From contig QHYZ01000068.1 in assembly GCA_003225295.1 (NCBI GenBank), positions 1 to 64,000 on the forward strand: 64,000 nucleotides of DNA, written 5' to 3'. Numbering within the stretch: position 1 is the first letter of the stretch; each line of letters begins with the position of its first letter. The notes beneath the pieces are model-generated. The model worked only from the letters and a program-made list of their open reading frames with translations. It did no database searches and was not told the DNA's origin. Below are positions 1 to 64,000 of the stretch, one piece after another. This stretch comes from Acidobacteriota bacterium (lineage in GTDB: Bacteria; Acidobacteriota; Terriglobia; Acidiferrales; UBA7541). The translations under genes were made by a program, and so were the position numbers.

Positions 1-414
1 CAGGTTCTTGTTGTAGGCCACCTGGACCTGGCCCCCTTCGAAACCACCTTTGTTGAACATCTGAGGCTTTCGGACCTCGCTGACGTCAATCACATCACCC
101 TGCTGGAACATATAGCGGCGATTCCCGATGGACATCAACTGCATCTTGCCATTGCGCACGTGGCCGGGCATGAAGTGGGCGAGGAGCTCCATGTTGTGGA
201 CATATGTCCTGCGATCCAGATATGAGATGCTGTTCGGAGTGGGGTGGCCATGATGGTCCGCCCAAGCCGCAATGGGAGAGCCGACCAACGCCAAACTAGC
301 GCCCGCGGCAGTTCCTAGAAACTCCCGCCGCGTCGGATGTATGGCCCTTTCCCCGGAGCTTCGGGCCTTTTTAGTCCTGGGGTCTTGCATTTTCGCGCCA
401 GTGTTGTCCTTCAT
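1..414 (-). CDS. Tat-exported protein, LVIVD-repeat-like (3' end outside window)
   Basis: The first 138 codons are visible; the C-terminus lies beyond the left edge. The N-terminus has a twin-arginine signal (RREFLGTAAGASLALVG around residues 28-44) ending near AAWA, so the product is probably exported folded. The mature part contains a DVIDVSEVRKP stretch that resembles the repeat unit of LVIVD beta-propeller proteins; this assignment is tentative because only one unit is visible. The ATG at 414 is chosen because AAGGAG lies 9 bases upstream; a second in-frame ATG is at 390. It is transcribed away from the catabolic island, so the 400-base gap to the right holds promoters for both directions. 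Role unknown. Confidence 0.7.
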   Translation of the reverse strand, partial: MKDNTGAKMQDPRTKKARSSGERAIHPTRREFLGTAAGASLALVGSPIAAWADHHGHPTPNSISYLDRRTYVHNMELLAHFMPGHVRNGKMQLMSIGNRRYMFQQGDVIDVSEVRKPQMFNKGGFEGGQVQVAYNKNL

Positions 415-665
415 CCTTTACGACTCCTTGAGTTATGAACTTGTGGCTCGTACCTTTGGCGACCAGGGATGATGACCATGGCTCTCTTGTTGGAATCCCC
501 GTACAGACCCGTCCTTGAATCTATCGGGTGGTTGAGGAGGAGGCTTGCCAGGTTTCATCCAAAAGGTAGGACCGCTGTACCATTCGCACTCAAGGGCTGT
601 CAAGAATATTCTTCTATGGGATCAGAGATACTTGCAGTTAGTATGTTTCGCAAAAAGCGGTCGGG

Positions 666-682
666 TATAGTGGTTGGACCAA
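666..682 (+). promoter_or_regulatory. Putative promoter -10 and GntR operator (site 1)
   Basis: TATAGT (666-671) is followed by the perfect palindrome TTGGACCAA at 674-682, which would sit at the transcription start of the aldehyde dehydrogenase operon. Nearly the same palindrome, differing only at the central base, lies at the promoter of the neighbouring gntR gene. FadR/VanR-type regulators commonly bind short GGTC/GACC palindromes. I see no good -35 box for this promoter. Confidence 0.5.
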
Positions 683-743
683 AATGTGAAAGTCTACGCC
701 AGGGGTCCGGAGGATGCCACAGCCTTTCGAACGAAGGGCAAAA

Positions 744-767
744 GAGCGCCGCCGTGCGACGGCGCTC
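744..767 (+). other. Leader hairpin upstream of aldehyde dehydrogenase
   Basis: GAGCGCCG (744-751) pairs with CGGCGCTC (760-767) across an 8-base loop. It lies between the putative operator and the start codon at 813, so it would be in the 5' untranslated RNA. No U-run follows, so it is not a classical terminator. It matches no riboswitch I know. Confidence 0.5.
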
Positions 768-812
768 CACTTAGACAGAGGGGCACAGCAAGATTCCAGA
801 GGGAGAACAGAA

Positions 813-2186
813 ATGGCAATTGCGACCGTCAATCCGGCGACAGGGGAAGTGGTCAAAACCTTCGAATCGCTATCGGATGCGCAGATTGAAGTGAAACTTC
901 AGAAGGCTGCCGATACGTTTTTGAGCTACCGCAAGGTGCCGATCGCCGAACGCGCACAGATGATGCTTAGGGCGGCAGCGATTCTGGACTGCGAAAAAGA
1001 GAGTTTTGCCCGGACGATGACCACCGAAATGGGCAAGACGTTTCGCTCGGCGGTCGATGAAGCAGCAAAATGCGCGTGGGTGTGCCGTTACTACGCCGAA
1101 AACGCGGAGCGCTTTCTCGCCGACGAAGTGGTCGAGACGACGGCGAGCCGGAGTTACATCCGTTATCAGCCGCTAGGGGCGGTTCTGGCGGTAATGCCAT
1201 GGAATTTTCCGTTTTGGCAAGTGCTGCGATTCGCCGCTCCAGCGTTGATGGCCGGGAACGTTGGACTCCTGAAGCACGCCTCGATTGTTCCGCAAAGTGC
1301 GTTGGCCATTGAGGACATCTTCGGGAGGGCCGGGTTTCCCGAGGGAGCTTTCCAGACACTGCTGATCGGCTCGCAAAGAGTGGACAGAATCCTGGGAGAT
1401 CCGCGAGTAATGGCGGCCACGTTGACGGGAAGCGAAGGAGCAGGAATTGAAGTGGGAATCGGCGCGGCTAAGAGAATCAAGAAAGTGGTGTTGGAACTGG
1501 GAGGAAGCGACCCATTTATTGTGATGCCCAGTGCGAATCTGGAGGTGGCCGCCGCCACGGCGGTGAAGGCGCGGATATTCAATAACGGACAATCCTGCAT
1601 CGCGGCCAAGCGCTTTATTGTGGACGAATCCATTGCCGACAAATTCGAAAGAGTGTTCGCGGAGAAAATGGCGGCGCTGCGGGTAGGGGATCCCTTTGAC
1701 GAGAAGACGGAACTCGGGCCGCTGTCAACGGCGGATGGCCTTGCCGATCTCGATCGCGATGTGAGGAAGACGGTTGAGGCAGGGGCCAAGGTCTTGACCG
1801 GAGGCCAACCGCTGGATCGTCCGGGGAATTTCTATGCTCCCACGGTGCTGACAAATATCCCCAAGGGCTCGCCGGCGCACCAGGAGGAGCTGTTTGGTCC
1901 GGTGGCGAGCGTGTTCCGCGCGGCAGACCTCGATGACGCGATTCGAATTGCGAACGACAGCCGCTTTGGATTGGGGGCCAGTGCCTGGACAAACGACCAG
2001 CAGGAGCGCGAGCGCTTCATCAACGATTTGGAGTCTGGCATGGTGTTCATAAACCGCATGGTGGCTTCCGATCCCCGGATACCCTTCGGGGGAGTGAAAT
2101 GGTCCGGTCATGGGCGAGAATTGGGAGCTCATGGGATTCGCGAATTCACAAACATCAAGACGGTATGGATCGAGGAGGCGCCCTGA
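813..2186 (+). CDS. gabD: NADP-dependent succinate-semialdehyde dehydrogenase (GabD1-type)
   Basis: 457-residue aldehyde dehydrogenase oxidising an aldehyde to its acid, most likely succinate semialdehyde to succinate in the cytoplasm. The catalytic set is intact: Asn131 in MPWNFPFW, Glu228 in LELGGSDPF and Cys262 in NNGQSCIAAKRF. Length and the LELGGSDPFIVMPSA and NNGQSCIAAKRFIV motifs match the short actinobacterial GabD1 type more than the 480-residue E. coli GabD. The ATG at 813 is chosen for GAGGGAG upstream and for the family N-terminus (TVNPATGE). It is the first gene of the island and has a putative GntR operator upstream. Substrate could be another small semialdehyde, given the neighbouring hydroxyacid dehydrogenase. 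Confidence 0.9.
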   Translation: MAIATVNPATGEVVKTFESLSDAQIEVKLQKAADTFLSYRKVPIAERAQMMLRAAAILDCEKESFARTMTTEMGKTFRSAVDEAAKCAWVCRYYAENAERFLADEVVETTASRSYIRYQPLGAVLAVMPWNFPFWQVLRFAAPALMAGNVGLLKHASIVPQSALAIEDIFGRAGFPEGAFQTLLIGSQRVDRILGDPRVMAATLTGSEGAGIEVGIGAAKRIKKVVLELGGSDPFIVMPSANLEVAAATAVKARIFNNGQSCIAAKRFIVDESIADKFERVFAEKMAALRVGDPFDEKTELGPLSTADGLADLDRDVRKTVEAGAKVLTGGQPLDRPGNFYAPTVLTNIPKGSPAHQEELFGPVASVFRAADLDDAIRIANDSRFGLGASAWTNDQQERERFINDLESGMVFINRMVASDPRIPFGGVKWSGHGRELGAHGIREFTNIKTVWIEEAP

Positions 2187-2190
2187 ACAG

Positions 2191-2227
2191 TTGCGGACGC
2201 CAACGAGCGTGTGGTAGATTGGTCCAA
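2191..2227 (+). promoter_or_regulatory. Putative gntR promoter with overlapping operator (site 2)
   Basis: TTGCGG (2191-2196), an 18-base spacer and TAGATT (2215-2220) form a plausible sigma-70 promoter. The palindrome TTGGTCCAA (2219-2227) overlaps the end of the -10 box and the expected start site. Its partner upstream of the dehydrogenase is TTGGACCAA. The arrangement suggests autorepression by the GntR protein encoded just downstream. Confidence 0.5.
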
Positions 2228-2342
2228 CAACTCGACCAGAAGCTGACGAGCCCCACGTCAAACGGTTTTGCTTGATCGAATTGCAGCTGGTACGGCGGTC
2301 GTACCACGACGCGGGAGCTTTCCGTCGGTTTGGGAGGATGTC

Positions 2343-3050
2343 ATGTACAAAATCGTGCGGTCCTCTCGGCTGTATGAGCAAATCGTTCAGCAGGTCGAGG
2401 AATCCATCCACAAAAGTGTTCTGAAGCCCGGAGACCAACTTCCCCCCGAACGCGAACTAGCTCAACAATTTGGCGTGAGTCGCACGGCCGTGCGCGAAGC
2501 AGTGAAAGCTCTTCGCGAAAAGGGGTTGGTGGAAGCCTATCCGGGCCGCGGAACCTTTGTTACCGATGGCACCGGCTATTCCATGCGCCAGTCGCTGGAC
2601 CGGATGTTAAAGGTGGGACAGGCGGAGGGGTCCGGGTTTCTGGCCGAAGTGCGCGAAATCCTGGAGCCGGAGATCGCCGCGCTGGCCGCGGCCCGCGCCG
2701 ACCAAGAGGATCTGTCCTCGATGAGGGAGCAAGTGGCGGTGATGGACAGCGCGCGCAAGGACCCTGATGCGTTCATTGAGGCGGATCTGGATTTTCACCT
2801 GGCTCTCGCGGAAGCCGCGGCAAATCCGCTGATTCTTTCGCTGATCGATTCGATCGTGGGGCTGCTGCGCGAACAGCGGATGGGAATCTTTCAGGTGGAA
2901 GGAGGTCCGGAGCGCGGGCAGTATCACCACAAGAAAATCCTGGAAGCTGTGGAGCACCGCGATCCGCTGGGAGCTCGAGACGCAATGAAGGCGCACCTGC
3001 GGCAAGTACGAGAGGATTCGCGCCGTGCGCCGGGCGGGCAGGAATCCTAA
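2343..3050 (+). CDS. GntR-family regulator, FadR/FCD type
   Basis: 235-residue DNA-binding regulator. Residues about 5-70 form the GntR winged helix-turn-helix, with the hallmark PPERELAQQFGVSRTAVREAV followed by the wing segment GRGTFV. Residues about 90-220 are an all-helical FCD ligand-binding domain with the pattern DLDFHLALAEAA and a later HHKKILEAV, which in this family contribute metal- and acid-binding residues. Such proteins sense carboxylic acids and usually repress adjacent catabolic genes. The ATG at 2343 is preceded by GGGAGG at 5 bases. It sits between the first and second enzyme genes and likely controls both the upstream promoter and its own. Confidence 0.92.
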   Translation: MYKIVRSSRLYEQIVQQVEESIHKSVLKPGDQLPPERELAQQFGVSRTAVREAVKALREKGLVEAYPGRGTFVTDGTGYSMRQSLDRMLKVGQAEGSGFLAEVREILEPEIAALAAARADQEDLSSMREQVAVMDSARKDPDAFIEADLDFHLALAEAAANPLILSLIDSIVGLLREQRMGIFQVEGGPERGQYHHKKILEAVEHRDPLGARDAMKAHLRQVREDSRRAPGGQES

Positions 3051-3240
3051 CAGGAAGGGTCAGTTCTGGAGTCCTTGCAGCAAGAGAATAAATTATGGTT
3101 GGGGCATGCGTTCTCCCGCAACGATTTGAAATGCGCAGATCGATCCAGGCTGAGGCGGTCGCCCTCAAGCCAAAATGCATCAGAAAGGCCGGGAAGCGCA
3201 AGAAGATTTGAGCTGCCTTTTACGAGGAGAAAAAGGGTTC

Positions 3241-4122
3241 ATGGCCAATCTTGGATTTGTCGGTCTTGGCGTGATGGGCAGCGAAATGGTGAACCGGCTG
3301 CTCGGGAAGGGCCACACCGCTACGGGCTACAACCGTACGCGTTCGAAAGCGGAGTGGTTGATCAAGAAGGGGATGAAGTGGGCCAACTCGCCGCGCGCCG
3401 TGGTCGCCGCAGCCGACGTAACCTTTTCCATGGTCACCAATTCCGCAGCGCTTGGCGCGGTGATGAACGGGGCCGATGGAATGCTGGCGGGAGTGACGCG
3501 GGGCAAGATTTTGGTGGATATGAGCACAGTTAGCCCGGCATACAGCCGGGACATGGCGGCCAAGGTGCGGGAAAAGGGCGGGGACATGGTGGACGCGCCG
3601 GTTTCCGGGAGCATCATCACACTGCAAGAGGGGAAATTGTCGGTGATGGTAGGAGGGCGCAAGGAAACTCTCGAAAAAGTGAAGCCGCTGCTGCAAGACA
3701 TCGGGCCAAAAGTAACTCACGTCGGAGACAACGGCCTCGCGCTGGTGATGAAGATCGGCACGAACCTGAGCCTCGCGGTGCAGATGCTGGCGTTCTCTGA
3801 GGGAGTTTTGCTTGCAGAAAAGAGTGGTATTGCGCGCGAAACGGCGGTGGATGTCCTGACGCACAGCGTGATTGCTTCTCCCATGGTGCAGTATCGGGGT
3901 CCGTTCATTCTGAAGATGCCCCAAGAGGCGTGGTTCAACGTAAACATGATGCAGAAAGACATGGATCTGGCATTGGAGCTGGGGCGACAACTGGACGTGC
4001 CCATGCCGACGACGGCGGTGACCAATGAATTTCTGACGGCGGCGCGCGGAATGGGGCTGGTGGAAAAGGATTTTGCAGTTGTTTTCGATGTTTTGGCGCA
4101 AATGTCGGGAGTCAAGCCGTGA
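3241..4122 (+). CDS. 3-hydroxyisobutyrate-dehydrogenase-family oxidoreductase
   Basis: 293-residue NAD(P)-dependent beta-hydroxyacid dehydrogenase. The N-terminal Rossmann motif is GLGVMG (residues 8-13); DAPVSGS near residue 120 is the substrate-binding signature; Lys171 and Asn175 in MKIGTN match the catalytic lysine and asparagine of the family. Members oxidise 3-hydroxyisobutyrate, 3-hydroxypropionate, tartronate semialdehyde and related acids; which one applies here cannot be read from sequence. The ATG at 3241 is preceded by GAGGAG. Its stop overlaps the GTG start of the E1 alpha gene by four bases, which implies translational coupling and a shared pathway. Confidence 0.88.
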   Translation: MANLGFVGLGVMGSEMVNRLLGKGHTATGYNRTRSKAEWLIKKGMKWANSPRAVVAAADVTFSMVTNSAALGAVMNGADGMLAGVTRGKILVDMSTVSPAYSRDMAAKVREKGGDMVDAPVSGSIITLQEGKLSVMVGGRKETLEKVKPLLQDIGPKVTHVGDNGLALVMKIGTNLSLAVQMLAFSEGVLLAEKSGIARETAVDVLTHSVIASPMVQYRGPFILKMPQEAWFNVNMMQKDMDLALELGRQLDVPMPTTAVTNEFLTAARGMGLVEKDFAVVFDVLAQMSGVKP

Positions 4123-5117
4123 CCATTGCAACCGAGCAGTCCAAAGCGAATGCCGCGTTAAAGACCGAGCAGTGGATGCGCATGTACCGGCGCATGGTAA
4201 TGATCCGTGAGTTCGAAGAACAGGTGAACGAACTCTATACCCGAGCGCTGATGCCGGGCCTGGCGCACCTTTATGTAGGCGAGGAAGCGGTAGCGGTGGG
4301 AATTTGCGAAGCTTTGCAGCCCACGGATTACATCACAAGCACACACCGGGGGCACGGTCACTGCGTTGCGAAAGGCGCTTCACCGGATCGCATGTTTGCC
4401 GAGCTGCTGGGGAAAGAAGCAGGGTATTGCCGAGGCAAAGGCGGATCAATGCACATTGCCGATCCTGCGACCGGCAACCTGGGAGCGAATGCCATCGTGG
4501 GGGGCAGCGCGGGAATCGCCACGGGAGCGGCACTTTCATCTAAGCGGCTAGGCACAGGACAAGTCGCCGTGTGCTTTTTTGGCGAAGGGGCGCTTGGACA
4601 GGGCGTGCTTTACGAGGTGATGAACCTGGCGGCGCTGTGGAAACTGCCGGTGATTTACGTCTGCGAAAACAATCTTTATACGGAATACACGCACTATTCG
4701 GAAACCACGGCGGGCGACATCCTGGCACGCGGAACTGCATTTGGAGTGCATGCGGAAAGCGTGGATGGGCAGGATGTTCGGGCGGTATATGCGGCAGCCC
4801 AGAGATTAGTGGATGGCGCGCGGAAAGGAGAGGGACCGGCGTTTCTGGTTTGCGCGACGTATCGCTACTCGGGACACCACGTGGGTGACATCAATCGCGA
4901 GTATTACCGTTCGAAACAGGAAGAGCAGGAATGGAAAACGAAAAGAGACCCCATCAAGAATTTTACCGCCTGGCTGATCGATCAGAAGCTTTCAGATGCG
5001 AGCACCTTGGGCGGAATTCAAAGTGAAGTGCGGGCCGAAATGAAAGCGGCGGTGGAGTTTGCGATCACGGCACCGTATCCGACAGCGGAGCAAGCCGAGG
5101 AAGACGTGTATGCCTGA
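4119..5117 (+). CDS. 2-oxoacid/acetoin dehydrogenase E1 component, alpha subunit
   Basis: 332-residue thiamine-pyrophosphate-dependent E1 alpha subunit. GEG at 155-157 and NN at 184-185 form the conserved TPP/Mg2+ motif. The sequence around GGSMHIADPATGNLGANAIV resembles pyruvate and acetoin dehydrogenase alpha subunits (PdhA/AcoA) more than branched-chain ones. It begins with GTG inside the stop codon of the upstream gene (GTGA overlap) after a GGGAG site and overlaps the beta subunit start by eight bases. The alpha/beta heterotetramer decarboxylates a 2-oxoacid (or cleaves acetoin) and passes the acyl group to E2. Confidence 0.93.
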   Translation: MTIATEQSKANAALKTEQWMRMYRRMVMIREFEEQVNELYTRALMPGLAHLYVGEEAVAVGICEALQPTDYITSTHRGHGHCVAKGASPDRMFAELLGKEAGYCRGKGGSMHIADPATGNLGANAIVGGSAGIATGAALSSKRLGTGQVAVCFFGEGALGQGVLYEVMNLAALWKLPVIYVCENNLYTEYTHYSETTAGDILARGTAFGVHAESVDGQDVRAVYAAAQRLVDGARKGEGPAFLVCATYRYSGHHVGDINREYYRSKQEEQEWKTKRDPIKNFTAWLIDQKLSDASTLGGIQSEVRAEMKAAVEFAITAPYPTAEQAEEDVYA

Positions 5118-6105
5118 AGTGGCCACACGGGAGTTGACGTTTGCGCAAGCCATCCGCGAAGCGCTCGCGGAAGAGATGCGCCGCGATTCGCGCGTGTGCA
5201 TTTTTGGGGAAGACGTCGCGGAAGCGGGAACGCCGTTCAAAGTGTTGTCGGGTCTGGTGGAGGAATTCGGCCGAGAGCGAGTGATGGACACGCCGATCTC
5301 GGAAGCGGGCTTCACGGGGATGGGAGTGGGAGCGGCGATGACGGGTTTGCGACCGGTGGTCGACATCATGTTCGGCGATTTCCTGACGCTGACAATGGAC
5401 CAGCTGGTGAATCAGGCCGCCAAGGTGCATTACATGTCGGGCGGGACGTGGAAAGTGCCAATGGTTTTGCGGACCACGCTGGGAGCGACGCGACGTTCGG
5501 CGGCGCAGCATTCGCAGTCGCTGCACGCGTGGCTGAGCCATGTGCCGGGATTGAAGGTGGTGATGCCATCGACGCCCTACGATGCGAAGGGACTTTTGAA
5601 GACGGCGATCCGCGACGAGAATCCGGTGGTCTTTTTTGAAGACAAGATGATGTACAAACAGAAAGGGCCGGTGCCGGAGGAGGAGTATACGATTCCCTTT
5701 GGCGCGGCGGACGTCAAGCGCAAGGGCGAAGACATCACGATTGTGGCGACGAGCAGCATGGTGCAAGTGGCGTTGGGGGCGGCCGACTTGCTGGAAAAGA
5801 TTGGCGTGGACGCAGAAGTGATTGATCCGCGGACCACGTGGCCGCTGGATGAGAAGACCCTGATTGAATCGGCGAAGAAGACTTCGCGAGCGATGGTGGT
5901 TGATGAAGGTTATGGCCGCTACGGCGTGACCGGAGAGATCGCTTCGGTCATCGCGGAAGGCGCGTTCTATAACCTGGAGGCGCCGGTAAAGCGAATGGGG
6001 GCGATGCACGTGCCGATTCCATTTTCTCCTCCGTTGGAAGATGTCACGGTACCGACGGAGCAAGAGGTATTTGAGGCTGCGCGGACGCTTTGCGGGAAGG
6101 GATGA
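5110..6105 (+). CDS. 2-oxoacid/acetoin dehydrogenase E1 component, beta subunit
   Basis: 331-residue partner of the alpha subunit. The TPP-activating glutamate is in DTPISEAGFTG near residue 60; QHSQSLHAWLSHVPGLKV is the conserved segment lining the active-site channel; the C-terminal transketolase domain contains GVDAEVIDPRT and VVDEGYGRYG. The ATG at 5110 overlaps the alpha gene and the 3' end overlaps the next gene through ATGA, so the three genes are tightly coupled. Length is normal for the family. Confidence 0.93.
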   Translation: MPEVATRELTFAQAIREALAEEMRRDSRVCIFGEDVAEAGTPFKVLSGLVEEFGRERVMDTPISEAGFTGMGVGAAMTGLRPVVDIMFGDFLTLTMDQLVNQAAKVHYMSGGTWKVPMVLRTTLGATRRSAAQHSQSLHAWLSHVPGLKVVMPSTPYDAKGLLKTAIRDENPVVFFEDKMMYKQKGPVPEEEYTIPFGAADVKRKGEDITIVATSSMVQVALGAADLLEKIGVDAEVIDPRTTWPLDEKTLIESAKKTSRAMVVDEGYGRYGVTGEIASVIAEGAFYNLEAPVKRMGAMHVPIPFSPPLEDVTVPTEQEVFEAARTLCGKG

Positions 6106-7499
6106 GGCTGGATGGCGGATGCCGGCACGTGGAATTTTGCCGTACGAGAAGGAGAGATCCTTCGGCCCGGCAAAAGGCGGCCGTGGATTGGGAGAACCGT
6201 ATTGATTTTGACCGGCTCCGCCGCGAGCGGCTGGCGCGCGCAAAAGCGCTACTGGCGAAATCGGAAATGGGAGCGCTGCTGTGCTTTGACATGAATAATG
6301 TGCGTTACTTGACGGCCACGCATATCGGGACGTGGGCGCAGGACAAAATCAGCCGATTTTCGCTGCTGCCGCAAAATGACGAGCCGATACTTTGGGATTT
6401 CGGATCGGCCGCACGGCACCACCAGCAGAACTGCCCGTGGCTGGGAGACCGTTCGCGGCCGGGAATTCCGTTGCTGCGCGGAGCGATGTCGCCGGAGATG
6501 GGTCGCGCGGAGAACGTGGCGCGCAAAATAAAGGTAGAACTCGAGAAGCGCGGGCTGCACCAGGAGCCGCTGGGGATCGACGTCGTCGAACCTCCGATTC
6601 TTTTCGCGCTGCAAAAAGAAGGGATCAAGATCGTTGATGGGCAGCAATTGATGTCCGACGCGCGGGTGCTCAAGACGCAGGATGAGATTTCGCTGCTGAA
6701 TCACTCGGCGATGATGGTGGACGCGGCGTACGACGAATTGTACCGGGCGATGAAACCGGGGATGAGCGAGAACCAAGCCGTGGGGCTGGCCAGCAAGGTG
6801 CTGTATGACCTAGGCTCGGAATATGTCGAAGCGGTGAATGCGATTTCCGGGGAACGCTGCAATCCGCATCCGCATGTGTTTTCCGATCGTGTGTTGCGGC
6901 CGGGGGATCCGGTTTACTACGACATTTTGCATTCCTACATGGGCTACCGGACTTGTTACTACCGGTGCTTCACCATCGGATATGCGTCGCACGCGATGAT
7001 CGACGCGTACAAACGATGCCGCGAGTATCTGGATGCGGCGATTTCGCTAGTGCAGCCGGGCCGCACGACGGCGGAGATTGCTTCGGTATGGCCCAAGGCG
7101 GAGGAATTTGGATTTCCCGACGAAGAAGCGGCGTTTGCGCTGCAATTCGGACACGGGATTGGGTTGGCGATTTGGGAGAAGCCGGTCATCAGCCGCATGG
7201 TTTCGCTCGAGCATGCGCATGAGATTAAGCCGGGGATGGTGTTCGCGCTGGAAACGTTCTGGCCCTCGACGGACGGGTGGAGCGCGGCGCGGATTGAAGA
7301 AGAGATTGTGGTGACGGAAACCGGGCATGAAGTGATCACGCGATTTCCGGCAGATCAACTGATGGTGGCGGGCGCGCACTACTACACCGTGAATGGGCCG
7401 CTATCCACAACGCGCGAGAACGAGGCGCCGCCCAGCCGGCGGGTGAAAGAGATGGTGGCGGCCAGCGCGAAAGTCGAAGGAGTGGCGGCGACAGACTGA
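6102..7499 (+). CDS. M24-fold (Xaa-Pro peptidase/creatinase-like) protein with altered metal site
   Basis: 465-residue protein with the creatinase N-domain followed by a pita-bread M24 domain. The first metal aspartate is present in VYYDILHSYMGYR, the histidine in FGHGIGL and both glutamates in FALETFW and ARIEEEI. The second aspartate, expected 11 residues after the first in the SDxTRT segment, is replaced by Cys (RTCYYRC). Peptidase activity is therefore doubtful. Length and layout recall creatinase-like enzymes and the DMSP lyase DddP, which also has a non-peptidase M24 site, but I cannot show that relationship. It starts with ATGA overlapping E1 beta and lies between E1 and E2, so it should act in the same pathway. 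Confidence 0.82.
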   Translation: MRLDGGCRHVEFCRTRRRDPSARQKAAVDWENRIDFDRLRRERLARAKALLAKSEMGALLCFDMNNVRYLTATHIGTWAQDKISRFSLLPQNDEPILWDFGSAARHHQQNCPWLGDRSRPGIPLLRGAMSPEMGRAENVARKIKVELEKRGLHQEPLGIDVVEPPILFALQKEGIKIVDGQQLMSDARVLKTQDEISLLNHSAMMVDAAYDELYRAMKPGMSENQAVGLASKVLYDLGSEYVEAVNAISGERCNPHPHVFSDRVLRPGDPVYYDILHSYMGYRTCYYRCFTIGYASHAMIDAYKRCREYLDAAISLVQPGRTTAEIASVWPKAEEFGFPDEEAAFALQFGHGIGLAIWEKPVISRMVSLEHAHEIKPGMVFALETFWPSTDGWSAARIEEEIVVTETGHEVITRFPADQLMVAGAHYYTVNGPLSTTRENEAPPSRRVKEMVAASAKVEGVAATD

Positions 7500-7530
7500 A
7501 GGCTCGTCCCCGGCTCCTGGCAAAGAAACT

Positions 7531-8712
7531 ATGGCGATCAGCGTGGTAATGCCTGCGCTCGAAATGGCGCAGGAAACCGGGAAACTCCTTACGTGGCGAA
7601 AAAAAGAAGGCGAGCGCGTCACCAAAGGCGAGCCGCTGCTCGAAATCGAGACGGATAAGGCGATCGTGGAAGTGGAAGCGCCGGGGGACGGGATTCTTGC
7701 TGGGATCACGGCGGATGCGGGAGCCGTTGTCCCGGTGGGACAAACCATCGCGTGGCTTGTTGCTCCCGGCGAAAAACCTCCCGCCATGGCCGTGACGGCA
7801 GCCCCCGCCGCGCGCGCATCCAGCGGCCCGCAACGCACCAGCGCGGCTGCGGCGGTGCAAGCGACCGAACAGCGCGTGGCAGTGGCTCCGCAGATTTCTC
7901 CAAAGGCGCGGCGGCTTGCCAAAGAACTTGGCGTGGACATCAGCAAGATTCGAGGAACAGGGCCTGAGGCGACCATCACGTCAGAAGATGTGCAGAGTGT
8001 CGCCAAAGGAGAAGGTGCCGCCGCTCCCCCGGGAACGGAGTCGCTGAGCCAGGTTGCGCGGCTGATGGCCGAGCGCACTACAGCGAGCTGGACCAGTGTG
8101 CCACACTTTTTTCTGGTTCGGGACGTCGACTGCGGCGAACTGGTTGCGGCGCAAACGCGATTTAGCCAAGAGATGGAGAAAACGCATGACGCGGCGCCGA
8201 CGATCACGGATGTGCTGATTTCGCTGTTGGCGAAAGTTTTGGTAAAGCATACGCGAATGTATTCCAGTTGGACGGGAGAAGGGATTCGTTCGAATCCGGA
8301 GATCAATGTCAGCGTGGCCATGGCCGTAAACGATGGCGTCGTGGGTGCAGTGATCCACAAGGCGAACACCGCGAAGCTTGCTCAAATCTCCACGCTGCGG
8401 CGGGAATTGACGGAGCGCGCGCGAGCGGGGCGGCTACGTCCAGCCGACATTACCGGGGGGACCTTTACGCTGAGCAACTTGGGCATGTACAGGGTCGATG
8501 CTTTCTCGGCGATCATCACCCCGCCGCAGGCCGCGATTCTCGCGGTTGGAAGTATTTCCGATCGGGTCGTGCCCGTTGATGGAAAACCCGCCATCCGGCC
8601 GATGATGACCATGACGCTGTCAAGCGACCACCGCGTGGTGGACGGAGCCCGAGCGGCAGAGTTCTTGAGCGATTTGGCGGACGCCATTCGCGAGCCCGAG
8701 AAGGTGTTGTAG
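7531..8712 (+). CDS. 2-oxoacid dehydrogenase E2 (dihydrolipoamide acyltransferase)
   Basis: 393-residue E2. Order of domains: one lipoyl domain (1-78) with the lipoyl lysine at about 43 in [10 protein letters not shown], an alanine-rich linker, the peripheral subunit-binding domain (about 125-160, [14 protein letters not shown]), then the catalytic acyltransferase domain with DHRVVDGA (His367, Asp371). It accepts the acyl group from E1 and transfers it to CoA. The core is complete. No dihydrolipoamide dehydrogenase (E3) is encoded in the window, so E3 must be shared with another complex. The ATG at 7531 has only a weak AAAGAAA site upstream; 31 bases separate it from the M24 gene. Confidence 0.92.
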
Positions 8713-8782
8713 CAGTTGCGTTCGCAAAAAGCCTTGGAAGGGGAAAGAGTACTTCTCGCGCCGCGTAGTTCCGGCCCCTACT

Positions 8783-10048
8783 ATGACGCCGCCCAATCCG
8801 CGCACGAGATTCTTTTACCCAAGTTCGTCGGTGCAAGTGCTGCTGGCCATCGGCACGGCGATCGCGCTCGGCTACTTGCGACCGGCAACGGCGATCGCGA
8901 TGAAGCCGCTGGGGGATGCGTTCATCCGGCTGATCGCGATGATCATTACGTTGATCATCTTTTGCACCGTGGTGACCGGCATCGCAGGCATGGAAGACAT
9001 GAAGAAGGTCGGCCGCGTCGGCGGGAAAGCATTGATCTACTTTGAGGTGGTGTCGACTTTGGCGCTGCTCATAGGTCTGGTGGGCGGCAACGTGCTGCAC
9101 CCGGGCAGCGGATTCAACGCCAATGCGGCCGCGTTGGATGCTAAGGCGGTGGCGGATTACGCCGGGCAGGCCAAGGCGCAGAGCGTTTCGGATTTCCTGC
9201 TGCATCTCATCCCCAACACCGTGGTGGACGCTTTCACCAAGGGCGATATCCTGCAAGTGCTGCTCGTCTCCGTCCTGTTCGGTTTTGCGCTTTCGATGGC
9301 GGGGCCGCGGTGCAAGCCGCTTTTGGATTTTTTGAATCTGTTGACCGAGGCGGTGTTTGGGATCGTGAAGATCCTCATGCACTTCGCGCCGATCGGCGCT
9401 TTTGGGGCCCTCGCATTTACGATCGGCAAGTACGGCGTTTCCTCGCTGGGGCCGCTGGTCAAGCTGATCGGCACGTTATACATCACATCTATTCTATTCG
9501 TGTTTATCGTGCTGGGCATGATCGCTCGCATGGCAGGGTTCGGAATCCTGAGATTCCTGGCGTACATCAAGGAGGAGATTCTTCTGGTGCTGGCCATCAG
9601 CTCTTCGGAGCCTGCCATGCCGACGCTGATGGCCAAACTGGAAAAGCTGGGATGTTCGAAGGGTCTTGTGGGACTCGTCGTTCCCACGGGTTACACCTTC
9701 AACACTGACGGCACGAGCATGTATATGACGCTGGCAGCGTTGTTTGTGGCGCAGGCCACCAACACGCCGCTGACGCTGACACAGGAGCTGACGATTTTTG
9801 CCGTAGCGGTGCTGACTTCGAAAGGGGCCAGCGGAGTCCAAGGGGCGGCGTTTATCGCCCTGGTGGCAACCATGACGGTCATCCCGACGATTCCGGTGGC
9901 GGGAATGGCGCTGATTCTGGGAATCGACCGATTTATGAGCATGTGTCGCGCAACCGTGAACATGATCGGGAATGGAGTAGCCACCGTGGTGGTGGCGCGA
10001 TGGGAAAAGGAACTGTCCGCCGAGACGCTGAGGCAGAATCTGGGGTGA
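8783..10048 (+). CDS. Dicarboxylate:cation symporter (DctA/GltP family)
   Basis: 421-residue inner-membrane sodium/proton-coupled symporter of the DAACS family, with about eight membrane helices and two re-entrant loops. The first hairpin carries [11 protein letters not shown]; the second half has [18 protein letters not shown], and the transport core continues with [12 protein letters not shown]. These segments bind the substrate carboxylates and cations. SSSEP rather than SSSAA/SSSTTLP leaves the exact substrate open, but C4-dicarboxylates or amino-acid-like anions are expected. Its position inside the island suggests it imports the growth substrate. No strong ribosome binding site is visible before the ATG at 8783. 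Confidence 0.88.
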
Positions 10049-10132
10049 CGGAACGTGTTGTGCCGGGGCACTGCACGTTGATCCGCCGGGGCAGGGGGCC
10101 CCGTGAATTGAGAATCGGAGCGGCAAACCGTC

Positions 10133-11710
10133 ATGGCGGAGCGATTCGATATCGTGGTGGCAGGCGCCGGACACAACAGTCTGATTGCAGCGGCGTATCT
10201 CGCCAAAGCAGGATATCGCTGCCTGGTGCTCGAAGGGCGGCCCATCGTGGGCGGCGGCGTCAAGTCCGCGCAATTGACATTGCGCGGATTCACCCACGAC
10301 ATTTGCTCTTCGGCGCACAACGGAATCCACGGAAATCCGATTCTGCGCGACGACGAACTGAAACTCGGAGACTACGGCCTCGAGTATATCTATCCCGATC
10401 CGGTATATCACATGCCGTTTCCCGACGGCAGCTATCTGACGCAGTGGCGCGACCTGGACCGCACGTGCGAGGAGTTCGCGAAATTTTCCAAGAAAGACGG
10501 TCTCGCCTACCGTCGAATGATCACCGAATATGAGACCGTCAGGCCTCTCTTAAATGCGGTTATGTTTACACCCATTGGCTTCGGAAAAGCCATCAACGAC
10601 CGTTTGGCGGAACACCCGCACGGCAAACTCTGGCAGCGGCGGCTGGCCATGTCGGCCTGGGAAATTGTTCGCGATACATTCGAGGACGACCATTGCCGAG
10701 CCTTCATGTTGGGCTGCCCCTATCCGTTGCAGCCGGTGCAGGACCCCATGACAGGCCGGGCCGCGTACCTTCCGCTGCACCAGCAGCGAGAGAGCCGGCC
10801 ACTGCCTAAGGGCGGATCGGGAGCGTTGACGGTGGCGTTGGCGCGGTTCATCGAAACGCATAGCGGCGTGATTTTGACCAACAAATGGATCAGCGGGCTG
10901 ATCATCGAAAATGGCCAATGCGTTGGGGTGGAATGTGAAGATGGCAGCTGGTATCGCGCGGAGAAGGCGGTTCTGTCGACGATCCACATCAAGCACCTGA
11001 TGGACATGGCGCCGCGCGAATTGTGGGGCCAGGATTTCATTGACGGCGTGGACACATGGAAAGCCGGCCTGACCCTTTTCGAGACAAATTATGCGACGAC
11101 TGAGCCGCCGAAATATGCGGTAGCCGACGGGACGCTCTCGCCTGTGCATTCTGGAGTGATGGTCAGCGCTGATCGCGTCTTGCGCATGAGTTATGACTTC
11201 GCTCGAGGAGCGGTGAACCTCGAAAACCCGTCGATCCATGCGATTTGTTGCAGCATCGCTGATCCGACCCGTGCACCCGCAGGCATGCACACCATCAAGA
11301 TCGTTGCCTACCAGCCGTACGAATTGAAAGCGGGTCCGCAACATTGGGACGAAATCAAGGAGCAAGTTGCCGACGCGAATTTGAGATTTCTGCGGCGGTT
11401 CGCGTCCAATCTGACGGATGACAAGATTCTCGCGCGCATCGTCAAGAGTCCGCTTGATCTGGAGCGCATGAACCCTCACAACTGGCGCGGCAGTTGTCAC
11501 GCGGGTGGGTCGGGACCGGCGCAGTCCGGTGCGATGCGCCCAGTGCTTGGTTGGGCGCAACACCGGATGCCGATCCCAGGGTTGTATCAGACGGGGGCCA
11601 CGACGCATCCTGGCGGGTCGGTCACGGGCGGGCCGGGGCGAAACGCAGCGACGGTCATGCTGAAAGATTTCGGAACCAGCATCGAGGAAGTCGTAAAGAA
11701 GAAAGCGTAG
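10133..11710 (+). CDS. FAD-dependent phytoene-desaturase-like oxidoreductase, cytoplasmic paralog
   Basis: 525-residue flavoprotein of the CrtI/PYROXD2-like group. The dinucleotide-binding motif is VVAGAGHNSLIAAAYLAKAG at residues 7-26, followed by the LEGRPIVGGG segment; the FAD-closing motif near the C-terminus is PGLYQTGATTHPGGSVTG. There is no signal peptide. It is a close paralog of the next gene over its full length and probably arose by tandem duplication. It may oxidise a pathway intermediate inside the cell; the substrate is unknown. No carotenoid genes are present, so a desaturase role in pigment synthesis is unlikely. Start ATG 10133 follows a CGGAG site at a rather long distance. 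Confidence 0.85.
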   Translation: MAERFDIVVAGAGHNSLIAAAYLAKAGYRCLVLEGRPIVGGGVKSAQLTLRGFTHDICSSAHNGIHGNPILRDDELKLGDYGLEYIYPDPVYHMPFPDGSYLTQWRDLDRTCEEFAKFSKKDGLAYRRMITEYETVRPLLNAVMFTPIGFGKAINDRLAEHPHGKLWQRRLAMSAWEIVRDTFEDDHCRAFMLGCPYPLQPVQDPMTGRAAYLPLHQQRESRPLPKGGSGALTVALARFIETHSGVILTNKWISGLIIENGQCVGVECEDGSWYRAEKAVLSTIHIKHLMDMAPRELWGQDFIDGVDTWKAGLTLFETNYATTEPPKYAVADGTLSPVHSGVMVSADRVLRMSYDFARGAVNLENPSIHAICCSIADPTRAPAGMHTIKIVAYQPYELKAGPQHWDEIKEQVADANLRFLRRFASNLTDDKILARIVKSPLDLERMNPHNWRGSCHAGGSGPAQSGAMRPVLGWAQHRMPIPGLYQTGATTHPGGSVTGGPGRNAATVMLKDFGTSIEEVVKKKA

Positions 11711-11737
11711 AAGGTTGTTCCAAGGAGGGGTGCCCAC

Positions 11738-13408
11738 ATGAGCAAGATCAGCCGGCGCGGATTCGTGAAGACTGCGGCGCTTGTACCACTTGCCGTCACG
11801 CCGTTTTCCATTGGCCAGCAGGCATCCCAGGAAGATCGTTTCGACATCGTGGTGGCGGGCGCGGGGCACAACAGCATGATTGCGGCAGCCTACTTGGCCA
11901 AGGCCGGTTATCGCTGCCTGCTTCTGGAGGGACGGCCGATCGTGGGCGGCGGCGTAAAGACGGCGTCATTGACGCTCAAGGGATTCAAGGACGACGTCTG
12001 TTCAACGGCTCATACTTTCTTGCTGGACAATCCCATGATCAAGAACGACGAGCTCAAGCTTCGCGACTACGGGCTTCAATACGTCGACCCCGACCCGATC
12101 TTTCACATTCCCTTTGCGGATGGCAGCTATCTGACGCAGTGGCGCGACCTGGACCAAACCTGCGCGGAGTTCGCGAAGTTCTCGAAGAAAGATGCCGCCG
12201 CCTATCGAAAAATGCTGGCGGAGTTTGACGCCGTCAAACCCGTTTTGCTTGGGACAAGTTTTACGCCGATCGGATTTGGGAAACCGTTGAACGATCAACT
12301 GGCGCAACAGCCGCGCGGCAAGCTGTGGCAGCGGCGGCTGGCGATGTCGGCATGGGAAATTATTCGTGACACCTTCGAGGAGGAACACTGCCGCACGTTC
12401 ATGCTCTACATGTCCCACTTGGCAGCCGAGCCGCCGGATGCCCCGATGACCGGAAGGCTCGCTTACGGCACGGCTCGCCAACAGCACTCCGGCCGACCCA
12501 TCCCGAAAGGTGGATCGGGGGCTTTGACCCAGGCGCTGGCGCGCGCAATAGAAGCGCAAGGTGGCGTGCTGCTTACCAACAAGTGGGTGAAGCGACTGAT
12601 GGTGGAGAACGGAAAGTGCGTGGGCGTGGAATGCAGCGACGGAGCTTCGTATCGCGCCGAAAAGGCAGTGGTCTCGACCATCCACATCAAGCATCTGGTG
12701 GACATGGCGCCACGCGAGCTTTGGGGCCAGGACTTCCTCGATGGCGTGGATACGTGGCAGGCGGAGCACGCCATGTTCGTCACCCATTACGCCACGTCAG
12801 AACCACCAAAATACGCGGTGGAGGGCGGAACACTTTCCCCGGTGGAGTCGGGCATTTTAGTGTCACCGGAGCGTGCCCTGCGCTATGCATATGACGATGC
12901 CCGAGGCGTGGTCAATCTGGAAGATCCGTCGATGCAAATCATCTGCTGCAGCGTTGCCGATCCAACTCGAGCCCCGGCGGGAATGCACACGCTGAAGGTT
13001 GTCGGCTGGCAACCCTACGAGCTGAAGGAAGGTCCCGAGCATTGGGACAAGATCAAGAAAGACGTTTCCGACGCTTATCTCAAATACCTGCGACGATTCG
13101 CACCCAATTTAACCGATGACAAAATTCTAGCGCGATTTGTGGAGAGCCCACTCGATCTCGAACGAATGAATCCGCACTTCTGGCGCGGGAGTGCGCACGC
13201 GGGCGCACAAAGCGCTTCGCAATCCGGGCCGATGCGTCCAATGCTAGGCTGGGCGCAACACCGCATGCCGATTCCGGGCCTGTATCAAACCGGCGCGACG
13301 ACGTTTCCAGGCGGATCCGTGACAGGGGCGCCCGGAAGAAATACCGCGACGGTCATGCTCAAGGATTTTGGAACAAGCATCGAGGAAGTAGTGAACAAAA
13401 AAGTGTAG
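11738..13408 (+). CDS. FAD-dependent oxidoreductase paralog with Tat signal
   Basis: 556-residue paralog of the preceding flavoprotein with an added N-terminal twin-arginine signal (SRRGFVKTAALVPLAV, residues 5-20), so it should be exported already folded with FAD. After the signal the sequence runs parallel to the upstream copy: VVAGAGHNSMIAAAYLAKAG, LEGRPIVGGGVKTASL and PGLYQTGATTFPGGSVTG. It has an excellent ribosome binding site (AAGGAGG) and starts 28 bases after the first copy. The following pentaheme cytochrome is a natural electron acceptor for a periplasmic flavoenzyme. Substrate unknown. Confidence 0.88.
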   Translation: MSKISRRGFVKTAALVPLAVTPFSIGQQASQEDRFDIVVAGAGHNSMIAAAYLAKAGYRCLLLEGRPIVGGGVKTASLTLKGFKDDVCSTAHTFLLDNPMIKNDELKLRDYGLQYVDPDPIFHIPFADGSYLTQWRDLDQTCAEFAKFSKKDAAAYRKMLAEFDAVKPVLLGTSFTPIGFGKPLNDQLAQQPRGKLWQRRLAMSAWEIIRDTFEEEHCRTFMLYMSHLAAEPPDAPMTGRLAYGTARQQHSGRPIPKGGSGALTQALARAIEAQGGVLLTNKWVKRLMVENGKCVGVECSDGASYRAEKAVVSTIHIKHLVDMAPRELWGQDFLDGVDTWQAEHAMFVTHYATSEPPKYAVEGGTLSPVESGILVSPERALRYAYDDARGVVNLEDPSMQIICCSVADPTRAPAGMHTLKVVGWQPYELKEGPEHWDKIKKDVSDAYLKYLRRFAPNLTDDKILARFVESPLDLERMNPHFWRGSAHAGAQSASQSGPMRPMLGWAQHRMPIPGLYQTGATTFPGGSVTGAPGRNTATVMLKDFGTSIEEVVNKKV

Positions 13409-13453
13409 TTGGGGCGAAGCAGAGCGGCAAATCCTAATTTGCGAGGTCTGCGG

Positions 13454-14020
13454 ATGGTGAAAAGAATTGGATGGATCGCTGCGGCAGTAATCACTTCGAC
13501 GCTGGCAGCATTTCTTTTCCTTGCGGCAGATCTCACCGAGCAACAGGCTGCGTCACCGCAAGCGGCGAAGCAAATGGTCCCGGACAATCCTTCGGAACAC
13601 ACGCCGCCCGCGCAGCCCATCCCTTACAGCCACAAGAAACATCTGGCTCTCGGTTTGGATTGCAAGGACTGTCACACGAATCCCCAGCCGGGCAAACTGA
13701 TGACATTCCCGGACGCCAGCAAATGCATGCTGTGCCATGTGACGGTTTCTAAGGACAAGGTTTCGATTGAGAAGCTGGCCGAGTATGCGAAGTCCAAGCA
13801 GGCGATTCCCTGGATTCGCGTTTATGCCGTGCTGCCGGGCGTGGCGTGGAACCACCGCGTGCATCTCGAGGCCGGCGTAACATGCGAGACCTGCCACGGC
13901 CAAGTCCGGCAAATAGAGGCGATGTCGGAACTGACCAGCGTCACCACCATGTACAGCTGTCTGAATTGCCATGAAATGAATCACGCGAAGACCGCTTGCG
14001 ACACTTGTCACAAACATTGA
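13454..14020 (+). CDS. Membrane-anchored pentaheme c-type cytochrome
   Basis: 188-residue protein with one N-terminal hydrophobic segment (residues about 5-25) and five CxxCH heme motifs at about 70-74, 91-95, 144-148, 169-173 and 182-186. Additional histidines (about 60, 63, 134 and 137) can serve as distal ligands. The spacing resembles cytochrome c7/c3-like proteins and the pentaheme subunit of alternative complex III; I do not claim orthology. It probably moves electrons in the periplasm between the adjacent Tat flavoenzyme or molybdenum hydroxylase and the quinone pool or a terminal cytochrome. The ATG at 13454, after GAGG, is chosen over an upstream TTG because it directly precedes the signal anchor. 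Confidence 0.88.
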   Translation: MVKRIGWIAAAVITSTLAAFLFLAADLTEQQAASPQAAKQMVPDNPSEHTPPAQPIPYSHKKHLALGLDCKDCHTNPQPGKLMTFPDASKCMLCHVTVSKDKVSIEKLAEYAKSKQAIPWIRVYAVLPGVAWNHRVHLEAGVTCETCHGQVRQIEAMSELTSVTTMYSCLNCHEMNHAKTACDTCHKH

Positions 14021-14053
14021 TCGGGTGGAGAATTCTGCTTAGGAGGAAGGATT

Positions 14054-14533
14054 ATGGCGAAGCGGATCGAACTGGATATCAACGGCAAGCGATATCCCGT
14101 TGACTACCCGGCCGACACGGCTCTCCTCTATGTCCTGCGTGATGAGCTAGGCCTGACCGGCAGCAAGTACGGTTGCGGGGAAGGGCAATGCGGCGCATGC
14201 ACCGTATTGATTGGAGGAGCGCCGCGCCGCTCATGCCAGATTCCCGTCAGCGCGGCCGCGGCAAAGCCCATTACAACCATCGAAGGTCTTGAAAAGGACG
14301 GCCGGTTGAATCCCGTGCAGCAGGCGTTTCTTGATGCCGGCGCATTTCAATGCGCCTATTGCACTTCAGGAATGATCATCAGCAGCGTCGGCCTGTTGCA
14401 AACGAATCCAAACCCCAGTCGGGCGGAGATCGTTCAATTCTTGCAAGGCAATGTGTGCCGTTGCGGTACGCACCCGCGCATCATCGACGCGGTCCAGCAG
14501 GCGGCCAAGATGATCGAGGAGCACGGGCGATGA
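14054..14533 (+). CDS. Molybdenum hydroxylase small subunit, two [2Fe-2S] clusters
   Basis: 159-residue iron-sulfur subunit of the xanthine dehydrogenase family (IorA/CoxS-like). The plant-ferredoxin-type cluster is bound by Cys41, 46, 49 and 61 (YGCGEGQCGACTV); the second cluster by Cys100, 103, 135 and 137 (CAYC and CRC). It takes electrons from the molybdopterin subunit. It has no signal peptide of its own and could be carried out by the Tat signal of the large subunit. RBS is GGAGGAAGG; its stop overlaps the start of the large-subunit gene (ATGA). Confidence 0.92.
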   Translation: MAKRIELDINGKRYPVDYPADTALLYVLRDELGLTGSKYGCGEGQCGACTVLIGGAPRRSCQIPVSAAAAKPITTIEGLEKDGRLNPVQQAFLDAGAFQCAYCTSGMIISSVGLLQTNPNPSRAEIVQFLQGNVCRCGTHPRIIDAVQQAAKMIEEHGR

Positions 14534-16689
14534 GCGAGCCAAGCGGAAAATTCGTCCTTGAACCGGAGCGCTACGAGTTCGCCGCCGCTCCCATGCATCA
14601 ATTCGAACTGGCCAGGCGCGATTTCTTCAAGCTTCTTGGCGCGGGAATCGCGGTTTTCGCGATTGCCAAAGATGCCACTGCTGAACAGGAGACGGCGCCG
14701 GGGCACCGGAGTTTCCACAATGAAGAATGGCCAAAGGACATTAACGCGTGGCTGCATATCGGCGAGGACGGCACGGTTACTGGATTCACGGGCAAGGCGG
14801 AGATCGGGCAGAACGCTCGAACGGAGTTGGCGCAGACGATTGCGGACGAATTGCGCGTGCCGTTTGAGAGCGTTCGCATGGTGATGGCGGATACGGCGCT
14901 GACGCCGTTTGACGCAGGGACGTTTGGCAGCAGAACGACGCCGACGATTACGCCCCAGTTGCGGCGTGTGTCGGCCGCGGCGCGCGACATTCTTGTCGAA
15001 GCGGCGGCGAAGAACTGGAACGTCGCGCCGGAGGGATTGGTAGCGGCGGACGCCAGAGTCTCCGATCCGGCGTCGGGCCGTTCGCTTAAGTATGCAGAAC
15101 TCGCCCGTGGCAAGACACTTGCGCAGAATCTCCCGGCGGAAGATCCCGTCACACCGGCCCCGCAATGGACGATTGCGGGAAGGGCGATTCCCAAAGTGGA
15201 CGGCCGCGCGTTCGTGACCGGGCGCCACCAGTACACACCGGATCTTCGGCCAGCTGGAATGCTTTACGGCAAAGTGCTGCGCCCGCCGTCATTTGGTGCG
15301 ACACTCACGGCTTACGATGACAGCGCGGCGAAGGCCATGACGGGCGTTTTCGTAGTGCGTGATGGAGAGTTTGTGGGCGCAGCGGCGCCAAGCGCCGATG
15401 AGGCGCAGAGTGCTCTCGATGCGATTCACGCTCAATGGAAGGAAGTGCCACAGATCGCGAACAAGGAAATCTTTTCCTATCTCAAGCAGAATGCTGCTGC
15501 GAAGACCGATGATCGTTTCCGGAAGCAGAGAGGTTCCGTGGAAGAGGGACTGGCAAGCGCGGCGCACCGGGTGGACGCAACCTACACTGTTGCCTACATC
15601 GCGCATGCTCCACTGGAGCCGCGCGCAGCGGTGGCTCAGTGGGCCGATGGAAAACTAACGGTGTGGACCGGCACGCAGCGGCCGTTTGCCAACCGCGACG
15701 AGCTTGCGGATATTTTCCATTTGTCCGAGAGCGACGTGCGAGTAATTGTGCCGGATACGGGCTCGGCGTACGGAGGGAAACACACCAGTGATGCCGCCAT
15801 CGAAGCTGCCCGACTGGCGCGCGCGGCGGGGCGCCCCGTGAAAGTGGTGTGGACTCGCGAAGAAGAATTCACCTGGGCGTATTTCCGGCCCGCGGGCGTC
15901 ATCGAAGTCAAAAGCGGCATCGCTAGCGACGGGACGCTGACCGCGTGGGATTTCCACAACTATCATTCCGGAGCGTCGGGAATCGACACACCCTACGTGG
16001 TTCTGAATCAGCGCACGGAATATCATCCAGTGCCGTTGATCCTGAGGAGCGGCTCCTATCGCGGGCTTGCGGCGACGGCGAATCATTTCGCGCGAGAAAC
16101 GCACATGGATGCGTTGACACGCGCGGCGCGCATGGACCCGCTCGATTTTCGCTTGAAGAATCTTTCCGATCCGCGTCTGCGCGCGGTGATGGAGGCAGCA
16201 GCGAAGTCCTTCGGCTGGCCGCACAAGAAGACGCAAGAGAGGCAAGGATTCGGACTTGCGTGCGGATATGAGAAGGGCAGTTACGTGGCAACCTTCGCCG
16301 AAGTAGTGGTGGATAAGAGTTCGGATGCGGTGCGCGTCGCGCGCATGGTCGAAGCGTTCGAATGCGGCGCCATCGTCAATCCTGACGGTCTCCGTAACCA
16401 GGTTGTTGGCGCGATGATTCAGGGGCTGGGCGGCGCCCTTTTCGAGGCCGTCGAATTCGAAAACGGCCGGATAAAAAATCCGCATTTCGCAAGCTATCGC
16501 GTACCGCGATTCCGTGACGTGCCGGAAATCGAAACGATCCTGCTGGATCGCAAGGATATTCCCTCTGCCGGAGCGGGCGAGACGCCCATCATGGCCGTGG
16601 CGCCGGCAATCGGCAACGCCATCTTTGACGCGACCGGCATTCGTCTGAATAATCTGCCGATGGTTCCAAACGGGCTTCGCTCCGCGTAA
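14530..16689 (+). CDS. Molybdopterin-binding subunit of aldehyde/isoquinoline-type dehydrogenase
   Basis: 719-residue catalytic subunit (IorB-like). Residues 27-45 (ARRDFFKLLGAGIAVFAIA) form an atypical Tat signal preceded by an unusually long n-region. The mature protein contains the molybdenum-cofactor domains; the catalytic glutamate is Glu684 in AGAGETP, and SAYGGKHTSDA is the glycine-rich segment near the cofactor. Enzymes of this kind hydroxylate N-heterocycles or oxidise aldehydes and donate electrons to cytochrome c rather than NAD when no FAD subunit is present, as here. It closes the island. The ATG at 14530 is fixed by the four-base overlap with the small-subunit gene. Confidence 0.9.
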   Translation: MSEPSGKFVLEPERYEFAAAPMHQFELARRDFFKLLGAGIAVFAIAKDATAEQETAPGHRSFHNEEWPKDINAWLHIGEDGTVTGFTGKAEIGQNARTELAQTIADELRVPFESVRMVMADTALTPFDAGTFGSRTTPTITPQLRRVSAAARDILVEAAAKNWNVAPEGLVAADARVSDPASGRSLKYAELARGKTLAQNLPAEDPVTPAPQWTIAGRAIPKVDGRAFVTGRHQYTPDLRPAGMLYGKVLRPPSFGATLTAYDDSAAKAMTGVFVVRDGEFVGAAAPSADEAQSALDAIHAQWKEVPQIANKEIFSYLKQNAAAKTDDRFRKQRGSVEEGLASAAHRVDATYTVAYIAHAPLEPRAAVAQWADGKLTVWTGTQRPFANRDELADIFHLSESDVRVIVPDTGSAYGGKHTSDAAIEAARLARAAGRPVKVVWTREEEFTWAYFRPAGVIEVKSGIASDGTLTAWDFHNYHSGASGIDTPYVVLNQRTEYHPVPLILRSGSYRGLAATANHFARETHMDALTRAARMDPLDFRLKNLSDPRLRAVMEAAAKSFGWPHKKTQERQGFGLACGYEKGSYVATFAEVVVDKSSDAVRVARMVEAFECGAIVNPDGLRNQVVGAMIQGLGGALFEAVEFENGRIKNPHFASYRVPRFRDVPEIETILLDRKDIPSAGAGETPIMAVAPAIGNAIFDATGIRLNNLPMVPNGLRSA

Positions 16690-16734
16690 GACCGATAACA
16701 ATGCCAGATGTTCTTCGCGTGAACTTACCAACAA

Positions 16735-16747
16735 GGCGCGGAGCGCC
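16735..16747. terminator. Short hairpin between convergent genes
   Basis: GGCGC, a three-base loop and GCGCC form a short GC stem in the 70-base gap between the convergent molybdenum hydroxylase and nth genes. A short T-run (CTTT) follows on the plus strand. It could be a weak bidirectional terminator. Confidence 0.3.
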
Positions 16748-16759
16748 GATCTTTGAAGT

Positions 16760-17503
16760 TCAGATCGTTTTGTCCTTCGCGTAGCACAGTGATTCCATGT
16801 TGCACTCGATGCATTTTGGTTTGCGCGCGTGGCAGATCCGGCGTCCGTGCCAGATCAGTTGGTGGGAAAACTGGATCCACTTCTCGTGCGGGATGATGTT
16901 CATCAAATCCTGCTCGACCTTCTTGGCATCTTCGTTTCGCGACAAATCCAAGCGGTTGGAGAGACGCAGCACATGCGTATCCACGACCACCCCGCTGGCG
17001 ATACCATACGCCGTACCGAGTACAACGTTGGCCGTCTTTCGCGCAACGCCCGGAAGCGTGAGTATCTCTTCCATCGTGCGCGGCACTTGCCCGCCAAACT
17101 GTTCAATGATTGCCTTGCTCGCGCCCATCACGGATCTCGTCTTGTTCCTGAAAAATCCTGTAGGCCGGATGTCTTGTTCCAACTCCCCTGGCGTGGCATA
17201 AGCGAACGCCTTCGGATCTGGATATTTCTTATAAAGCGTTTCGGCGACCAGGTTTACGCGCACGTCCGTGCACTGCGCGGAAAGAATCGTAGAGATCAGC
17301 AGTTGAAAGGCATTCTCATGCCTCAGTTCGCACGTCGCATTCCCGTACGCCTCATCCAGTTTGGCGAGGATAGCGGCTACCCGCTTGGGATCCGTTCCCG
17401 CCGCATGCGCCGGTTTGGCAGATTTGGTGGTCTTCGCGGTTTTCGGTCGGTGCGGAGCAGGTTTCTTCTTCTTCGATGGTTTTTTCTTCGACTTCCTTGC
17501 CAT
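16760..17503 (-). CDS. nth: Endonuclease III
   Basis: 247-residue DNA glycosylase/AP lyase for oxidised pyrimidines in base-excision repair. It has the helix-hairpin-helix LPGVARKTANVVLG with the catalytic lysine (about 156), the catalytic Asp in VVDTHVLR (about 175) and the C-terminal [4Fe-4S] ligands C-x6-C-x2-C-x5-C (CHARKPKCIECNMESLC). The N-terminus carries about 35 extra residues rich in Lys and Ala that may help non-specific DNA binding. The ATG at 17503 is preferred; a TTG at 17512 is also in frame. It is the last gene of the minus-strand repair/processing set. Confidence 0.93.
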   Translation of the reverse strand: MARKSKKKPSKKKKPAPHRPKTAKTTKSAKPAHAAGTDPKRVAAILAKLDEAYGNATCELRHENAFQLLISTILSAQCTDVRVNLVAETLYKKYPDPKAFAYATPGELEQDIRPTGFFRNKTRSVMGASKAIIEQFGGQVPRTMEEILTLPGVARKTANVVLGTAYGIASGVVVDTHVLRLSNRLDLSRNEDAKKVEQDLMNIIPHEKWIQFSHQLIWHGRRICHARKPKCIECNMESLCYAKDKTI

Positions 17504-17514
17504 AAGGGCCAAAA

Positions 17515-18129
17515 CTATAGCATGGAGGAAAGAGCCGCGAGCAATTTCCGGACTGCCTTCCCCCGATGGCTGCGCTGATTTTTTTCTTCGGCGGGAAGCT
17601 CCGCAAATGTTTTCTCGAGAGCTGGGAAGTAGAACAACGGATCATAGCCAAATCCGCCCGATCCACGTGGTGCCTCCAGGATTTCTCCGTCCACACGACC
17701 CGTGACGATGGCCATGGCTCGTCCGCGTTCCGCCAGTGCAATCGCGCAAACAAAATATGCAGCACGCTCGAGTCCCGTCTTGCCGCGCATCTCGTCCAGC
17801 AGTTTTTCAATCCTTTGCGAATTTGTCGCCTGCAGCCCGGCGTACCTTGCGGAATGCACTCCGGGCGCACCCCCGAGAGCAGGCACGACCAAACCGGAGT
17901 CATCGGCGAAGACCAGCCCATCTCTGTGCTGTGAGTAATGCAGCGCCTTGCCTGCCGCGTTTTCTGCGAATGTTGGAGCGTTTTCTTCGAACGCGGGAAG
18001 CACATCGAAACCCGGCAGCAATGCCAGATCAATCACAACGGAAGGTGCGCACGCCGCCGCGAGCATGCGATATTCGGCGAGCTTCCCCGCATTGGATGAG
18101 GCGAGAAAAAGCTTAGCGTGCGCGCGCAC
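17515..18129 (-). CDS. rdgB: XTP/dITP diphosphatase (HAM1 family)
   Basis: 204-residue nucleotide-pool sanitising enzyme that hydrolyses ITP, dITP and XTP to monophosphates. Family motifs are all present: [10 protein letters not shown] at the N-terminus, FEENA, ADDSGL (metal-binding acid), [13 protein letters not shown] and [10 protein letters not shown]. The GTG start at 18129 lies inside the end of rph, giving a 17-base overlap, and nth follows 11 bases downstream, so the three are co-transcribed. The pairing of rph with rdgB is common in bacteria. Confidence 0.93.
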
Positions 18130-18871
18130 TGAATTTTAAAGGCAGAAGGGCGCGTTGTTCTTCCGTCAGGCGCCGAATTCCCGCGGCGGCGAGCGCCAGC
18201 AAATCTTGCATCTCGCTTCCGGAAAAGGCGCGTCCCTCCGCCGTCGCCTGGATTTCTACAAAATGCCCGTTGCCGGTCATGACCACGTTCATATCCACTT
18301 CGGCGCGCGCATCCTCTTCATAAGCGAGATCCAGCAACGCGCGGTCGTCCACAATGCCGACGCTCGTTGCCGCCACGGTATCGATCAGGGGCGAACTCTT
18401 CAATATTCCCGCCGCCGTCAGACGTTCGAAGGCCAGCGCCAGCGCGACGAACGCTCCGGTAATGGACGCCGTGCGCGTTCCGCCATCTGCCTGAATCACA
18501 TCGCAATCGAGCCATACCGTGCGCTCGCCCAGCGCATCCTGATCCGTGACCGCGCGCAAGGAGCGGCCGATCAAGCGTTGAATTTCCAGCGTGCGCCCCG
18601 ACTGTTTCCCCCGCGCTGCTTCGCGCGGTGTGCGCTCCTCGGTGGCGCGCGGCAGCATTCCATACTCACTAGTGACCCAGCCTTTGCCGCTGCCCTTCAG
18701 AAATCCAGGCACGCCGTCATCGACAGTGGCCGTGCAGATCACGCGAGTGTTTCCCAACTCGATGAGCACGCTGCCTTCGGCCGTGGAGATAAAATCTGGT
18801 GTGATTTTCAAGGGACGCATCTGGTCCGCGGTTCGGCCGTCGACTCTCACTCTTCCTCCTGCGGTCAGCAT
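18113..18871 (-). CDS. rph: Ribonuclease PH
   Basis: 252-residue phosphorolytic 3'-5' exoribonuclease that trims tRNA 3' ends. Recognisable features include [47 protein letters not shown] with phosphate-binding arginines, and [18 protein letters not shown]. It is full length and overlaps the rdgB start. The ATG at 18871, 17 bases after the stop of the upstream GerMN gene, is preferred; a TTG at 18883 would add four residues. No ribosome binding site is obvious at either. Confidence 0.93.
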
Positions 18872-18888
18872 TGCCGTGTTCAAGAATT

Positions 18889-19584
18889 CTACGGTTTGCG
18901 GTCAGGTTGCGCCAGTTTGCCGGGGACTTTATCTGGTGTCAACGTTCCGGGAGCCGGAGCGGGCACCTTGTCGGCTGCCGGGGGTTGAGCGGGCTGGGTG
19001 TTGACGACAAATGTCCCTGTCAAGTCCAGATGCCCCGCGAGCGTTTCCACTTCCTGCCCATGAATCAGTATTTTCAGCCGTTGCACCTGCGGCACATTGG
19101 CTTCCAGTGTCCGCGTGATGGAGTTCACCGCCAACTGCTCACTCACAATCCCCGAGGGAATGGAAGTCGCCAGCGCCTCAGAGAAATCCGCAATCGCCGT
19201 TCCGTCCGGCAACAGATAAAACGCAAGCAGCAAAGCGTCCGGTGGAAGTGTCCGCAACTCTGCATCCACAGGGCCAGCCAGCAGCGTGTTCAGGACCTGT
19301 TTCGATCGCACTACCGGGTCATTCGAAAGCGGCAGTTCCGCGGTGACTGGTACCAACGTGGAATCGATCGTATCCGAAGCCCAGAAGAGTTTGGTCTTGA
19401 CGCGGGGATCGCCCGGATTGATCACCATCGGTTGTGTCAATTCGCGCCGCGCCTGCTCTTCGCTCTGCTGCTGGAGCCTCGCGGCGCGTTTCACGCGTCT
19501 GCGGAGAACTGGGAAATAGATCGCTGCTCCAAGCACGGCGATGACCAATCCGCCGATCAGCCAAGATTTCCAGCGTGGCGTCAC
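18889..19584 (-). CDS. GerMN-domain membrane-anchored protein
   Basis: 231-residue protein with one N-terminal transmembrane helix (residues about 8-27), a basic charged stretch, then a GerMN domain (about 60-200) with the pattern [13 protein letters not shown] and [12 protein letters not shown]. The C-terminus is a Pro/Ala-rich low-complexity tail. GerMN domains occur in spore and envelope proteins; outside sporulators they often sit beside an amidase, as here. The GTG start overlaps the amidase stop by four bases. A cell-wall role is inferred from that coupling. Confidence 0.82.
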
Positions 19585-20408
19585 GGCAGCGCCTTCGGCG
19601 AGCTTGGAATGACGTAGGAAGGTTTGAACGTCGCGGCCCCGCGCGCAATGGCATCCGCCACACCGGGCGCCATACGGTCCAAGTCGGCGCGGTCCTCGAC
19701 CGTTACACTGGAGATTTCTACTGCGATTGCCGGTGCTGCCGTAGTTCGAAGCTGGCGCACGCTGGCGGTTTCGACGGTTTCTGGCGAGCCCTTGAAACGC
19801 TGGGCGAGAAGTCCCTGCACAAGATCGCCAAATGTCCGGCTCAGTCCAAGAAACGGCGCCTGCGCGCGGTCCCAGGGAATCAAGCCATTGGAATCTGCAA
19901 CCGGCGGCAAATCCGAGTTCACGTAGACACGCACTGTGCCCGGCAATCCTGTCGATGAAATGTGCAAGGTTACGAACACCGCTCCTCGCTGCGCATTTGC
20001 AGTTGCGGAGCGATCATCAAAGGAGGGATTTTCATTCCCTTGCCGCGTCTGCACTACTTGAAAGCCTTGCAGCTCCAGCGCGCGACGAACCTGAATCACG
20101 AAATCCAGAACGATCTCACTCTCGCGGATGCCACCTGTGCCTCGCGCGCCCGGGTCCGTCCCACCATGGGCCGGATCCAGCACGACGACGTTGAGCCCGG
20201 CTTGCTGAGTTGGTGCGCCAAACGGGGAAGCCGATCCCGATACTCCTTCCGGTCGCGATGGCAGGGAGGGACTCGCCAGGGGTGGCGTGGGCGCGGGTTG
20301 CTGGGCCGGCGAGGGAGCTTGGGACAGGAAGACCATCAGCGCACTAAAAAGAGCCACGGAGAGCAGCCCCATCAGAGAGAGAGACCTGATTCGGAGAATG
20401 GTTCCCAC
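19581..20408 (-). CDS. N-acetylmuramoyl-L-alanine amidase (Amidase_3)
   Basis: 275-residue peptidoglycan amidase that cleaves the MurNAc-L-Ala bond. An N-terminal membrane/signal segment (10-30) is followed by a Pro/Ser-rich linker and the zinc amidase domain (about 72-270). Zinc ligands are His81 in DPAHGGTDPG, Glu96 and His149 in TLHISS; the catalytic glutamate is Glu231 in AIAVEIS. It starts with GTG at 20408 and is coupled to the GerMN gene. It lacks the AMIN targeting domain of E. coli AmiC, so localisation may depend on the membrane segment or on the GerMN partner. Confidence 0.88.
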   Translation of the reverse strand: MGTILRIRSLSLMGLLSVALFSALMVFLSQAPSPAQQPAPTPPLASPSLPSRPEGVSGSASPFGAPTQQAGLNVVVLDPAHGGTDPGARGTGGIRESEIVLDFVIQVRRALELQGFQVVQTRQGNENPSFDDRSATANAQRGAVFVTLHISSTGLPGTVRVYVNSDLPPVADSNGLIPWDRAQAPFLGLSRTFGDLVQGLLAQRFKGSPETVETASVRQLRTTAAPAIAVEISSVTVEDRADLDRMAPGVADAIARGAATFKPSYVIPSSPKALP

Positions 20409-20525
20409 CTAGAACAGCATACCAAATCCGCCCCTCAATTCGCGCCGCCCGAAGAGTGCAAACGCAGCTAGAAAGAGTCGGCCCCAAAGCTGCTTCTTCG
20501 ATCTCGAATCGTCTCCGCGCAAGAA

Positions 20526-23500
20526 CTACGGAGCCGTCGGCACCTCTCCGGGGATCATCAGAGAAATAACCAGCGGCTTCAGTTTGGCTTTTTCGAGCAA
20601 AGCATTGACCGCCGCCAGGTCGTCCTTTTGGAACCTAGCCCAGCGCGCCAGAGTCTCTTGCGCCGCTTCTTCCCACCCTTCGCTGGCCATCATGGCATCA
20701 GCAGCGGGCCCCATATCGGCGCTGTCCACGATGATCAAGAGTCCGGTGAGCGCCGCCGCAACCTTGGGAAGCGGCTCATGCTCCTTACTCGGAGCGGCAA
20801 GCCCAAACAGCATGAAATCGGCGTCGCTATCGGGCTCGACCGCCGCTTCCACCTTCTCTACCAGCCCCTGCAAGGCCGCCAGAAGTTCAGTGTTGGCACC
20901 CGCCTCCTTCCTGCATTTCTCGATTTGCTTTCGCAGGTCGCCGACCTGCTGCAACGCCAACGAGACTTCGCCCAATCTCGCAGCAAGCTTGGAGGCCAGG
21001 CCAAACTGCCGCACCATTGCGTCTTGCGGAGCTTTCACACGCGGGTCCAGCTTGATCGTCAGCGGTTGCGTGCTACTCTTGCCGTTCGCCGTGAGCTTCA
21101 CGGTGTAGTTGCCCGGCACTGCCAAAGGTCCGGCCGGTCCCCAGAAAGATCTGCGAACACCTTTCGGCAGCGCGTAACGAAGATCCCATACGAATCGGTG
21201 CATTCCGGCCTCGGCCAAAAGAGGTTTCGGGTCGCGCAGCCAGTGGAATTGAAACTGCACGTCATTTGGGTTGGTCTTGTGCAATTCGTCGTTGCTCGCA
21301 AATCGTCGCACCAGCTTTCCTTCCGAGTCGAAGACCTCCAATTGGATGGGTGACGCGGCTTTGTCCTTCAGGTAATAATCCAGCACAGATCCTTCCGGCG
21401 GGTTCGGAGCCAAAGCCTCATCCATCGGCACCGGGGTGCCTTGATCTGATGCCGGCCGCATGCGGGTGGCGGTCTGCGGACGAAAGAGCCACGCATCGGC
21501 GGCGGCGACATGCGAGTCGATCTGCCGCAGCGGCGTCACATCGTCCAGTATCCAAAACGAGCGGCCAAACGTGGCAATCACCAAATCGTTTTCATGCACT
21601 ACTAGATCACGCACCGACGTTACCGGCAGATTGAATTGCAAGGGCTGCCAATCGTCACCGTCATTGAAAGAAGTGTAGACGCCCTTTTCCGTGCAGGCGT
21701 ACAGGAGCCCTTTTCGAGCAGGATCTTCCCGCACGCAGTTCAGAAAGCTCCCTTCGGGAATCCCATTCGAGGCGTGTTGCCAGGTCTTGCCGAAATCCCG
21801 CGTGCGATAGAGGTAGGCCTGATAGTCCTCCAGCCGGTGCCTGTCGACGGCTGCGTACGCCGTCCCCGCATCGGAATGCGACGCTTCGATGTGCGCCACT
21901 TTGCTCCAGGGCGTCAAATCCGGCGGGGTAACGTTCTCCCAGGTTTTCCCTTCGTCTTGCGTCAGTTGAATCAGGCCATCGTCCGTGCCTGCCCAGATTT
22001 CTCCAGCCCGCACAAACGACGGTCCAATCGTGTAGATCACACCGCGGCGTTTGCCCTTAGGAGCGTCCGCAGCCGTTGCCGCGTCCAGATTTGGCGGCAC
22101 ACCGGGATCTTCGCGTGTGAGATCAGGGCTGAGCGCTTGCCAGGAGCTGCCGCCGTCCGCCGTTCGGAACAAAACTTGTGAGCCGAAGTACAGCACATGT
22201 GGATCGATCGGCGAAAAAACAAGCGGCAGCGTCCACGTGCGCCGGTAATCGCCGGAATGCGCAAGTGTAGGCGGCAGTTGCTGCAGCTGCTCGTCGCCGA
22301 AATCCTGGCGCGCCACAAAGCCGCCGAACACCACGCCAGGACTTAGTGGGTCCGGGGCGACGTAGCCATTTTCATCCCCAGCGTCCATCGGCCGCCAATC
22401 GTGGAAATTTAACGAACGGTATCTGCTTCGGCTTGGAGTGGACGCCGAACCGCTATCCTGCTGCGCACCGTACACCCAATACGGAAACTGGTTATCCGTC
22501 ACGACGTGATAGAACTGCGCGGTTGGCTGGTTGTACCAAGAACTCCACGTCACACCGCCGTTGCGCGTCACGATGGCCCCTTGGTCGCTGCTGAGAATCA
22601 TACGCCGGGGCTCATCGGGATCAATCCACAGTTCGTGGTAGTCGTCGCCACCGGGCGCCCCCTTGAACGCCGTAAATGTCTTTCCTCTGTCCCGTGATTG
22701 GTAGGTCGACGTGTTCGGGACGTACACGATGTCAGGGTTTTGGGGATCAACGCTGACCTCTCCGAAATACCATCCGCGCTGCCAGATGCGGCGGTCATTC
22801 GAAACGCGCTGCCAACCCTGCCCACCGTTGTCAGAACGATAGAGCCCGCCCTCCTTGGCGTCCACGATCAGATAAATCCGCCGCGGATTGCTTGGCGCAA
22901 AAGCAATCCCGATCCGTCCGAGACCTTCCGATGGCAATCCCTGAGCGGTCAGATGTTCCCAATGGTCGCCCCCGTCAGTGGAGCGATACAAGCCGCTGCC
23001 CGGTCCGCTGGAAGGGGCGTAAATACTCCACGGCGGCCTGCGGGTCTGCCACAGAGCGGCAAGAATCGTTTTCGAATTTCCCGGTTCGAACGCCAGATCG
23101 ATTGCTCCTGTGTTATCGTCGTGAAAGAGAATTTTTTGCCAGCTCTTTCCGCCGTCCTTCGAACGGAAGACGCCTCGCTCCTGGTTCGACCCGTAGGCAT
23201 GACCAAGCGCAGCGACGAAAACTCTGTTCGGGTCCCGCGGGTCCACGAGGATCCGCCCGATCTGCCGCGAATCATCCAGCCCGATATGCGCCCAGTTCTT
23301 GCCGCCGTCCGTGGACTTGTACATTCCATTCCCGCAAGAAATCGAGGAGCGCATGTCGGCTTCTCCCGAGCCGGCGTAAATGAAGTTCGAATCCGACGGC
23401 GCAACGGCGATCGCTCCAATCGATGCAATCGGCTGCGAATCGAAGACCGGATTCCACGTTCGCCCCGCGTCGTCAGTCTTCCAAATTCCGCCGCCCACGC

Positions 23501-23711
23501 TTCCGAAATAGTAAACTTCCGGCTGCCCGCGCACGCCCACCACTGCAAGCGTGCGCCCCCCGCGAGATGGCCCGATCATCCTCCACCGCAGCTCCTGAAA
23601 GAGTTTAGCGTCGAAGTGCTGCGAAGTCTGCGGCGAGGCAGCCAGCCGCGAGGTACCATCTAGGGCTAAGAGCACAAATAACGACAAGGCAGCGAGATGT
23701 CGCGGTTTCAC
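20526..23711 (-). CDS. Giant secreted BNR/VPS10-type beta-propeller protein (copy A)
   Basis: 1,061-residue exported protein. A signal peptide (LAALSLFVLLALDG) is followed by a long array of Asp-box repeats of the form S-x-D-G-G-x-x-W (for example KSTDGGKNWAHIG and RSTDGGDHWEHL), typical of sialidase/sortilin propellers. The last 300 residues form a separate beta-sandwich plus helical region with QPLTIKLDPRV. It shares the WRMIGPSRGGRT start and PTAQFYHV core with three other copies in this window. No sialidase catalytic residues could be assigned, so binding rather than hydrolysis is plausible. The GTG at 23711 with GGGAG upstream is chosen because it begins directly at the signal peptide. 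Function unknown. Confidence 0.82.
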   Translation of the reverse strand: MKPRHLAALSLFVLLALDGTSRLAASPQTSQHFDAKLFQELRWRMIGPSRGGRTLAVVGVRGQPEVYYFGSVGGGIWKTDDAGRTWNPVFDSQPIASIGAIAVAPSDSNFIYAGSGEADMRSSISCGNGMYKSTDGGKNWAHIGLDDSRQIGRILVDPRDPNRVFVAALGHAYGSNQERGVFRSKDGGKSWQKILFHDDNTGAIDLAFEPGNSKTILAALWQTRRPPWSIYAPSSGPGSGLYRSTDGGDHWEHLTAQGLPSEGLGRIGIAFAPSNPRRIYLIVDAKEGGLYRSDNGGQGWQRVSNDRRIWQRGWYFGEVSVDPQNPDIVYVPNTSTYQSRDRGKTFTAFKGAPGGDDYHELWIDPDEPRRMILSSDQGAIVTRNGGVTWSSWYNQPTAQFYHVVTDNQFPYWVYGAQQDSGSASTPSRSRYRSLNFHDWRPMDAGDENGYVAPDPLSPGVVFGGFVARQDFGDEQLQQLPPTLAHSGDYRRTWTLPLVFSPIDPHVLYFGSQVLFRTADGGSSWQALSPDLTREDPGVPPNLDAATAADAPKGKRRGVIYTIGPSFVRAGEIWAGTDDGLIQLTQDEGKTWENVTPPDLTPWSKVAHIEASHSDAGTAYAAVDRHRLEDYQAYLYRTRDFGKTWQHASNGIPEGSFLNCVREDPARKGLLYACTEKGVYTSFNDGDDWQPLQFNLPVTSVRDLVVHENDLVIATFGRSFWILDDVTPLRQIDSHVAAADAWLFRPQTATRMRPASDQGTPVPMDEALAPNPPEGSVLDYYLKDKAASPIQLEVFDSEGKLVRRFASNDELHKTNPNDVQFQFHWLRDPKPLLAEAGMHRFVWDLRYALPKGVRRSFWGPAGPLAVPGNYTVKLTANGKSSTQPLTIKLDPRVKAPQDAMVRQFGLASKLAARLGEVSLALQQVGDLRKQIEKCRKEAGANTELLAALQGLVEKVEAAVEPDSDADFMLFGLAAPSKEHEPLPKVAAALTGLLIIVDSADMGPAADAMMASEGWEEAAQETLARWARFQKDDLAAVNALLEKAKLKPLVISLMIPGEVPTAP

Positions 23712-23785
23712 GTTAGGAGTCTCCCGACGGAAAAAGGGATGGTCTGTCTCCGAGGATGGTATCAACTTTAATGTCAGGCCGAGAG

Positions 23786-26560
23786 CTATTGAGACGATTC
23801 TCGGATGAGGACAACGTCGGAGTCCGTATGGCCGCGGAGTATGCAGAGGCTTCTGCCTTCCGCTGACCAACGGAAGTTGAGAATTTGCTCCGAATCAAAG
23901 TAGGTGATCTGTCGGCCCTGCGAACCGTCGAGCGGTTGTACCCAGATATTGTCCACCCCATTTTCGCGGATCGGGTAGGCCACCGCCTTGCCATCCGGCG
24001 TGAAGTTCAGGCCTCCGCTCGAAATCCGCTCGTCCGCGTCAATCAGATGTGGTGGCGAAGGTGTCGAAGAGGACTCCAGTAGCGCGATCTTATATTGAGG
24101 ATATGGATCCTCCGGTGTTGGCATGGTAGCCAGGACATAAGCGAGAACTTTCCCTTCGGGAGAAGGACTCAGCCCAGTCCCGGTGGGAAAGGTTCGGGGA
24201 ACAGCGCTCCCCGGGAACATTTCGGGTTTTCCTGAGCCGGCTGTCGGCACCCGCCAAACCTGTTGCAAAGAAAGGTCCCAGTAATATACCCATTTTCCAT
24301 CTGCCGAACACACGGGAGCCCGATCGTCCTTTCCGTCGGTCAATTTCACGGGATTTGTGCCGTCGACGTTAGTACGCCAGACGTTCGCTGAGTTTGTGCC
24401 GCCATGAAAAGCCCAGGAAAACACCATATAACGAGACCCGCAGCCCGCCAATTCAACAATTGCTGCAGTTGAATCACCCAGCAACTGTGTTGGGATGCTC
24501 CGCTCGGTGCCGATCCTCAGCACGCGAATATAGTCGCTGAAAACCAGATTGCCGTCGGCGGACCAATCGAACCCGTAAACATTCTGTCCCTGGGGAAGCA
24601 CGGGGTTCGCCGTCGGCGATTGGCTACCTGCGGCTGGAAGGACGTATAGATTTTGCGTGCTCTTGGTCTGGACGGTCGCCAGAGTTTTTCCGTCGGCAGA
24701 GAGAGTCAAAGTCGCATAACTATTGGTATCCCGAGTGATCGGCTGGAGCTGATCGGCCCCCTCAGCGACGAATCCGATCTGTGACCGCTGGTAGTAATCT
24801 GGTCCCTTTCGCGAATATAACGCCAGGACTCCACGTCCATCTGGGAGCCATTTGAAGTCCTTAGTGAGCTTGTCATCAAAGGTAGCGAATCTGCCTATTT
24901 TCTTGCTTTCGACATCGAACAGGGCGATTCCTCCGAGAGCCTTGTCCGGCCTGAACAATCGGTATGCCAGCTGGCCGTCTCGCGGGGACCAGGCCACGAA
25001 CGCCGGGGCATCAGAAGTTGGCGCAACGGCATCCAGAACCTGCTCGTCGCCGCCATTCAGATTGGATGTCATCAACCTGTACTTGCCTGCCTCCGGATCA
25101 TTTCTTCGAGCAAAGGCGATGCGCCGCCCATCGGGAGAGAATGCGATGTCGCTGTCAATGCCCCGGACTATTGTTTGGGGAGTGCCCCCCAGCACCGGCG
25201 CTCGGAAGAGGTCGAAGTTCGTATCTGTGGCATCTACCGCTTTGATAAAATAAAGATAATTTCCGTCCGGTGAAAACATGAGACTCTTGTAAGAAGCTGG
25301 CGCGGGCGGGATCACTTGCGTGTCGCTGCTAGTCGGAAGGTTGCGCAGCCACAAGCTCTGGAGTCCCTTGTTGTTGATTACGGTCAGCACGTATCTGCCA
25401 TCTGGTGAAATTGCCGTGAGTGCAGCCTTGCCCGAGTTGGTCACCTGGGTGATGGCGAAATTCTGGAAATGAGCCCCACTGGTACGATGCAGCAGCGAGT
25501 AGACTCCAAATACTGCGGCAGCCAAAACGGTCAATCCGGCCATCGCAATCCCAGTAGCTCCCCATTTGTGCTGCTTCACCACGGCAACAACCGCGGAACT
25601 TCCGTGCTGTTGAGCTGCGGAAGGCGCCGGCGAGGAGACAGCAGCCGCCGAAGACGTCGAGGCCGGCTGCGGAGTCTGACTTGATTCGGTTTCGCGCTTC
25701 AACCGCTTCAGGTCCGCTCGCATTTCCGCGGCCACCTGGTAACGCAGATCGCGGTCCTTCTCCAGCGCTTTGCTGATGATCTCTTCTAACTTAAGCGGTA
25801 AATCGGGATTGAGTCTCAATGGGCGCAAAGGTGGCCGGTTGAGAATCGCATCAAAAATAATCGCAGAAGTATCCCCGCGAAATGGCATTGCCCCTGTGGC
25901 CATCTCGTACAACACCGCACCAAACGAGAAGAGGTCGGTGCGCACATCCAATTGCTTTCCTTTTGCCTGCTCCGGCGACATGTAGGCCACCGTCCCCAGC
26001 GCCGTGCCCGGACCGGTCAGCTGCTCGGCGCTGGAACCGGCCGTCGCCTCGAACCGCACCCCCGCACCTTGCGCGATCTTACTGCTGATCGGCGCCAGTT
26101 TGGCGAGGCCGAAATCCAAAATCTTGGCGTGCCCTCTTTTGGTGACAAAGATATTGGCGGGCTTGATGTCGCGGTGAACAATGCCTTCGCTGTGCGCAGC
26201 ATCGAGCGCATCCGCGATTTCGATGGCCAGCAAGAGCAGCTTTTCATTTTCCAACGGACTGCCGGTGATGACGTGTTTCAGTGTCAGGCCGTCCAGATAC
26301 TCCATGGCGATGAACGCCCTTCCCTCCTGTTGTCCGATGTCGTGAATGGTGCAGATATTGGGATGATTCAGGGCGGATGCCGCTTGAGCCTCGCGTTGGA
26401 AGCGGAGCAGCGCCTGCGGATCACGGCAAACGTCCTGCGGCAAAAATTTAAGGGCCACAAAGCGGTGCAGGCGTGTGTCTTCGGCTTTGTAGACCACACC
26501 CATGCCACCGCCACCGAGCTTGTCGGTGATTCTATAATGGGAGATGGTCTGACCGATCAT
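23786..26560 (-). CDS. Ser/Thr protein kinase with transmembrane helix and WD40-like propeller
   Basis: 924-residue PknB-type receptor kinase. The cytoplasmic kinase domain has the P-loop [13 protein letters not shown] (16-28), Lys38, HRDIKPAN (Asp131) and DFG (149-151); it is expected to be active. A Ser/Ala/Pro-rich juxtamembrane stretch leads to one membrane helix (about 332-356) and an extracytoplasmic TolB/WD40-like propeller (about 370-924) with repeated SPDG units ([28 protein letters not shown]). It likely senses a ligand outside and phosphorylates proteins inside. TTGCAA (26602-26607) and TAAAAT (minus-strand -10 at 26581-26586) could be its promoter, with a short 15-base spacer. It lies directly upstream of BNR copy A, which may be part of its output or sensing. 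Confidence 0.92.
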
Positions 26561-27391
26561 CGGACTGACATCTTAACCCCATTTTAACCCAACTTTTACA
26601 GTTGCAAGTAATTTTTGGCGTTTTTGCCATAATTTTGGCGGTTAAGTCGCGTGCTTCGATCGCCCGACTCCGCAACAATCGAAAAAAGACGGCAAAGATC
26701 CATCGCTTACTCTAGCATCGTCAAGCAGTCGCATTGCTTCTGACACCCCGGCGCGGACATCCGCGGCGGTACTCGGAGGGTGGGCGGAAATCAAAATGAT
26801 CGACGTTTTCATTGGTGCCGTCGATCAACGGTGATTGATTCTGCCGCGCGACAGGCAACCTTCCGCTGACACCCGCCTTCTCGCGCAAAAACAGAGTTTA
26901 GGAAGTGAGGTACGGCCCGTTCAGTACGAGGTGTTTGTGGTGGAGATCTTTCCACAACCTCGCTTGATTCCAAAGCACTTAACCGGCGGGAACTGTGAAA
27001 GATTGGATGCGGTTAAGGAGTGACCTTGTGTGAAATCAACGGAAAGACAGGAGCTAGAGCACCTTGGGCGAGTAGACCAAGGACGCCAACAGGTTCCTGA
27101 TGGGGTATGGGTAAACCGGGCTCCCTTCCAGACTGAATTTCGGTTGAAGGTCTTTGGCACCTATTGTAGCGTTGCGGCCGGTGTTGCTCTCGCAAGTCCA
27201 GGCAAGCCCAACAATCTCTGAGGTTGGGACTTAAGCGAGGAGTCTCTCTTCAACAGCCGACAGGCAAGGGACAAGTCGCGATGCAATTCCATGCGGCCGC
27301 AGTTTCGGCTATGGGTGACGCGCTCCCAACCGTTTCTCGATGCTGAGTACCTGCTGAGTATTGCGACTGCGTGAACTTTAAGGAGGCAGAC
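26561..27391. other. 830-base divergent intergenic region
   Basis: No convincing gene is seen between the kinase and the porin. Short open frames on both strands lack ribosome binding sites and family resemblance. The left end is AT-rich and probably carries the kinase promoter. The right end carries a tandem 9-base repeat and a strong ribosome binding site (AAGGAGG) for the porin. The middle (about 26,650-27,250) could be decayed coding DNA but I cannot identify a parent. Confidence 0.45.
27341..27360 (+). repeat. Tandem TGCTGAGTA repeat with 11-base period
   Basis: TGCTGAGTA occurs at 27341-27349 and again at 27352-27360. The 11-base period places both copies on the same DNA face. This is the geometry used by OmpR/PhoB-type response regulators. 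It lies 32 bases upstream of the porin start. Confidence 0.5.
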
Positions 27392-28702
27392 ATGAAGTAC
27401 TCCACTCTCCCGCGAATCAAAGCCTTGCTCGCTCTGATTTTCACGGGTCGGATACCCGATATGTTGAAATTACTCCTGGGAATGTTTCTGATTTGTCCCA
27501 TTCTTTGCGCTCAGCAGACCAATACTCCTCCCGATATGAATCAGCAGACGGCGCAGATGCTCTTGCAGCGCATGGATCAGCTGGAAGCAACGGTGAGAGA
27601 ATTACGGGCGGCTTTGGCGCAAGCCACCGCTGCAATCCCCAGGCCAGCGCCTGCGGAGGCCGCTCCGCCCAGCCAGCGCGAACCTGAGCCGCAAGTTGAA
27701 CGTGCCCCCTCGGAAGGAATGGACCTCAACAAGACCCTCTTGCGCATAAGGGGATTCAGTGACGTCACCCTTCACGGGAGCAACCTGAAAGGCGACACAA
27801 GCTCTTTCAGCCTCGGGCAGGTCGACCTCTTTGTCACTTCAGACGTCTCGGAAAAGCTCAAATTCCTTAGTGAGATTGTTTTCGAAGCGGGGCGAGACAA
27901 TTTGTTTGGCGTGGATGTCGAGCGCTTGCTGCTCACTTATTCATTCGGTGACTTCCTGAATGTGGGGGTCGGCCGTTTTCATTCGGCGATCGGCTACTAC
28001 AATACTGCTTATCATCACAGCACCTGGCTTCAAACGACTACCGGCCGCCCTTTCCTGTTTCAATTTGAGGACCAGGGCGGAATTCTGCCCATCCACAATG
28101 TCGGTGCGACGGCATCCGGGCGAATTCCTTCAGGAGCCCTCGGTTTGCACTACGTCGCCGAGGTTGGCAACGGGCGTTCTTCGCGCTCACCCCTGAACGA
28201 GCCGGTGCAAAACGTCCTTGATGAGAACAACCGCAAGTCGGTCAATTTTGCGGTCTTTGCACGGCCGGACGCCGTCCGCGGATTGCAGGCGGGCTTCTCA
28301 ATCTACCGGGATCTTTTGGCGCCCCAGAATTCGCCAAGAATCGGCGAGACCATATTTGCTGCGCATGCCGTTTATGTGGGGCTGAACCTCGAGTGGCTGA
28401 ATGAGGCCTTGGTCCTTCGCCATGCCCCCCAAGGAACTTCTCGCGTGTTCGATACGCCGGGCTTCTACACGCAGTTTTCCAAACGATTCGGCTCTTACCG
28501 CCCTTATGTGCGCTACCAGTACGTTCATGCCTCCCAGAGCGAGCCGGTGTTTCCCGACGTCGGCCTCCGCCATGGCCCTTCGGTGGGCTTGCGCTACGAC
28601 TTGAGTGAGTTTGTGGCTTTGAAGTTGCAATACGACTACACTGCACGAGGGCGCGATCAGGCGATCCACGCACTGGCCCTCCAGGCAGGCTTCACCTTCT
28701 AA
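27392..28702 (+). CDS. Outer-membrane beta-barrel protein with coiled-coil N-terminus
   Basis: 436-residue exported protein. A long n-region and signal peptide (LLLGMFLICPILCAQ) are followed by a predicted coiled coil (about 50-80, MDQLEATVRELRAALAQA), a Pro/Ala linker and a beta-barrel of about 320 residues ending in GFTF with a C-terminal Phe, the usual BAM recognition signal. Coiled-coil-plus-barrel layout recalls trimeric phosphate-selective-like or DcaP-type porins. The ATG at 27392 has AAGGAGG at 7 bases. It is followed 12 bases later by a PstS-like binding protein, so the pair may capture and pass the same anion. Confidence 0.75.
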   Translation: MKYSTLPRIKALLALIFTGRIPDMLKLLLGMFLICPILCAQQTNTPPDMNQQTAQMLLQRMDQLEATVRELRAALAQATAAIPRPAPAEAAPPSQREPEPQVERAPSEGMDLNKTLLRIRGFSDVTLHGSNLKGDTSSFSLGQVDLFVTSDVSEKLKFLSEIVFEAGRDNLFGVDVERLLLTYSFGDFLNVGVGRFHSAIGYYNTAYHHSTWLQTTTGRPFLFQFEDQGGILPIHNVGATASGRIPSGALGLHYVAEVGNGRSSRSPLNEPVQNVLDENNRKSVNFAVFARPDAVRGLQAGFSIYRDLLAPQNSPRIGETIFAAHAVYVGLNLEWLNEALVLRHAPQGTSRVFDTPGFYTQFSKRFGSYRPYVRYQYVHASQSEPVFPDVGLRHGPSVGLRYDLSEFVALKLQYDYTARGRDQAIHALALQAGFTF

Positions 28703-28714
28703 AGGTGTGCGACG

Positions 28715-29254
28715 ATGCCTCGTGTGACCTTTGGTTTATTGATGTTGGGCGCGGCCATCTTGCTGTCCCATGTGCTGCCGCTGGGGACCAGCGAATCCGT
28801 TGGATTCGCACCGCAAAGCCACCCGGCAACCGACGATGCGCTGGGAATTGTGGTGAATCGCTCGAACCCAGTCGAGAACTTATCGCTCGCGGAGCTGCGT
28901 AAAATATTCATGGGGGAGCAAACCCATTGGTCAAATGGCCGTCGCATCACCGTGGTAATGCTCGAACCGGGCAAGCAGGAACGCCAAGCCGTACTCACTC
29001 AGATTTACCGCATGGATGACAAAGACTTCAACAAACACTTTCTGCAGGGGATGTTCACCGGAGAAATCCACGCGGCACCGAAGACACTGGCGACTTCCAC
29101 GGAAGTGCTCAAGTTCGTGTTTAACGTGCCGGGGGCCATCGGGTACGTGCGCGGGGCAGAAGCGGATGAATCTGTGAAGATCGTTCACGTCGACAGCCGT
29201 CTCCCTGGCGACAAGGATTACAGCATTCGGCTACATCCGAAATCAGCCAAATAA
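28715..29254 (+). CDS. Small PstS-like periplasmic binding protein
   Basis: 179-residue exported protein with an N-terminal signal segment and one PBP-like domain. LGIVVNRSNPVENLSLAELRKIF matches the N-terminal half of phosphate-binding PstS-like proteins (cut here only for description), and NVPGAIGYV is the characteristic motif near the end of that fold. It is shorter than a canonical two-lobed PstS (about 320 residues) and has no ABC permease or ATPase gene nearby. It is probably co-transcribed with the upstream porin. Ligand is uncertain: phosphate is a guess from family, not from residues I can verify. Confidence 0.72.
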   Translation: MPRVTFGLLMLGAAILLSHVLPLGTSESVGFAPQSHPATDDALGIVVNRSNPVENLSLAELRKIFMGEQTHWSNGRRITVVMLEPGKQERQAVLTQIYRMDDKDFNKHFLQGMFTGEIHAAPKTLATSTEVLKFVFNVPGAIGYVRGAEADESVKIVHVDSRLPGDKDYSIRLHPKSAK

Positions 29255-29260
29255 TAAGAG

Positions 29261-30676
29261 TTAGGTGGCTTCCGCGTTCTCGGCCAGTCGAGGTTGTGGC
29301 AGGCGCTTACGCAGTTTGCCGGTGGCCCCGTACACCACGAAGCCGGCGACAATGATCAACGTTCCGAAAGCCAGCCCATTCATCCCGAGCACGCTCTCGT
29401 GCTCGCTCTCCAGCATCGCCAGGCTGAGGAGCAGCAAAGGCAACACGCCGGCGAGAATCGTACCGGTCAGCCCACCAGGAACGCGGAATTCGCGCTTCAA
29501 CTGGGGCTCGCGGATCCGCAGCGCCACCAGCGTTACGAACTCCAGCATTAGGCTTATGCCGTAAAGCATAATGTCCAGCGTTACCAGCCGCGTGAACCCC
29601 AGTCCCAAGCACAGCGCCCAGCAAGTCGCGCAGAAAATGATGGCCACCCAGGGCGCCTGACTTCTGGCGCTCGTCTTGCCAAGAAACTTCGGCAGCATGC
29701 CGTCTCGCGCCATGGCCAGTGGGAGGCGCGAATATCTCAGCACCAGCGCGTTGAACATGCCAAACGCACTCATCATTCCCCCGAGGACGATCAGAAACCT
29801 CAGCCATTCGAATCCCTTGAACTTTCCGCCCACGAGACCCGCTACTCCAGCCCAGGCGCCATCACTCCCGAACGTGGAAGCCGGAATACCAGCAAGGTAC
29901 ACTGCCACGAACGGGAGCACGTAGGTCAACGCCACCAGAACCACCGCAGCAATCATGGCCTTCGGATAAGTCCTTTGTGGCCGCTCGACTTCCTGTGCAA
30001 TCGTCGAGGCGTTATCCCAGCCCATGTAATTCCACATCGCTACGAGCACGCCGCCGAGCAATCCCAACCCCGTAGCCCCTGGCGCGTTATGGACCTGCGC
30101 CAACGCTCCTATTTTGAGGGGCGCCATCACCACGATCAACGCGAACGGCGCCGACAGCAGAAAGAAGAGCCACAGCGACGTGATTCCCACGACGCGAATT
30201 CCTGCAAGATTTAGCAGCGCGCAGGTAACGACCACGAAAAGGCCGGCGTAGATTCCATGATTTCCGAGTCCAAACCAAGGCGACATCTGCTTCAAGTAAA
30301 AGACAAACAGCGTGGGGTAGATCGCCATGTCAAAGATGCTGGCAGCCAGCGAGAGCCACGCTTCCTGGAAGCCCCAGAAATTTCCCAAGCCGCGGCGCAC
30401 CCACGCGTAGTAGCCACCCTCTTGCGGCAACGCACTCGACAGCTCGCCAATCATGAACGCCGTCGGCAGACACCACAGCACCGGCAGGAGCAGCAGGATC
30501 AATATCCCTTGACCGTAACCCGCGCCATGAATGATCTCTTCCGTGCCGTACGTGCCGCCAGACACCATGAAGAAGGTGGCTGCCACAAGCGGCCAGAGCG
30601 TAAGTTTGGCGACTCTTTTTTTCGCTGTTGGGATTGCGCGGGAAGGTAGCTGGGCGGGAAGCGATATAGAACTCAA
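29261..30676 (-). CDS. APC-family amino acid permease
   Basis: 471-residue inner-membrane transporter with about twelve hydrophobic segments. The first helix carries SGGTYGTEEIIHGAG, the unwound substrate-binding helix of APC proteins, and MWNYMGWDNASTIAQEV is the conserved helix 6 segment. PQRTYPKAM follows, as in many amino-acid/polyamine transporters. Substrate unknown. The only start near the family N-terminus is TTG at 30676, with AGGACGAG about 9 bases upstream; the next ATG would delete the first helix. It is convergent with the PstS-like gene, only six bases apart. Confidence 0.85.
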   Translation of the reverse strand: MSSISLPAQLPSRAIPTAKKRVAKLTLWPLVAATFFMVSGGTYGTEEIIHGAGYGQGILILLLLPVLWCLPTAFMIGELSSALPQEGGYYAWVRRGLGNFWGFQEAWLSLAASIFDMAIYPTLFVFYLKQMSPWFGLGNHGIYAGLFVVVTCALLNLAGIRVVGITSLWLFFLLSAPFALIVVMAPLKIGALAQVHNAPGATGLGLLGGVLVAMWNYMGWDNASTIAQEVERPQRTYPKAMIAAVVLVALTYVLPFVAVYLAGIPASTFGSDGAWAGVAGLVGGKFKGFEWLRFLIVLGGMMSAFGMFNALVLRYSRLPLAMARDGMLPKFLGKTSARSQAPWVAIIFCATCWALCLGLGFTRLVTLDIMLYGISLMLEFVTLVALRIREPQLKREFRVPGGLTGTILAGVLPLLLLSLAMLESEHESVLGMNGLAFGTLIIVAGFVVYGATGKLRKRLPQPRLAENAEAT

Positions 30677-30982
30677 TTTTTACTCTCGTCCTCCTAATCG
30701 AAACTCGCTCGCGCCGCTGCGGTGACCGTCCGGCGGTCACCCCTGAAAATGAAGCGAGTTCGCATTCGAAGGATACAAGACTCGTCACTGCATGCAAGAA
30801 GAAAATGCGCCTGAGCGAAAATATTTTCTGTCTCCCTGCCATACGTTCGCACAACGCGAGCGCCCGCCGTGCGAGCCCCTCAGGGCTGCTTCCCGATTCT
30901 TGCCCTACGCTGTCTACCGGAGGGCCTGTGTTACACTTCGCCGTTTGTTTTCTTGCTCTCATAACGCAAGGGGGCATTGCGA
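30677..30982. other. Divergent region between APC permease and S9 peptidase
   Basis: 306 bases without a gene. Nearest the permease lies a nested inverted repeat, listed separately. TACACT at 30932-30937 could be a -10 box for the peptidase gene; no clear -35 box accompanies it. Confidence 0.4.
30702..30760 (-). other. Nested inverted repeat in permease leader
   Basis: Outer arms AACTCGCT (30702-30709) and AGCGAGTT (30753-30760) enclose inner perfect arms GGTGACCG (30721-30728) and CGGTCACC (30734-30741) around a five-base loop. Read on the minus strand it would be a two-tier RNA stem ending about 12 bases before the permease ribosome binding site. It could be a regulatory leader or a two-tier protein-binding site. 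I recognise no known riboswitch in it. Confidence 0.5.
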
Positions 30983-33091
30983 ATGAAGCTCGCTTTTCGT
31001 CTTTCATCTCTTTCTGCAGTGCTGGTACTCGCACCTCTCGCTCTTGCTCAGCAACCCGCTCCTCGCGCCATCACCATCGACGATTATTTTCAGATCCGCG
31101 AGGTTCGCGACCCCCAACTGAGTCCCGACGCGAAGTGGGTCGCCTACAGCATCAAGACCGTCCTTCTCAAAGAAGACAAGAACGAAGAGCGCATCTGGAT
31201 CGTTCCAACCGCCGGTGGTGACCCTCTCGCGTTAACCGCCGACGGCGTTTCTTCCGCTCACGCGCGATGGCGTCCCGATGGCAAGTTCCTTGCTTTTCTT
31301 TCTGCTCGCGATGAAGGCAAGACCCAAGTCTGGCTCCTCAACCGGCTCGGCGGGGACGCGGAGCGCCTTACAGACACCCCGCAAGATGTCCAGGACTTTG
31401 CATGGTCGCCAGACAGCAGCCAGCTCGTTCTCGTTCTTCGCGACGCCAGTTCTGAGGAACTGGAAGCCGCCAAGGAAAACAAAGACGAGAAGGTTGCTGG
31501 CCGCGCCAGGGCCGCTGAAAGTGAAGCCAAGGACAAGAAGAAAGCGCCAAAGCCCTGGGTGATCGACCGTTTGCAATTCAAACTCGATGAGGTGGGTTAC
31601 CTTGATCGCCGCCGTACGCACCTCTATGTGTTCGACTTAGACGCGAAGTCCCTAAGGCAGATCACTTCCGGCGATTACGACGACTCCGAGCCCGCGTGGT
31701 CTCCGGATGGCAAGTGGTTGGCATTCAGCAGCAATCGCTCGGTGCCAGACCCCGACGCTACTTACGACCAGAACATCTGGGTCGTCCCGGCGAGCAACTC
31801 CGATAAGGGTGCGCATCCGACGCAAGTCACTACAAATCCCGGCGCCGATGGCTCACCCGCCTGGTCCCCAGACGGAGAGTGGATCGCCTACGTGACGCAG
31901 ATGGATCCCCACCTCTTCGACTACGCCACCAAACATCTTGCCGTCGCTCCCGCCACCGGCGGCGAGGCCAAGCTCATAACCCTTGCTCTCGATCGCATGG
32001 TGACCGTCCCCCGTTTTTCCCCGGACGGGAAGTACCTCTATTTCATCGCCGATGACGATGGCACGCAAAATCTCTGCCGGGTCCCCGTGACCGGAGGCGA
32101 GATCGTTCGCCCTGTCGGGGGCCGTCTGATGGTCAACGACTACTCGCTTGCCAAGACCGGCGACATCGTCGCGCAGATCGCCACTCTCGACCACCCTGAT
32201 GAGCTGTACACGATTCCCGACGGCAAACTGACCCGGATTACACACACCAACGACGCCCTGATGAGCCAGCTCAAGCTCTCCTACGGCCAGTACGTCCACT
32301 TCAAGAGCAAGGATGGCACGATCATTTCCGGCTACCTCTACAAACCCGTGGACTATGTCCCGGGCAAGAAATACCCCACCATCCTTCGTCCGCACGGTGG
32401 ACCCGTTTGGGCGTATTACGCGGAGTTCGATCACCTGCCGCAACTCCTCGCCGCCAACGGCTATGCCGTGCTCTTCCCCAATCCGCGCGGCTCAACGGGA
32501 TATGGTCAGGACTTCGCCAAAGCCATCTGGGCCGACTGGGGCAACAAGGATTTTCAGGACGACATGGCCATGGTCGATTACGCCATCGAGCAGGGAATCG
32601 CCGACCCGGCTAAGCTCGCCGTTGGCGGCTGGTCGTACGGCGGCATTTCCACGGACTTCATCATCGCGCAAACCAACCGTTTCAAAGCTGCCATTTCCGG
32701 CGCAGGAAGCGCCCTGTTTAGCAGTTTTTACGGCCATGACCAGTACCAAAGAGATTACGAAGCCGAGCTAGGCCACCCGTGGGAGAACAAAGCTGTCTGG
32801 GAAAGAGTCTCGCCCTTCTACAAGGTCGCCAATGTAAGCACGCCCACTCTCTTCATGGGCGGTGCGATCGACTGGAACGTTCCCATCCTTGGAGGCGAGC
32901 AGATGTACCAGGCCCTGAAGCGCCTCGGTCGCGCCACCGAGCTGGTCGTCTACCCGGGCGAGTACCACGAATTCAAGACGCCATCTCACATCAAGGACCG
33001 CCTAGAGCGTTACCTCGCCTGGTATGCCCACTTCGTAAAGGGCGACTCGACTCCCGCTCGCCCCGTGCCGACTCCGAAATCTGGCGAGTAG
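30983..33091 (+). CDS. Secreted S9 prolyl-oligopeptidase-family peptidase (copy 1)
   Basis: 702-residue exported serine peptidase. A signal peptide (residues 1-21, ending LALAQ) is followed by a WD40-like propeller (about 30-400) and an alpha/beta-hydrolase domain. The catalytic triad is Ser551 in GGWSYGGIS, Asp630 in GAIDWNVP and His662 in GEYHEF. The layout is that of dipeptidyl-peptidase/acylaminoacyl-peptidase relatives that cleave short peptides in the periplasm. ATG 30983 with AGGGGG upstream is preferred to a TTG two codons earlier. A close paralog lies beyond the M28 gene. Confidence 0.92.
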   Translation: MKLAFRLSSLSAVLVLAPLALAQQPAPRAITIDDYFQIREVRDPQLSPDAKWVAYSIKTVLLKEDKNEERIWIVPTAGGDPLALTADGVSSAHARWRPDGKFLAFLSARDEGKTQVWLLNRLGGDAERLTDTPQDVQDFAWSPDSSQLVLVLRDASSEELEAAKENKDEKVAGRARAAESEAKDKKKAPKPWVIDRLQFKLDEVGYLDRRRTHLYVFDLDAKSLRQITSGDYDDSEPAWSPDGKWLAFSSNRSVPDPDATYDQNIWVVPASNSDKGAHPTQVTTNPGADGSPAWSPDGEWIAYVTQMDPHLFDYATKHLAVAPATGGEAKLITLALDRMVTVPRFSPDGKYLYFIADDDGTQNLCRVPVTGGEIVRPVGGRLMVNDYSLAKTGDIVAQIATLDHPDELYTIPDGKLTRITHTNDALMSQLKLSYGQYVHFKSKDGTIISGYLYKPVDYVPGKKYPTILRPHGGPVWAYYAEFDHLPQLLAANGYAVLFPNPRGSTGYGQDFAKAIWADWGNKDFQDDMAMVDYAIEQGIADPAKLAVGGWSYGGISTDFIIAQTNRFKAAISGAGSALFSSFYGHDQYQRDYEAELGHPWENKAVWERVSPFYKVANVSTPTLFMGGAIDWNVPILGGEQMYQALKRLGRATELVVYPGEYHEFKTPSHIKDRLERYLAWYAHFVKGDSTPARPVPTPKSGE

Positions 33092-33550
33092 TGCAAGATT
33101 CGAGTGTCTTTGTGTCTCCGATTACCTGCGCCGATTTCAGGGCAGACTGCTGCGCTGATCCTTTTCAGGTTCTCCAGGCTTGAGGCCCACAAGCATGTCG
33201 GTTTCCTTTACAAAATTGGCGGGCATGGTCTTCCGCTGAACTGCTTAACTGCATGGGTTTCTCGTGGACGCCGGGAACACTCGCCCTCGCAGGCGTATGT
33301 AAATGACCTGAGCTTTGGGACAACCGCCGTCCCAAGGAATTTGGGCGTCTGCCAATTTTGCTTTACTGACGGGCCATGTGTGAAGTGACTCTAGATAGTT
33401 CGCGGCAAGGAGCGGGCGGGGTTTGCCCGCCCGTCGGCGTGCAGCCTCATCGCAAATGAAACCGATTCAGTGCCAACGGCGTCCCATGCGAAGCGGGTGC
33501 TTCTCCGCGGCGATTTCGAGAAATGTAAATACGACGGGTGGAGGGCGATA
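33092..33550. other. 459-base intergenic region
   Basis: No gene recognised. It contains a perfect GC-rich hairpin at 33413-33433. An open frame runs upstream from the M28 start to 33470, but that stretch shows no signal-peptide or family character and a better start exists at 33551. Confidence 0.45.
33413..33433. terminator. Perfect GC-rich hairpin
   Basis: CGGGCGGG, a five-base loop GTTTG and CCCGCCCG form a perfect 8-pair stem about 320 bases after the S9 gene. No U-run follows, so it may be a Rho-type or structural element, or a REP-like sequence. Confidence 0.4.
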
Positions 33551-35113
33551 GTGCGAAAGCATGCGAGTGCGTTAGCCGTATTCCTGGCGTTGACAGTGGT
33601 TTTGCCTTTGGCTGCACAGGCGCCCAGCCAGACGGACTTATCCGCGATCCATCAAATCAAGGACGAGGGCTTCAACGATTCCAAAGTCATGGAAATCATG
33701 AGTTACCTGACTGACGTCTACGGCCCGCGTCTGACGAATTCGCCGAACATCAAGGAGGCCGCCGCCTGGACCACCGCCAAGATGAAGGAATGGCAGTGCG
33801 CCAACGTCCGTCTCGAGCCTTGGGGACCGTTCGGACGGGGGTGGTCCAACGAACGTTTTTCCGCTCAGGTGATCTCGCCGCGGCCATTCCCTCTCATTGC
33901 CTACCCGAAGGCTTGGACACCCGGGACCATCGGTCCGGTAACCGCGGCTGCCGTCCTCGCGCCAATTCTGAAAGAGGAAGATATTCAGAAGTATCGCGGA
34001 CAGCTCAAAGGAAAGTTTGTCCTGACCGCCGCCATCCCCGAGAATCCCGAACGCTTCGAGCCGCAAGCCCACCGCTACACCAATGATGAGCTAGCCGATC
34101 TCGCGACTCAGCCGGTGCCTGTGGCCAACGCTGAAGATCGCGCTGCCCAATTCCGCGCTCAACGCGAATTGAATCTCAAGGTACAGAAGTTTCTTGTCGA
34201 AGAAGGGGTCGCCGCTTGGATTGAGCCTTCCCGCAGCGATGACGGAACCGTATTCGTCCAGCAGGGAGGCGGTCGCGACAAGGAGAAAGATCCGCCGGCT
34301 CCTCCGCGCGTCGCCGTAGCCAGCGAAAACTACGGCCGCATTTTTCGAATGCTCGATAAGAAGGTGCCCGTCACGCTGCAAGTGGATATCGAGAACAAGT
34401 TCTACGACGATGATCTGAATTCCTTCAACATCATCGGCGAAATACCGGGCACCGACAAAGGCAAAGCCGACGAAGTCGTAATGCTCGGCGCGCACTTCGA
34501 TTCCTGGCACGCCGGAACAGGTGCGACCGACAATGGCGCGGGTTCCGCTGTGATGCTGGAGGCCATCCGGATTCTCAAGACGACTGGCCTAAAGATGCGT
34601 CGCACCGTGCGAATCGGCTTATGGACCGGTGAGGAGCAGGGCTTACTTGGCTCGCGCGCCTATGTAAAGCAGCATTTCGCCGATCCAGAAGTAATGAAGC
34701 CCTTCCCGGAGCATGCTAAGCTCGACGCCTACTATAACGTCGATAATGGAACGGGCAAGATTCGCGGCGTCTATTTGCAGGAGAACGAAATGGTGGCCCC
34801 GATCTTTTCCGCGTGGATGGAGCCGTTCCGCGACCTCGGAATGCACACGCTCACCATCCGCAACACCGGCGGAACCGATCACCTTGCCTTCAATGCTGTT
34901 GGGCTGCCCGGTTTTCAGTTTATCCAAGATCCTCTCGACTATGACACGCGGACGCACCATTCAAACATGGATGTCTATGAGCGCATCCAGGAGCCGGACA
35001 TGAAGCAGATGGCGGTGATTGTCGCCTCCTTCGTGTACCTGACGGCCAATCGCGACGAAATGATTCCGCGCAAACCGCTGCCCAAACCCCAACCTGCCCG
35101 CCCTCAGCCCTGA
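33551..35113 (+). CDS. Secreted M28-family zinc aminopeptidase
   Basis: 520-residue exported metallopeptidase. A signal peptide (LAVFLALTVVLPLAAQA) precedes a PA-like insert (about 110-220) and the M28 catalytic domain. Zinc ligands and catalytic acid are visible: His315 in GAHFDSW, Asp327 in GATDNGAG, Glu361-Glu362 in TGEEQG, the aspartate in YYNVDNG and a histidine in TRTHHSNMD. It would trim peptides from the N-terminus in the periplasm or outside. The GTG at 33551 is chosen because GGAGGG lies 7 bases upstream and the signal peptide starts there. It lies between two S9 peptidases, suggesting joint peptide breakdown. Confidence 0.9.
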   Translation: MRKHASALAVFLALTVVLPLAAQAPSQTDLSAIHQIKDEGFNDSKVMEIMSYLTDVYGPRLTNSPNIKEAAAWTTAKMKEWQCANVRLEPWGPFGRGWSNERFSAQVISPRPFPLIAYPKAWTPGTIGPVTAAAVLAPILKEEDIQKYRGQLKGKFVLTAAIPENPERFEPQAHRYTNDELADLATQPVPVANAEDRAAQFRAQRELNLKVQKFLVEEGVAAWIEPSRSDDGTVFVQQGGGRDKEKDPPAPPRVAVASENYGRIFRMLDKKVPVTLQVDIENKFYDDDLNSFNIIGEIPGTDKGKADEVVMLGAHFDSWHAGTGATDNGAGSAVMLEAIRILKTTGLKMRRTVRIGLWTGEEQGLLGSRAYVKQHFADPEVMKPFPEHAKLDAYYNVDNGTGKIRGVYLQENEMVAPIFSAWMEPFRDLGMHTLTIRNTGGTDHLAFNAVGLPGFQFIQDPLDYDTRTHHSNMDVYERIQEPDMKQMAVIVASFVYLTANRDEMIPRKPLPKPQPARPQP

Positions 35114-35394
35114 ACGGTTAGCGTAAGGGGCATGGCTTGTTTATCCTGGAGGGGCCCGCTTCCCGGCATCGAAAACGTGCGCCTGCTGGCGGGTGTCCGA
35201 TCGCCCTTCTTTCTTACGTGACGTTTGGGTTTCCCCTTCGTTTGCGTGCTATTCCCGTCAAGAACACGCCTCGTTGTCGCAAGCAACGCTCTCGCAGGTT
35301 CACGCGCTGAATTTTTCCAACCATTCTCCGTTGCTCCCTCTGCTAAACTACGCCCCCGGTTTGCGCTCCATCCCTGTTCTGAGGAGTTATGCGC

Positions 35395-37506
35395 ATGAAA
35401 ATCATTCGCCGCATCACGTTCGCGTCTCTTGCCGTGGTTCTGTGGCTGCCCGCCCAGGAATCGATCCCGAAGCCCGCTTCCGCTACTCCACGCAACATCA
35501 CCATTGACGATTTTTTCCAGATTCGCGATGTTTCTCAACCCGAAATGAGCCCCGATGGACAATGGGTCGTCTACTCCGTTCGAACCAGGATGCTCAAGGA
35601 CGACAAGAACGAGCAGCGCCTCTGGATGGTCTCAACACACAGTGGCGATCCCATTCCCATGACCGCCGAAGGAGTCTCCTCCTTGCACCCACGGTGGAGC
35701 CCTGACGGCAAGTACCTCGCATTTCTCTCCTCTCGCAACGCGGGCAAGAGCCAGGTATGGTTGCTCAACCGCCTCGGCGGGGAAGCCGTGCGCCTCACGG
35801 ACACAGTTCAGGGCGTCACCGATTTCGAATGGTCCCCGGATAGCACGCGGCTCATCCTAGTCCTCCAGGATCCCAAGCCGGAGGACGCCGAAGCCGCGAA
35901 AGACAAGGACAAAGATACGCCAGCTCCAAAACCGAAGACCCCGCCGCCCTTCGTGATCGACCGGCTCCAGTTTAAGGAAGACACCGTTGGCTATCTGGAT
36001 CGGCGCCGCACCCACCTCTACCTTTTTGAGGTCGCGTCCAAGAGGGTCACCCAAATTACTTCCGGCGACTTTGATGACAACGAACCTGCCTGGTCGCCGG
36101 ACGGCAAATCTCTGGCCTTTACCAGTAACCGCAGCACACCCGACCCCGATCGCAATTTTAATTCGGACATCTGGGTCGCCGCCGCCGACAACACTGACAA
36201 AGGTGCGCACCTAAGGCAGGTCACCACCAATCTTGGAGCGGACCGCTCACCCACCTGGTCACCCGACGGACAGTGGATCGCCTTCGTCAGCCAAACCGAC
36301 GTCAAGGCCATCGACTACGCCACCGCTCACCTGGCCATCGCTCCTTCGACTGGCGGCGAGGAAAAAGTCCTGACGCTGTCGCTTGACCGTAGCGTCCGCC
36401 GCCCGCGCTTCTCCCCGGATGGCCGCTCGATCTACTTCATCGCCGAAGATGACGGTGCGCAAAATCTCTTCCGCATTCAGGTCAGCGGTGGTGAGGCCGC
36501 GCGTCCCATCGCTGGCCGTCTCACGGTGTCCTCCTATTCGCTCGGCATGGACGGCAGCATCGGCGCACAAATCGCCACGCTCGATCGTCCCGACGAAATC
36601 TATCTTTCGAATGGAAACGATCTCACCCGCCTCACCAAAACAAATGACGCCTTGATCTCGCAACTCCATCTCGCCCCAGTCGACTACGTTCACTTCAAAA
36701 GCAAGGACGGCACCCCCGTCGCCGGTTATCTCTACAAACCCGTCGACTACACTCCCGGCAAAAAAGCGCCTACGCTGCTCAATCCACACGGTGGTCCTGT
36801 CGGTCAATATTCCGCTTCTTTCTATCACCTCGCGCAGCTCTACGCCGCCAATGGCTACGCCGTCCTCCTACCGAACCCGCGCGGCTCTTCCGGCTACGGC
36901 CAGAAATTCTGCGAAGCCATCTTTGCCGACTGGGGGAACAAGGACTACCAGGACGATATGGCCATGGTGGACTACGCCCTCGCGCAGGGCATCGCTGATC
37001 CCGAAAGACTTGGCGTTGGCGGCTGGTCCTACGGAGGAATCTCCACCAACTTCATCATCACCCAGACCACCCGCTTCAAGGCGGCGATCAGCGGCGCCAG
37101 CGAAGTTCTCTACGTCGCGAACTATGGCCACGACCACTATCAGAAGCTCTGGGAACTCGAGCTAGGTCTTCCGTGGGAAAACCGCGCTCTCTACGAAAAG
37201 ATCTCGCCGTTCAACAAGGTCACCAGCATCACCACCCCCACCCTCATCATGGGCGGCGAGATTGATTGGAACGTCCCTATCATCAATTCCGAGCAACTCT
37301 ACCAAGCACTCAAGCGCCTCGGGCGCACGACCGAGCTCGTTGTTTATCCCGGCGAATATCACGGCTTCACCACTCCGTCGCATATCAAGGACCGTCTCGA
37401 GCGTTACCTCGCCTGGTACGCTCATTTTGTCAAAGGTGACGCCACCCCTGCGCGTCCTCTCGAGCCCAGGCTGGGAACTGCGCCCGCCGCCAAGCCTGCC
37501 AACTAG
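35395..37506 (+). CDS. Secreted S9 prolyl-oligopeptidase-family peptidase (copy 2)
   Basis: 703-residue paralog of the S9 gene at 30983, alike over nearly the whole length including the NITIDDFFQIRDV start and WSYGGIST centre. Catalytic residues are Ser545 in GGWSYGGIS, Asp624 in GEIDWNVP and His656 in GEYHGF. It has an N-terminal signal sequence and ends in a Pro/Ala tail. The second of two nearby ATGs (35395) is chosen because GAGGAG lies 8 bases upstream. The main differences from copy 1 are in the charged Lys/Asp/Glu linker near residue 160, which is shorter here. Divergence there may tune access to the active site. Confidence 0.92.
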   Translation: MKIIRRITFASLAVVLWLPAQESIPKPASATPRNITIDDFFQIRDVSQPEMSPDGQWVVYSVRTRMLKDDKNEQRLWMVSTHSGDPIPMTAEGVSSLHPRWSPDGKYLAFLSSRNAGKSQVWLLNRLGGEAVRLTDTVQGVTDFEWSPDSTRLILVLQDPKPEDAEAAKDKDKDTPAPKPKTPPPFVIDRLQFKEDTVGYLDRRRTHLYLFEVASKRVTQITSGDFDDNEPAWSPDGKSLAFTSNRSTPDPDRNFNSDIWVAAADNTDKGAHLRQVTTNLGADRSPTWSPDGQWIAFVSQTDVKAIDYATAHLAIAPSTGGEEKVLTLSLDRSVRRPRFSPDGRSIYFIAEDDGAQNLFRIQVSGGEAARPIAGRLTVSSYSLGMDGSIGAQIATLDRPDEIYLSNGNDLTRLTKTNDALISQLHLAPVDYVHFKSKDGTPVAGYLYKPVDYTPGKKAPTLLNPHGGPVGQYSASFYHLAQLYAANGYAVLLPNPRGSSGYGQKFCEAIFADWGNKDYQDDMAMVDYALAQGIADPERLGVGGWSYGGISTNFIITQTTRFKAAISGASEVLYVANYGHDHYQKLWELELGLPWENRALYEKISPFNKVTSITTPTLIMGGEIDWNVPIINSEQLYQALKRLGRTTELVVYPGEYHGFTTPSHIKDRLERYLAWYAHFVKGDATPARPLEPRLGTAPAAKPAN

Positions 37507-37592
37507 TGCTGGGGGCGCGGCACCGCTGCGCCCTCTCTTCTCTGCGACTTAGTGCCCTCATCGTTGAGTGTTTGGGCTTTTCCATCTTTGCA

Positions 37593-37622
37593 TTGCCTCA
37601 ACTGATTTGCCCGCGCTATCCT
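37593..37622 (+). promoter_or_regulatory. Putative sigma-70 promoter of AstE/AspA-like gene
   Basis: TTGCCT (37593-37598), an 18-base spacer and TATCCT (37617-37622) lie 25 bases before the start codon. The same -10 sequence with a similar -35 occurs before BNR copy B. Confidence 0.4.
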
Positions 37623-37646
37623 CACACTCTTCGCGGAGGTGCCCTT

Positions 37647-38699
37647 ATGCGGATTCGCCTTTGGATTGTCGTAACCCTACTGCTCACTCCTTTTCTGGCT
37701 CATGCCCAGTCCCCCTTCACTGTCGGCACCGCTTCTGCCGCCCCCAACGAGAAAGCCACCGGCACCCTCGAAGTTTCCGCTGGTGTCGACGCCGCCACCA
37801 GCATCCCCATCGTCGTCGTAAACGGGGCCAAGCCCGGCAAAATTCTCGCACTCGTCTCCGGTGCCCACGGCACCGAATACGTCTCCATCATCGCCATCGA
37901 AAAACTCATCGCCGATCTCGACCCCGCGCAAGTCACTGGCACCGTCATTCTCGTCCCGCTCATCAATATCCAATCCTTCGAGCAAAAAGTCCCGCACGTC
38001 AATCCCGTCGACAACAAAAGCATGAACCGTTTCTACCCCGGCAAACCCGACGGCACGCAAACCGAGCGCGCCTCTTTCCTCATCACCAGGGAAATCGTCG
38101 ACCGCTGCGACTACCTCATCGACTACCACGGTGGCGACCTCGACGAAAGCCTCCGCCCCTACGCCTACTGGGGGCCCACCGGCCGCGAAGCCCAGGACCG
38201 CACCTCCAAGGAAATGGTCCTCGCCTTCGGTCTCGATCACATCATCATCTGGCGCGAACGCCCCACCGACCCCGTGGCCACCCGCTACCTCGACAACACC
38301 GCCTCGGTGCATGGAAAACCTTCCATCGTCGTCGAAGCCGGCCACGCTGGCACCGTCGACTCCGACGACGTCGCCCTCCTCGTCAACGGCACCCTCAGCA
38401 CAATGCGCGCCTTGAAGATGCTCCCTGGCGACCCGCATCCCATCGAAAATCCCGTTTGGATTGAAAAATTGGTGGACGTCCTCGCCGATGGCCCTGGCAT
38501 CTGGTATCCCCTCGTCAAACGCGGCACTTACGTCTCTGCCGGAATGAAACTGGGCATCATCACCGACTATGTCGGTAAAGTTATCGCCGCGCCTCGCGCT
38601 CCGGTCTCCGCCGTCGTCCTGCACGTCAACGCGGTCCCCTCTCTAAAAAAGGGCGACAACATCGCCGACCTAGGCGTCCCCGCCGCCAAAGCCCCGTAA
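37647..38699 (+). CDS. Secreted succinylglutamate desuccinylase/aspartoacylase-like hydrolase
   Basis: 350-residue exported zinc hydrolase of the AstE/AspA (M14-related) family. A signal peptide (IVVTLLLTPFLAHAQ) is followed by the zinc motif SGAHGTEY (His74, Glu77), the segment SMNRFYPG with the substrate-binding Asn-Arg pair, the third zinc ligand His161 in DYHGGD, and the catalytic glutamate in VVEAGHAG. The C-terminal part (about 275-345) resembles a lipoyl/barrel-sandwich hybrid, usual for this group. It removes acyl or aminoacyl groups from small molecules; being exported is unlike cytoplasmic AstE. ATG 37647 has GGAGG at 8 bases. It follows the S9/M28/S9 cluster and may act on its products. 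Confidence 0.85.
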   Translation: MRIRLWIVVTLLLTPFLAHAQSPFTVGTASAAPNEKATGTLEVSAGVDAATSIPIVVVNGAKPGKILALVSGAHGTEYVSIIAIEKLIADLDPAQVTGTVILVPLINIQSFEQKVPHVNPVDNKSMNRFYPGKPDGTQTERASFLITREIVDRCDYLIDYHGGDLDESLRPYAYWGPTGREAQDRTSKEMVLAFGLDHIIIWRERPTDPVATRYLDNTASVHGKPSIVVEAGHAGTVDSDDVALLVNGTLSTMRALKMLPGDPHPIENPVWIEKLVDVLADGPGIWYPLVKRGTYVSAGMKLGIITDYVGKVIAAPRAPVSAVVLHVNAVPSLKKGDNIADLGVPAAKAP

Positions 38700-39018
38700 C
38701 CTGGCGCTGACCTCATGTATGCTCTACCAGCAGCGGGCCTCGTGCCGCGATCTTCAGATTGTGCAGGGGTGAGATCTTCGATCTTGTTACCTTCAAGGCG
38801 ATTCTTCGGGACTGCTCTCCGGCGGATTGCCACACAAAATCTTCAACCCTGGTGCTTGCTTCGATCCGAACTGCGAACCTCTTCGCTAATATCGCTCCCG
38901 CGGCCGCGCACCGCACCTTGAGCGCGATCTTTTTCTTCAAGACCTCCCGCAAACGGCCGCCTCGCATTGCTCCGATTCCGCAGCCAGAGTATCCTCTCCC
39001 TTCTCACGGAGGACGCGG
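38700..39018. other. 319-base intergenic region
   Basis: No gene is seen. The right end carries a plausible promoter for BNR copy B (listed separately) and its ribosome binding site GGAGG. Confidence 0.45.
38967..38995 (+). promoter_or_regulatory. Putative sigma-70 promoter of BNR copy B
   Basis: TTGCTC (38967-38972), a 17-base spacer and TATCCT (38990-38995) lie 23 bases before the ATG at 39019. The short leader leaves room only for the ribosome binding site. Confidence 0.4.
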
Positions 39019-42000
39019 ATGCGAATCGAGAAGTGGTTTGTCGTTGAAGTCGTCACCACAGCTTTTTTTTGTACTTCTCTATGCACTTCGGCGAACGCGC
39101 AGCAGTTCGAGCAGAAGCTTTATTCCGAGATGCGCTGGCGTTGTATTGGGCCGTTTCGCGGAGGCCGCACTGTTGCCATCTCCGGCGTGCCGCACCAACC
39201 CAACGTGTTCTACATGGCCGCTGTCAACGGCGGTGTCTGGAAGACCACCGATTTCGGAAACACCTGGAATCCGATTTTCGACGACCAGCCAACCGGCTCC
39301 GTCGGCGCGCTTGCCGTTGCTCCGTCCGATCCGAACATCATCTACGTCGGCAGTGGCGAAGGATTGCAACGCCCCGATCTCGCCACCGGCGATGGCGTGT
39401 ACAAATCAACCGACGCAGGAAAATCCTGGACGCACCTCGGCCTCCGCGACGCCCAGCAAATCACGGCGATACTTATCGACCCGAAGGATCCCCAACGCGT
39501 TTTCGTCGCCGCTGAAGGACATCCCTACGGTCCCAACACCGAACGCGGCGTTTTCCGTTCCACCGACGGCGGGCAGTCCTTCCAACAGGTTCTTTACAAG
39601 GGGGAAAACACCGGCGCCGCCGAACTTGCTTTCGATCCCACGAATCCGCAAACGATTTACGCCGTGTTGTGGGCCGCGCGCGTTGCACCGTGGGAGATTC
39701 GCAGCGGCGAATCGTTCATCAGCGCGGGAAGCGGCCTCTACAAATCCACCGATGGCGGAAGCAATTGGCGCCAACTCACGAAAGGCCTCCCCGCGGCGGA
39801 TGATGGTCTGGGCCGCATGGGCATTGCCGTTTCGCACAGCTTGCCGAACCGCGTTTATGCGAACGTGGAGGCAAAGAAAAATGCTGGCGTCTACCGCTCC
39901 GATGATTCCGGCGAATCGTGGAGACAGGTAAACGCCGACCGTCGCATCGGTGGCCGCGGCCCGGGTGCAGCGGGCATCGCCGTTGCGCCGGACAACTCGG
40001 AGGTCATCTACGTTGCAAACACCACGACGTGGAAGTCGGCCGACGGCGGAAAAACATTTCTGGGATTCAAAGGCGCGCCCGGCGGCGACGATTACCAGCG
40101 CATTTGGATCAGCGCGGAAAATCCTCAGATTATCGCGCTCAGCTCCGATCAGGGTGCGGTCATCAGCGTAAACGGCGGTGCTACGTGGAGCAGTTGGTAC
40201 AATCAGCCAACTGCCCAGTTCTATCACGTTACGACCGACAATCGTTTTCCCTATGGGGTTTACGGCGCGCAGCAGGAAAGCGGATCCGTCGCGACGCAAA
40301 GCCGTAGCGATTATGGCGAAATTACTTTTCGCGATTGGCATCTCATTGGGATCTTTGAGTACGGATATATAGCGGTCGACCCGCTCGATCCGAACATTCT
40401 TTATGGCGACTGGCTCACGCGCACGAAGCAGGATATCGGCGAGTACGCCAAGGTTACACCGGAGCCAATTCGCCGCGGCGAGTATCGCTATACGCGCACG
40501 CTGCCGGTGGTGTTCTCGCCGCTCGAACCGCATACGCTGTACTTCGCGGCCAACGTGCTTTTCAAAACGACCGATGCGGGAAACAGTTGGCAAGCCATCA
40601 GTCCCGATCTCACGCGCGAATTCTATGAGATCCCCGCGAATCTCGGGGTTTTCGCCGCGAGTGATCCGGAGAAAGGAAAGCACCGCGGCGTTATCTACGC
40701 TGTCGCTCCTTCGTTCAAAGAGATTGACACCATCTGGGCGGGCACCGATGACGGGTTAATTCACATCACGCGCGATGGGGGCAAGACCTGGCAGAATGTC
40801 ACGCCGCCGCAGCTCAAGCCGTGGAGCAAAGTCTCCATCATCGAAGCCTCGCACTTCGATGCGGGGACGGCGTACGCTGCGATTAACTCGTTCCGGCTCG
40901 ACGATCTGCGCGCGCACATTTATCGCACGCGCGATTTCGGCAAGACGTGGACGGAAATCACAAAAAATATTCCCGATGGCGGCGCCAGCAACGTAGTGCG
41001 CGAAGATCCGGTTCGAAGAGGTTTGTTGTTCGCCGGAACGGAAGGCTCCGTCTACGTTTCCTTCAACGACGGAGACGATTGGCAGCCGCTACAGCTCAAT
41101 CTGCCGCACACTTCCATGCGCGATCTCGCGATTCATGGCGACGATCTGATCGTCGCCACGCACGGACGGTCGTTCTGGATTCTTGATGACATCACGCCGA
41201 TTCGGCAAATGAACACTGAAATTCCCAAGGAAAGTGTGCATCTCTTCGCACCGCAAGAAGCGATTCGGTTCCGCTGGAATCGAAATCCGGACACGCCGCT
41301 GCCACCGGAAGTTCCTGCAGGGAAAAATCCCCCAGACGGCGCCATCATCGATTACTACCTGACGAACGCGGCAAAAGCGCCGGTCAAGCTCGAAATCTTT
41401 GACGCGCAGGATCATCTCGTGCGGCGCTATTCCGGCTCGGATAAACCCGAGCCTCTGGAAAAAACCGCCAGCGAGCATCCCATTCCGATGTATTGGGTTC
41501 GCCCGGCGCCGCTTCTTTCCGCGGGCGAGGGGATGCACCGTTTTGTCTGGGACCTTCACTACGCGCCGCCGGATTCTCTTGGACATGAATTTCCGATCTC
41601 GGCGATCGTGCATGACACGCCAAAATATCCGCTGGGAGCGTGGGCACTACCCGGGAACTACACAGCGAAGCTCACGGTTGATGGGAAAAGCTTTTCTCAG
41701 CAGTTCGTCGTGAAAATGGACCCGCGCATCAGAGCTTCGTTGATCGATCTGCGCAAGCAGTTTGAAATGCAGAGCGGTGCCGTCGAAGGAATGAACAAGA
41801 GTTTCGGAGCGCTCTTGCTGGTCCGATCGGTGCGCACTCAATTGAAGGAGCGCTCCGCGAAAGCAGGGAAAGGGACTCTTGTCGATACGATGGCCGCTCT
41901 TGACAAGCAAGCTGCGGAACTGGAAGGCGCGGCGCAGAGCAATTTCTTCGGCTTGCCGCCCGGCGCGAAGCGACCGGAGGATTTTTCCAGCTTGAACCAG

Positions 42001-42246
42001 CATTTCGGCGGCATTCTGGCGGTTGCAGACAGCGCCGATGCCGCACCCACAGCGCAAGCCACCGCCGTCTTCAAGGAACTCCAAGAGGATCTTGAGAGAC
42101 TCGCCGAGCGCTGGACAAGAATCCGGCAGCAGGATATTCCAGCGCTAAACGCGGATCTCCAGAAGGCCGGACTTGCTCCCGTCGATCCGAACAAGTCACC
42201 CGATGCCGCTCCTTTCGCCGACGCGGATGGAGACGACGAACCATGA
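39019..42246 (+). CDS. Giant secreted BNR/VPS10-type beta-propeller protein (copy B)
   Basis: 1,075-residue exported protein. A signal peptide ends near TSANAQQ. At least ten Asp-box repeats follow (for example STDAGKSWTHLG, STDGGQSFQQV, SADGGKTFLGF, TRDGGKTWQNV), consistent with two stacked propellers as in sortilin/VPS10 proteins. GRSFWILDDITPIRQ marks the end of the propeller; a beta-sandwich with LPGNYTAKLTVDG and a helical C-terminus follow. The C-terminal 30 residues are acidic. The ATG has GGAGG at 6 bases. Copy C starts 34 bases downstream, so the two are probably one transcript. Enzymatic activity is unproven. Confidence 0.85.
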   Translation: MRIEKWFVVEVVTTAFFCTSLCTSANAQQFEQKLYSEMRWRCIGPFRGGRTVAISGVPHQPNVFYMAAVNGGVWKTTDFGNTWNPIFDDQPTGSVGALAVAPSDPNIIYVGSGEGLQRPDLATGDGVYKSTDAGKSWTHLGLRDAQQITAILIDPKDPQRVFVAAEGHPYGPNTERGVFRSTDGGQSFQQVLYKGENTGAAELAFDPTNPQTIYAVLWAARVAPWEIRSGESFISAGSGLYKSTDGGSNWRQLTKGLPAADDGLGRMGIAVSHSLPNRVYANVEAKKNAGVYRSDDSGESWRQVNADRRIGGRGPGAAGIAVAPDNSEVIYVANTTTWKSADGGKTFLGFKGAPGGDDYQRIWISAENPQIIALSSDQGAVISVNGGATWSSWYNQPTAQFYHVTTDNRFPYGVYGAQQESGSVATQSRSDYGEITFRDWHLIGIFEYGYIAVDPLDPNILYGDWLTRTKQDIGEYAKVTPEPIRRGEYRYTRTLPVVFSPLEPHTLYFAANVLFKTTDAGNSWQAISPDLTREFYEIPANLGVFAASDPEKGKHRGVIYAVAPSFKEIDTIWAGTDDGLIHITRDGGKTWQNVTPPQLKPWSKVSIIEASHFDAGTAYAAINSFRLDDLRAHIYRTRDFGKTWTEITKNIPDGGASNVVREDPVRRGLLFAGTEGSVYVSFNDGDDWQPLQLNLPHTSMRDLAIHGDDLIVATHGRSFWILDDITPIRQMNTEIPKESVHLFAPQEAIRFRWNRNPDTPLPPEVPAGKNPPDGAIIDYYLTNAAKAPVKLEIFDAQDHLVRRYSGSDKPEPLEKTASEHPIPMYWVRPAPLLSAGEGMHRFVWDLHYAPPDSLGHEFPISAIVHDTPKYPLGAWALPGNYTAKLTVDGKSFSQQFVVKMDPRIRASLIDLRKQFEMQSGAVEGMNKSFGALLLVRSVRTQLKERSAKAGKGTLVDTMAALDKQAAELEGAAQSNFFGLPPGAKRPEDFSSLNQHFGGILAVADSADAAPTAQATAVFKELQEDLERLAERWTRIRQQDIPALNADLQKAGLAPVDPNKSPDAAPFADADGDDEP

Positions 42247-42280
42247 ACGGGACCGCACTGGAAATTCGACAGGCGCCCAA

Positions 42281-45200
42281 ATGAAGAGTTTACGTATGTT
42301 TCGAATTCTCTTTTTTGCTTTTACGGTCCTGTGGTCCGCGGGATTTGCGATGGCTGTAATCGACCGCGCACAGCAGATTCCAGAATCGCTCTATTCCGAA
42401 ATGAAATGGCGAATGATCGGGCCATTTCGCGCGGGAAAGGTGAACGCCGTGGCCGGTGTGCCGGGAAATCCCGGTGTCTATTATTTCGGGGCGAATGGCG
42501 GAGGCGTCTGGAAGACGACTGACGGCGGCACGGTGTGGAAGCCAATTTTCGATGAAGAACCGGTGGCGTCCATTGGGGCGCTGGCACTTGCTCCTTCGAA
42601 TCCGAACATCATTTACGTGGGAAGCGGAGAAAACAATCTCTATGCCGACATCACGTATGGAAATGGCATGTACAAATCCATTGATGCGGGAGCGACGTGG
42701 CAACATCTCGGACTTGAGGACACACGTCATATCGCACGCATCCTGGTAGATCCTCGAAACCCGGATATCGTGCTGGTGGCAGCCATGGGCCACAGCTTTG
42801 GGCCGAACAAAGAGCGCGGCGTTTTCCGTTCAGCCGATGGTGGACGAAACTGGAAGAAGGTTTTGTACAAGGACGACGTTACAGGTGCAGTGGATCTTAG
42901 TTTCGAACCGGGGAATCCACGCGTGGTTTACGCGACGCTGTGGCATGGCATCCGCAAGCCGGGACACAAGGGAACTTCGTTTGGTCCCGGCAGTGGGCTC
43001 TACAAGTCAGCAGACCAAGGCTTGACGTGGACACAGATCACGGGACACGGTCTACCGACGGGGGACTGGGGCCGGTCTGGCGTTGCGGTGGCCCCCGGAA
43101 ATCATGGGCAACGCGTTTACCTGATTCTGGAAGCCAACGAAAAAGACGGGGGTCTCTATCGTTCCGACGATGCGGGAGCAACCTGGAAGAAAGCCACGGA
43201 GGATCGCCGCATCCAAGGGTATTGGTACATGAGCGAGGTTTTTGCAGACTCGAAAAACCCCGATGTGGTGTATGTGCCTTCGCAAAATCTATACCGTTCG
43301 ACGGACGGCGGGCATACCTTTACTGCCATCAAGGGCGCACCTGGTGGCGACGACTACCACACCGTGTGGATCGATCCGACAAATTCGCAACGCATCATGC
43401 TGGGTGTCGACCAGGGCGCGACGATCAGCCTCAACGGAGGCCAGTCCTGGAGCACGTGGTACAACCAGCCAACGGGGCAATTTTATCGGCTCGCGACAGA
43501 TCACCGGTTTCCTTACTGGGTGTATGGGCCGCAACAGGACAGCGGCACAGCGGGCATCGCCAGCCGCGGAAACAATGGACAGATCACGGAGCGTGATTGG
43601 CTCCCAGTCGGCCCAGGAGAGAGCGGTTACACAATCCCCGACCCGCTAGACGCGGATGTGATCTATAACGCGGGTCCGGGTGGCAGCGTCGTGCGATTGT
43701 CAAAAATCACAGGGCAGGTGCGGGATATTTCCCCAGCGCCGGTCTCGTTTGGCAGCAAGTACCGTTTCAACTGGACGATTCCGCTGGTTTTTTCGCCGCA
43801 AGATCCACATCTGCTTTATCTCGGGACGCAGTTTCTCTTGAAAACGACGGATGCAGGGACTAGCTGGCAGGCCGTGAGTCCCGATCTCACGCGTACGCGC
43901 GCCGCGGAAAAAGATTCGAAACAGGTGCTTGGCACAGTCCTGACGATTGCGCCTTCAGAGATCAAGGAGGGTCTCATTTGGGTTGGGACGGATGACGGGA
44001 ATGTCCAACTCACGAAGGACGGCGGAGCGACGTGGCAGAACGTCACGCCGACGGGCGTATCGGAGTGGAGCACGGTGAGCATTATTGAATCTTCGCACTT
44101 CGATCCCGGTACGGCCTATGCGGCGGTGAATCGAAACAGTCTCGACGATTTGCACCCGCACATTTTTCGGACGGGCGACTTTGGAAAGACGTGGCAGGAA
44201 ACGGTTAACGGCATTGGCGACGACGATTTTGTCCGCGTGGTGCGCGAGGATCCGGTGCGCCAGGGGTTGATGTACGCGGGGACGGAACGAGGAGCGTACG
44301 TTTCGTTTGATGGCGGAGATCATTGGCAATCGCTCCGGCTGAACATGCCGGTAGTGGCCATCCACGATCTGGCCATCGAGCAGGATGACCTAGTGGCCGC
44401 GACGTATGGCCGGTCGTTCTGGATTCTCGACGATGTCACGCCGCTTCGCCAGGCGGATGCGCGGGTAGCATCTTCTGGCGCGCATCTCTTTGCGCCACGA
44501 ACCGCCATCCGTGTGCGCCGCGATGAGAATCAGGACACGCCGCTGCCGCCGGAAGTTCCTGCGAGAAAAAATCCTCCCGATGGCGCCATCCTGAATTACG
44601 TTTTGCCGGCCAATACTGCCGGAGACATTCAACTGGAAATTTACGACGCGGATGAAAAGCTGGTGCGGAGTTTTTCCAGCGTGCCTGCGCCAAAAGAACC
44701 AGAGGAAACTCCCTTCGTGGCGGAGTACTGGATCGGACATCCCCAAGCGCTTTCGAAAGCAGCCGGAATGCACCGTTTTGTTTGGAATCTGCGCGATCCC
44801 GATCCGCGCGCTCTGCACGCGCAGTCTCCTTACAACTATCCGATCGCGGCGATTGTGGGCTCGACGCCGCTGCCGCCGCAGGGACCACTGGTGCTGCCGG
44901 GGAAGTATGAGGTGCGGCTGAACGTGGGGGAACAGGTCTTTCGCCAACCGCTGGAAGTCAAGATGGATCCGCGGGTGGTGGCGGCGCGCAACGAATTGCA
45001 GAGTTCCCTGGAGTTGCAACTGAAAATCTCCGCGTTGCTCGAGAAAAACTTTGTCGGCTACCAGCAAACGAAGGTATTGCGCGGACGCCTGACCGAATTG
45101 ATGAAGCGTCCCAAGGAAGACGCGATTGCCGTTGCGGCCGACGCGCTGGACGCGAAAATCGCCGCGCTGCAAGGGGAAGCGACACCGATCCTGGAGACAC

Positions 45201-45460
45201 CGAAGACGGCCAGTCTCATGGTGGTGAACGATACCTTGACGGCGCTGATGGCGCTGGTGGATGGAGCGGACTTCGCGCCATCAGAAGAATCATTTGCAGC
45301 GTATCGGCGCATCTGCAAGGGTTCGAACGAAGCTCTTGCGGCCTGGCAGGAACTGAAGAACAAAGACGCCGCCGCGCTGAACAGCATGCTGGAGAAAAGC
45401 AATCTCGCGGCGCTGCCCGAGGTACCCGATCTAGCTGCCGATACGGCTTGCGGAGACTGA
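42281..45460 (+). CDS. Giant secreted BNR/VPS10-type beta-propeller protein (copy C)
   Basis: 1,059-residue tandem paralog of copy B. A signal peptide (FRILFFAFTVLWSAGFA) leads into ESLYSEMKWRMIGPFRAGKV, the same opening as copies A and B. Asp boxes include SIDAGATWQHLG, SADGGRNWKKV, SADQGLTWTQI and TKDGGATWQNV. The domain boundary motif GRSFWILDDVTPLRQ, the LPGKYEVRLNVG sandwich strand and the helical tail are conserved. It has no strong ribosome binding site, which fits translation as the second gene of a B-C transcript. Codon choice looks like that of its neighbours, so recent transfer is not indicated. Confidence 0.85.
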   Translation: MKSLRMFRILFFAFTVLWSAGFAMAVIDRAQQIPESLYSEMKWRMIGPFRAGKVNAVAGVPGNPGVYYFGANGGGVWKTTDGGTVWKPIFDEEPVASIGALALAPSNPNIIYVGSGENNLYADITYGNGMYKSIDAGATWQHLGLEDTRHIARILVDPRNPDIVLVAAMGHSFGPNKERGVFRSADGGRNWKKVLYKDDVTGAVDLSFEPGNPRVVYATLWHGIRKPGHKGTSFGPGSGLYKSADQGLTWTQITGHGLPTGDWGRSGVAVAPGNHGQRVYLILEANEKDGGLYRSDDAGATWKKATEDRRIQGYWYMSEVFADSKNPDVVYVPSQNLYRSTDGGHTFTAIKGAPGGDDYHTVWIDPTNSQRIMLGVDQGATISLNGGQSWSTWYNQPTGQFYRLATDHRFPYWVYGPQQDSGTAGIASRGNNGQITERDWLPVGPGESGYTIPDPLDADVIYNAGPGGSVVRLSKITGQVRDISPAPVSFGSKYRFNWTIPLVFSPQDPHLLYLGTQFLLKTTDAGTSWQAVSPDLTRTRAAEKDSKQVLGTVLTIAPSEIKEGLIWVGTDDGNVQLTKDGGATWQNVTPTGVSEWSTVSIIESSHFDPGTAYAAVNRNSLDDLHPHIFRTGDFGKTWQETVNGIGDDDFVRVVREDPVRQGLMYAGTERGAYVSFDGGDHWQSLRLNMPVVAIHDLAIEQDDLVAATYGRSFWILDDVTPLRQADARVASSGAHLFAPRTAIRVRRDENQDTPLPPEVPARKNPPDGAILNYVLPANTAGDIQLEIYDADEKLVRSFSSVPAPKEPEETPFVAEYWIGHPQALSKAAGMHRFVWNLRDPDPRALHAQSPYNYPIAAIVGSTPLPPQGPLVLPGKYEVRLNVGEQVFRQPLEVKMDPRVVAARNELQSSLELQLKISALLEKNFVGYQQTKVLRGRLTELMKRPKEDAIAVAADALDAKIAALQGEATPILETPKTASLMVVNDTLTALMALVDGADFAPSEESFAAYRRICKGSNEALAAWQELKNKDAAALNSMLEKSNLAALPEVPDLAADTACGD

Positions 45461-45594
45461 GGCTAATTTCTCACTTTCTCATCTCACTGGAAGCTTCCAA
45501 CTCTCTCCAATAGGATGGCCACCCTCCAGAATACGGCAACGTCGAACCTGCAGGATCTTAGTTAGCCGCATGTCTGCAACGAAATGTGGATCAG

Positions 45595-45617
45595 CTGAGA
45601 CCCTTCGCTTCGCTCAG
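45595..45617. repeat. REP-like imperfect palindrome
   Basis: CTGAG and CTCAG arms surround CCCTTCGCTTCG and are followed by GATAACA. The CCTTCGCTTCGCTCAGGAT type of sequence resembles intergenic REP-like elements seen in many environmental genomes. It is in the gap between BNR copy C and the peroxiredoxin gene; only one clear copy was noticed in this window. Confidence 0.35.
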
Positions 45618-45732
45618 GATAACAATGGCCGGATTAGCCTTAAGAGCAGGCGCTTTCGTCGGGAGAAAGCCGGGCGAGCAGGATCACCACCGGAGCATTT
45701 CGCTTGCCCGAGGACGCCGGAAAATGACGCAC

Positions 45733-46287
45733 CTACCTTACGTCTGGAGGCTGCTGGAGTTGCGACAGATCCGCCAAGACCTCGGCGCTGTGCTTTTCGG
45801 CGTTCACGTTGAGATAGGTCTTGCGAACGATGCTATGGGGATCGATGAGAAAGGTATGGCGCGCGGAAAGCTTGGCGACCCCCAGGTTCATCAACGAGTC
45901 GTACGAGGATGAGACCTGATGGTTTGTATCCGCGAGCAGCCTGAAGCCGAGACCTTCTTTGGCGCAGAACTTCTGGTGAGTGGTTTCATCCTGAACACTC
46001 ACGCCGAGGATGATCGCGTTTTTCTCCTCATATTGCCGGAGGTCGCGCTGGAAATTGTGTGCTTCTTTGGTGCACCCGCTGGTGAAGTCCTTGGGATAGA
46101 AATAGAGCACCACCCATTTGCCGCGGAGGTCGTGCAGACGGAGAGCTTTTCCATCCTGCGAATTCAGCGTAAAGTCCGGCGCGGGCGTCCCTGAGGAGGG
46201 CGCTTTGCCTCCGGTGCGCATGGCGCGGACGACGACGATTCCGATGAACAGAACGATGATAGCTACGAAGATTCCAATCATTTTCAT
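45733..46287 (-). CDS. Membrane-anchored peroxiredoxin (Bcp/PrxQ family)
   Basis: 184-residue thiol peroxidase. An N-terminal transmembrane segment (residues 4-20) anchors it, with the thioredoxin-fold domain (about 35-180) presumably outside the cytoplasm. The peroxidatic cysteine is Cys72 in DFTSGCTKE. The usual Bcp resolving cysteine five residues later is absent; Cys108 in HQKFCAKEG is a candidate resolving residue, as in the other PrxQ subtype. It would reduce hydroperoxides using thioredoxin-like partners. It lies 46 bases downstream of the pagL-like gene on the same strand and may be co-transcribed with it. Confidence 0.88.
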   Translation of the reverse strand: MKMIGIFVAIIVLFIGIVVVRAMRTGGKAPSSGTPAPDFTLNSQDGKALRLHDLRGKWVVLYFYPKDFTSGCTKEAHNFQRDLRQYEEKNAIILGVSVQDETTHQKFCAKEGLGFRLLADTNHQVSSSYDSLMNLGVAKLSARHTFLIDPHSIVRKTYLNVNAEKHSAEVLADLSQLQQPPDVR

Positions 46288-46333
46288 CTCGCATACTCAC
46301 CTCTGGTGTTGCACTGGACACGCTGCGCAGTGG

Positions 46334-46918
46334 CTATTCCTTTTGGCTGAACAGACCGAAGCCTAAGCGAAACTGAATGGTATTAATACCTGGATTTGGC
46401 GTTGCAAGCCCAGCGTTCGAAATATGCATGTAGCGGACTTCCGCGCTGAGGTTGCGCTTGCTGCGCAGGAAGTGGAGGCCGGCTGCGCCGCTGGTGGTGA
46501 AATTGATGCGGGATGTTCCTTCGGGCACCTTGGTATTGGTAAAGAGAGTGCCGCCGCCAAGTTCGAGATACGGAACCACGCTGCTGTGCGTGTCCAGCGC
46601 CCATTTGAACGCGAAAGGGTTTATGCCAACGCCGTAGGCGGTGTTCGTTTTCTGAGCAACCATGAAGACCGGAACGGCATCCACGGCATATTCCAAGCGG
46701 CCGCGCAGGAATCCAGGTCCGTGCGGCGCAGTGAGGATCAATCCGTAGCGGAAGCCCGCATTCCATACTCCGTCGCCGGATTGGCTGCCATTGATTCCGC
46801 GGCCACCGCCGGTCCACACCTGCAACTCATGGCCGCCCTCGACGGGGCCGGCTTGCGCGCGAACTGCGGGCGCGTTGAGGAACATGGCAAAGAGGACGGC
46901 CGTTAATACTCTTCTCAC
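46334..46918 (-). CDS. pagL: PagL-like lipid A 3-O-deacylase
   Basis: 194-residue outer-membrane enzyme. A signal peptide (LTAVLFAMFLNAPAVRAQ) precedes a small beta-barrel. The catalytic His-x-Ser motif is His165 and Ser167 in RYMHISNAGL, followed by NPGINTIQFRLGF, matching the C-terminal signature of PagL/acyloxyacyl hydrolase-like proteins. It would remove the 3-O acyl chain from lipid A and alter the outer leaflet. Starts with GTG at 46918 after AGGAG. The presence of this gene implies an LPS-bearing outer membrane. Confidence 0.82.
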   Translation of the reverse strand: MRRVLTAVLFAMFLNAPAVRAQAGPVEGGHELQVWTGGGRGINGSQSGDGVWNAGFRYGLILTAPHGPGFLRGRLEYAVDAVPVFMVAQKTNTAYGVGINPFAFKWALDTHSSVVPYLELGGGTLFTNTKVPEGTSRINFTTSGAAGLHFLRSKRNLSAEVRYMHISNAGLATPNPGINTIQFRLGFGLFSQKE

Positions 46919-47013
46919 AGAGGGCGCTCCTTCCAGTTCTTTGATTCCCGCCGCCGCGGTCTTGGTGCTGAGAAGATATAGAAAACTGGTTCGAAAGGCG
47001 ACTCCCTTCTACT

Positions 47014-47190
47014 CTATTCGAGGTAAGTGCAGACGATGTGGATGACATCGTCGGCAGCTTCTTCCGAGGATTTGGAATTGCGAGGCATGTGGTCGCGGAT
47101 GTGGTCTTCGATCAGCTCGGCCATGAGGCTGTTGATGGCGCCGCGGGCGGCGGAGAGATTGCTGGCCAAGAGCCTTGGGAATTCCGGCAT
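47014..47190 (-). pseudogene. C-terminal remnant of a CsoR/FrmR/RcnR-type metal/formaldehyde regulator
   Basis: This 58-codon frame contains SAARGAINSLMAELIEDHI followed by DDVIHIVCTYLE, which aligns by eye with the C-terminal two helices of RcnR/FrmR-type repressors (the IRGAVNGLM and DVVLKVLDSY segments). The N-terminal helix with the RIEGQ-like motif and the invariant cysteine is missing; a Pro stands where the Cys should be. An in-frame TGA lies directly upstream of the ATG, and the sequence beyond it becomes the porin leader. It is most simply a truncated gene, although a short peptide could be made. Confidence 0.6.
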
Positions 47191-47263
47191 TGTTCATGCG
47201 GTGGTAACCACTCCAGGCTTATCTTGGGCGGCGGCAGTAGCTGACGAATCCAGGGGACAAACA

Positions 47264-48742
47264 ATGTCCAGAAGTTTTTTGTGTTTGCCTTGGTATTTGC
47301 GGGTTGGAGCTGCCTGGCTGGCTATCCTGGCGGTTTCTCCGGCCGTGCACGCACAAGAAGCATCTGTTCCGGGACCTCCGATTCCGATCGCTGCTCCCGA
47401 AGAGACAACGGAAGACGATGCAGTCCCGGCGATGTTTGCACATCCGGAGACGGACCGCTGGTGGATTTCGGGCCAGGCGAATTGGATCTCGCAGTGGCAT
47501 CCCGCGTTTCATTCTCCTTATGAGGGACCGCGAAGCCTGTCTCCACAAGCGCAGGATGCCACTTCACGCGTGCTCACCCTATTTACGGGCGTGCGTTTCA
47601 CGAATACAAACGAACTGCTCTGTGATGTTCAGGAAACCGGCGGCCATGGAATCGGCGAGGCCGTCGGCCTGGCGGGTGTCACGAATCTGGACATCGTACG
47701 AAACCCCGATCTAAGCAAAGCGCCTTACCTGGCTAGACTCATATGGCACCACATCATTCCTCTGGGGCGCAAGAAAATCGACAGCTCCCGTTCGCCGCTC
47801 TCACTTTTTTCCTTGCTTCCCGAGCGCAGGCTGGAAATCCGCTTCGGCAAGTTCAGTTTGGCGGACTTCTTTGATACCAATACTTACGGCACCGACACCA
47901 CTTTTCAGTTCATGAACTGGACCGTGGATAACAACGGCGCGTACGACTATGCGGCGGACACGCGAGGATTCGCGTTTGCGACGATGCTCGAGTATCACGA
48001 GCGACGCTGGGCGGTACGCTTTGCGGAAGCCTTGATGCCGAAAGTGGCCAACGGCATTCACCTCGATGCGGACATGAGCCGAGCCCGCGCAGAAAATGTG
48101 GAATTCGAACTGCACGGCACGATGCTTCGACATCAAGCAGGAACTATCCGCTTCCTGAGTTTCATCAATCGCGCCAACATGGGCAGCTACCGCGAAGCGG
48201 TCGACGGTTTTCTCTCAGGTCTGACTCTCAAACCCGATATCACCGCGCATCCACTCCATACCACGATCAAGTATGGATTTGGCTTGAATTTTGAACAGCC
48301 GCTGAATGGTTGGGTGGGCGCGTTTGGCAGGTGGGGGTGGGACGAGGGCCGGCATGAGTCGTTTGCCTATACGGAAGTGGATCAGACAGTGGAAATTGGC
48401 TTGGGCGGCAAAGGCAAGCCGTGGCATAGAAAATTCGACCACGCGGGACTGGTATTTGTTTCGAACGGTATCTCGCGAGACCACCAGGAATATCTCGCTC
48501 TCGGTGGTTCCGGTTTTCTTCTCGGCGACGGCCGTCTCAATTACCGCCGCGAGAACATTATCGAGACTTATTACACGCTGCATGTTTGGCGGGGACTTTA
48601 TCCTTCGTTTGGCCTGCAGCACATCAACAATCCTGGCTACAACCAAGACCGGGGGACCGCTAGTCGTGCCCACCATGCGGCTCCATCTCGAGTTCTGAAT
48701 ACCGGAAACTCCTTGGCAGCAGACCAAAAGTCTGCTAACTAA
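47264..48742 (+). CDS. OprB-family carbohydrate porin
   Basis: 492-residue exported outer-membrane protein. A signal peptide (VGAAWLAILAVSPAVHAQ) is followed by WWISGQANWISQWHPAFHSPYEGPRSL-type sequence (described in part), the entry motif of OprB-family sugar porins, then a barrel of about 400 residues and a non-barrel tail. ATG 47264 has AGGGGA 8 bases upstream. It probably allows diffusion of sugars or other small solutes across the outer membrane. It directly adjoins the decayed metal-regulator frame on the other strand. Confidence 0.82.
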   Translation: MSRSFLCLPWYLRVGAAWLAILAVSPAVHAQEASVPGPPIPIAAPEETTEDDAVPAMFAHPETDRWWISGQANWISQWHPAFHSPYEGPRSLSPQAQDATSRVLTLFTGVRFTNTNELLCDVQETGGHGIGEAVGLAGVTNLDIVRNPDLSKAPYLARLIWHHIIPLGRKKIDSSRSPLSLFSLLPERRLEIRFGKFSLADFFDTNTYGTDTTFQFMNWTVDNNGAYDYAADTRGFAFATMLEYHERRWAVRFAEALMPKVANGIHLDADMSRARAENVEFELHGTMLRHQAGTIRFLSFINRANMGSYREAVDGFLSGLTLKPDITAHPLHTTIKYGFGLNFEQPLNGWVGAFGRWGWDEGRHESFAYTEVDQTVEIGLGGKGKPWHRKFDHAGLVFVSNGISRDHQEYLALGGSGFLLGDGRLNYRRENIIETYYTLHVWRGLYPSFGLQHINNPGYNQDRGTASRAHHAAPSRVLNTGNSLAADQKSAN

Positions 48743-48834
48743 GTGCTGCTCGTTTAATCCGAGTCATCAAATGTTGGCCTTTTAGATCCCTTCCGTTTGG
48801 GGTGTTGCCACTTAACGTTGGGTTGGGGGGAGTA

Positions 48835-49638
48835 ATGAAAGTAGATTTGCGAGTGACTCCGTTTATGGAGTTCACCAGGGTGGTCCGTTTTTTCTTTCCG
48901 GTATTGGCGACCATCGTATTCTTTTCTTTCGCTGCCAGCGCACAAACGGTTGATGAGGTCATCGCCAAGAATATTCAGGCGCATGGTGGACTCGACAAGC
49001 TGAAGGCCGTGCGCAGCATGCGCACCACGGCAAGGTTCAGCCAAGGTTCCTTTCGCGCCGAATTTCGTCAGGAAAACAAGCGCGCCGACAAGGTTCGAGA
49101 AGAATTAATCATTCAAGGGCTGGCGCAGGTGCAGGCCTACGACGGCAAGACGGGATGGCAGATCTCACCTTTCGGTGGGCGCAAAGATCCGGAGCTACTC
49201 TCCCAGGACGACCTGAAAAGCTTGGTCGTGGACGCCGATATCGATGGGCCTCTGGTGGAGTACAAAGAGAAGGGCCACAAGGCCGAACTCGTGGGGCACG
49301 ACTCGATGGAAGGAACGGATTGCTTCAAAATCAAGCTGAGCATGAAGAACGGAGACGTGCGCTACTACTACCTCGATGCCGACTCGTTTCTCGAGTTGAA
49401 GCTGGAAATTCAAACTACGATTCGCGGCGCGCTGCAGGAGAACGAGCTGTACTACGGCGACTACGAACTGGTAAACGGCATCTATTATCCATTCGCCGTC
49501 GAGCAAGCGCAAAAAGGCAGCGCGTCACGTGCGCAAATCTCCGTTGAAAAGATCGAACAAAACGTACCGCTGGAAGACGCACATTTCTCGATGCCGGTCT
49601 CCAAACCGGAGACCAAGGCGCCGCCGGCCGGAAAGTGA
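48835..49638 (+). CDS. Outer-membrane lipoprotein-sorting-like (LolA/LolB-fold) protein
   Basis: 267-residue exported protein. A signal peptide (FFPVLATIVFFSFAASAQ) is followed by VDEVIAKNIQAHGGLDKLKAV, a recurrent start of LolA-like domain proteins in this type of organism, and a single open beta-barrel of about 210 residues (YYYLDADSFLELKLEIQT). The C-terminus is Pro/Lys-rich. Such proteins bind lipids or acyl chains in the periplasm; the ligand here is unknown. GGGGGAG precedes the ATG by 3 bases. It is probably co-transcribed with BNR copy D, whose start is 82 bases downstream. Confidence 0.72.
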   Translation: MKVDLRVTPFMEFTRVVRFFFPVLATIVFFSFAASAQTVDEVIAKNIQAHGGLDKLKAVRSMRTTARFSQGSFRAEFRQENKRADKVREELIIQGLAQVQAYDGKTGWQISPFGGRKDPELLSQDDLKSLVVDADIDGPLVEYKEKGHKAELVGHDSMEGTDCFKIKLSMKNGDVRYYYLDADSFLELKLEIQTTIRGALQENELYYGDYELVNGIYYPFAVEQAQKGSASRAQISVEKIEQNVPLEDAHFSMPVSKPETKAPPAGK

Positions 49639-49720
49639 TTCTCTGCCGCACGAAAATTCATGGATGGGACTTACACCAAAGAGCCGTGGTTTCTACTTTA
49701 TCGCTGAGGAATCCGCCAAT

Positions 49721-52700
49721 ATGCGCAAATCAATCCGCTGCTTTGCTGCCGTGATGATGGTGTTTCTCGCTACGATGATTATTGCTGGGCCCGCGCCCGC
49801 CCAAGACACCAAATTCGATTCGGACACGATTTCCGGTCTCGGTGCGCGAAACATCGGCTCCGCCTCCATGAGCGGGCGCGTGGCCGCGATTGCGGCAGTA
49901 AAAGAGGACGGACGGCTGACGGTCTATATTGGTGCGGCCAGCGGCGGCGTCTGGAAATCTTCGAACGGCGGCACCACGTTCAAGCCCGTTTTCGATAAGG
50001 AAGCCGCGCAGTCCATTGGCGCCATCACCATTGATCCGCAAGCGCCGAAAACGATCTGGGCCGGCACGGGCGAAGCCTGGACACGTAACAGTGCGTCCAT
50101 CGGCACTGGCATCTACAAGTCGACGGATGGCGGCGACAGCTGGACCAACATGGGTCTGCAGAATTCTGAACGTATTGCGAAAATTATTGTCGATCCGAAG
50201 AACAGCAGTACCGTTTACGCCTGCGTGCCTGGAAAACTGTGGAGCGACAGTGAGGACCGCGGGGTCTACAAAACTACCGACGGCGGCAAGGGCTGGAGCA
50301 AGATTCTCAAAGGCGCGAATCTCTCGACCGGCTGCTCGATGATTTCCATGAATCCGCAAGACCCCAACGTCATTTTCGCGGGCATGTGGGACTTTCGCCG
50401 GAAGGGATGGACGTTCCGTTCGGGCGGTGAGAATCCCACCGCGCCCAGCGGCAGCGGTTTTTTCCAGACCACCGATGGCGGAAGCACCTGGAATGAGCTG
50501 GATGAAAAGAGCGCCAAAGGGCTCCCTGCGAAACCCTGGGGGCGCGTTGCCGTCACGATTGCCCCGGCAAAACCAAATGTTGTGTACGCTATGATCGAAT
50601 CGACTCGCAGCGCTCTTTTCCGCTCCGAAGATGGCGGCAAGACGTGGGAAGAGCGAGACCGCAGCAATTGGATGGTCTGGCGGCCGTTTTACTTCGCCAA
50701 CCTGATCGTCGATCCGAAAAACGAGAACAAGGTTTACAAGCCGGACCTCACATTGATTGTGAGCGAGGATGGCGGCAGAAGCTTCAGCGTGATCGGGAAC
50801 GGCGCACACGGGGATTTCCATGATGTCTGGGTGAATCCCGACAATAGCGATCATGTCATCGCCGGCGATGACGGAGGCGTTTGGTATTCCTACGACGGCG
50901 GCAATACCTGGTGGAAGGGCAACAACCTTCCCATCTCGCAGTTCTATCACGTGAGCGCGGACAACGCCGATCCTTACCACGTATTCGGCGGATTGCAGGA
51001 CAACAGCGTGTGGATCGGGGACTCACAGTATCCGGGCGGAATTACCAACGGCCGCTGGGAAAATATTTTTGGAGGGGATGGGTTCTGGGTATTTCCGGAT
51101 CCCGCCGACGCGAACTACGTTTACGCCGAATCACAGGGCGGCGAGATCGGTCGAGTGAATCGATTCACACTCGAGGCCCGGCTCATCAAGCCGCAACCCA
51201 ATTACGGGGAAGGGAAGTTGCGTTTCAACTGGAACACTCCGATCCACATGAGCCCCAATGAGAAGGGCACGATTTACATCGGCGCACAATTCCTGTTCCG
51301 CTCCCGCGACCACGGTCAATCGTGGGACCGCATCTCGCCAGATCTCACTACGAATGACCCGCAGAAACAAAAACAGGAAGAATCCGGCGGCGTAACTGTC
51401 GACAATTCCTATGCGGAGATGCACACCACGATCTACTCCATCAGCGAGTCGCCGCGCGATGGTCAAACCATCTGGGTTGGAACCGATGACGGAAATCTCC
51501 AACTGACGCGCGATGGCGCCAAGTCCTGGACCAATGTCGTCGGCAATATTCCGAATCTGCCGAAAGCCTCGTGGGTTTCGTGGGTGGAAGCGAGCCTCTA
51601 TGATGCGGGTACCGCTTATGCAACGTTCGATCGGCATACGTTTGGAGATATGGGGCCTCACGTCTTCAAGACCACGGACTACGGGAAGACCTGGACGCCG
51701 ATCGTAGTCGCAGACAGCGGTGTGCGCGGCTATGCGCATGTCATCAAGGAAGACTCGCTGGTGCCCAATCTGCTCTTCCTGGGAACCGAATTCGGTCTCT
51801 GGATTTCACTGGATAGCGGTAAACACTGGGCGCAATACAAAGGTCACGAATTCCCCAACGTAGCTGTCCGAGACATCGTGGTGCACCCGCGCGAATCGGA
51901 TCTGGTGGTGGCCACCCATGGCCGCGGCATTTGGGTCGTGGACGACATCACGACGTTGCGTAAGCTGACTCCCGAAGTCATGGCGCAAGAAGCTGTTTTC
52001 CTCCGGGCCAAGCCCGCGCAGCAGCGGCTCCCGGCCAATGGCGGCTGGGCGGAAGGAAGCGCAGTGTTCACCGGGCCCAATCCACCGGACGCGGCGCTGA
52101 TTACCTACTACCAGAGCAAGCGTCACATTTTTGGGAAAATGAAACTGGAGATTTTCGATTCCCAGGGCCAGCTGGTGGATACCCTCCCTCCGAACAGCCG
52201 CCGCGGCATCAGCCGCGTGGAGTGGCCCATGCGCCTTAAGGCGCCCCACGTTCCTCCCGCCGCCACGGCTGCGTTTGAAGCGAACCAGGGCCCCAGAGTT
52301 TTGCCCGGCACCTACACAGTGAAAATGACGCGCGGGAAAGAGACCTACACCACGCAGCTTGTCCTGGAACTTGATCCGCGTGCTAAGTTCTCGATGGAAG
52401 ATCGCAGACTGGAATTCGACGCAGCGATGCGCGCCTACCGACTGCTCGGGGAGATGAGCTTCCAAGTCGATCGCATCAACGGCGTTCACGACGCACTCAT
52501 GGAGCGCGGCACAAAACTGAAGGGAGACCCCGCCTTCGGCAAGAGGCTACAGGAACTCGCCGGCAAAGTGGAAGCCATGCGAAAGAAGATCGTGGCCACG
52601 ACGGAAGGAGGAGCCATCACCGGTGAGGAGCGAATCCGTGAAAAAACGACGCAACTTTACGGCGTCATCTTGAACTATGAAGGCCGTCCAACCGACTATC

Positions 52701-52918
52701 AGATCGCGCGCATCGATTCGTTGAAGAAAGAACTGGAAAAAGTGGCCGGTGAATTTGATGCCGTTGTTACCAAGGAGCTTCCCGCCGTGAACAAAACACT
52801 CTCGCAGAAAAAACTGGAAGCCATCCAGCCGATGGACCGCAAAGCCTGGGATGTCGCGAACAGCGATTCGGAAGAAGGGGCCCGCACTGGCGGCGCTGCC
52901 TTGCATGAACGCGATTAA
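49721..52918 (+). CDS. Giant secreted BNR/VPS10-type beta-propeller protein (copy D)
   Basis: 1,065-residue exported protein, the most divergent of the four copies. The signal peptide ends near IIAGPAPAQ. Asp boxes include SSNGGTTFKPV, STDGGDSWTNMG, TTDGGKGWSKI, SEDGGKTWEE and TRDGAKSWTNV. GRGIWVVDDITTLRK replaces the GRSFWILDD motif of the other copies; LPGTYTVKMTRG and a helical C-terminus follow. ATG 49721 has GAGGA about 10 bases upstream. It lies downstream of a LolA-like gene rather than next to peptidases. Function unknown. Confidence 0.85.
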   Translation: MRKSIRCFAAVMMVFLATMIIAGPAPAQDTKFDSDTISGLGARNIGSASMSGRVAAIAAVKEDGRLTVYIGAASGGVWKSSNGGTTFKPVFDKEAAQSIGAITIDPQAPKTIWAGTGEAWTRNSASIGTGIYKSTDGGDSWTNMGLQNSERIAKIIVDPKNSSTVYACVPGKLWSDSEDRGVYKTTDGGKGWSKILKGANLSTGCSMISMNPQDPNVIFAGMWDFRRKGWTFRSGGENPTAPSGSGFFQTTDGGSTWNELDEKSAKGLPAKPWGRVAVTIAPAKPNVVYAMIESTRSALFRSEDGGKTWEERDRSNWMVWRPFYFANLIVDPKNENKVYKPDLTLIVSEDGGRSFSVIGNGAHGDFHDVWVNPDNSDHVIAGDDGGVWYSYDGGNTWWKGNNLPISQFYHVSADNADPYHVFGGLQDNSVWIGDSQYPGGITNGRWENIFGGDGFWVFPDPADANYVYAESQGGEIGRVNRFTLEARLIKPQPNYGEGKLRFNWNTPIHMSPNEKGTIYIGAQFLFRSRDHGQSWDRISPDLTTNDPQKQKQEESGGVTVDNSYAEMHTTIYSISESPRDGQTIWVGTDDGNLQLTRDGAKSWTNVVGNIPNLPKASWVSWVEASLYDAGTAYATFDRHTFGDMGPHVFKTTDYGKTWTPIVVADSGVRGYAHVIKEDSLVPNLLFLGTEFGLWISLDSGKHWAQYKGHEFPNVAVRDIVVHPRESDLVVATHGRGIWVVDDITTLRKLTPEVMAQEAVFLRAKPAQQRLPANGGWAEGSAVFTGPNPPDAALITYYQSKRHIFGKMKLEIFDSQGQLVDTLPPNSRRGISRVEWPMRLKAPHVPPAATAAFEANQGPRVLPGTYTVKMTRGKETYTTQLVLELDPRAKFSMEDRRLEFDAAMRAYRLLGEMSFQVDRINGVHDALMERGTKLKGDPAFGKRLQELAGKVEAMRKKIVATTEGGAITGEERIREKTTQLYGVILNYEGRPTDYQIARIDSLKKELEKVAGEFDAVVTKELPAVNKTLSQKKLEAIQPMDRKAWDVANSDSEEGARTGGAALHERD

Positions 52919-53157
52919 TTTCTACGTGGCCTATAATTGCCGCATTTCTAAACCACCCTCCGCAAACACATGACCATGTCGGCGAGATAGATGCGAACAA
53001 GTACAGCGACTCTCGAGCATCGAAGGCTGCGGGATACGCTTATAACCGAACGGTGCGCGGGACCTCCGGCCCGCCTGCAGGCATTGACCTTTCCGATGGC
53101 GGGTCCAGTGAATCACTCGTTCGCCGTCGCCCGGAAGGACGAAGGCGGATGTCAGTC

Positions 53158-53847
53158 TCATTTTCCGAGGAGCTGACGAGCATAGGCTGGTGCTTTGCCA
53201 GCATCTTCGTGTTTGAAATAGGCGTACACTCCGACGCCCTGGCCAAGCCAGGCGTCGAAGCGTTTTCTCCAGGCTGTAATTTGCTTCGGAGCGTAGTTTT
53301 CAAGTCGCAAGCGGGCGTAGGTGAAGTCGGCAGTAAGCACATCGGGAGGCGTTTGCTTGTCGGTCTCGGACAGGCAAAGCGCCGTCTTGTGTTGACGAAG
53401 AACGGAATACGTTTCGTCGGTGTACCACGACGGATGGCGGACCTCCAAAGCGAAAGCGAAGGCGGTTGGGCGAAGAGCAAGAAAATCCTCCAGCAGAGGA
53501 CGATCGAACTTGAAGTTGGGCGGCAGTTGAACGAGGATTGGGCCCAGGTGGTCGCCGTCGTTTAGAACGCTGGCGACTTCCAGGAAACGTTTCACAGTGC
53601 TCTCGCAATTGCGGAGCCTTTGAATATGGGTGATCTGTTGGTTGGCCTTCAAAGCGAAGCGAAAGCCTTCCGGCACGCTCTTGGCCCAATTCAGAAGGGC
53701 GTTCTCGGTGGGCATGCGATAGAAACTGTGATTGATTTCGACCGTCGAGAACTGCTGGGCATAGAAGCCGAGCATTTGGCGGTCGGGAAGCTTCCCTGGA
53801 TAGAAGCTGCCCTTCCACTCCTTATAGGAGTATCCGGAAGTGCCCAC
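53158..53847 (-). CDS. DUF72 (YecE-like) protein
   Basis: 229-residue TIM-barrel protein of the DUF72 family. Conserved elements: GTSGYSYKEWKGSFYP at the N-terminus, TVEINHSFYRMP, FRFALKANQQITH, LVQLPPNFKFD and EVRHPSW. The family resembles sugar isomerases and may be metal-dependent, but its reaction is unknown. The start is uncertain: the frame is open further upstream to a TGA with family-like residues (QLR before VGTSGY) but no ATG, GTG or TTG, so GTG 53847 is used. Confidence 0.85.
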   Translation of the reverse strand: MGTSGYSYKEWKGSFYPGKLPDRQMLGFYAQQFSTVEINHSFYRMPTENALLNWAKSVPEGFRFALKANQQITHIQRLRNCESTVKRFLEVASVLNDGDHLGPILVQLPPNFKFDRPLLEDFLALRPTAFAFALEVRHPSWYTDETYSVLRQHKTALCLSETDKQTPPDVLTADFTYARLRLENYAPKQITAWRKRFDAWLGQGVGVYAYFKHEDAGKAPAYARQLLGK

Positions 53848-54011
53848 GCGAAGCTGTCCCGGGTGAGGGATAGAAGACCTCCGTGGAGGGCCATTAAATC
53901 ACAGGCCAGGCGCTGGGAAAATAGGGACAGCCCCTTTCGCCACGAGCGCCTATTGCACAACCTCGCTAAGTCATTGATTTCATTGGCGGGAATTGGGTTG
54001 TGCAACACCTG

Positions 54012-56624
54012 CTAGTGGTTTTTTTTCGCCGATGGCGAGACCCGACGGCTGAGCGATTCGATAGCATTCTCCAGTCGTTGACGTCGTTCCCAGAAATCGC
54101 CCCAGAGATCACCCTTCTCCTTTAAGCGCGCAAAGACCGTCTTTATGTTCAGTGATGCGGGGCGTAAGCCGGGACGCAATTCGCGGGGTAACAGCGGAGC
54201 GGAAACGGGCGCTTGCGGGAATGCTCGCACGGCGTAGGGGGCAGCCAGCGGGCGCCCAAGAGCATTCTGTTGGACGTCGATCAGGACGCGACCGGCGGGA
54301 CGACGTGCGACGGATCGTTCGTTGGTTACCAGATTCGAGTGTTCGGCGGTTACGGTTCGAGCGACGATCTCGGCGAAGGTTCGTAACTGTTCGTACGTAT
54401 AGACGGGCTCAACAGGAATATACAGGTGGATTCCAGTTGCGCCTGAAGTTTTCAAGAAGCTCGCCAACCGCAATTCTTCCAACTTTTCATGGAGAACTCG
54501 AGCGATCGTGACTACAACGGAGAAATCGGTGCCCTCAGAAGGATCGAGGTCGAAGAAGAAATAGTCAGGATGCTCAAGATCGGCATAGCGGCTGGACCAC
54601 GGGTTGTGGTCGATGCAACCGAGGCCGGTCAAAAACAGCAGGGAGGCCCGATCGTTGGCGGTGGCGTAGTGTATTTCTTCTCCGCGTTTTTCGGAATCGA
54701 GGGGCATGGTTGTAAACCATTCTGGTATCCCCTCGCGCAAGTCCTTTTGAAAGAAAGCTTGGCCCTTGATTCCGTCTGGGTAGCGGCGCAAAACCAAAGG
54801 CCGATCGGCGAGAAAAGGCAAGACGAAGTCGGCCATGCGGTAGTAGTAGGCCAGTAGATTTCGTTTCGTGTAGCCGGACTCGGGAAAATAGACTTTGTTC
54901 AAGTTGCTCAGCCGCAGCCGTTTGCCGTTGAGTTCAATGGTGACGGTTTCCGAGCCTCCCTTGAACAACTCAGCTTCGATCTGGGCTTTTGTGTTGAGTA
55001 CGCGGCCGACGAACTCGGGGGCTCGAACTGCAGTTGGATCGGCGGCGGGGGCGGCTTCGTTCTCCCATTGGCAATCCAAGGGACGCGCATCCTCGCGGAG
55101 CGCGAGGAAAACAGGATGACGCAGGGAGTGCTCCTGTGTCCAGCCGCTGAACTTGACACGCGCAACTAAAACCGGAGAGACCCAGGATGGCCTTTCGTTG
55201 GTTTCGGGCACGGTGTCGAACGGGCAAGCGGGAGCCGCGAGTTCCTTCAACTTGCTAGTTACTTCTTTTAGCTTTTTCGCGTCAAATCCACTGCCAACAT
55301 GACCGATGAATCGAAGTTTTTTGCCTTGATACAAGCCCAACAGCAGCGAGCCAAATGGAAGGGCAGCACTGCGAGGTGCACTCCAGCCGCCCACGACAGC
55401 GTCCACCGTTTTAGTAATCTTTAGCTTCACCCAGTACGGACTTCGATCACCAACGTACGGGCTGTCGGCTCGCTTTGCGACGATCCCTTCCAAGCCATTC
55501 TGTTCTGCCAGCCCGAACAGTTCTTTTCCGTGCTCCAACTGATGGTCGGAGTACCGAAACTGTTCGGACGTGCGAAGCAATCGGTACAGGAGCTGCTTGC
55601 GATCGAGGAGTGGAGTTTCGCGAAGGTCGTATCCGTCACAGTAGAGAAGATCAAAGACGAAGTACACGACAGGGACCCGCGAGAGGAGGCTCTCGCTGGG
55701 AGCCCGCACGTGCATGCGTTCCTGCAAGAGTTCGAAGTCACTGTGACCACGGGTGTCTAGAGCGACGATCTCTCCATCAAGAATTGCCTGGCGGGCGGCC
55801 AAGGCATCGGGAAGAGAGGCCAGTTCGGGATAGCGCTTGTCCATGTCAACGCCGGTGCGAGAGCGTAACGTCAAAGCGTCATTCTCAATTCGGGCTAGCG
55901 CGCGCACACCGTCCCACTTGATCTCAAAGAGCCAGTTGGGATCGGAAAAGGGGCGGTCGGTGAGCGTCGCCAGCATGGGTTCCACGCGAGACGGCATCGA
56001 GCACTTGCGTGCGCCTTGCAACTCTGCCGCGCGAATTGGGCTTGCCTTGCGTTTGGGGGGCAGCTCCTCCTTAATCTCTTCTAGCGTGCGTCCCGTGAGG
56101 ACCGAGCCGTCGTGCTCCTCGATGTTCCAAGCGGAATCTTCGGCGGCGTCCTTGTGTTTCATCATCAGCCATTCGTTGCCCTTCTCGCTGTGCCTAAGCT
56201 TGACCAAAACGAAGCTGCCCCGCAGCTTCTCGCCGTTCAGATTGAACTTGATTTCCTCCCGTTCTAGTTGCTTTCGCGCATCGAGGGTGCCCTCAACGGT
56301 GAAGGTCCCGCGGTCCCAAACCATAACCGTTCCTGCGCCGTAGCTGCCCTCGGGGATCTTTCCTTCAAAGCCGCCGTAATCGAGCGGATGATCCTCGGTT
56401 TCGACGGCCAGACGTTTGTCCGCGGAGTTAAGCGAAGGTCCCTTGGGCACAGCCCAGGACTTCAACGTGCCGTTGATGGCCAAGCGGAAGTCGTAGTGCA
56501 GGCGACGGGCAGCATGTTTTTGGACGACGAACGTATTTTCGGAAGTGGCTTGAACGTCTTTGCCAGAGGGCTCGGGAGTTAGGTCGAAGCGGCGTTTTCG
56601 CCGGTATTCTTCAAGCTTGGACAT
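54012..56624 (-). CDS. ligD: ATP-dependent DNA ligase D, three-domain NHEJ ligase
   Basis: 870-residue enzyme for bacterial non-homologous end joining. Domain order is phosphoesterase (1-160; VQKHAARRLHYDFRL and EDHPLDYGGFEG contain the active-site His, Asp and Arg), ATP-dependent ligase (about 205-520; adenylated Lys236 in EIKWDGVRA, DGEIVALD, EGIVAKR) and primase-polymerase (about 565-855; FFFDLDPSEG with Asp692 and Asp694, SGATGIHLYIP). This is the same order as in Pseudomonas aeruginosa LigD. All three active sites appear intact. It is transcribed divergently from ku with 177 bases between them, allowing joint control. Confidence 0.95.
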   Translation of the reverse strand: MSKLEEYRRKRRFDLTPEPSGKDVQATSENTFVVQKHAARRLHYDFRLAINGTLKSWAVPKGPSLNSADKRLAVETEDHPLDYGGFEGKIPEGSYGAGTVMVWDRGTFTVEGTLDARKQLEREEIKFNLNGEKLRGSFVLVKLRHSEKGNEWLMMKHKDAAEDSAWNIEEHDGSVLTGRTLEEIKEELPPKRKASPIRAAELQGARKCSMPSRVEPMLATLTDRPFSDPNWLFEIKWDGVRALARIENDALTLRSRTGVDMDKRYPELASLPDALAARQAILDGEIVALDTRGHSDFELLQERMHVRAPSESLLSRVPVVYFVFDLLYCDGYDLRETPLLDRKQLLYRLLRTSEQFRYSDHQLEHGKELFGLAEQNGLEGIVAKRADSPYVGDRSPYWVKLKITKTVDAVVGGWSAPRSAALPFGSLLLGLYQGKKLRFIGHVGSGFDAKKLKEVTSKLKELAAPACPFDTVPETNERPSWVSPVLVARVKFSGWTQEHSLRHPVFLALREDARPLDCQWENEAAPAADPTAVRAPEFVGRVLNTKAQIEAELFKGGSETVTIELNGKRLRLSNLNKVYFPESGYTKRNLLAYYYRMADFVLPFLADRPLVLRRYPDGIKGQAFFQKDLREGIPEWFTTMPLDSEKRGEEIHYATANDRASLLFLTGLGCIDHNPWSSRYADLEHPDYFFFDLDPSEGTDFSVVVTIARVLHEKLEELRLASFLKTSGATGIHLYIPVEPVYTYEQLRTFAEIVARTVTAEHSNLVTNERSVARRPAGRVLIDVQQNALGRPLAAPYAVRAFPQAPVSAPLLPRELRPGLRPASLNIKTVFARLKEKGDLWGDFWERRQRLENAIESLSRRVSPSAKKNH

Positions 56625-56801
56625 GAAGGCATTCTATCCCAGACTTTTCCTTGGGCCCCAGGCCTGCCCATCCGATGCAAATTAGTATGAAGCTGACTGA
56701 TAAACGACCTGCCCAGGATTCGTCTTGCTTCCTGCCGGCGTGGACGGCTAATCTTAAAGGCTTGTGCACCGTCCCAAGGCTGCCGTCGAAGGAGCGTTCA
56801 C

Positions 56802-57683
56802 ATGGCCACGACCGTCTGGAAAGGCCACCTCACCTTTGGCCTGATTTCGATGCCCGTCCGCATGTTTGCCGCCGCCCGCGGTGAACGAATCAGTTTCAAC
56901 CAGCTCCACAAGCAGTGCCATTCGCGTCTCAAGCAGCCCCTGTTTTGTCCCGTCTGCAATCGCAACGTGGAACGGTCCGAAATTGTGAAGGGCTATGAAT
57001 ACGAAAAGGACCAGTACGTCTTGTTCAACGAAGAAGAACTCGACAAGATCGAGCCCTCCTCGGCGCGCGTGATGGAGATTCTGGAGTTCGTGAAGCTGGA
57101 TGAGATGGATCCGCTGTACTTCGATTCCTCCTATTACCTCACGCCGGAAGACGCCGGGGTGAAAGCTTATCAACTGCTGATGAAGGCTATGGAGGAGTCC
57201 GGATACGGAGCCATCGCGAAGCTCACCATGCACCAGCGCGAACACATCGTGATTGTCCGGCCAGGGACTAAGGGCATGACGCTGCATACGATGTTTTATT
57301 CCAATGAGATTCGCGCGGCGGAGTCCGTTCCGACTGACAAGATCGAAGTGAAAGAACAGGAAAAGAAGCTGGCGCGACAACTTATTGAAAGTCTTGCGGC
57401 TCCCTTCGAGCCACAAAGATATCGGGACGAGTATCAAGAGAATGTGCGGGCGATGATCGCTGCCAAGCTCAAGGGCCAGGAGGTAACCGAAGTTGCCCAG
57501 CCGCATATGGCTCCGGTGATTGATTTGATGGAGGCCCTCAAGAAAAGTCTCGCGGAAAAGCAAGCCCCGGCTGCGGCGGCCGCACCCGCAGCGCCAGTGC
57601 CGGTGGGCAAGAAACCTCCAACTCGAGCCGTGCAACCGATCTCATCGGTGCAGAAAAAGGCAGGAAAGAAGGCCACCGGTTAA
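56802..57683 (+). CDS. ku: Ku homodimer DNA end-binding protein
   Basis: 293-residue bacterial Ku. WKGHLTFGLISMPVRMF is the conserved N-terminus; FCPVCNRNVERSEIVKGYEYEK and the central DNA-encircling bridge region follow. The C-terminal 45 residues are a low-complexity Ala/Pro/Lys tail that in other Ku proteins aids DNA binding and LigD recruitment. AAGGAG lies 8 bases before the ATG. It works with the divergent ligD. A MerR-TPR gene begins 6 bases after the stop, so the two are expected to be on one transcript. Confidence 0.95.
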   Translation: MATTVWKGHLTFGLISMPVRMFAAARGERISFNQLHKQCHSRLKQPLFCPVCNRNVERSEIVKGYEYEKDQYVLFNEEELDKIEPSSARVMEILEFVKLDEMDPLYFDSSYYLTPEDAGVKAYQLLMKAMEESGYGAIAKLTMHQREHIVIVRPGTKGMTLHTMFYSNEIRAAESVPTDKIEVKEQEKKLARQLIESLAAPFEPQRYRDEYQENVRAMIAAKLKGQEVTEVAQPHMAPVIDLMEALKKSLAEKQAPAAAAAPAAPVPVGKKPPTRAVQPISSVQKKAGKKATG

Positions 57684-57689
57684 TTCCTG

Positions 57690-58568
57690 ATGGGTGCGAC
57701 GGACAGATTCACTCCGGAGGAGACCCAGCGCATTGTGGGTCTGACCGGGAAGCAGCTGGATTATTGGGACCGCTTGCGCCTTGTCTCTCCCCGAAAAGAA
57801 CAAGGAAGCCGCTTCTACGACTTCGGCGACCTGATTGGCCTGCGCACAGTAAAGCAATTGATCGAAAAAGGAGTGCCCGCCAACCGTTTGCGACGAGCGC
57901 TTGCCGCGCTTCGTGAGAAACTTGCCCAAGTCCACGCGCCGCTGGCGGAGCTGCGTGTTCTTTCCGATGGGAAAGATATCGTTGTGGAGCGCGGCGGGGC
58001 GCGACTGGAACCGCTGTCGGGTCAGTTTGTGTTGAACTTCGAGATTGGCGAGCTTGACGAAAGAGTTCGTGTCATGGCGAGTCGCAATGCCGATGAGTGG
58101 CTGGCCACGGCACTCGCTTATGAGGCCGAGGGAAAGACCCGGGCCCAAGCAATCGATGCGTATGAGCGTGCCCTATGCGTCGATCCCCAGAGGCTTGAGG
58201 TACTGATCAATTGCGGGACGCTTTGCTACGAGGATGGAAATCTCGAAAAGGCGTCTGAGTACTTCCGTCGCGCTCTCGGATTGGACGCGGAAAACGCTTT
58301 GACCCATTTTAATCTAGGGAGTGTGCTGGAAGAAATCGGCGAAGTCGAAGCAGCACGGCGGCACCTCCGGCGAGCAGTTCGTCTGGATCCAAACTATCCC
58401 GACGCACACTACAATCTGGCTTTCGTTTGCGAGAAGCTGGGCGCGTATGCCGAAGCGCAGGAGCACTGGGAAGCATATGTCCGACTAGACCCCGTGGGCC
58501 CTTGGTGCAACTATGCCCGCCAACGCCTCGCCTCTTCCAAGACGGCCAAGTCGGCCAGTAACAAGTAA
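57690..58568 (+). CDS. MerR-type HTH fused to TPR repeats
   Basis: 292-residue two-domain protein. Residues 7-75 form a MerR-like winged helix (QRIVGLTGKQLDYWDRLRLV, RFYDFGDLIGLRTVKQLI). Residues about 140-275 contain three to four tetratricopeptide repeats (AIDAYERALCVDPQRLEVL, ASEYFRRALGLDAENALTHF, ARRHLRRAVRLDPNYPDAHY). The usual MerR dimerisation coil and metal-binding cysteines are absent. It may be a DNA-binding regulator controlled by protein-protein contact. The six-base gap to ku suggests a role in end-joining or its regulation, which is inference from position only. Confidence 0.85.
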   Translation: MGATDRFTPEETQRIVGLTGKQLDYWDRLRLVSPRKEQGSRFYDFGDLIGLRTVKQLIEKGVPANRLRRALAALREKLAQVHAPLAELRVLSDGKDIVVERGGARLEPLSGQFVLNFEIGELDERVRVMASRNADEWLATALAYEAEGKTRAQAIDAYERALCVDPQRLEVLINCGTLCYEDGNLEKASEYFRRALGLDAENALTHFNLGSVLEEIGEVEAARRHLRRAVRLDPNYPDAHYNLAFVCEKLGAYAEAQEHWEAYVRLDPVGPWCNYARQRLASSKTAKSASNK

Positions 58569-58666
58569 GGGCGAACTAAGGTTGCGGTGAGCGACAGGAG
58601 AAGCCTAGCCTCGGCCGTCAGCAGGGGACGTACAAGGGTCCAGTCAAGTTTAGTTGAGGTATAGAA

Positions 58667-58921
58667 ATGTGCAGGAACATCAAAACACTTTTCAACTTTG
58701 ATCCGCCCGTCACCGCAGCAGAGATTCAAGCTGCCTCTCTCCAGTTCGTGAGAAAAATCAGCGGTTTTAGCAAACCGTCGAGAGCCAATGAGGCCTCGTT
58801 CCTGGCTGCTGTCGATGATATAGCGGAGATATCGACCCGTCTCATTCATGCCCTCGAAACGACCGCAGCACCGAAGAATCGAGAAGAACAAGCCGCAAAG
58901 GCCAAGGCTCGCGCCTTTTGA
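58667..58921 (+). CDS. DUF2277 small protein
   Basis: 84-residue protein with the family hallmark MCRNIKTLFNFDPP at the start, LQFVRKISGFSKPS in the middle and an Ala/Lys/Arg-rich C-terminus. These proteins are widespread in soil bacteria and have no known function; the opening CRNIK motif is almost invariant. TTGAGGT lies about 8 bases upstream of the ATG. It stands alone downstream of the MerR-TPR gene. Confidence 0.85.
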   Translation: MCRNIKTLFNFDPPVTAAEIQAASLQFVRKISGFSKPSRANEASFLAAVDDIAEISTRLIHALETTAAPKNREEQAAKAKARAF

Positions 58922-59113
58922 GAGAGTCGTACTCGAGTCCGCCAAGCACGGCCTCTGATGAGCGTGCTAAGTCCTTGCTAGGGTATGAGTTGGCGGAGCA
59001 GGAGGAGTCGGAATTCTGACCTGCTGAGAACGCGTAACTTCAGAGCCCCTGACATTTAACGGCTCAATGCTTCGCAGTTGGGAACCCTTCCGCAAGAGTG
59101 ACCAACAGGCTCA

Positions 59114-59977
59114 TCAGACCTGCAGTTTGCGCAGATAGGGAACGCTGGCTTGCATCATTTCCAGGTTCATTTCGACGAAGTAATTCTTTATGCCGCCCAC
59201 TTTCGCTGCGGTAAAGATTTTCTTCCAATCCAAAGTGTCTTGCCCCACGGCCATCACTTTCTTAGTTTCTGCCGACCAGCCTTGTACGTGCATTGAAATG
59301 AAGCGGCCCGGATACTTCGTGAAATACTGAGCGGCGTCATAACCCTGGCTGATCGTGGAGACCTGGAACTGAAACTTGACCAGCTTCGGATCGAGAAGGT
59401 CCAGCAACAAGTCATAAGTCCGTTTGCCGTCAACCATCGAGAGTTCAAAGTCCTCATTGTGAAGGCCCTGCTGGATGCCAGCCTTAGCCGCCTGTTCGCC
59501 CATTTTGTTGTATTCGTCGGCCGCTCGCTTCACATCATCCATTGTCGGTTTCCGAGGCCCGCCGAGGCTTGGCACAATCATTTGCGTCAGGCCCACATCT
59601 TTCGCCCAGGCAATTCGGCCCTGTTGATTCCCCCTCAGCTCCTCGATGCCGAAGTGAGAACTCACAGTACTGACACCTGCGTCGCCGAGAATTCTCCGGA
59701 GCTCGGTGCCTGTGTATTTGCCAAGGCCCGCGAAGCCCGAATCGGCGTAACCTACCGGCGAGCAAAGCTCAATGGTCTGAAATCCGGCCTCGGCAAGCCG
59801 TTTGATCGTGCCGGGAAAGTCCTCGGCGATCATTGCCCGAACAGGCCACGTCTGACATCCGATGGGCATGCCCAGCGGATTGGCGCGAAGCTCCCGTGCA
59901 CCGGCGGAAACAAAGCCGGCCGCGGCGGCACCCTTCGCCGCATCCTTAAGAAACTCTCTTCTCGAAATCGCCGACAT
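59114..59977 (-). CDS. Tat-exported sugar phosphate isomerase/epimerase-like TIM barrel
   Basis: 287-residue protein with a clear Tat signal (SRREFLKDAAKGAAAAGFV, residues 5-23). The mature part is a xylose-isomerase-like TIM barrel: GFQTIELCSP, STVSSHFGIEEL, GLHNEDFE (metal-binding segment) and a late MHVQGW (His). The metal site of the family normally uses Glu, Asp, His and Glu; not all could be placed by eye. ATG 59977 has AAGGAGG 6 bases upstream. It follows a Tat-exported Gfo/Idh/MocA oxidoreductase on the same strand, a frequent pairing in exported sugar modification or breakdown. Confidence 0.86.
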   Translation of the reverse strand: MSAISRREFLKDAAKGAAAAGFVSAGARELRANPLGMPIGCQTWPVRAMIAEDFPGTIKRLAEAGFQTIELCSPVGYADSGFAGLGKYTGTELRRILGDAGVSTVSSHFGIEELRGNQQGRIAWAKDVGLTQMIVPSLGGPRKPTMDDVKRAADEYNKMGEQAAKAGIQQGLHNEDFELSMVDGKRTYDLLLDLLDPKLVKFQFQVSTISQGYDAAQYFTKYPGRFISMHVQGWSAETKKVMAVGQDTLDWKKIFTAAKVGGIKNYFVEMNLEMMQASVPYLRKLQV

Positions 59978-60066
59978 TGACGCCTCCTTGCTCGCTGATA
60001 TTTTGCTACGTGGCTGTGCCACGCCTGAACCGGTGAAATCTGCAGCTCTAAGATTACACGTACTCG

Positions 60067-61626
60067 TTAAAGTTCCCACCCTCTTCGACGTTCCGGGCGG
60101 ACGTAGTTCTGTGCGAGAGCGGAGTTAACGACTCTCAGGTTAGAGCGATCCCAATTGAGTCTTTGTCCCAAGCGAGTAGCGAGATTTCCCAGGAGCAAGG
60201 TCTCGGTGACTAGGCCCGAAAATTCGAAATTCCCACCGGGCTTGACTTTGCTTCCCTTGCAGGCCTCCAGCCATTCCCGTTCGTTGCCAGGTGACCTTGG
60301 CAGTGTTTTTGCCGGCTCTTTGTAGCTATTCATCTTCGTCTCGGGAATGATCTTTGGACGAGCGCCATTGAATGCGCAAAGAATTTTGCCACGGTCTCCG
60401 ATGAAAAGAAGCCCTTCGTCATTTTCTTCCCCGTCCCCTTTTAGCGGACGGTCTTCTTCCAGTTCCTCTGGACGCGGAGGTTTTAGACCACCGTCATACC
60501 AGCTGAATTTCACCGGTGGCATGTCGCCACGGGCCGGGAAGGTGAAGCGGATGATCGAAGCCAGCGGGTAGGTCTCTTCGTAGCGCTCGCTCGAACTCGC
60601 TTCCACACTCATCGGCGCTTCCAGCTTTAGGACTCGAAAAATCGTATCGAAACTGTAGGAACCCATGTCGCCAAGAGCGCCACAGCCAAAGTCGCTCCAC
60701 CCGCGCCATACAAACGGCAAGTACGCATGGTGGAAAGCGCGTTCGGGCGCCGGGCCGAGCCAGAGATCCCAATCCAAACCCTCCGGCACCCGTTCGGCTT
60801 CTTTGGGTCGTTCGAGACCTTGCGGCCAGTACGGACGGCTGGACCAGTTGCTGACTTCGCGCACTGGCCCAATTGCGCCATCCCAAATCCATTCACACAG
60901 CAAGCGCGTGGCTTCAGAGGCTTGATTCGCGACAGCGATCTGAGTGGCCACGCCGGCATCGCGCGCGATTTCGGCCATGCGGCGGGCTTCATAGATGGTG
61001 TGGGTCAAAGGCTTCTGGCAAAAGACATGCTTGCCCTTCTTCATCGCCGCCACGGATACGGCCGCGTGCAGGTTGTCGGTGGTGCACACGACAACGGCAT
61101 CGAGGTCCTTGTGCTTCTCGAGCAGCTCCCGGAAGTCGCTGTAGGCCGCGCAGCCGCGAGACTCGCCGGAACGTCGCTGAAGACCGTTGTAGGCGTCGAC
61201 GATTTTCTGACATGGTTCGCGGCCTGCAACGCCACTGGTCACCTGGAGAGAATGGGTCAATTGCAGGGCCTGGTCGGGGCTGAGCCAATCCCAGCCACTA
61301 TCGACGCCCAGCAGTTTGCGAACGGACTTGCAAAACTCATGCGTATCCCACTGCGGGTGATTGGCGCTGGACCGGTTGGGATCGCAGACGGCGACGCCTT
61401 GCACGTCGGGTTCACTCAAAAAGCGCAGCATGACGCGCAGGCCCTGCGAGCCAACGCCGATAAACGCAATATTGACCTTGTCGCTCGGTGGAACATATCC
61501 CGCGCCGCCCAACACCCGACGCGGTACGATGGACAGGCCCATCGCCGCCGCAGCGGTTTGCCCTAAGAACGTGCGCCGCGAGACCGAGCTCTCTAGGAAG
61601 CTCTGAGACCGAGGTCGATTTTTCAC
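60067..61626 (-). CDS. Tat-exported Gfo/Idh/MocA-family oxidoreductase
   Basis: 519-residue exported NAD(P)-dependent sugar oxidoreductase. The Tat signal is SRRTFLGQTAAAAMG (residues about 16-30). The Rossmann motif is IAFIGVGSQG, and VFCQKPLTHT is the EKP-equivalent with Gln in place of Glu. The C-terminal domain (about 200-500) holds the substrate pocket. A tightly held cofactor is expected because the enzyme works outside the cytoplasm. GTG 61626 is chosen because AGGAGG ends four bases upstream; TTG 61641 lies before that site. It is 89 bases upstream of the isomerase-like gene and likely in the same operon. Confidence 0.88.
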   Translation of the reverse strand: MKNRPRSQSFLESSVSRRTFLGQTAAAAMGLSIVPRRVLGGAGYVPPSDKVNIAFIGVGSQGLRVMLRFLSEPDVQGVAVCDPNRSSANHPQWDTHEFCKSVRKLLGVDSGWDWLSPDQALQLTHSLQVTSGVAGREPCQKIVDAYNGLQRRSGESRGCAAYSDFRELLEKHKDLDAVVVCTTDNLHAAVSVAAMKKGKHVFCQKPLTHTIYEARRMAEIARDAGVATQIAVANQASEATRLLCEWIWDGAIGPVREVSNWSSRPYWPQGLERPKEAERVPEGLDWDLWLGPAPERAFHHAYLPFVWRGWSDFGCGALGDMGSYSFDTIFRVLKLEAPMSVEASSSERYEETYPLASIIRFTFPARGDMPPVKFSWYDGGLKPPRPEELEEDRPLKGDGEENDEGLLFIGDRGKILCAFNGARPKIIPETKMNSYKEPAKTLPRSPGNEREWLEACKGSKVKPGGNFEFSGLVTETLLLGNLATRLGQRLNWDRSNLRVVNSALAQNYVRPERRRGWEL

Positions 61627-62124
61627 TGTCCCTCCTAGCAACAGCTCACAAATACCGCAGGAATCTGGTGGCTGCTCGCATTTTGCAGTGATTTACCACA
61701 ATACTGCTCAACTTGGATACTGTAAACGAACCAGGGGTCTGCATGTGCGAAATTGGCAGTTGCACCACTTGCGGCCGATTGCGAGCGGATGACGGCGTGC
61801 AGCATCCCTCCTTCCAGGAAGTGCAATCTGGACCGGGAAAAGTCCTGGTCACATATCCTGGATTTGTGGGAGATTCAGGCACACATTCTCCAGATGGAAC
61901 CTCTTTCTCAATACCGACCCGCGTGAAAGACTGATGCAATCTAAGACGACCTAGCACACCCAGAGCTCCCTGGCAGTTCATTTCCGTCTGATCAGAAGTT
62001 GTCCATTCCGCTTAAAATCCGAGATAAACTGCATCTGCAAACTGCGGTGATCAATTCCGAGAGTGATGCGCCCCGCGAATAACAAATTTGCGAAATTCAT
62101 GGCACTCCAAGTGGGCCGACCACG
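61627..62124. other. 498-base divergent intergenic region
   Basis: It separates the oxidoreductase from the PilT-like gene. Several short open frames exist on both strands, but none has a convincing ribosome binding site or recognisable family motif. I see no tRNA or terminator. Confidence 0.4.
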
Positions 62125-63228
62125 TTGAGCACAGAAGCTTGCATTGACGAGGGACCTGCCTCGAGAATCAACCAATTGCTGGATGTCCTCGTCACTGAGG
62201 GTGGAAGCGATCTACTGCTCGTTCCAGGTGTGCCCGCATGCGTGCTTTTCGAGGGTCGGGTAAAGAGGCTCGAAGAGCGCGTTTTGAACGGAACAGAGAT
62301 TGAAGCAACTGTCCTCCCTGCCTTAACACCGCACGCGCTGAAGAATTATCGCGCCATTGGAATTGCGGATTCCTCGTATCGAGTCAATGGATCGGGTAGA
62401 TTTAGAATAAATTTGCATAGAGAGCGGGGCAATCCTGCCGCCGCTATCCGCGCTCTGCCCTCATCCGTACCCACCTTGGATGCCTTGCATCTTCCAGCTT
62501 CCGTTCGTTCCCTTGCCCGGTTGCCTCGAGGCTTGCTTCTAGTCGGGGGACCAGCAGGGTCAGGAAAATCCACGACATTGGCCGCTCTAGTTAACGAGAT
62601 TAACCAAAATGATGCGCGGCACATCGTCATCGTCGAAGACCCTATGGAATACGAGCACCGCCACCTTCGCAGCATTGTTGAGCAAGTGGAGATTGGCACG
62701 GATGCTCCAGATTTTCCGACGGCATTGCGGGCCGCAGTTAGGCAGGCGCCGGATGTGATCGTGGTGGGAGAAATGCGTGATGCCGAGAGTATGAGAATTG
62801 CTGTGGCAGCTGCAGAAACCGGACACCTAGTCTTGTCGACGCTCCACACGACAGACGTTGCAACTACAGTTGCCAGAATCTCTGATAGCTTTGCTCCGGA
62901 ACGCCAGAACACCATAAGGCAGGAGCTCGCGATCGGATTGGCAGCAGTTCTAACTCAAATCCTACTCCCCAGCAAGCGAGGCGGTCGTTTTCCCGCAGCT
63001 GAACTCTTAATGGTTGGCTATGGTGCTAGGCAGCACATTCGGAGAAATATGCTCCAGCACCTACACCAGGAAATCGCGATTACAAAGAAAAAGGGCTCTT
63101 TCAGTCTCGAAGATTCGCTACTTAGCCTGATCAATCAGGGGCACATCGAGCGGGAGGACGCTTTGCTATGCGCTACACATCCTGATGACCTAGAAATTCT
63201 GTTAAGGGATGACCCGCGAAGTCTATGA
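62125..63228 (+). CDS. PilT/PilU-family retraction ATPase
   Basis: 367-residue secretion/pilus ATPase. The N-domain (1-110) has the PAS-like pattern ending GRFRINLHRERG; the motor domain has Walker A GGPAGSGKST (141-150), the Asp box IVIVEDPMEYEH, Walker B DVIVVGEMRD and the His box TGHLVLSTLHT. This set is typical of PilT-type depolymerases of type IV pili. The AIRRE-like C-terminal motif essential in some PilT proteins is not evident. No other pilus gene is in the window. The start is uncertain: TTG 62125 gives a family-like length but has no clear ribosome binding site. Confidence 0.86.
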   Translation: MSTEACIDEGPASRINQLLDVLVTEGGSDLLLVPGVPACVLFEGRVKRLEERVLNGTEIEATVLPALTPHALKNYRAIGIADSSYRVNGSGRFRINLHRERGNPAAAIRALPSSVPTLDALHLPASVRSLARLPRGLLLVGGPAGSGKSTTLAALVNEINQNDARHIVIVEDPMEYEHRHLRSIVEQVEIGTDAPDFPTALRAAVRQAPDVIVVGEMRDAESMRIAVAAAETGHLVLSTLHTTDVATTVARISDSFAPERQNTIRQELAIGLAAVLTQILLPSKRGGRFPAAELLMVGYGARQHIRRNMLQHLHQEIAITKKKGSFSLEDSLLSLINQGHIEREDALLCATHPDDLEILLRDDPRSL

Positions 63229-63717
63229 CTGCAGTCGTCAGCTTGCCATCCACAACGCGGGGGGAGTCGGAAGCCTGTCGGAGGCTTCGCCAGCGTAAGT
63301 TAAGTTACTGATTCTGCGAAGTCACAAAAAAACTTCAAAATGCTGTAAATCCCGAATGTGGGCACGCATCGGGCACACGAGAATTTCGCCCAGACTCAGC
63401 TCGGCGAACGGCAAGGAGGGTGATTCCTGTAATGCTGCTTCGGAGCGCACGCTGCTTTTGACAAGCTCGCAGTGCCTTGCGCAGTGCCGGCGTGGCCCGC
63501 GGGTCACGCTACGTGTTGATTGGAGCGCGTGCAGTCGAGAGGCGAGTCACCTCGCGGGGTATGCTGATTGCGGAATGATGTTCTAGCACTGCCAGCAATG
63601 AAGCAGAGTTCGTGGTGTTCGCTGTAGAGTTGCTCTTCAGGTGCATCAAGGAAGTCCACGTCAAGTTCGTAGTTTCTTGCTGTCAAATATATCTCTGCGT
63701 TTCTGCGCCCCCCAGCA
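63229..63717. other. 489-base intergenic region
   Basis: No gene recognised. It lies between the 3' ends of two convergent genes and no strong terminator stem was noticed. The stretch from about 63,590 to 63,715 is open on the minus strand and keeps a protein-like composition (NYELDVDFLDAPEEQLYSEH), but no start or family could be assigned. Confidence 0.4.
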
Positions 63718-64000
63718 TCAATAGAGCAGCACGACGATGCGGAAGCGCGTAAACCCTGAGGCCCCTTTCCCAGGGCAGGCGCCCACTGCTGCAGACTTGT
63801 AGCGGCGGGATTGAATCTCCTTTTCCATAGTTCCTGGGAATCGGGAGATGTCGGGCGTCTCATAGTGCGCGATGTACTTTGCCTTGCTGTTTCCCACATA
63901 GTCTCGGTCGAGTTCGCAGCTCTTCCGCGCATCGTCCCCAATTTTGAGCAAGCGTAATCCGCGCGCAGTGAGAAGTTCCCCGACGCGTTTTTCCTGCTCC
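63718..64000 (-). CDS. Unidentified protein, C-terminal 93 residues (start outside window)
   Basis: The frame is open to the right edge, so the start is not visible. The visible part begins EQEKRVGELLTARG and ends RFRIVVLLY at the stop codon 63718-63720. SCELDRDYVGNSKAKYIAHY and AAVGACPGKGASG are its most distinctive segments. The pattern resembles the end of small secreted proteins, perhaps of the CAP superfamily, but I cannot confirm a family. It has two cysteines and many Arg/Lys residues. Confidence 0.5.
   Translation of the reverse strand, partial: EQEKRVGELLTARGLRLLKIGDDARKSCELDRDYVGNSKAKYIAHYETPDISRFPGTMEKEIQSRRYKSAAVGACPGKGASGFTRFRIVVLLY

Follow-up and report, generated by a model that had tools for sequence, protein, structure and literature searches.

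Asp-box propellers are known from proteins of quite different functions. Sortilin has one 10-bladed propeller followed by a 10CC domain. Xyloglucanases of the GH74 family (Xgh74A 2cn3, ClGH74a 6p2m, OXG-RCBH 1sqj, NkGH74 6p2l) are secreted and have tandem 7-bladed Asp-box propellers. Ycf48/HCF136, which serves photosystem II assembly, and the dispase autolysis-inducing protein (DAIP) are single propellers that act on other proteins. The structure 3b7f, which we take to represent the YP_299179.1 family of an Asp-box survey (PMC2716378), is a 7-bladed Asp-box propeller of unknown function.

The four proteins compared here with these systems, copies A to D, are encoded on one contig of the draft genome of a soil acidobacterium (8.1 Mb, 385 contigs), within the 64,000-nucleotide stretch of DNA that was analysed (hereafter the window), of which they span 32.4 kb (20526-52918; Table 1). 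All four ORFs are intact and unbroken and, counted from likely start sites, code for proteins of 1059-1075 aa; each opens with a signal peptide of the Sec type, as judged by eye, and the number of Asp boxes is 11, 11, 11 and 10 in A, B, C and D, for 0.10-0.16 (maximum 2) in composition-matched shuffles. The original prediction of four large, secreted BNR-type proteins in 32 kb is thereby borne out, and so is the claim of a constant length and junction motif, the latter reading GRSFWILDD in the first three copies and GRGIWVVDD in D, i.e. GR(S/G)(F/I)W in all four. The opening motif is WRMIGP or WRCIGP in A, B and C, for which it had been noted, and ARNIGS in D. Copy D stands furthest apart, with about 32% identity to A-C. 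Only 34 bases separate B and C, which are probably co-transcribed.

Table 1. Position of copies A to D, of the predicted domains of copy B and of the intervening gene blocks in the window
Feature	Coordinates	Strand	Remarks
Copy A, secreted tandem-propeller protein	20526..23711	-	GTG start, 1061 aa
Block between A and B	29261..38699		amino-acid permease, two S9 peptidases, M28 peptidase, AstE/AspA-type deacylase; kept in genus
Copy B, secreted tandem-propeller protein	39019..42246	+	1075 aa; signal peptide ~residues 1-27
Copy B, two 7-bladed Asp-box propellers (predicted)	39136..41199	+	model DSSP; GH74 structures at Foldseek ranks 1-25
Copy B, Ig-like sandwich (mature 705-875) and four-helix tail (881-1022) (predicted)	41212..42165	+	model
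Copy C, secreted tandem-propeller protein	42281..45460	+	~1059 aa; ORF opens 42173
Block between C and D	45733..49638		AhpC/TSA thioredoxin-fold protein, small ORF, OprB-type porin, LolA-like; kept in genus
Copy D, secreted tandem-propeller protein	49721..52918	+	~1065 aa; ORF opens 49529

The fold was predicted with AlphaFold for mature B alone (residues 28-1075, alignment of 58 sequences) and extended to A, C and D by alignment. In the model (mean pLDDT 90.2, pTM 0.90), 14 beta-meander blades, counted from DSSP strands, make up two 7-bladed propellers at about residues 13-700; an Ig-like sandwich and then four helices follow, as the sandwich-helical tail of the original prediction implied, and the final 13 residues are disordered. 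This Ig and helical tail is common to A-D. Modelled on its own, the B tail has a pLDDT of 88, and a fold search with it gave generic Ig-like matches only, with no convincing solved homologue. An extra fused domain, such as a carbohydrate-binding module, did not turn up in the long frames that were checked: for two much over-long frames of the family Pfam shows the propeller family only, and the frames inspected end in a tail of the usual type. A Foldseek comparison of the B model with the PDB placed GH74 structures at all of ranks 1 to 25, with target-based TM-scores of up to 0.59; scores of 0.3-0.6 mean either an arrangement of the propellers unlike that in GH74 or alignments shifted by whole blades. 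Sortilin gave 0.13-0.22, and sortilin and SorLA together ranked later, at 0.13-0.26. A search with the family profile gave the order GH74 (2.5e-23), DAIP (1.1e-9), sortilin (3e-6) and HCF136 (5e-6). From the comparison originally proposed, with sortilin, GH74 and photosystem-assembly propellers, GH74 therefore emerges as the best match by profile and by fold, sortilin as a poor one and HCF136 as a likeness at the level of the repeats; judged by the model, the scaffold of A-D is GH74-like.

The GG motif that GH74 has in its first blade loop is kept in the family, which differs from GH74 in its overall sequence (about 12-18% identity), in its tail and in having invariant loop residues of its own. 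In the HMMER alignments, mature position 42 falls on Asp35 of 1sqj and on the Asp for which the 2cn3 chain has Ala. We take the first GH74 catalytic Asp to be this Asp35, and Asp70 in full-length Xgh74A; in the family the column holds mainly N (29 sequences) or V (18), and Asp in only 1 of 58. The second catalytic Asp is Asp465 of 1sqj; entry 2ebs is titled a D465N mutant. Its site lies outside the HMMER alignments; by blade analogy, the place of the second Asp, in the blade that opens propeller 2, would be taken by the invariant Gln392, which is followed by D/E393. D550, in blade 11, aligns directly in HMMER with the GH74 catalytic Asp, as a paralogous blade, and D350 and E648 are, by register, at the position of the catalytic-Asp loop in other blades. 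As regards a canonical glycosidase active site, then, the GH74 fold is there and the first catalytic Asp is not conserved; a plain GH74 enzyme was rejected on account of this non-conserved Asp.

In mature B numbering, and counted over 65 rows, the conserved loop residues are E87 (64 rows), R149 (64), D350 (65), Q392 (65), D550 (60), D551 (63), E648 (63) and R690 (65); position 393 is D or E in all rows, and position 420 is kept as D or E, E420 being situated just before a strand A. Most of them are on B-C loops, i.e. on the top face, the same face as the GH74 catalytic Asp, and they are largely kept in paralogues of the same genome that are only 31-51% identical to A-D. Alignment and blade register put a conserved acidic cluster on the top-face loops, in line with the clustered acidic residues that the original prediction had named as support; these residues may form one pocket, and this pocket may be catalytic. 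The mean conservation of B-C loops does not significantly exceed that of the A-B loops on the other face (permutation p 0.09), so the conservation may be partly structural. One of the genome's own copies (C329, L060:8026-11340) has lost several of the loop residues, with R149 changed to H and D550-D551 to G-N; its pocket is perhaps out of use or altered in role.

The original prediction saw in the four copies a repeated expansion. Genome-wide, the family counts 11 full-length copies, plus one that is partial and lies where a contig ends, so that A-D, with seven full-length copies and the partial one located elsewhere, are not the whole set. The same genome also encodes a 758-aa Asp-box protein (L064:8032-10305), shorter than the family and with a distant likeness to GH74 6p2m (E 8e-13). 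Pairwise identity among the 11 copies is 31-75%, and each of the four has a deep branch of its own in the tree, B being closest to sequences from other phyla and D grouping with the C168 copy by a join that the program flags as possible long-branch attraction. Since they sit on separate deep branches, A-D are old paralogues and not the result of a burst, and a recent local expansion is ruled out by the tree and by a gene order conserved across the genus. The idea of one selected family fares better, since conservation is deep across genomes and phyla. With query P0002, the family was found in 34 of 41 genomes (this one and near relatives) and in 103 of 149 acidobacterial genomes with a completeness of at least 90%. 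A scan of GTDB contigs yielded at least 586 relatives, those kept being about 51-84% identical to copy B, mostly over the full length; they come from Acidobacteriota, Gemmatimonadota, Bacteroidota (Spirosoma, Flavobacterium, Chitinophagaceae) and Ignavibacteriota, and from other phyla as single MAG contigs. The nearest named relatives are MAGs of acidobacterial subdivision 2 ('gp2', Candidatus Acidiferrum typicum). Acidobacteria of soil and sediment carry from one copy to about a dozen per genome. Copies are also clustered in another phylum, as Flavobacterium sp. SUN052 (L143) has three adjacent members, two of them very divergent. In one acidobacterial genus (g17 of family f11), the genomes listed (G072, G083, G094, G122, G130 and others), mostly near complete, have no member at E 1e-40, although other f11 genera have several copies. 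A single in-frame stop is present in the copies of a few relatives (G014:C10:28426-31497, G010:C3:66444-69593 and others), which indicates that copy loss, or assembly error, occurs.

The order A, permease, S9 and M28 peptidases, AspA-type deacylase, B, C, AhpC, porin, LolA-like gene (a weak assignment, directly upstream of D) and D is conserved in several species of the genus, interrupted where an individual gene is absent or a contig stops. Clustering of the neighbours at 80 loci revealed no conserved operon partner, and Pfam analysis of 103 flanking genes (from greedy ORF calls, some of them spurious) no conserved neighbour outside the genus. The peptidases and the permease point weakly to peptides or glycopeptides in this genus and, as no neighbour recurs outside it, the link with peptide use is suggestive for this lineage only. 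The surroundings also include a serine/threonine protein kinase with a PD40 propeller, adjoining copy A (23786-26560), a 443-aa ORF without Pfam match between this kinase and a PBP-like fragment (27371-28702) and, divergent and just downstream of D, LigD (with phosphoesterase, ligase and primase-polymerase domains) and Ku, the bacterial non-homologous end-joining pair (54012-57683).

What the proteins do has to be weighed against the labels that databases give them. All four match Sortilin-Vps10 (PF15902) in Pfam, at 98.7-117 bits for a cut-off of 33, together with BNR fragments. A bacterial sorting receptor of the VPS10/sortilin type could be read from this, and the Asp-box repeats are indeed shared; however, the matches are repeated stretches of about 110-140 residues, the 14 blades form two rings instead of a single 10-bladed propeller, the TM-scores of sortilin are poor, and the mature proteins have only 1-4 cysteines each and hence lack a 10CC domain. 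We rejected such a receptor at the level of the fold; it is now most improbable, and the VPS10 label of the original prediction is a repeat-level artefact. A GH33 sialidase was rejected as well, because there are two 7-bladed propellers instead of one 6-bladed propeller and the RIP motif (F/Y-R-I-P) is missing: it occurs in none of the genome's 11 copies and in 1 of 98 sequences, which agrees, for this motif, with the earlier remark that no sialidase catalytic residues are visible. The best single-sequence match in the PDB, 3b7f, has 7 blades with Asp boxes as well, but one propeller and no tail. In NCBIfam, the top match of all four copies is the F510_1955 glycosylhydrolase (NF045728; 142.8-146.4 bits), yet all four miss its cut-off of 175 bits, and the model has only 246 positions. 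A true GH74 xyloglucanase or related endoglucanase would account for the 25 best fold matches and for the similar tandem-propeller architecture, but we consider it improbable given the predominance of N or V in the column of Asp35/Asp70, the invariant Gln392 where, by blade analogy, the second Asp is expected, and the lack of any glycosidase family above cut-off in NCBIfam or at all in Pfam.

Another possibility is a factor for the assembly or quality control of exported proteins, comparable to Ycf48/HCF136 or DAIP. Both are retrieved by the family profile, and the genes are solitary, with no conserved catabolic operon outside the genus; but the likeness is to single propellers at the level of the Asp box and 11 copies per genome are many, so that we regard this role as unlikely. 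Plain binding ranks next after a conserved chemistry and has a real, if minor, chance of being right: the cleft, exposed on the cell surface or within the periplasm, would capture peptides, glycans or envelope components and present them to peptidases or porins. The non-conserved GH74 Asp, the porin, peptidases and amino-acid permease kept nearby in the genus, and 11 paralogues that would fit a capture set are all in its favour, whereas the neighbours are not conserved outside the genus and identical cleft-face residues in remote paralogues would be odd if the ligands differ. The same charged residues in such paralogues argue for a shared chemistry rather than for mere binding of different ligands, and the reading that we tentatively prefer is that of a secreted protein whose GH74-like cleft has a conserved chemistry that is probably catalytic. 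The proteins would be exported by Sec, and each would comprise two 7-bladed propellers on a GH74-like scaffold, followed by the Ig-like sandwich and helical bundle; near-constant acidic, Arg and Gln loop residues would line the GH74 active-site face, from which at least the first GH74 Asp has gone. This top face would bind a polymer or oligomer and act on the bound ligand with its own chemistry, probably hydrolysis via relocated acids. Paralogues would owe different substrates to the loops that vary more. The variable tail may serve as an anchor or spacer at the cell surface or in the periplasm. A more specific form of the preferred reading, which we hold to be possible but doubtful, is a new hydrolase family with a GH74 scaffold, catalytic residues on other blades, a distinct tail and substrate-specific paralogues, widespread in Acidobacteriota, Gemmatimonadota and Bacteroidota with up to about a dozen paralogues per genome; its putative catalytic set would be E87, D350, D550/D551 and E648 with R149 and R690.

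In the literature searched, bacterial Sortilin-Vps10 proteins receive passing domain mentions only and no experimentally characterised member of the family was found, which accords with the original view that it has no accepted role. The family itself is known, widespread and ordinary in its distribution. It is common in soil and sediment acidobacteria and scores against models that take their names from a neuronal receptor or a glycosyl hydrolase. If it is enzymatic, it would add a new activity to those that turn over soil polymers, and with the residues listed here its function could be tested by a single structure and a few point mutants.

Follow-up and report, generated by a model that had tools for sequence, protein, structure and literature searches.

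Proteins with MerR-type domains are, as a rule, transcription factors. The RRNPP quorum regulators (PlcR, NprR, PrgX) consist of an HTH and a TPR sensor, and their binding to DNA is controlled by a peptide; the DNA-binding domain of these regulators is of the XRE type. A ladder of asparagines is a feature of those TPRs that bind peptides.

Bacterial end joining is termed two-component in the available portion of PMC12784962, and the available portion of PMC3102665 describes it as a matter of two proteins only, while reporting a Sir2-like protein in end joining of mycobacteria. The positions of ku and ligD are compared in the methods of PMC7719229, in the portion available.

The stretch of DNA analysed here (the window) comprises 64,000 nucleotides from an Acidobacteriota bacterium, whose named relatives are gp2 Acidobacteria, among them Candidatus Acidiferrum of the order Candidatus Acidiferrales. 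It has the same gene block of ku and ligD that is known from two-component Ku/LigD end joining, but here a third gene, encoding a MerR-like domain joined to TPRs (MerR-TPR), is kept next to ku. The mycobacterial Sir2-like protein is also a third protein in bacterial end joining, but in the available portion of PMC3102665 it is by name a sirtuin, not a MerR-TPR protein. No paper on a MerR-TPR protein encoded beside ku was found among the open-access papers searched. Judged by its recurrent adjacency to ku and its co-occurrence with Ku, the MerR-TPR gene is a conserved component of end-joining gene blocks, although this does not hold for the majority of the other lineages in the class of the window. 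This suggests that bacterial end joining, usually presented as a two-protein process, often has a third partner in soil bacteria of two unrelated phyla.

Organisation of the locus

The ku gene is located on the forward strand at positions 56802–57683 (PF02735, E = 6.3e-49; NCBIfam Ku_bact, E = 4e-89) and is preceded by AAGGAG (56789–56794, forward strand), likely its ribosome-binding site, which was read from the sequence and is kept in the alignment of upstream regions. Immediately 3′ of ku, on the same strand, is the MerR-TPR gene (57690–58568), which encodes 292 amino acids and was recognised by its translation, by Pfam matches to MerR_1 and TPR, and as belonging to a conserved family. The region 56802–58568 thus comprises ku and the fusion, the fusion alone being 57690–58568. 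The stop codon of ku ends at 57683 and the ATG of the MerR-TPR gene is at 57690; because the gap is only 6 bases, the MerR-TPR gene probably shares the ku transcript. The ligD gene, with phosphoesterase, ligase and polymerase domains (Pfam LigD_N, DNA_ligase_A_M and LigD_Prim-Pol), is divergent (54012–56624, reverse strand) and is separated from ku by a spacer of 177 bp. The initial annotation, which had placed a MerR-like domain with TPRs six bases past ku and opposite a divergent ligD, is borne out by these coordinates and by Pfam.

The ku/MerR-TPR pair is followed by a DUF2277 gene (Pfam; 58667–58921), found in the same position in ten loci of close relatives (L068–L072, L074, L075, L077, L080, L081).

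Domains and predicted structure of the MerR-TPR protein

Pfam matched MerR_1 at residues 8–73 (E = 1.3e-8; 35.3 bits against a cut-off of 21.6) and TPR families at residues ~150–271 (TPR_11, E = 3.7e-22). Across 28 aligned family sequences, the window's protein included, the mean column identity was 61%. The MerR_1 cut-off was exceeded by nine of ten further homologues, L226 falling slightly below at 20.2 bits, and tandem TPRs were found by Pfam in all ten homologues spanning the range.

In the AlphaFold model, whose mean pLDDT is 76.5, the winged helix is followed by a hairpin (residues 88–101), a low-confidence stretch (residues 106–130) and, at residues 134–290, four TPRs capped by a helix. 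The gene can be divided correspondingly, each part being on the forward strand. The MerR-type winged helix (residues 1–80; 57690–57929) includes the Pfam match together with predicted helices at residues 9–16, 20–28, 45–59 and 64–80 and a wing at residues 35–43. A small conserved module (residues 88–117; 57951–58040) was delimited from the alignment and from the β-hairpin at residues 88–101, which is predicted with low confidence; among 20 diverse rows, Q112 and F117 of this module are invariant, and G94 and G111 nearly so. The four TPRs and the cap helix (residues 134–290; 58089–58559) were placed from Pfam, AlphaFold and column counts. Low confidence at residues 80–130 was also obtained when residues 1–132 were modelled alone (mean pLDDT 61).

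The winged-helix DNA-binding domain is shared with the MerR regulators GlnR/TnrA, CarH, CvkR and NmlR, as seen from sequence-profile and structure (PDB) matches. In contrast to these regulators, the AlphaFold model of the MerR-TPR protein has no long fifth helix, i.e., the helix of the MerR coiled coil and of dimerisation; rather, helix 64–80 is followed by the hairpin with the GQ-F module, a low-confidence linker and the TPR superhelix. As the model is without the long fifth helix, the protein is classified only as a relative of the MerR superfamily through its DNA-binding domain, and not as a typical member. The RRNPP regulators likewise combine an HTH with TPRs, but the HTH of the present protein is of the MerR_1 family and there is no XRE family among its Pfam matches, which rules out membership of the RRNPP group. 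From its domains, the binding of this protein to DNA may be controlled by another protein.

Asparagines 174, 208 and 242, which we take to be positioned as in peptide-binding TPRs, are conserved in 34, 35 and 33, respectively, of the 35 rows linked to ku, and equally in rows that are not linked to ku (41, 36 and 41 of 42). The TPR part is acidic, with a median net charge of −9 in the 35 ku-linked rows and similar medians, −6 and −7, in unlinked homologues; the tails of Ku, read by eye, look basic. Specificity of the TPR part for the Ku tail was therefore rejected as a distinguishing property, as neither charge nor asparagines separate linked from unlinked homologues.

Linkage to ku in Acidobacteriota

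The window's order was sampled with 95 genomes (protein profile, E up to 1e-20, plus a Ku search) and the phylum with 297 genomes (broader protein profile, E up to 1e-14, plus a Ku search). The positions of Ku and its partner, in these samples and on plasmids, were matched by hand on the listed coordinates. Within the window's genus (36 genomes), the protein is present in 26 genomes and Ku in 27. In 25 of the 26, the MerR-TPR gene is the next gene after ku and shares its contig and strand; in the other (G029), both genes are at contig ends. All nine genomes of the genus that are without ku are also without the protein, and one genome (G021) has ku alone. For the co-occurrence of the two, Fisher p = 1.1e-7, uncorrected for kinship.

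Outside the genus but within the order (59 genomes), 43 genomes have the protein, 27 have Ku and 25 have both; the protein is adjacent to ku in only four of the 43 (G041, G061, G129, G210), and 18 of the 43 gave no Ku match, some of the genomes being incomplete. Outside the order but within the class, the protein is immediately 3′ of ku in G043 (family f4) and in G149 and G153 (f6); inside the class, ku-adjacent copies span four families (f1, f3, f4, f6). Of the phylum sample, 33 genomes were taken as the window's class, as the order of the listing suggests, and the remaining 264 as outside it. Among the 33, the protein is found in 32 and Ku in 27, side by side only in the window's own genome, i.e., in none of the 31 other class members with the protein.

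In the 264 genomes outside the class, the protein was found in 37, Ku in 71 and both in 30 (Fisher p = 8.7e-14, uncorrected for kinship). It is adjacent to ku in 25 of the 37, directly downstream in 23 of these (17 families); in G605 it is on the same strand as ku, 0.8 kb beyond the 3′ end of that gene, and in G357 it is the divergent neighbour of ku. In G505 and G509 the locus is interrupted by the end of a contig, in G374, G412 and G566 Ku is encoded at another site, and the other seven of the 37 genomes gave no match to Ku. Conversely, 41 of the 71 genomes with Ku gave no match to the protein. The TPR part was found by Pfam in ten of ten homologues chosen over the range, was read in 14 fetched sequences, and for the rest of the 37 was judged from the length of the frame. 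Nine of the loci fetched from outside the class allowed the starts of both ku and ligD to be located; in these, ligD is divergent from ku, with an estimated distance between starts of 41–128 bp in eight and 324 bp in one (L164).

Linkage to ku on Burkholderiales plasmids

A plasmid search gave 15 records; among the ten listed, one match, from Caballeronia, covered 90% of the query. This Caballeronia protein is annotated as a “tetratricopeptide repeat protein” and is encoded directly 3′ of ku, with ligD divergent; the other nine listed matches, with coverage of 33–38%, carry annotations as MerR regulators. A search with the N-terminal part of the Caballeronia protein identified 33 plasmid records, all from Burkholderiales, in five genera. 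According to a comparison of coordinates with the Ku search, ku is directly upstream in 31 of the 33; of the two exceptions, H43 adjoins a broken ku, and in H19 no ku was found. When 19 plasmid loci were opened, an annotated Ku was directly upstream in 18, and ku was present, although unlisted, in L221. In the opposite direction, the best 60 of 652 Ku matches include 32 records from Burkholderiales, of which 31 have the protein and one, from Cupriavidus pinatubonensis, does not; Burkholderiales ku genes of lower similarity to the query may be missing from these 60. In the stretches fetched from plasmids of Gemmatirosa, Ensifer, Arthrobacter and Cupriavidus pinatubonensis, the protein was not found beside ku.

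In Burkholderiales, ligD is divergent in L212, L214 and L224, upstream on the same strand in L215, L216 and L226, downstream on the same strand in L230, and otherwise elsewhere; L226 is from plasmid pBB2 of Cupriavidus necator N-1. Of the 16 Burkholderiales ku/partner pairs measured, 7 have overlapping start and stop codons. The gap between ku and its partner is at most 30 nt in 25 of 37 Acidobacteriota pairs and in 14 of 16 Burkholderiales pairs, giving 39 of the 53 measured (counted without L071, L078, L079, L089, L173, L217, L221, L230 and L182–L211). The ku-adjacent protein is known from 21 families of Acidobacteriota and from Burkholderiales.

The survey of ku neighbourhoods, proposed with the initial annotation, thus gave a divided result: in the other lineages of the window's class the fusion is mostly away from ku (adjacent in 4/43 and 0/31), whereas elsewhere it is mostly beside ku (25/37 outside the class; 31/33 plasmid records). 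The coupling to ku that had been claimed is upheld by synteny in Acidobacteriota and Burkholderiales, the genus contributing 25/26 in addition to the counts outside the class and on plasmids, and a functional tie to ku in these two groups is strongly supported by gene order and co-occurrence.

On plasmid p22B1P2 (L236), there is a ligD–ku–MerR-TPR block in which all three genes are apparently broken.

Evolutionary history

Relatives were sought in Acidobacteriota, in one pattern-based scan of genome contigs, in viral contigs and in plasmids; none was confirmed among the viral contigs. Membership of a defence system was considered and rejected, there being just a weak match to PrimPol, via the TPR part.

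In a quick tree of 83 rows, in which the 26 rows named win or L010–L035 are represented by 10, the ku label occurs in all four main branches (16/19, 4/7, 1/22 and 14/35 rows). The starred forks force at least seven changes of the ku label, although stars in a quick tree call for caution; therefore, the linkage would be either very old or repeatedly made, and gains and losses of the label are indistinguishable in this tree. The 17 Burkholderiales rows form one clade in a tree in which 10 rows stand for the 42 unlinked ones of Terriglobia and from which L217 and L230 (annotated starts truncated) were omitted. Over 35 linked pairs, the distances between Ku proteins are correlated with those between their partners (Mantel r = 0.897; 0 of 5000 permutations), as expected for joint inheritance. 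One comparison set was compiled without L027 and L036 (truncated) and without the duplicate loci L068–L098, and the Ku row of L144, which holds an undetermined residue, was shortened to 221 residues.

The region upstream of ku

A conserved block 5′ of ku, a putative promoter, is located at 56717–56756 on the forward strand (GATTCGTCTTGCTTC, 16 nt, CTAATCTTA). It corresponds to the consensus of 22 aligned regions upstream of ku (GATTCGNCTTGCATC, 15–16 nt, CTAATCTTA), which is not shown by all rows; loci in which the start of ku was cut or was missed by the pattern were left out of the alignment, as was L089 (a duplicate of L100). The presumed ku promoter has a spacer of 17–18 bp, as read from the alignment. 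MerR proteins bind, as dimers, promoters with a spacer of 19–20 bp. The first part of the block, ATTCGNCTTGCNTC, has one match in the genome, and a looser spaced pattern of the block has two, the second on contig C115.

Of the 28 linked ku regions, 17 score higher for the block than any of 384 shuffled sequences, and 11 score lower than the best of these. It also exceeds all shuffles in two of 20 ku genes that have no partner after them (L155 and L159, both of genus g25), and three more such genes (L143, L144, L147) exceed the 95% level of the shuffles. As it occurs at ku genes without a partner, the block is not evidence of an operator for the partner. Its candidacy as the partner's operator in the ligD–ku spacer was dropped: two of the 20 partner-less ku genes carry it, and the seed had come from linked loci. 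Rather than the partner, the block may mark the ku promoter of this lineage of ku. The idea that regulation is exerted through the ligD–ku spacer, as initially suggested, is not supported, given the occurrence of the block 5′ of partner-less ku genes and the finding that ligD of Burkholderiales is not always divergent or adjacent though the protein stays with ku. By eye, no operator common to ku-linked and unlinked loci was seen, the unlinked loci of the kinase type having a different-looking motif, and no upstream motif common across classes was seen.

Function of the MerR-TPR protein

The MerR-TPR protein is most likely a dedicated partner of Ku that acts as a protein-controlled regulator of transcription of the ku operon, to which reading a probability of just under one half (about 0.48) can be assigned. 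The protein would be made from the ku transcript and would tune its own ku operon. Its MerR domain, which in the model is short of the helix normally used for dimerisation, would attach to DNA close to the promoter of ku. The groove of the TPRs would accommodate an extended peptide, for which the basic Ku tail is the most plausible candidate; expression of the operon would then be set by how much Ku is free. Where it is encoded away from ku, the protein would act as a regulator elsewhere.

Regulation is favoured because MerR-type domains regulate transcription and because the protein occurs in many genomes without a Ku match. It is also favoured because part of the block upstream of ku is unique in the genome, and because the gene is retained at sites distant from ku, or in genomes that gave no match to Ku, next to a histidine kinase and its response regulator, FeoB or AcrB. 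Against a regulator are the presence of the upstream block at partner-less ku genes, the lack of an operator shared between linked and unlinked loci or between classes, the absence of the dimerisation helix from the model, and the position of the gene downstream of ku rather than divergent from it. The reading as a dedicated partner is also opposed by the 41/71 Ku-bearing genomes outside the class in which the protein was not matched and, in the order outside the genus, by adjacency to ku in just 4/43 and the lack of a Ku match in 18/43.

A serious rival, though less probable, is a role as an accessory factor in end joining, in which the TPRs would bind the C-terminal arm of Ku or LigD and the MerR-type domain would grip DNA near the end, the protein helping to hold or bring together ends, or recruiting the ligase. 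This role is kept alive by the tightness of the coupling to ku and not to ligD, the protein of Burkholderiales remaining beside ku whether ligD is divergent, upstream, downstream or outside the opened stretch, and by the codons that overlap in 7 of 16 plasmid pairs, as for subunits that are made together. The conserved asparagines 174, 208 and 242, and an acidic TPR part (median −9) facing Ku tails that look basic by eye, are in keeping with it, but both properties are alike in unlinked homologues. Moreover, the protein is found without a Ku match in 7/37 genomes outside the class and in 18/43 of the order outside the genus, and end joining can evidently dispense with it, as it is absent from 41/71 Ku-bearing genomes outside the class and from four ku regions on plasmids.

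Somewhat unlikely is a three-component form of end joining in Acidobacteriota and Burkholderiales, in which the MerR-TPR protein would be made with Ku, read the Ku tail via the TPR groove, bind DNA via the MerR-type domain, and act at the break, either in addition to the ku promoter or in its place. A putative DNA-binding, protein-sensing partner that is tied to ku in two phyla and on plasmids would raise the questions of what determines the level of Ku and whether a third component takes part in the pathway. Such a partner may also be relevant to moving end-joining systems into other bacteria for genome editing.

Copies away from ku and their neighbours

In L106 (6513–8853), an unlinked gene is divergent from genes for a GAF histidine kinase and a NarL-type regulator (Pfam). 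A divergent gene pair of like lengths was found in 12 genomes in all, the other loci being L097, L102, L104, L105, L107, L109, L117, L121, L123, L124 and L127; only the pair in L106 has been identified. The unlinked gene is divergent from FeoB in L118 and L136, and other unlinked copies adjoin AcrB. Such neighbours would be expected if the protein were a global or stress regulator of wide scope, acting for instance on iron or envelope genes, and if it did no more than share the ku transcript in some lineages. A gene for an iron-dependent repressor with a FeoA domain, 3′ of the MerR-TPR gene in L162 (5942–6640), L163 (3582–4241) and L166 (6068–6979), points the same way, and a link of the MerR-TPR protein to iron is possible from these neighbourhoods. 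A regulator of wide scope is nevertheless improbable, as the non-ku neighbours in the opened loci vary by lineage, whereas ku recurs in two phyla.

That the MerR-TPR gene is a passenger, linked to ku by chance or by joint transfer of the block and without a functional tie, is very improbable: the pair does sit on Burkholderiales plasmids, and transfer of ku between bacterial groups is reported in the available portion of PMC7719229, but the order of the genes and their short gaps are conserved over deep branches while ligD and other neighbours have been reshuffled.

Among 18 aligned upstream regions of unlinked loci, TTGACANNGGGTGCATAATC is common to part. A DUF2760 gene is found 3′ of the unlinked MerR-TPR gene in L126, L130, L132 and L136. 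In L165, from a genome without a Ku match, a gene for an SMC/Rad50-like ATPase (1799–3955) ends ~1 kb upstream of the MerR-TPR gene.
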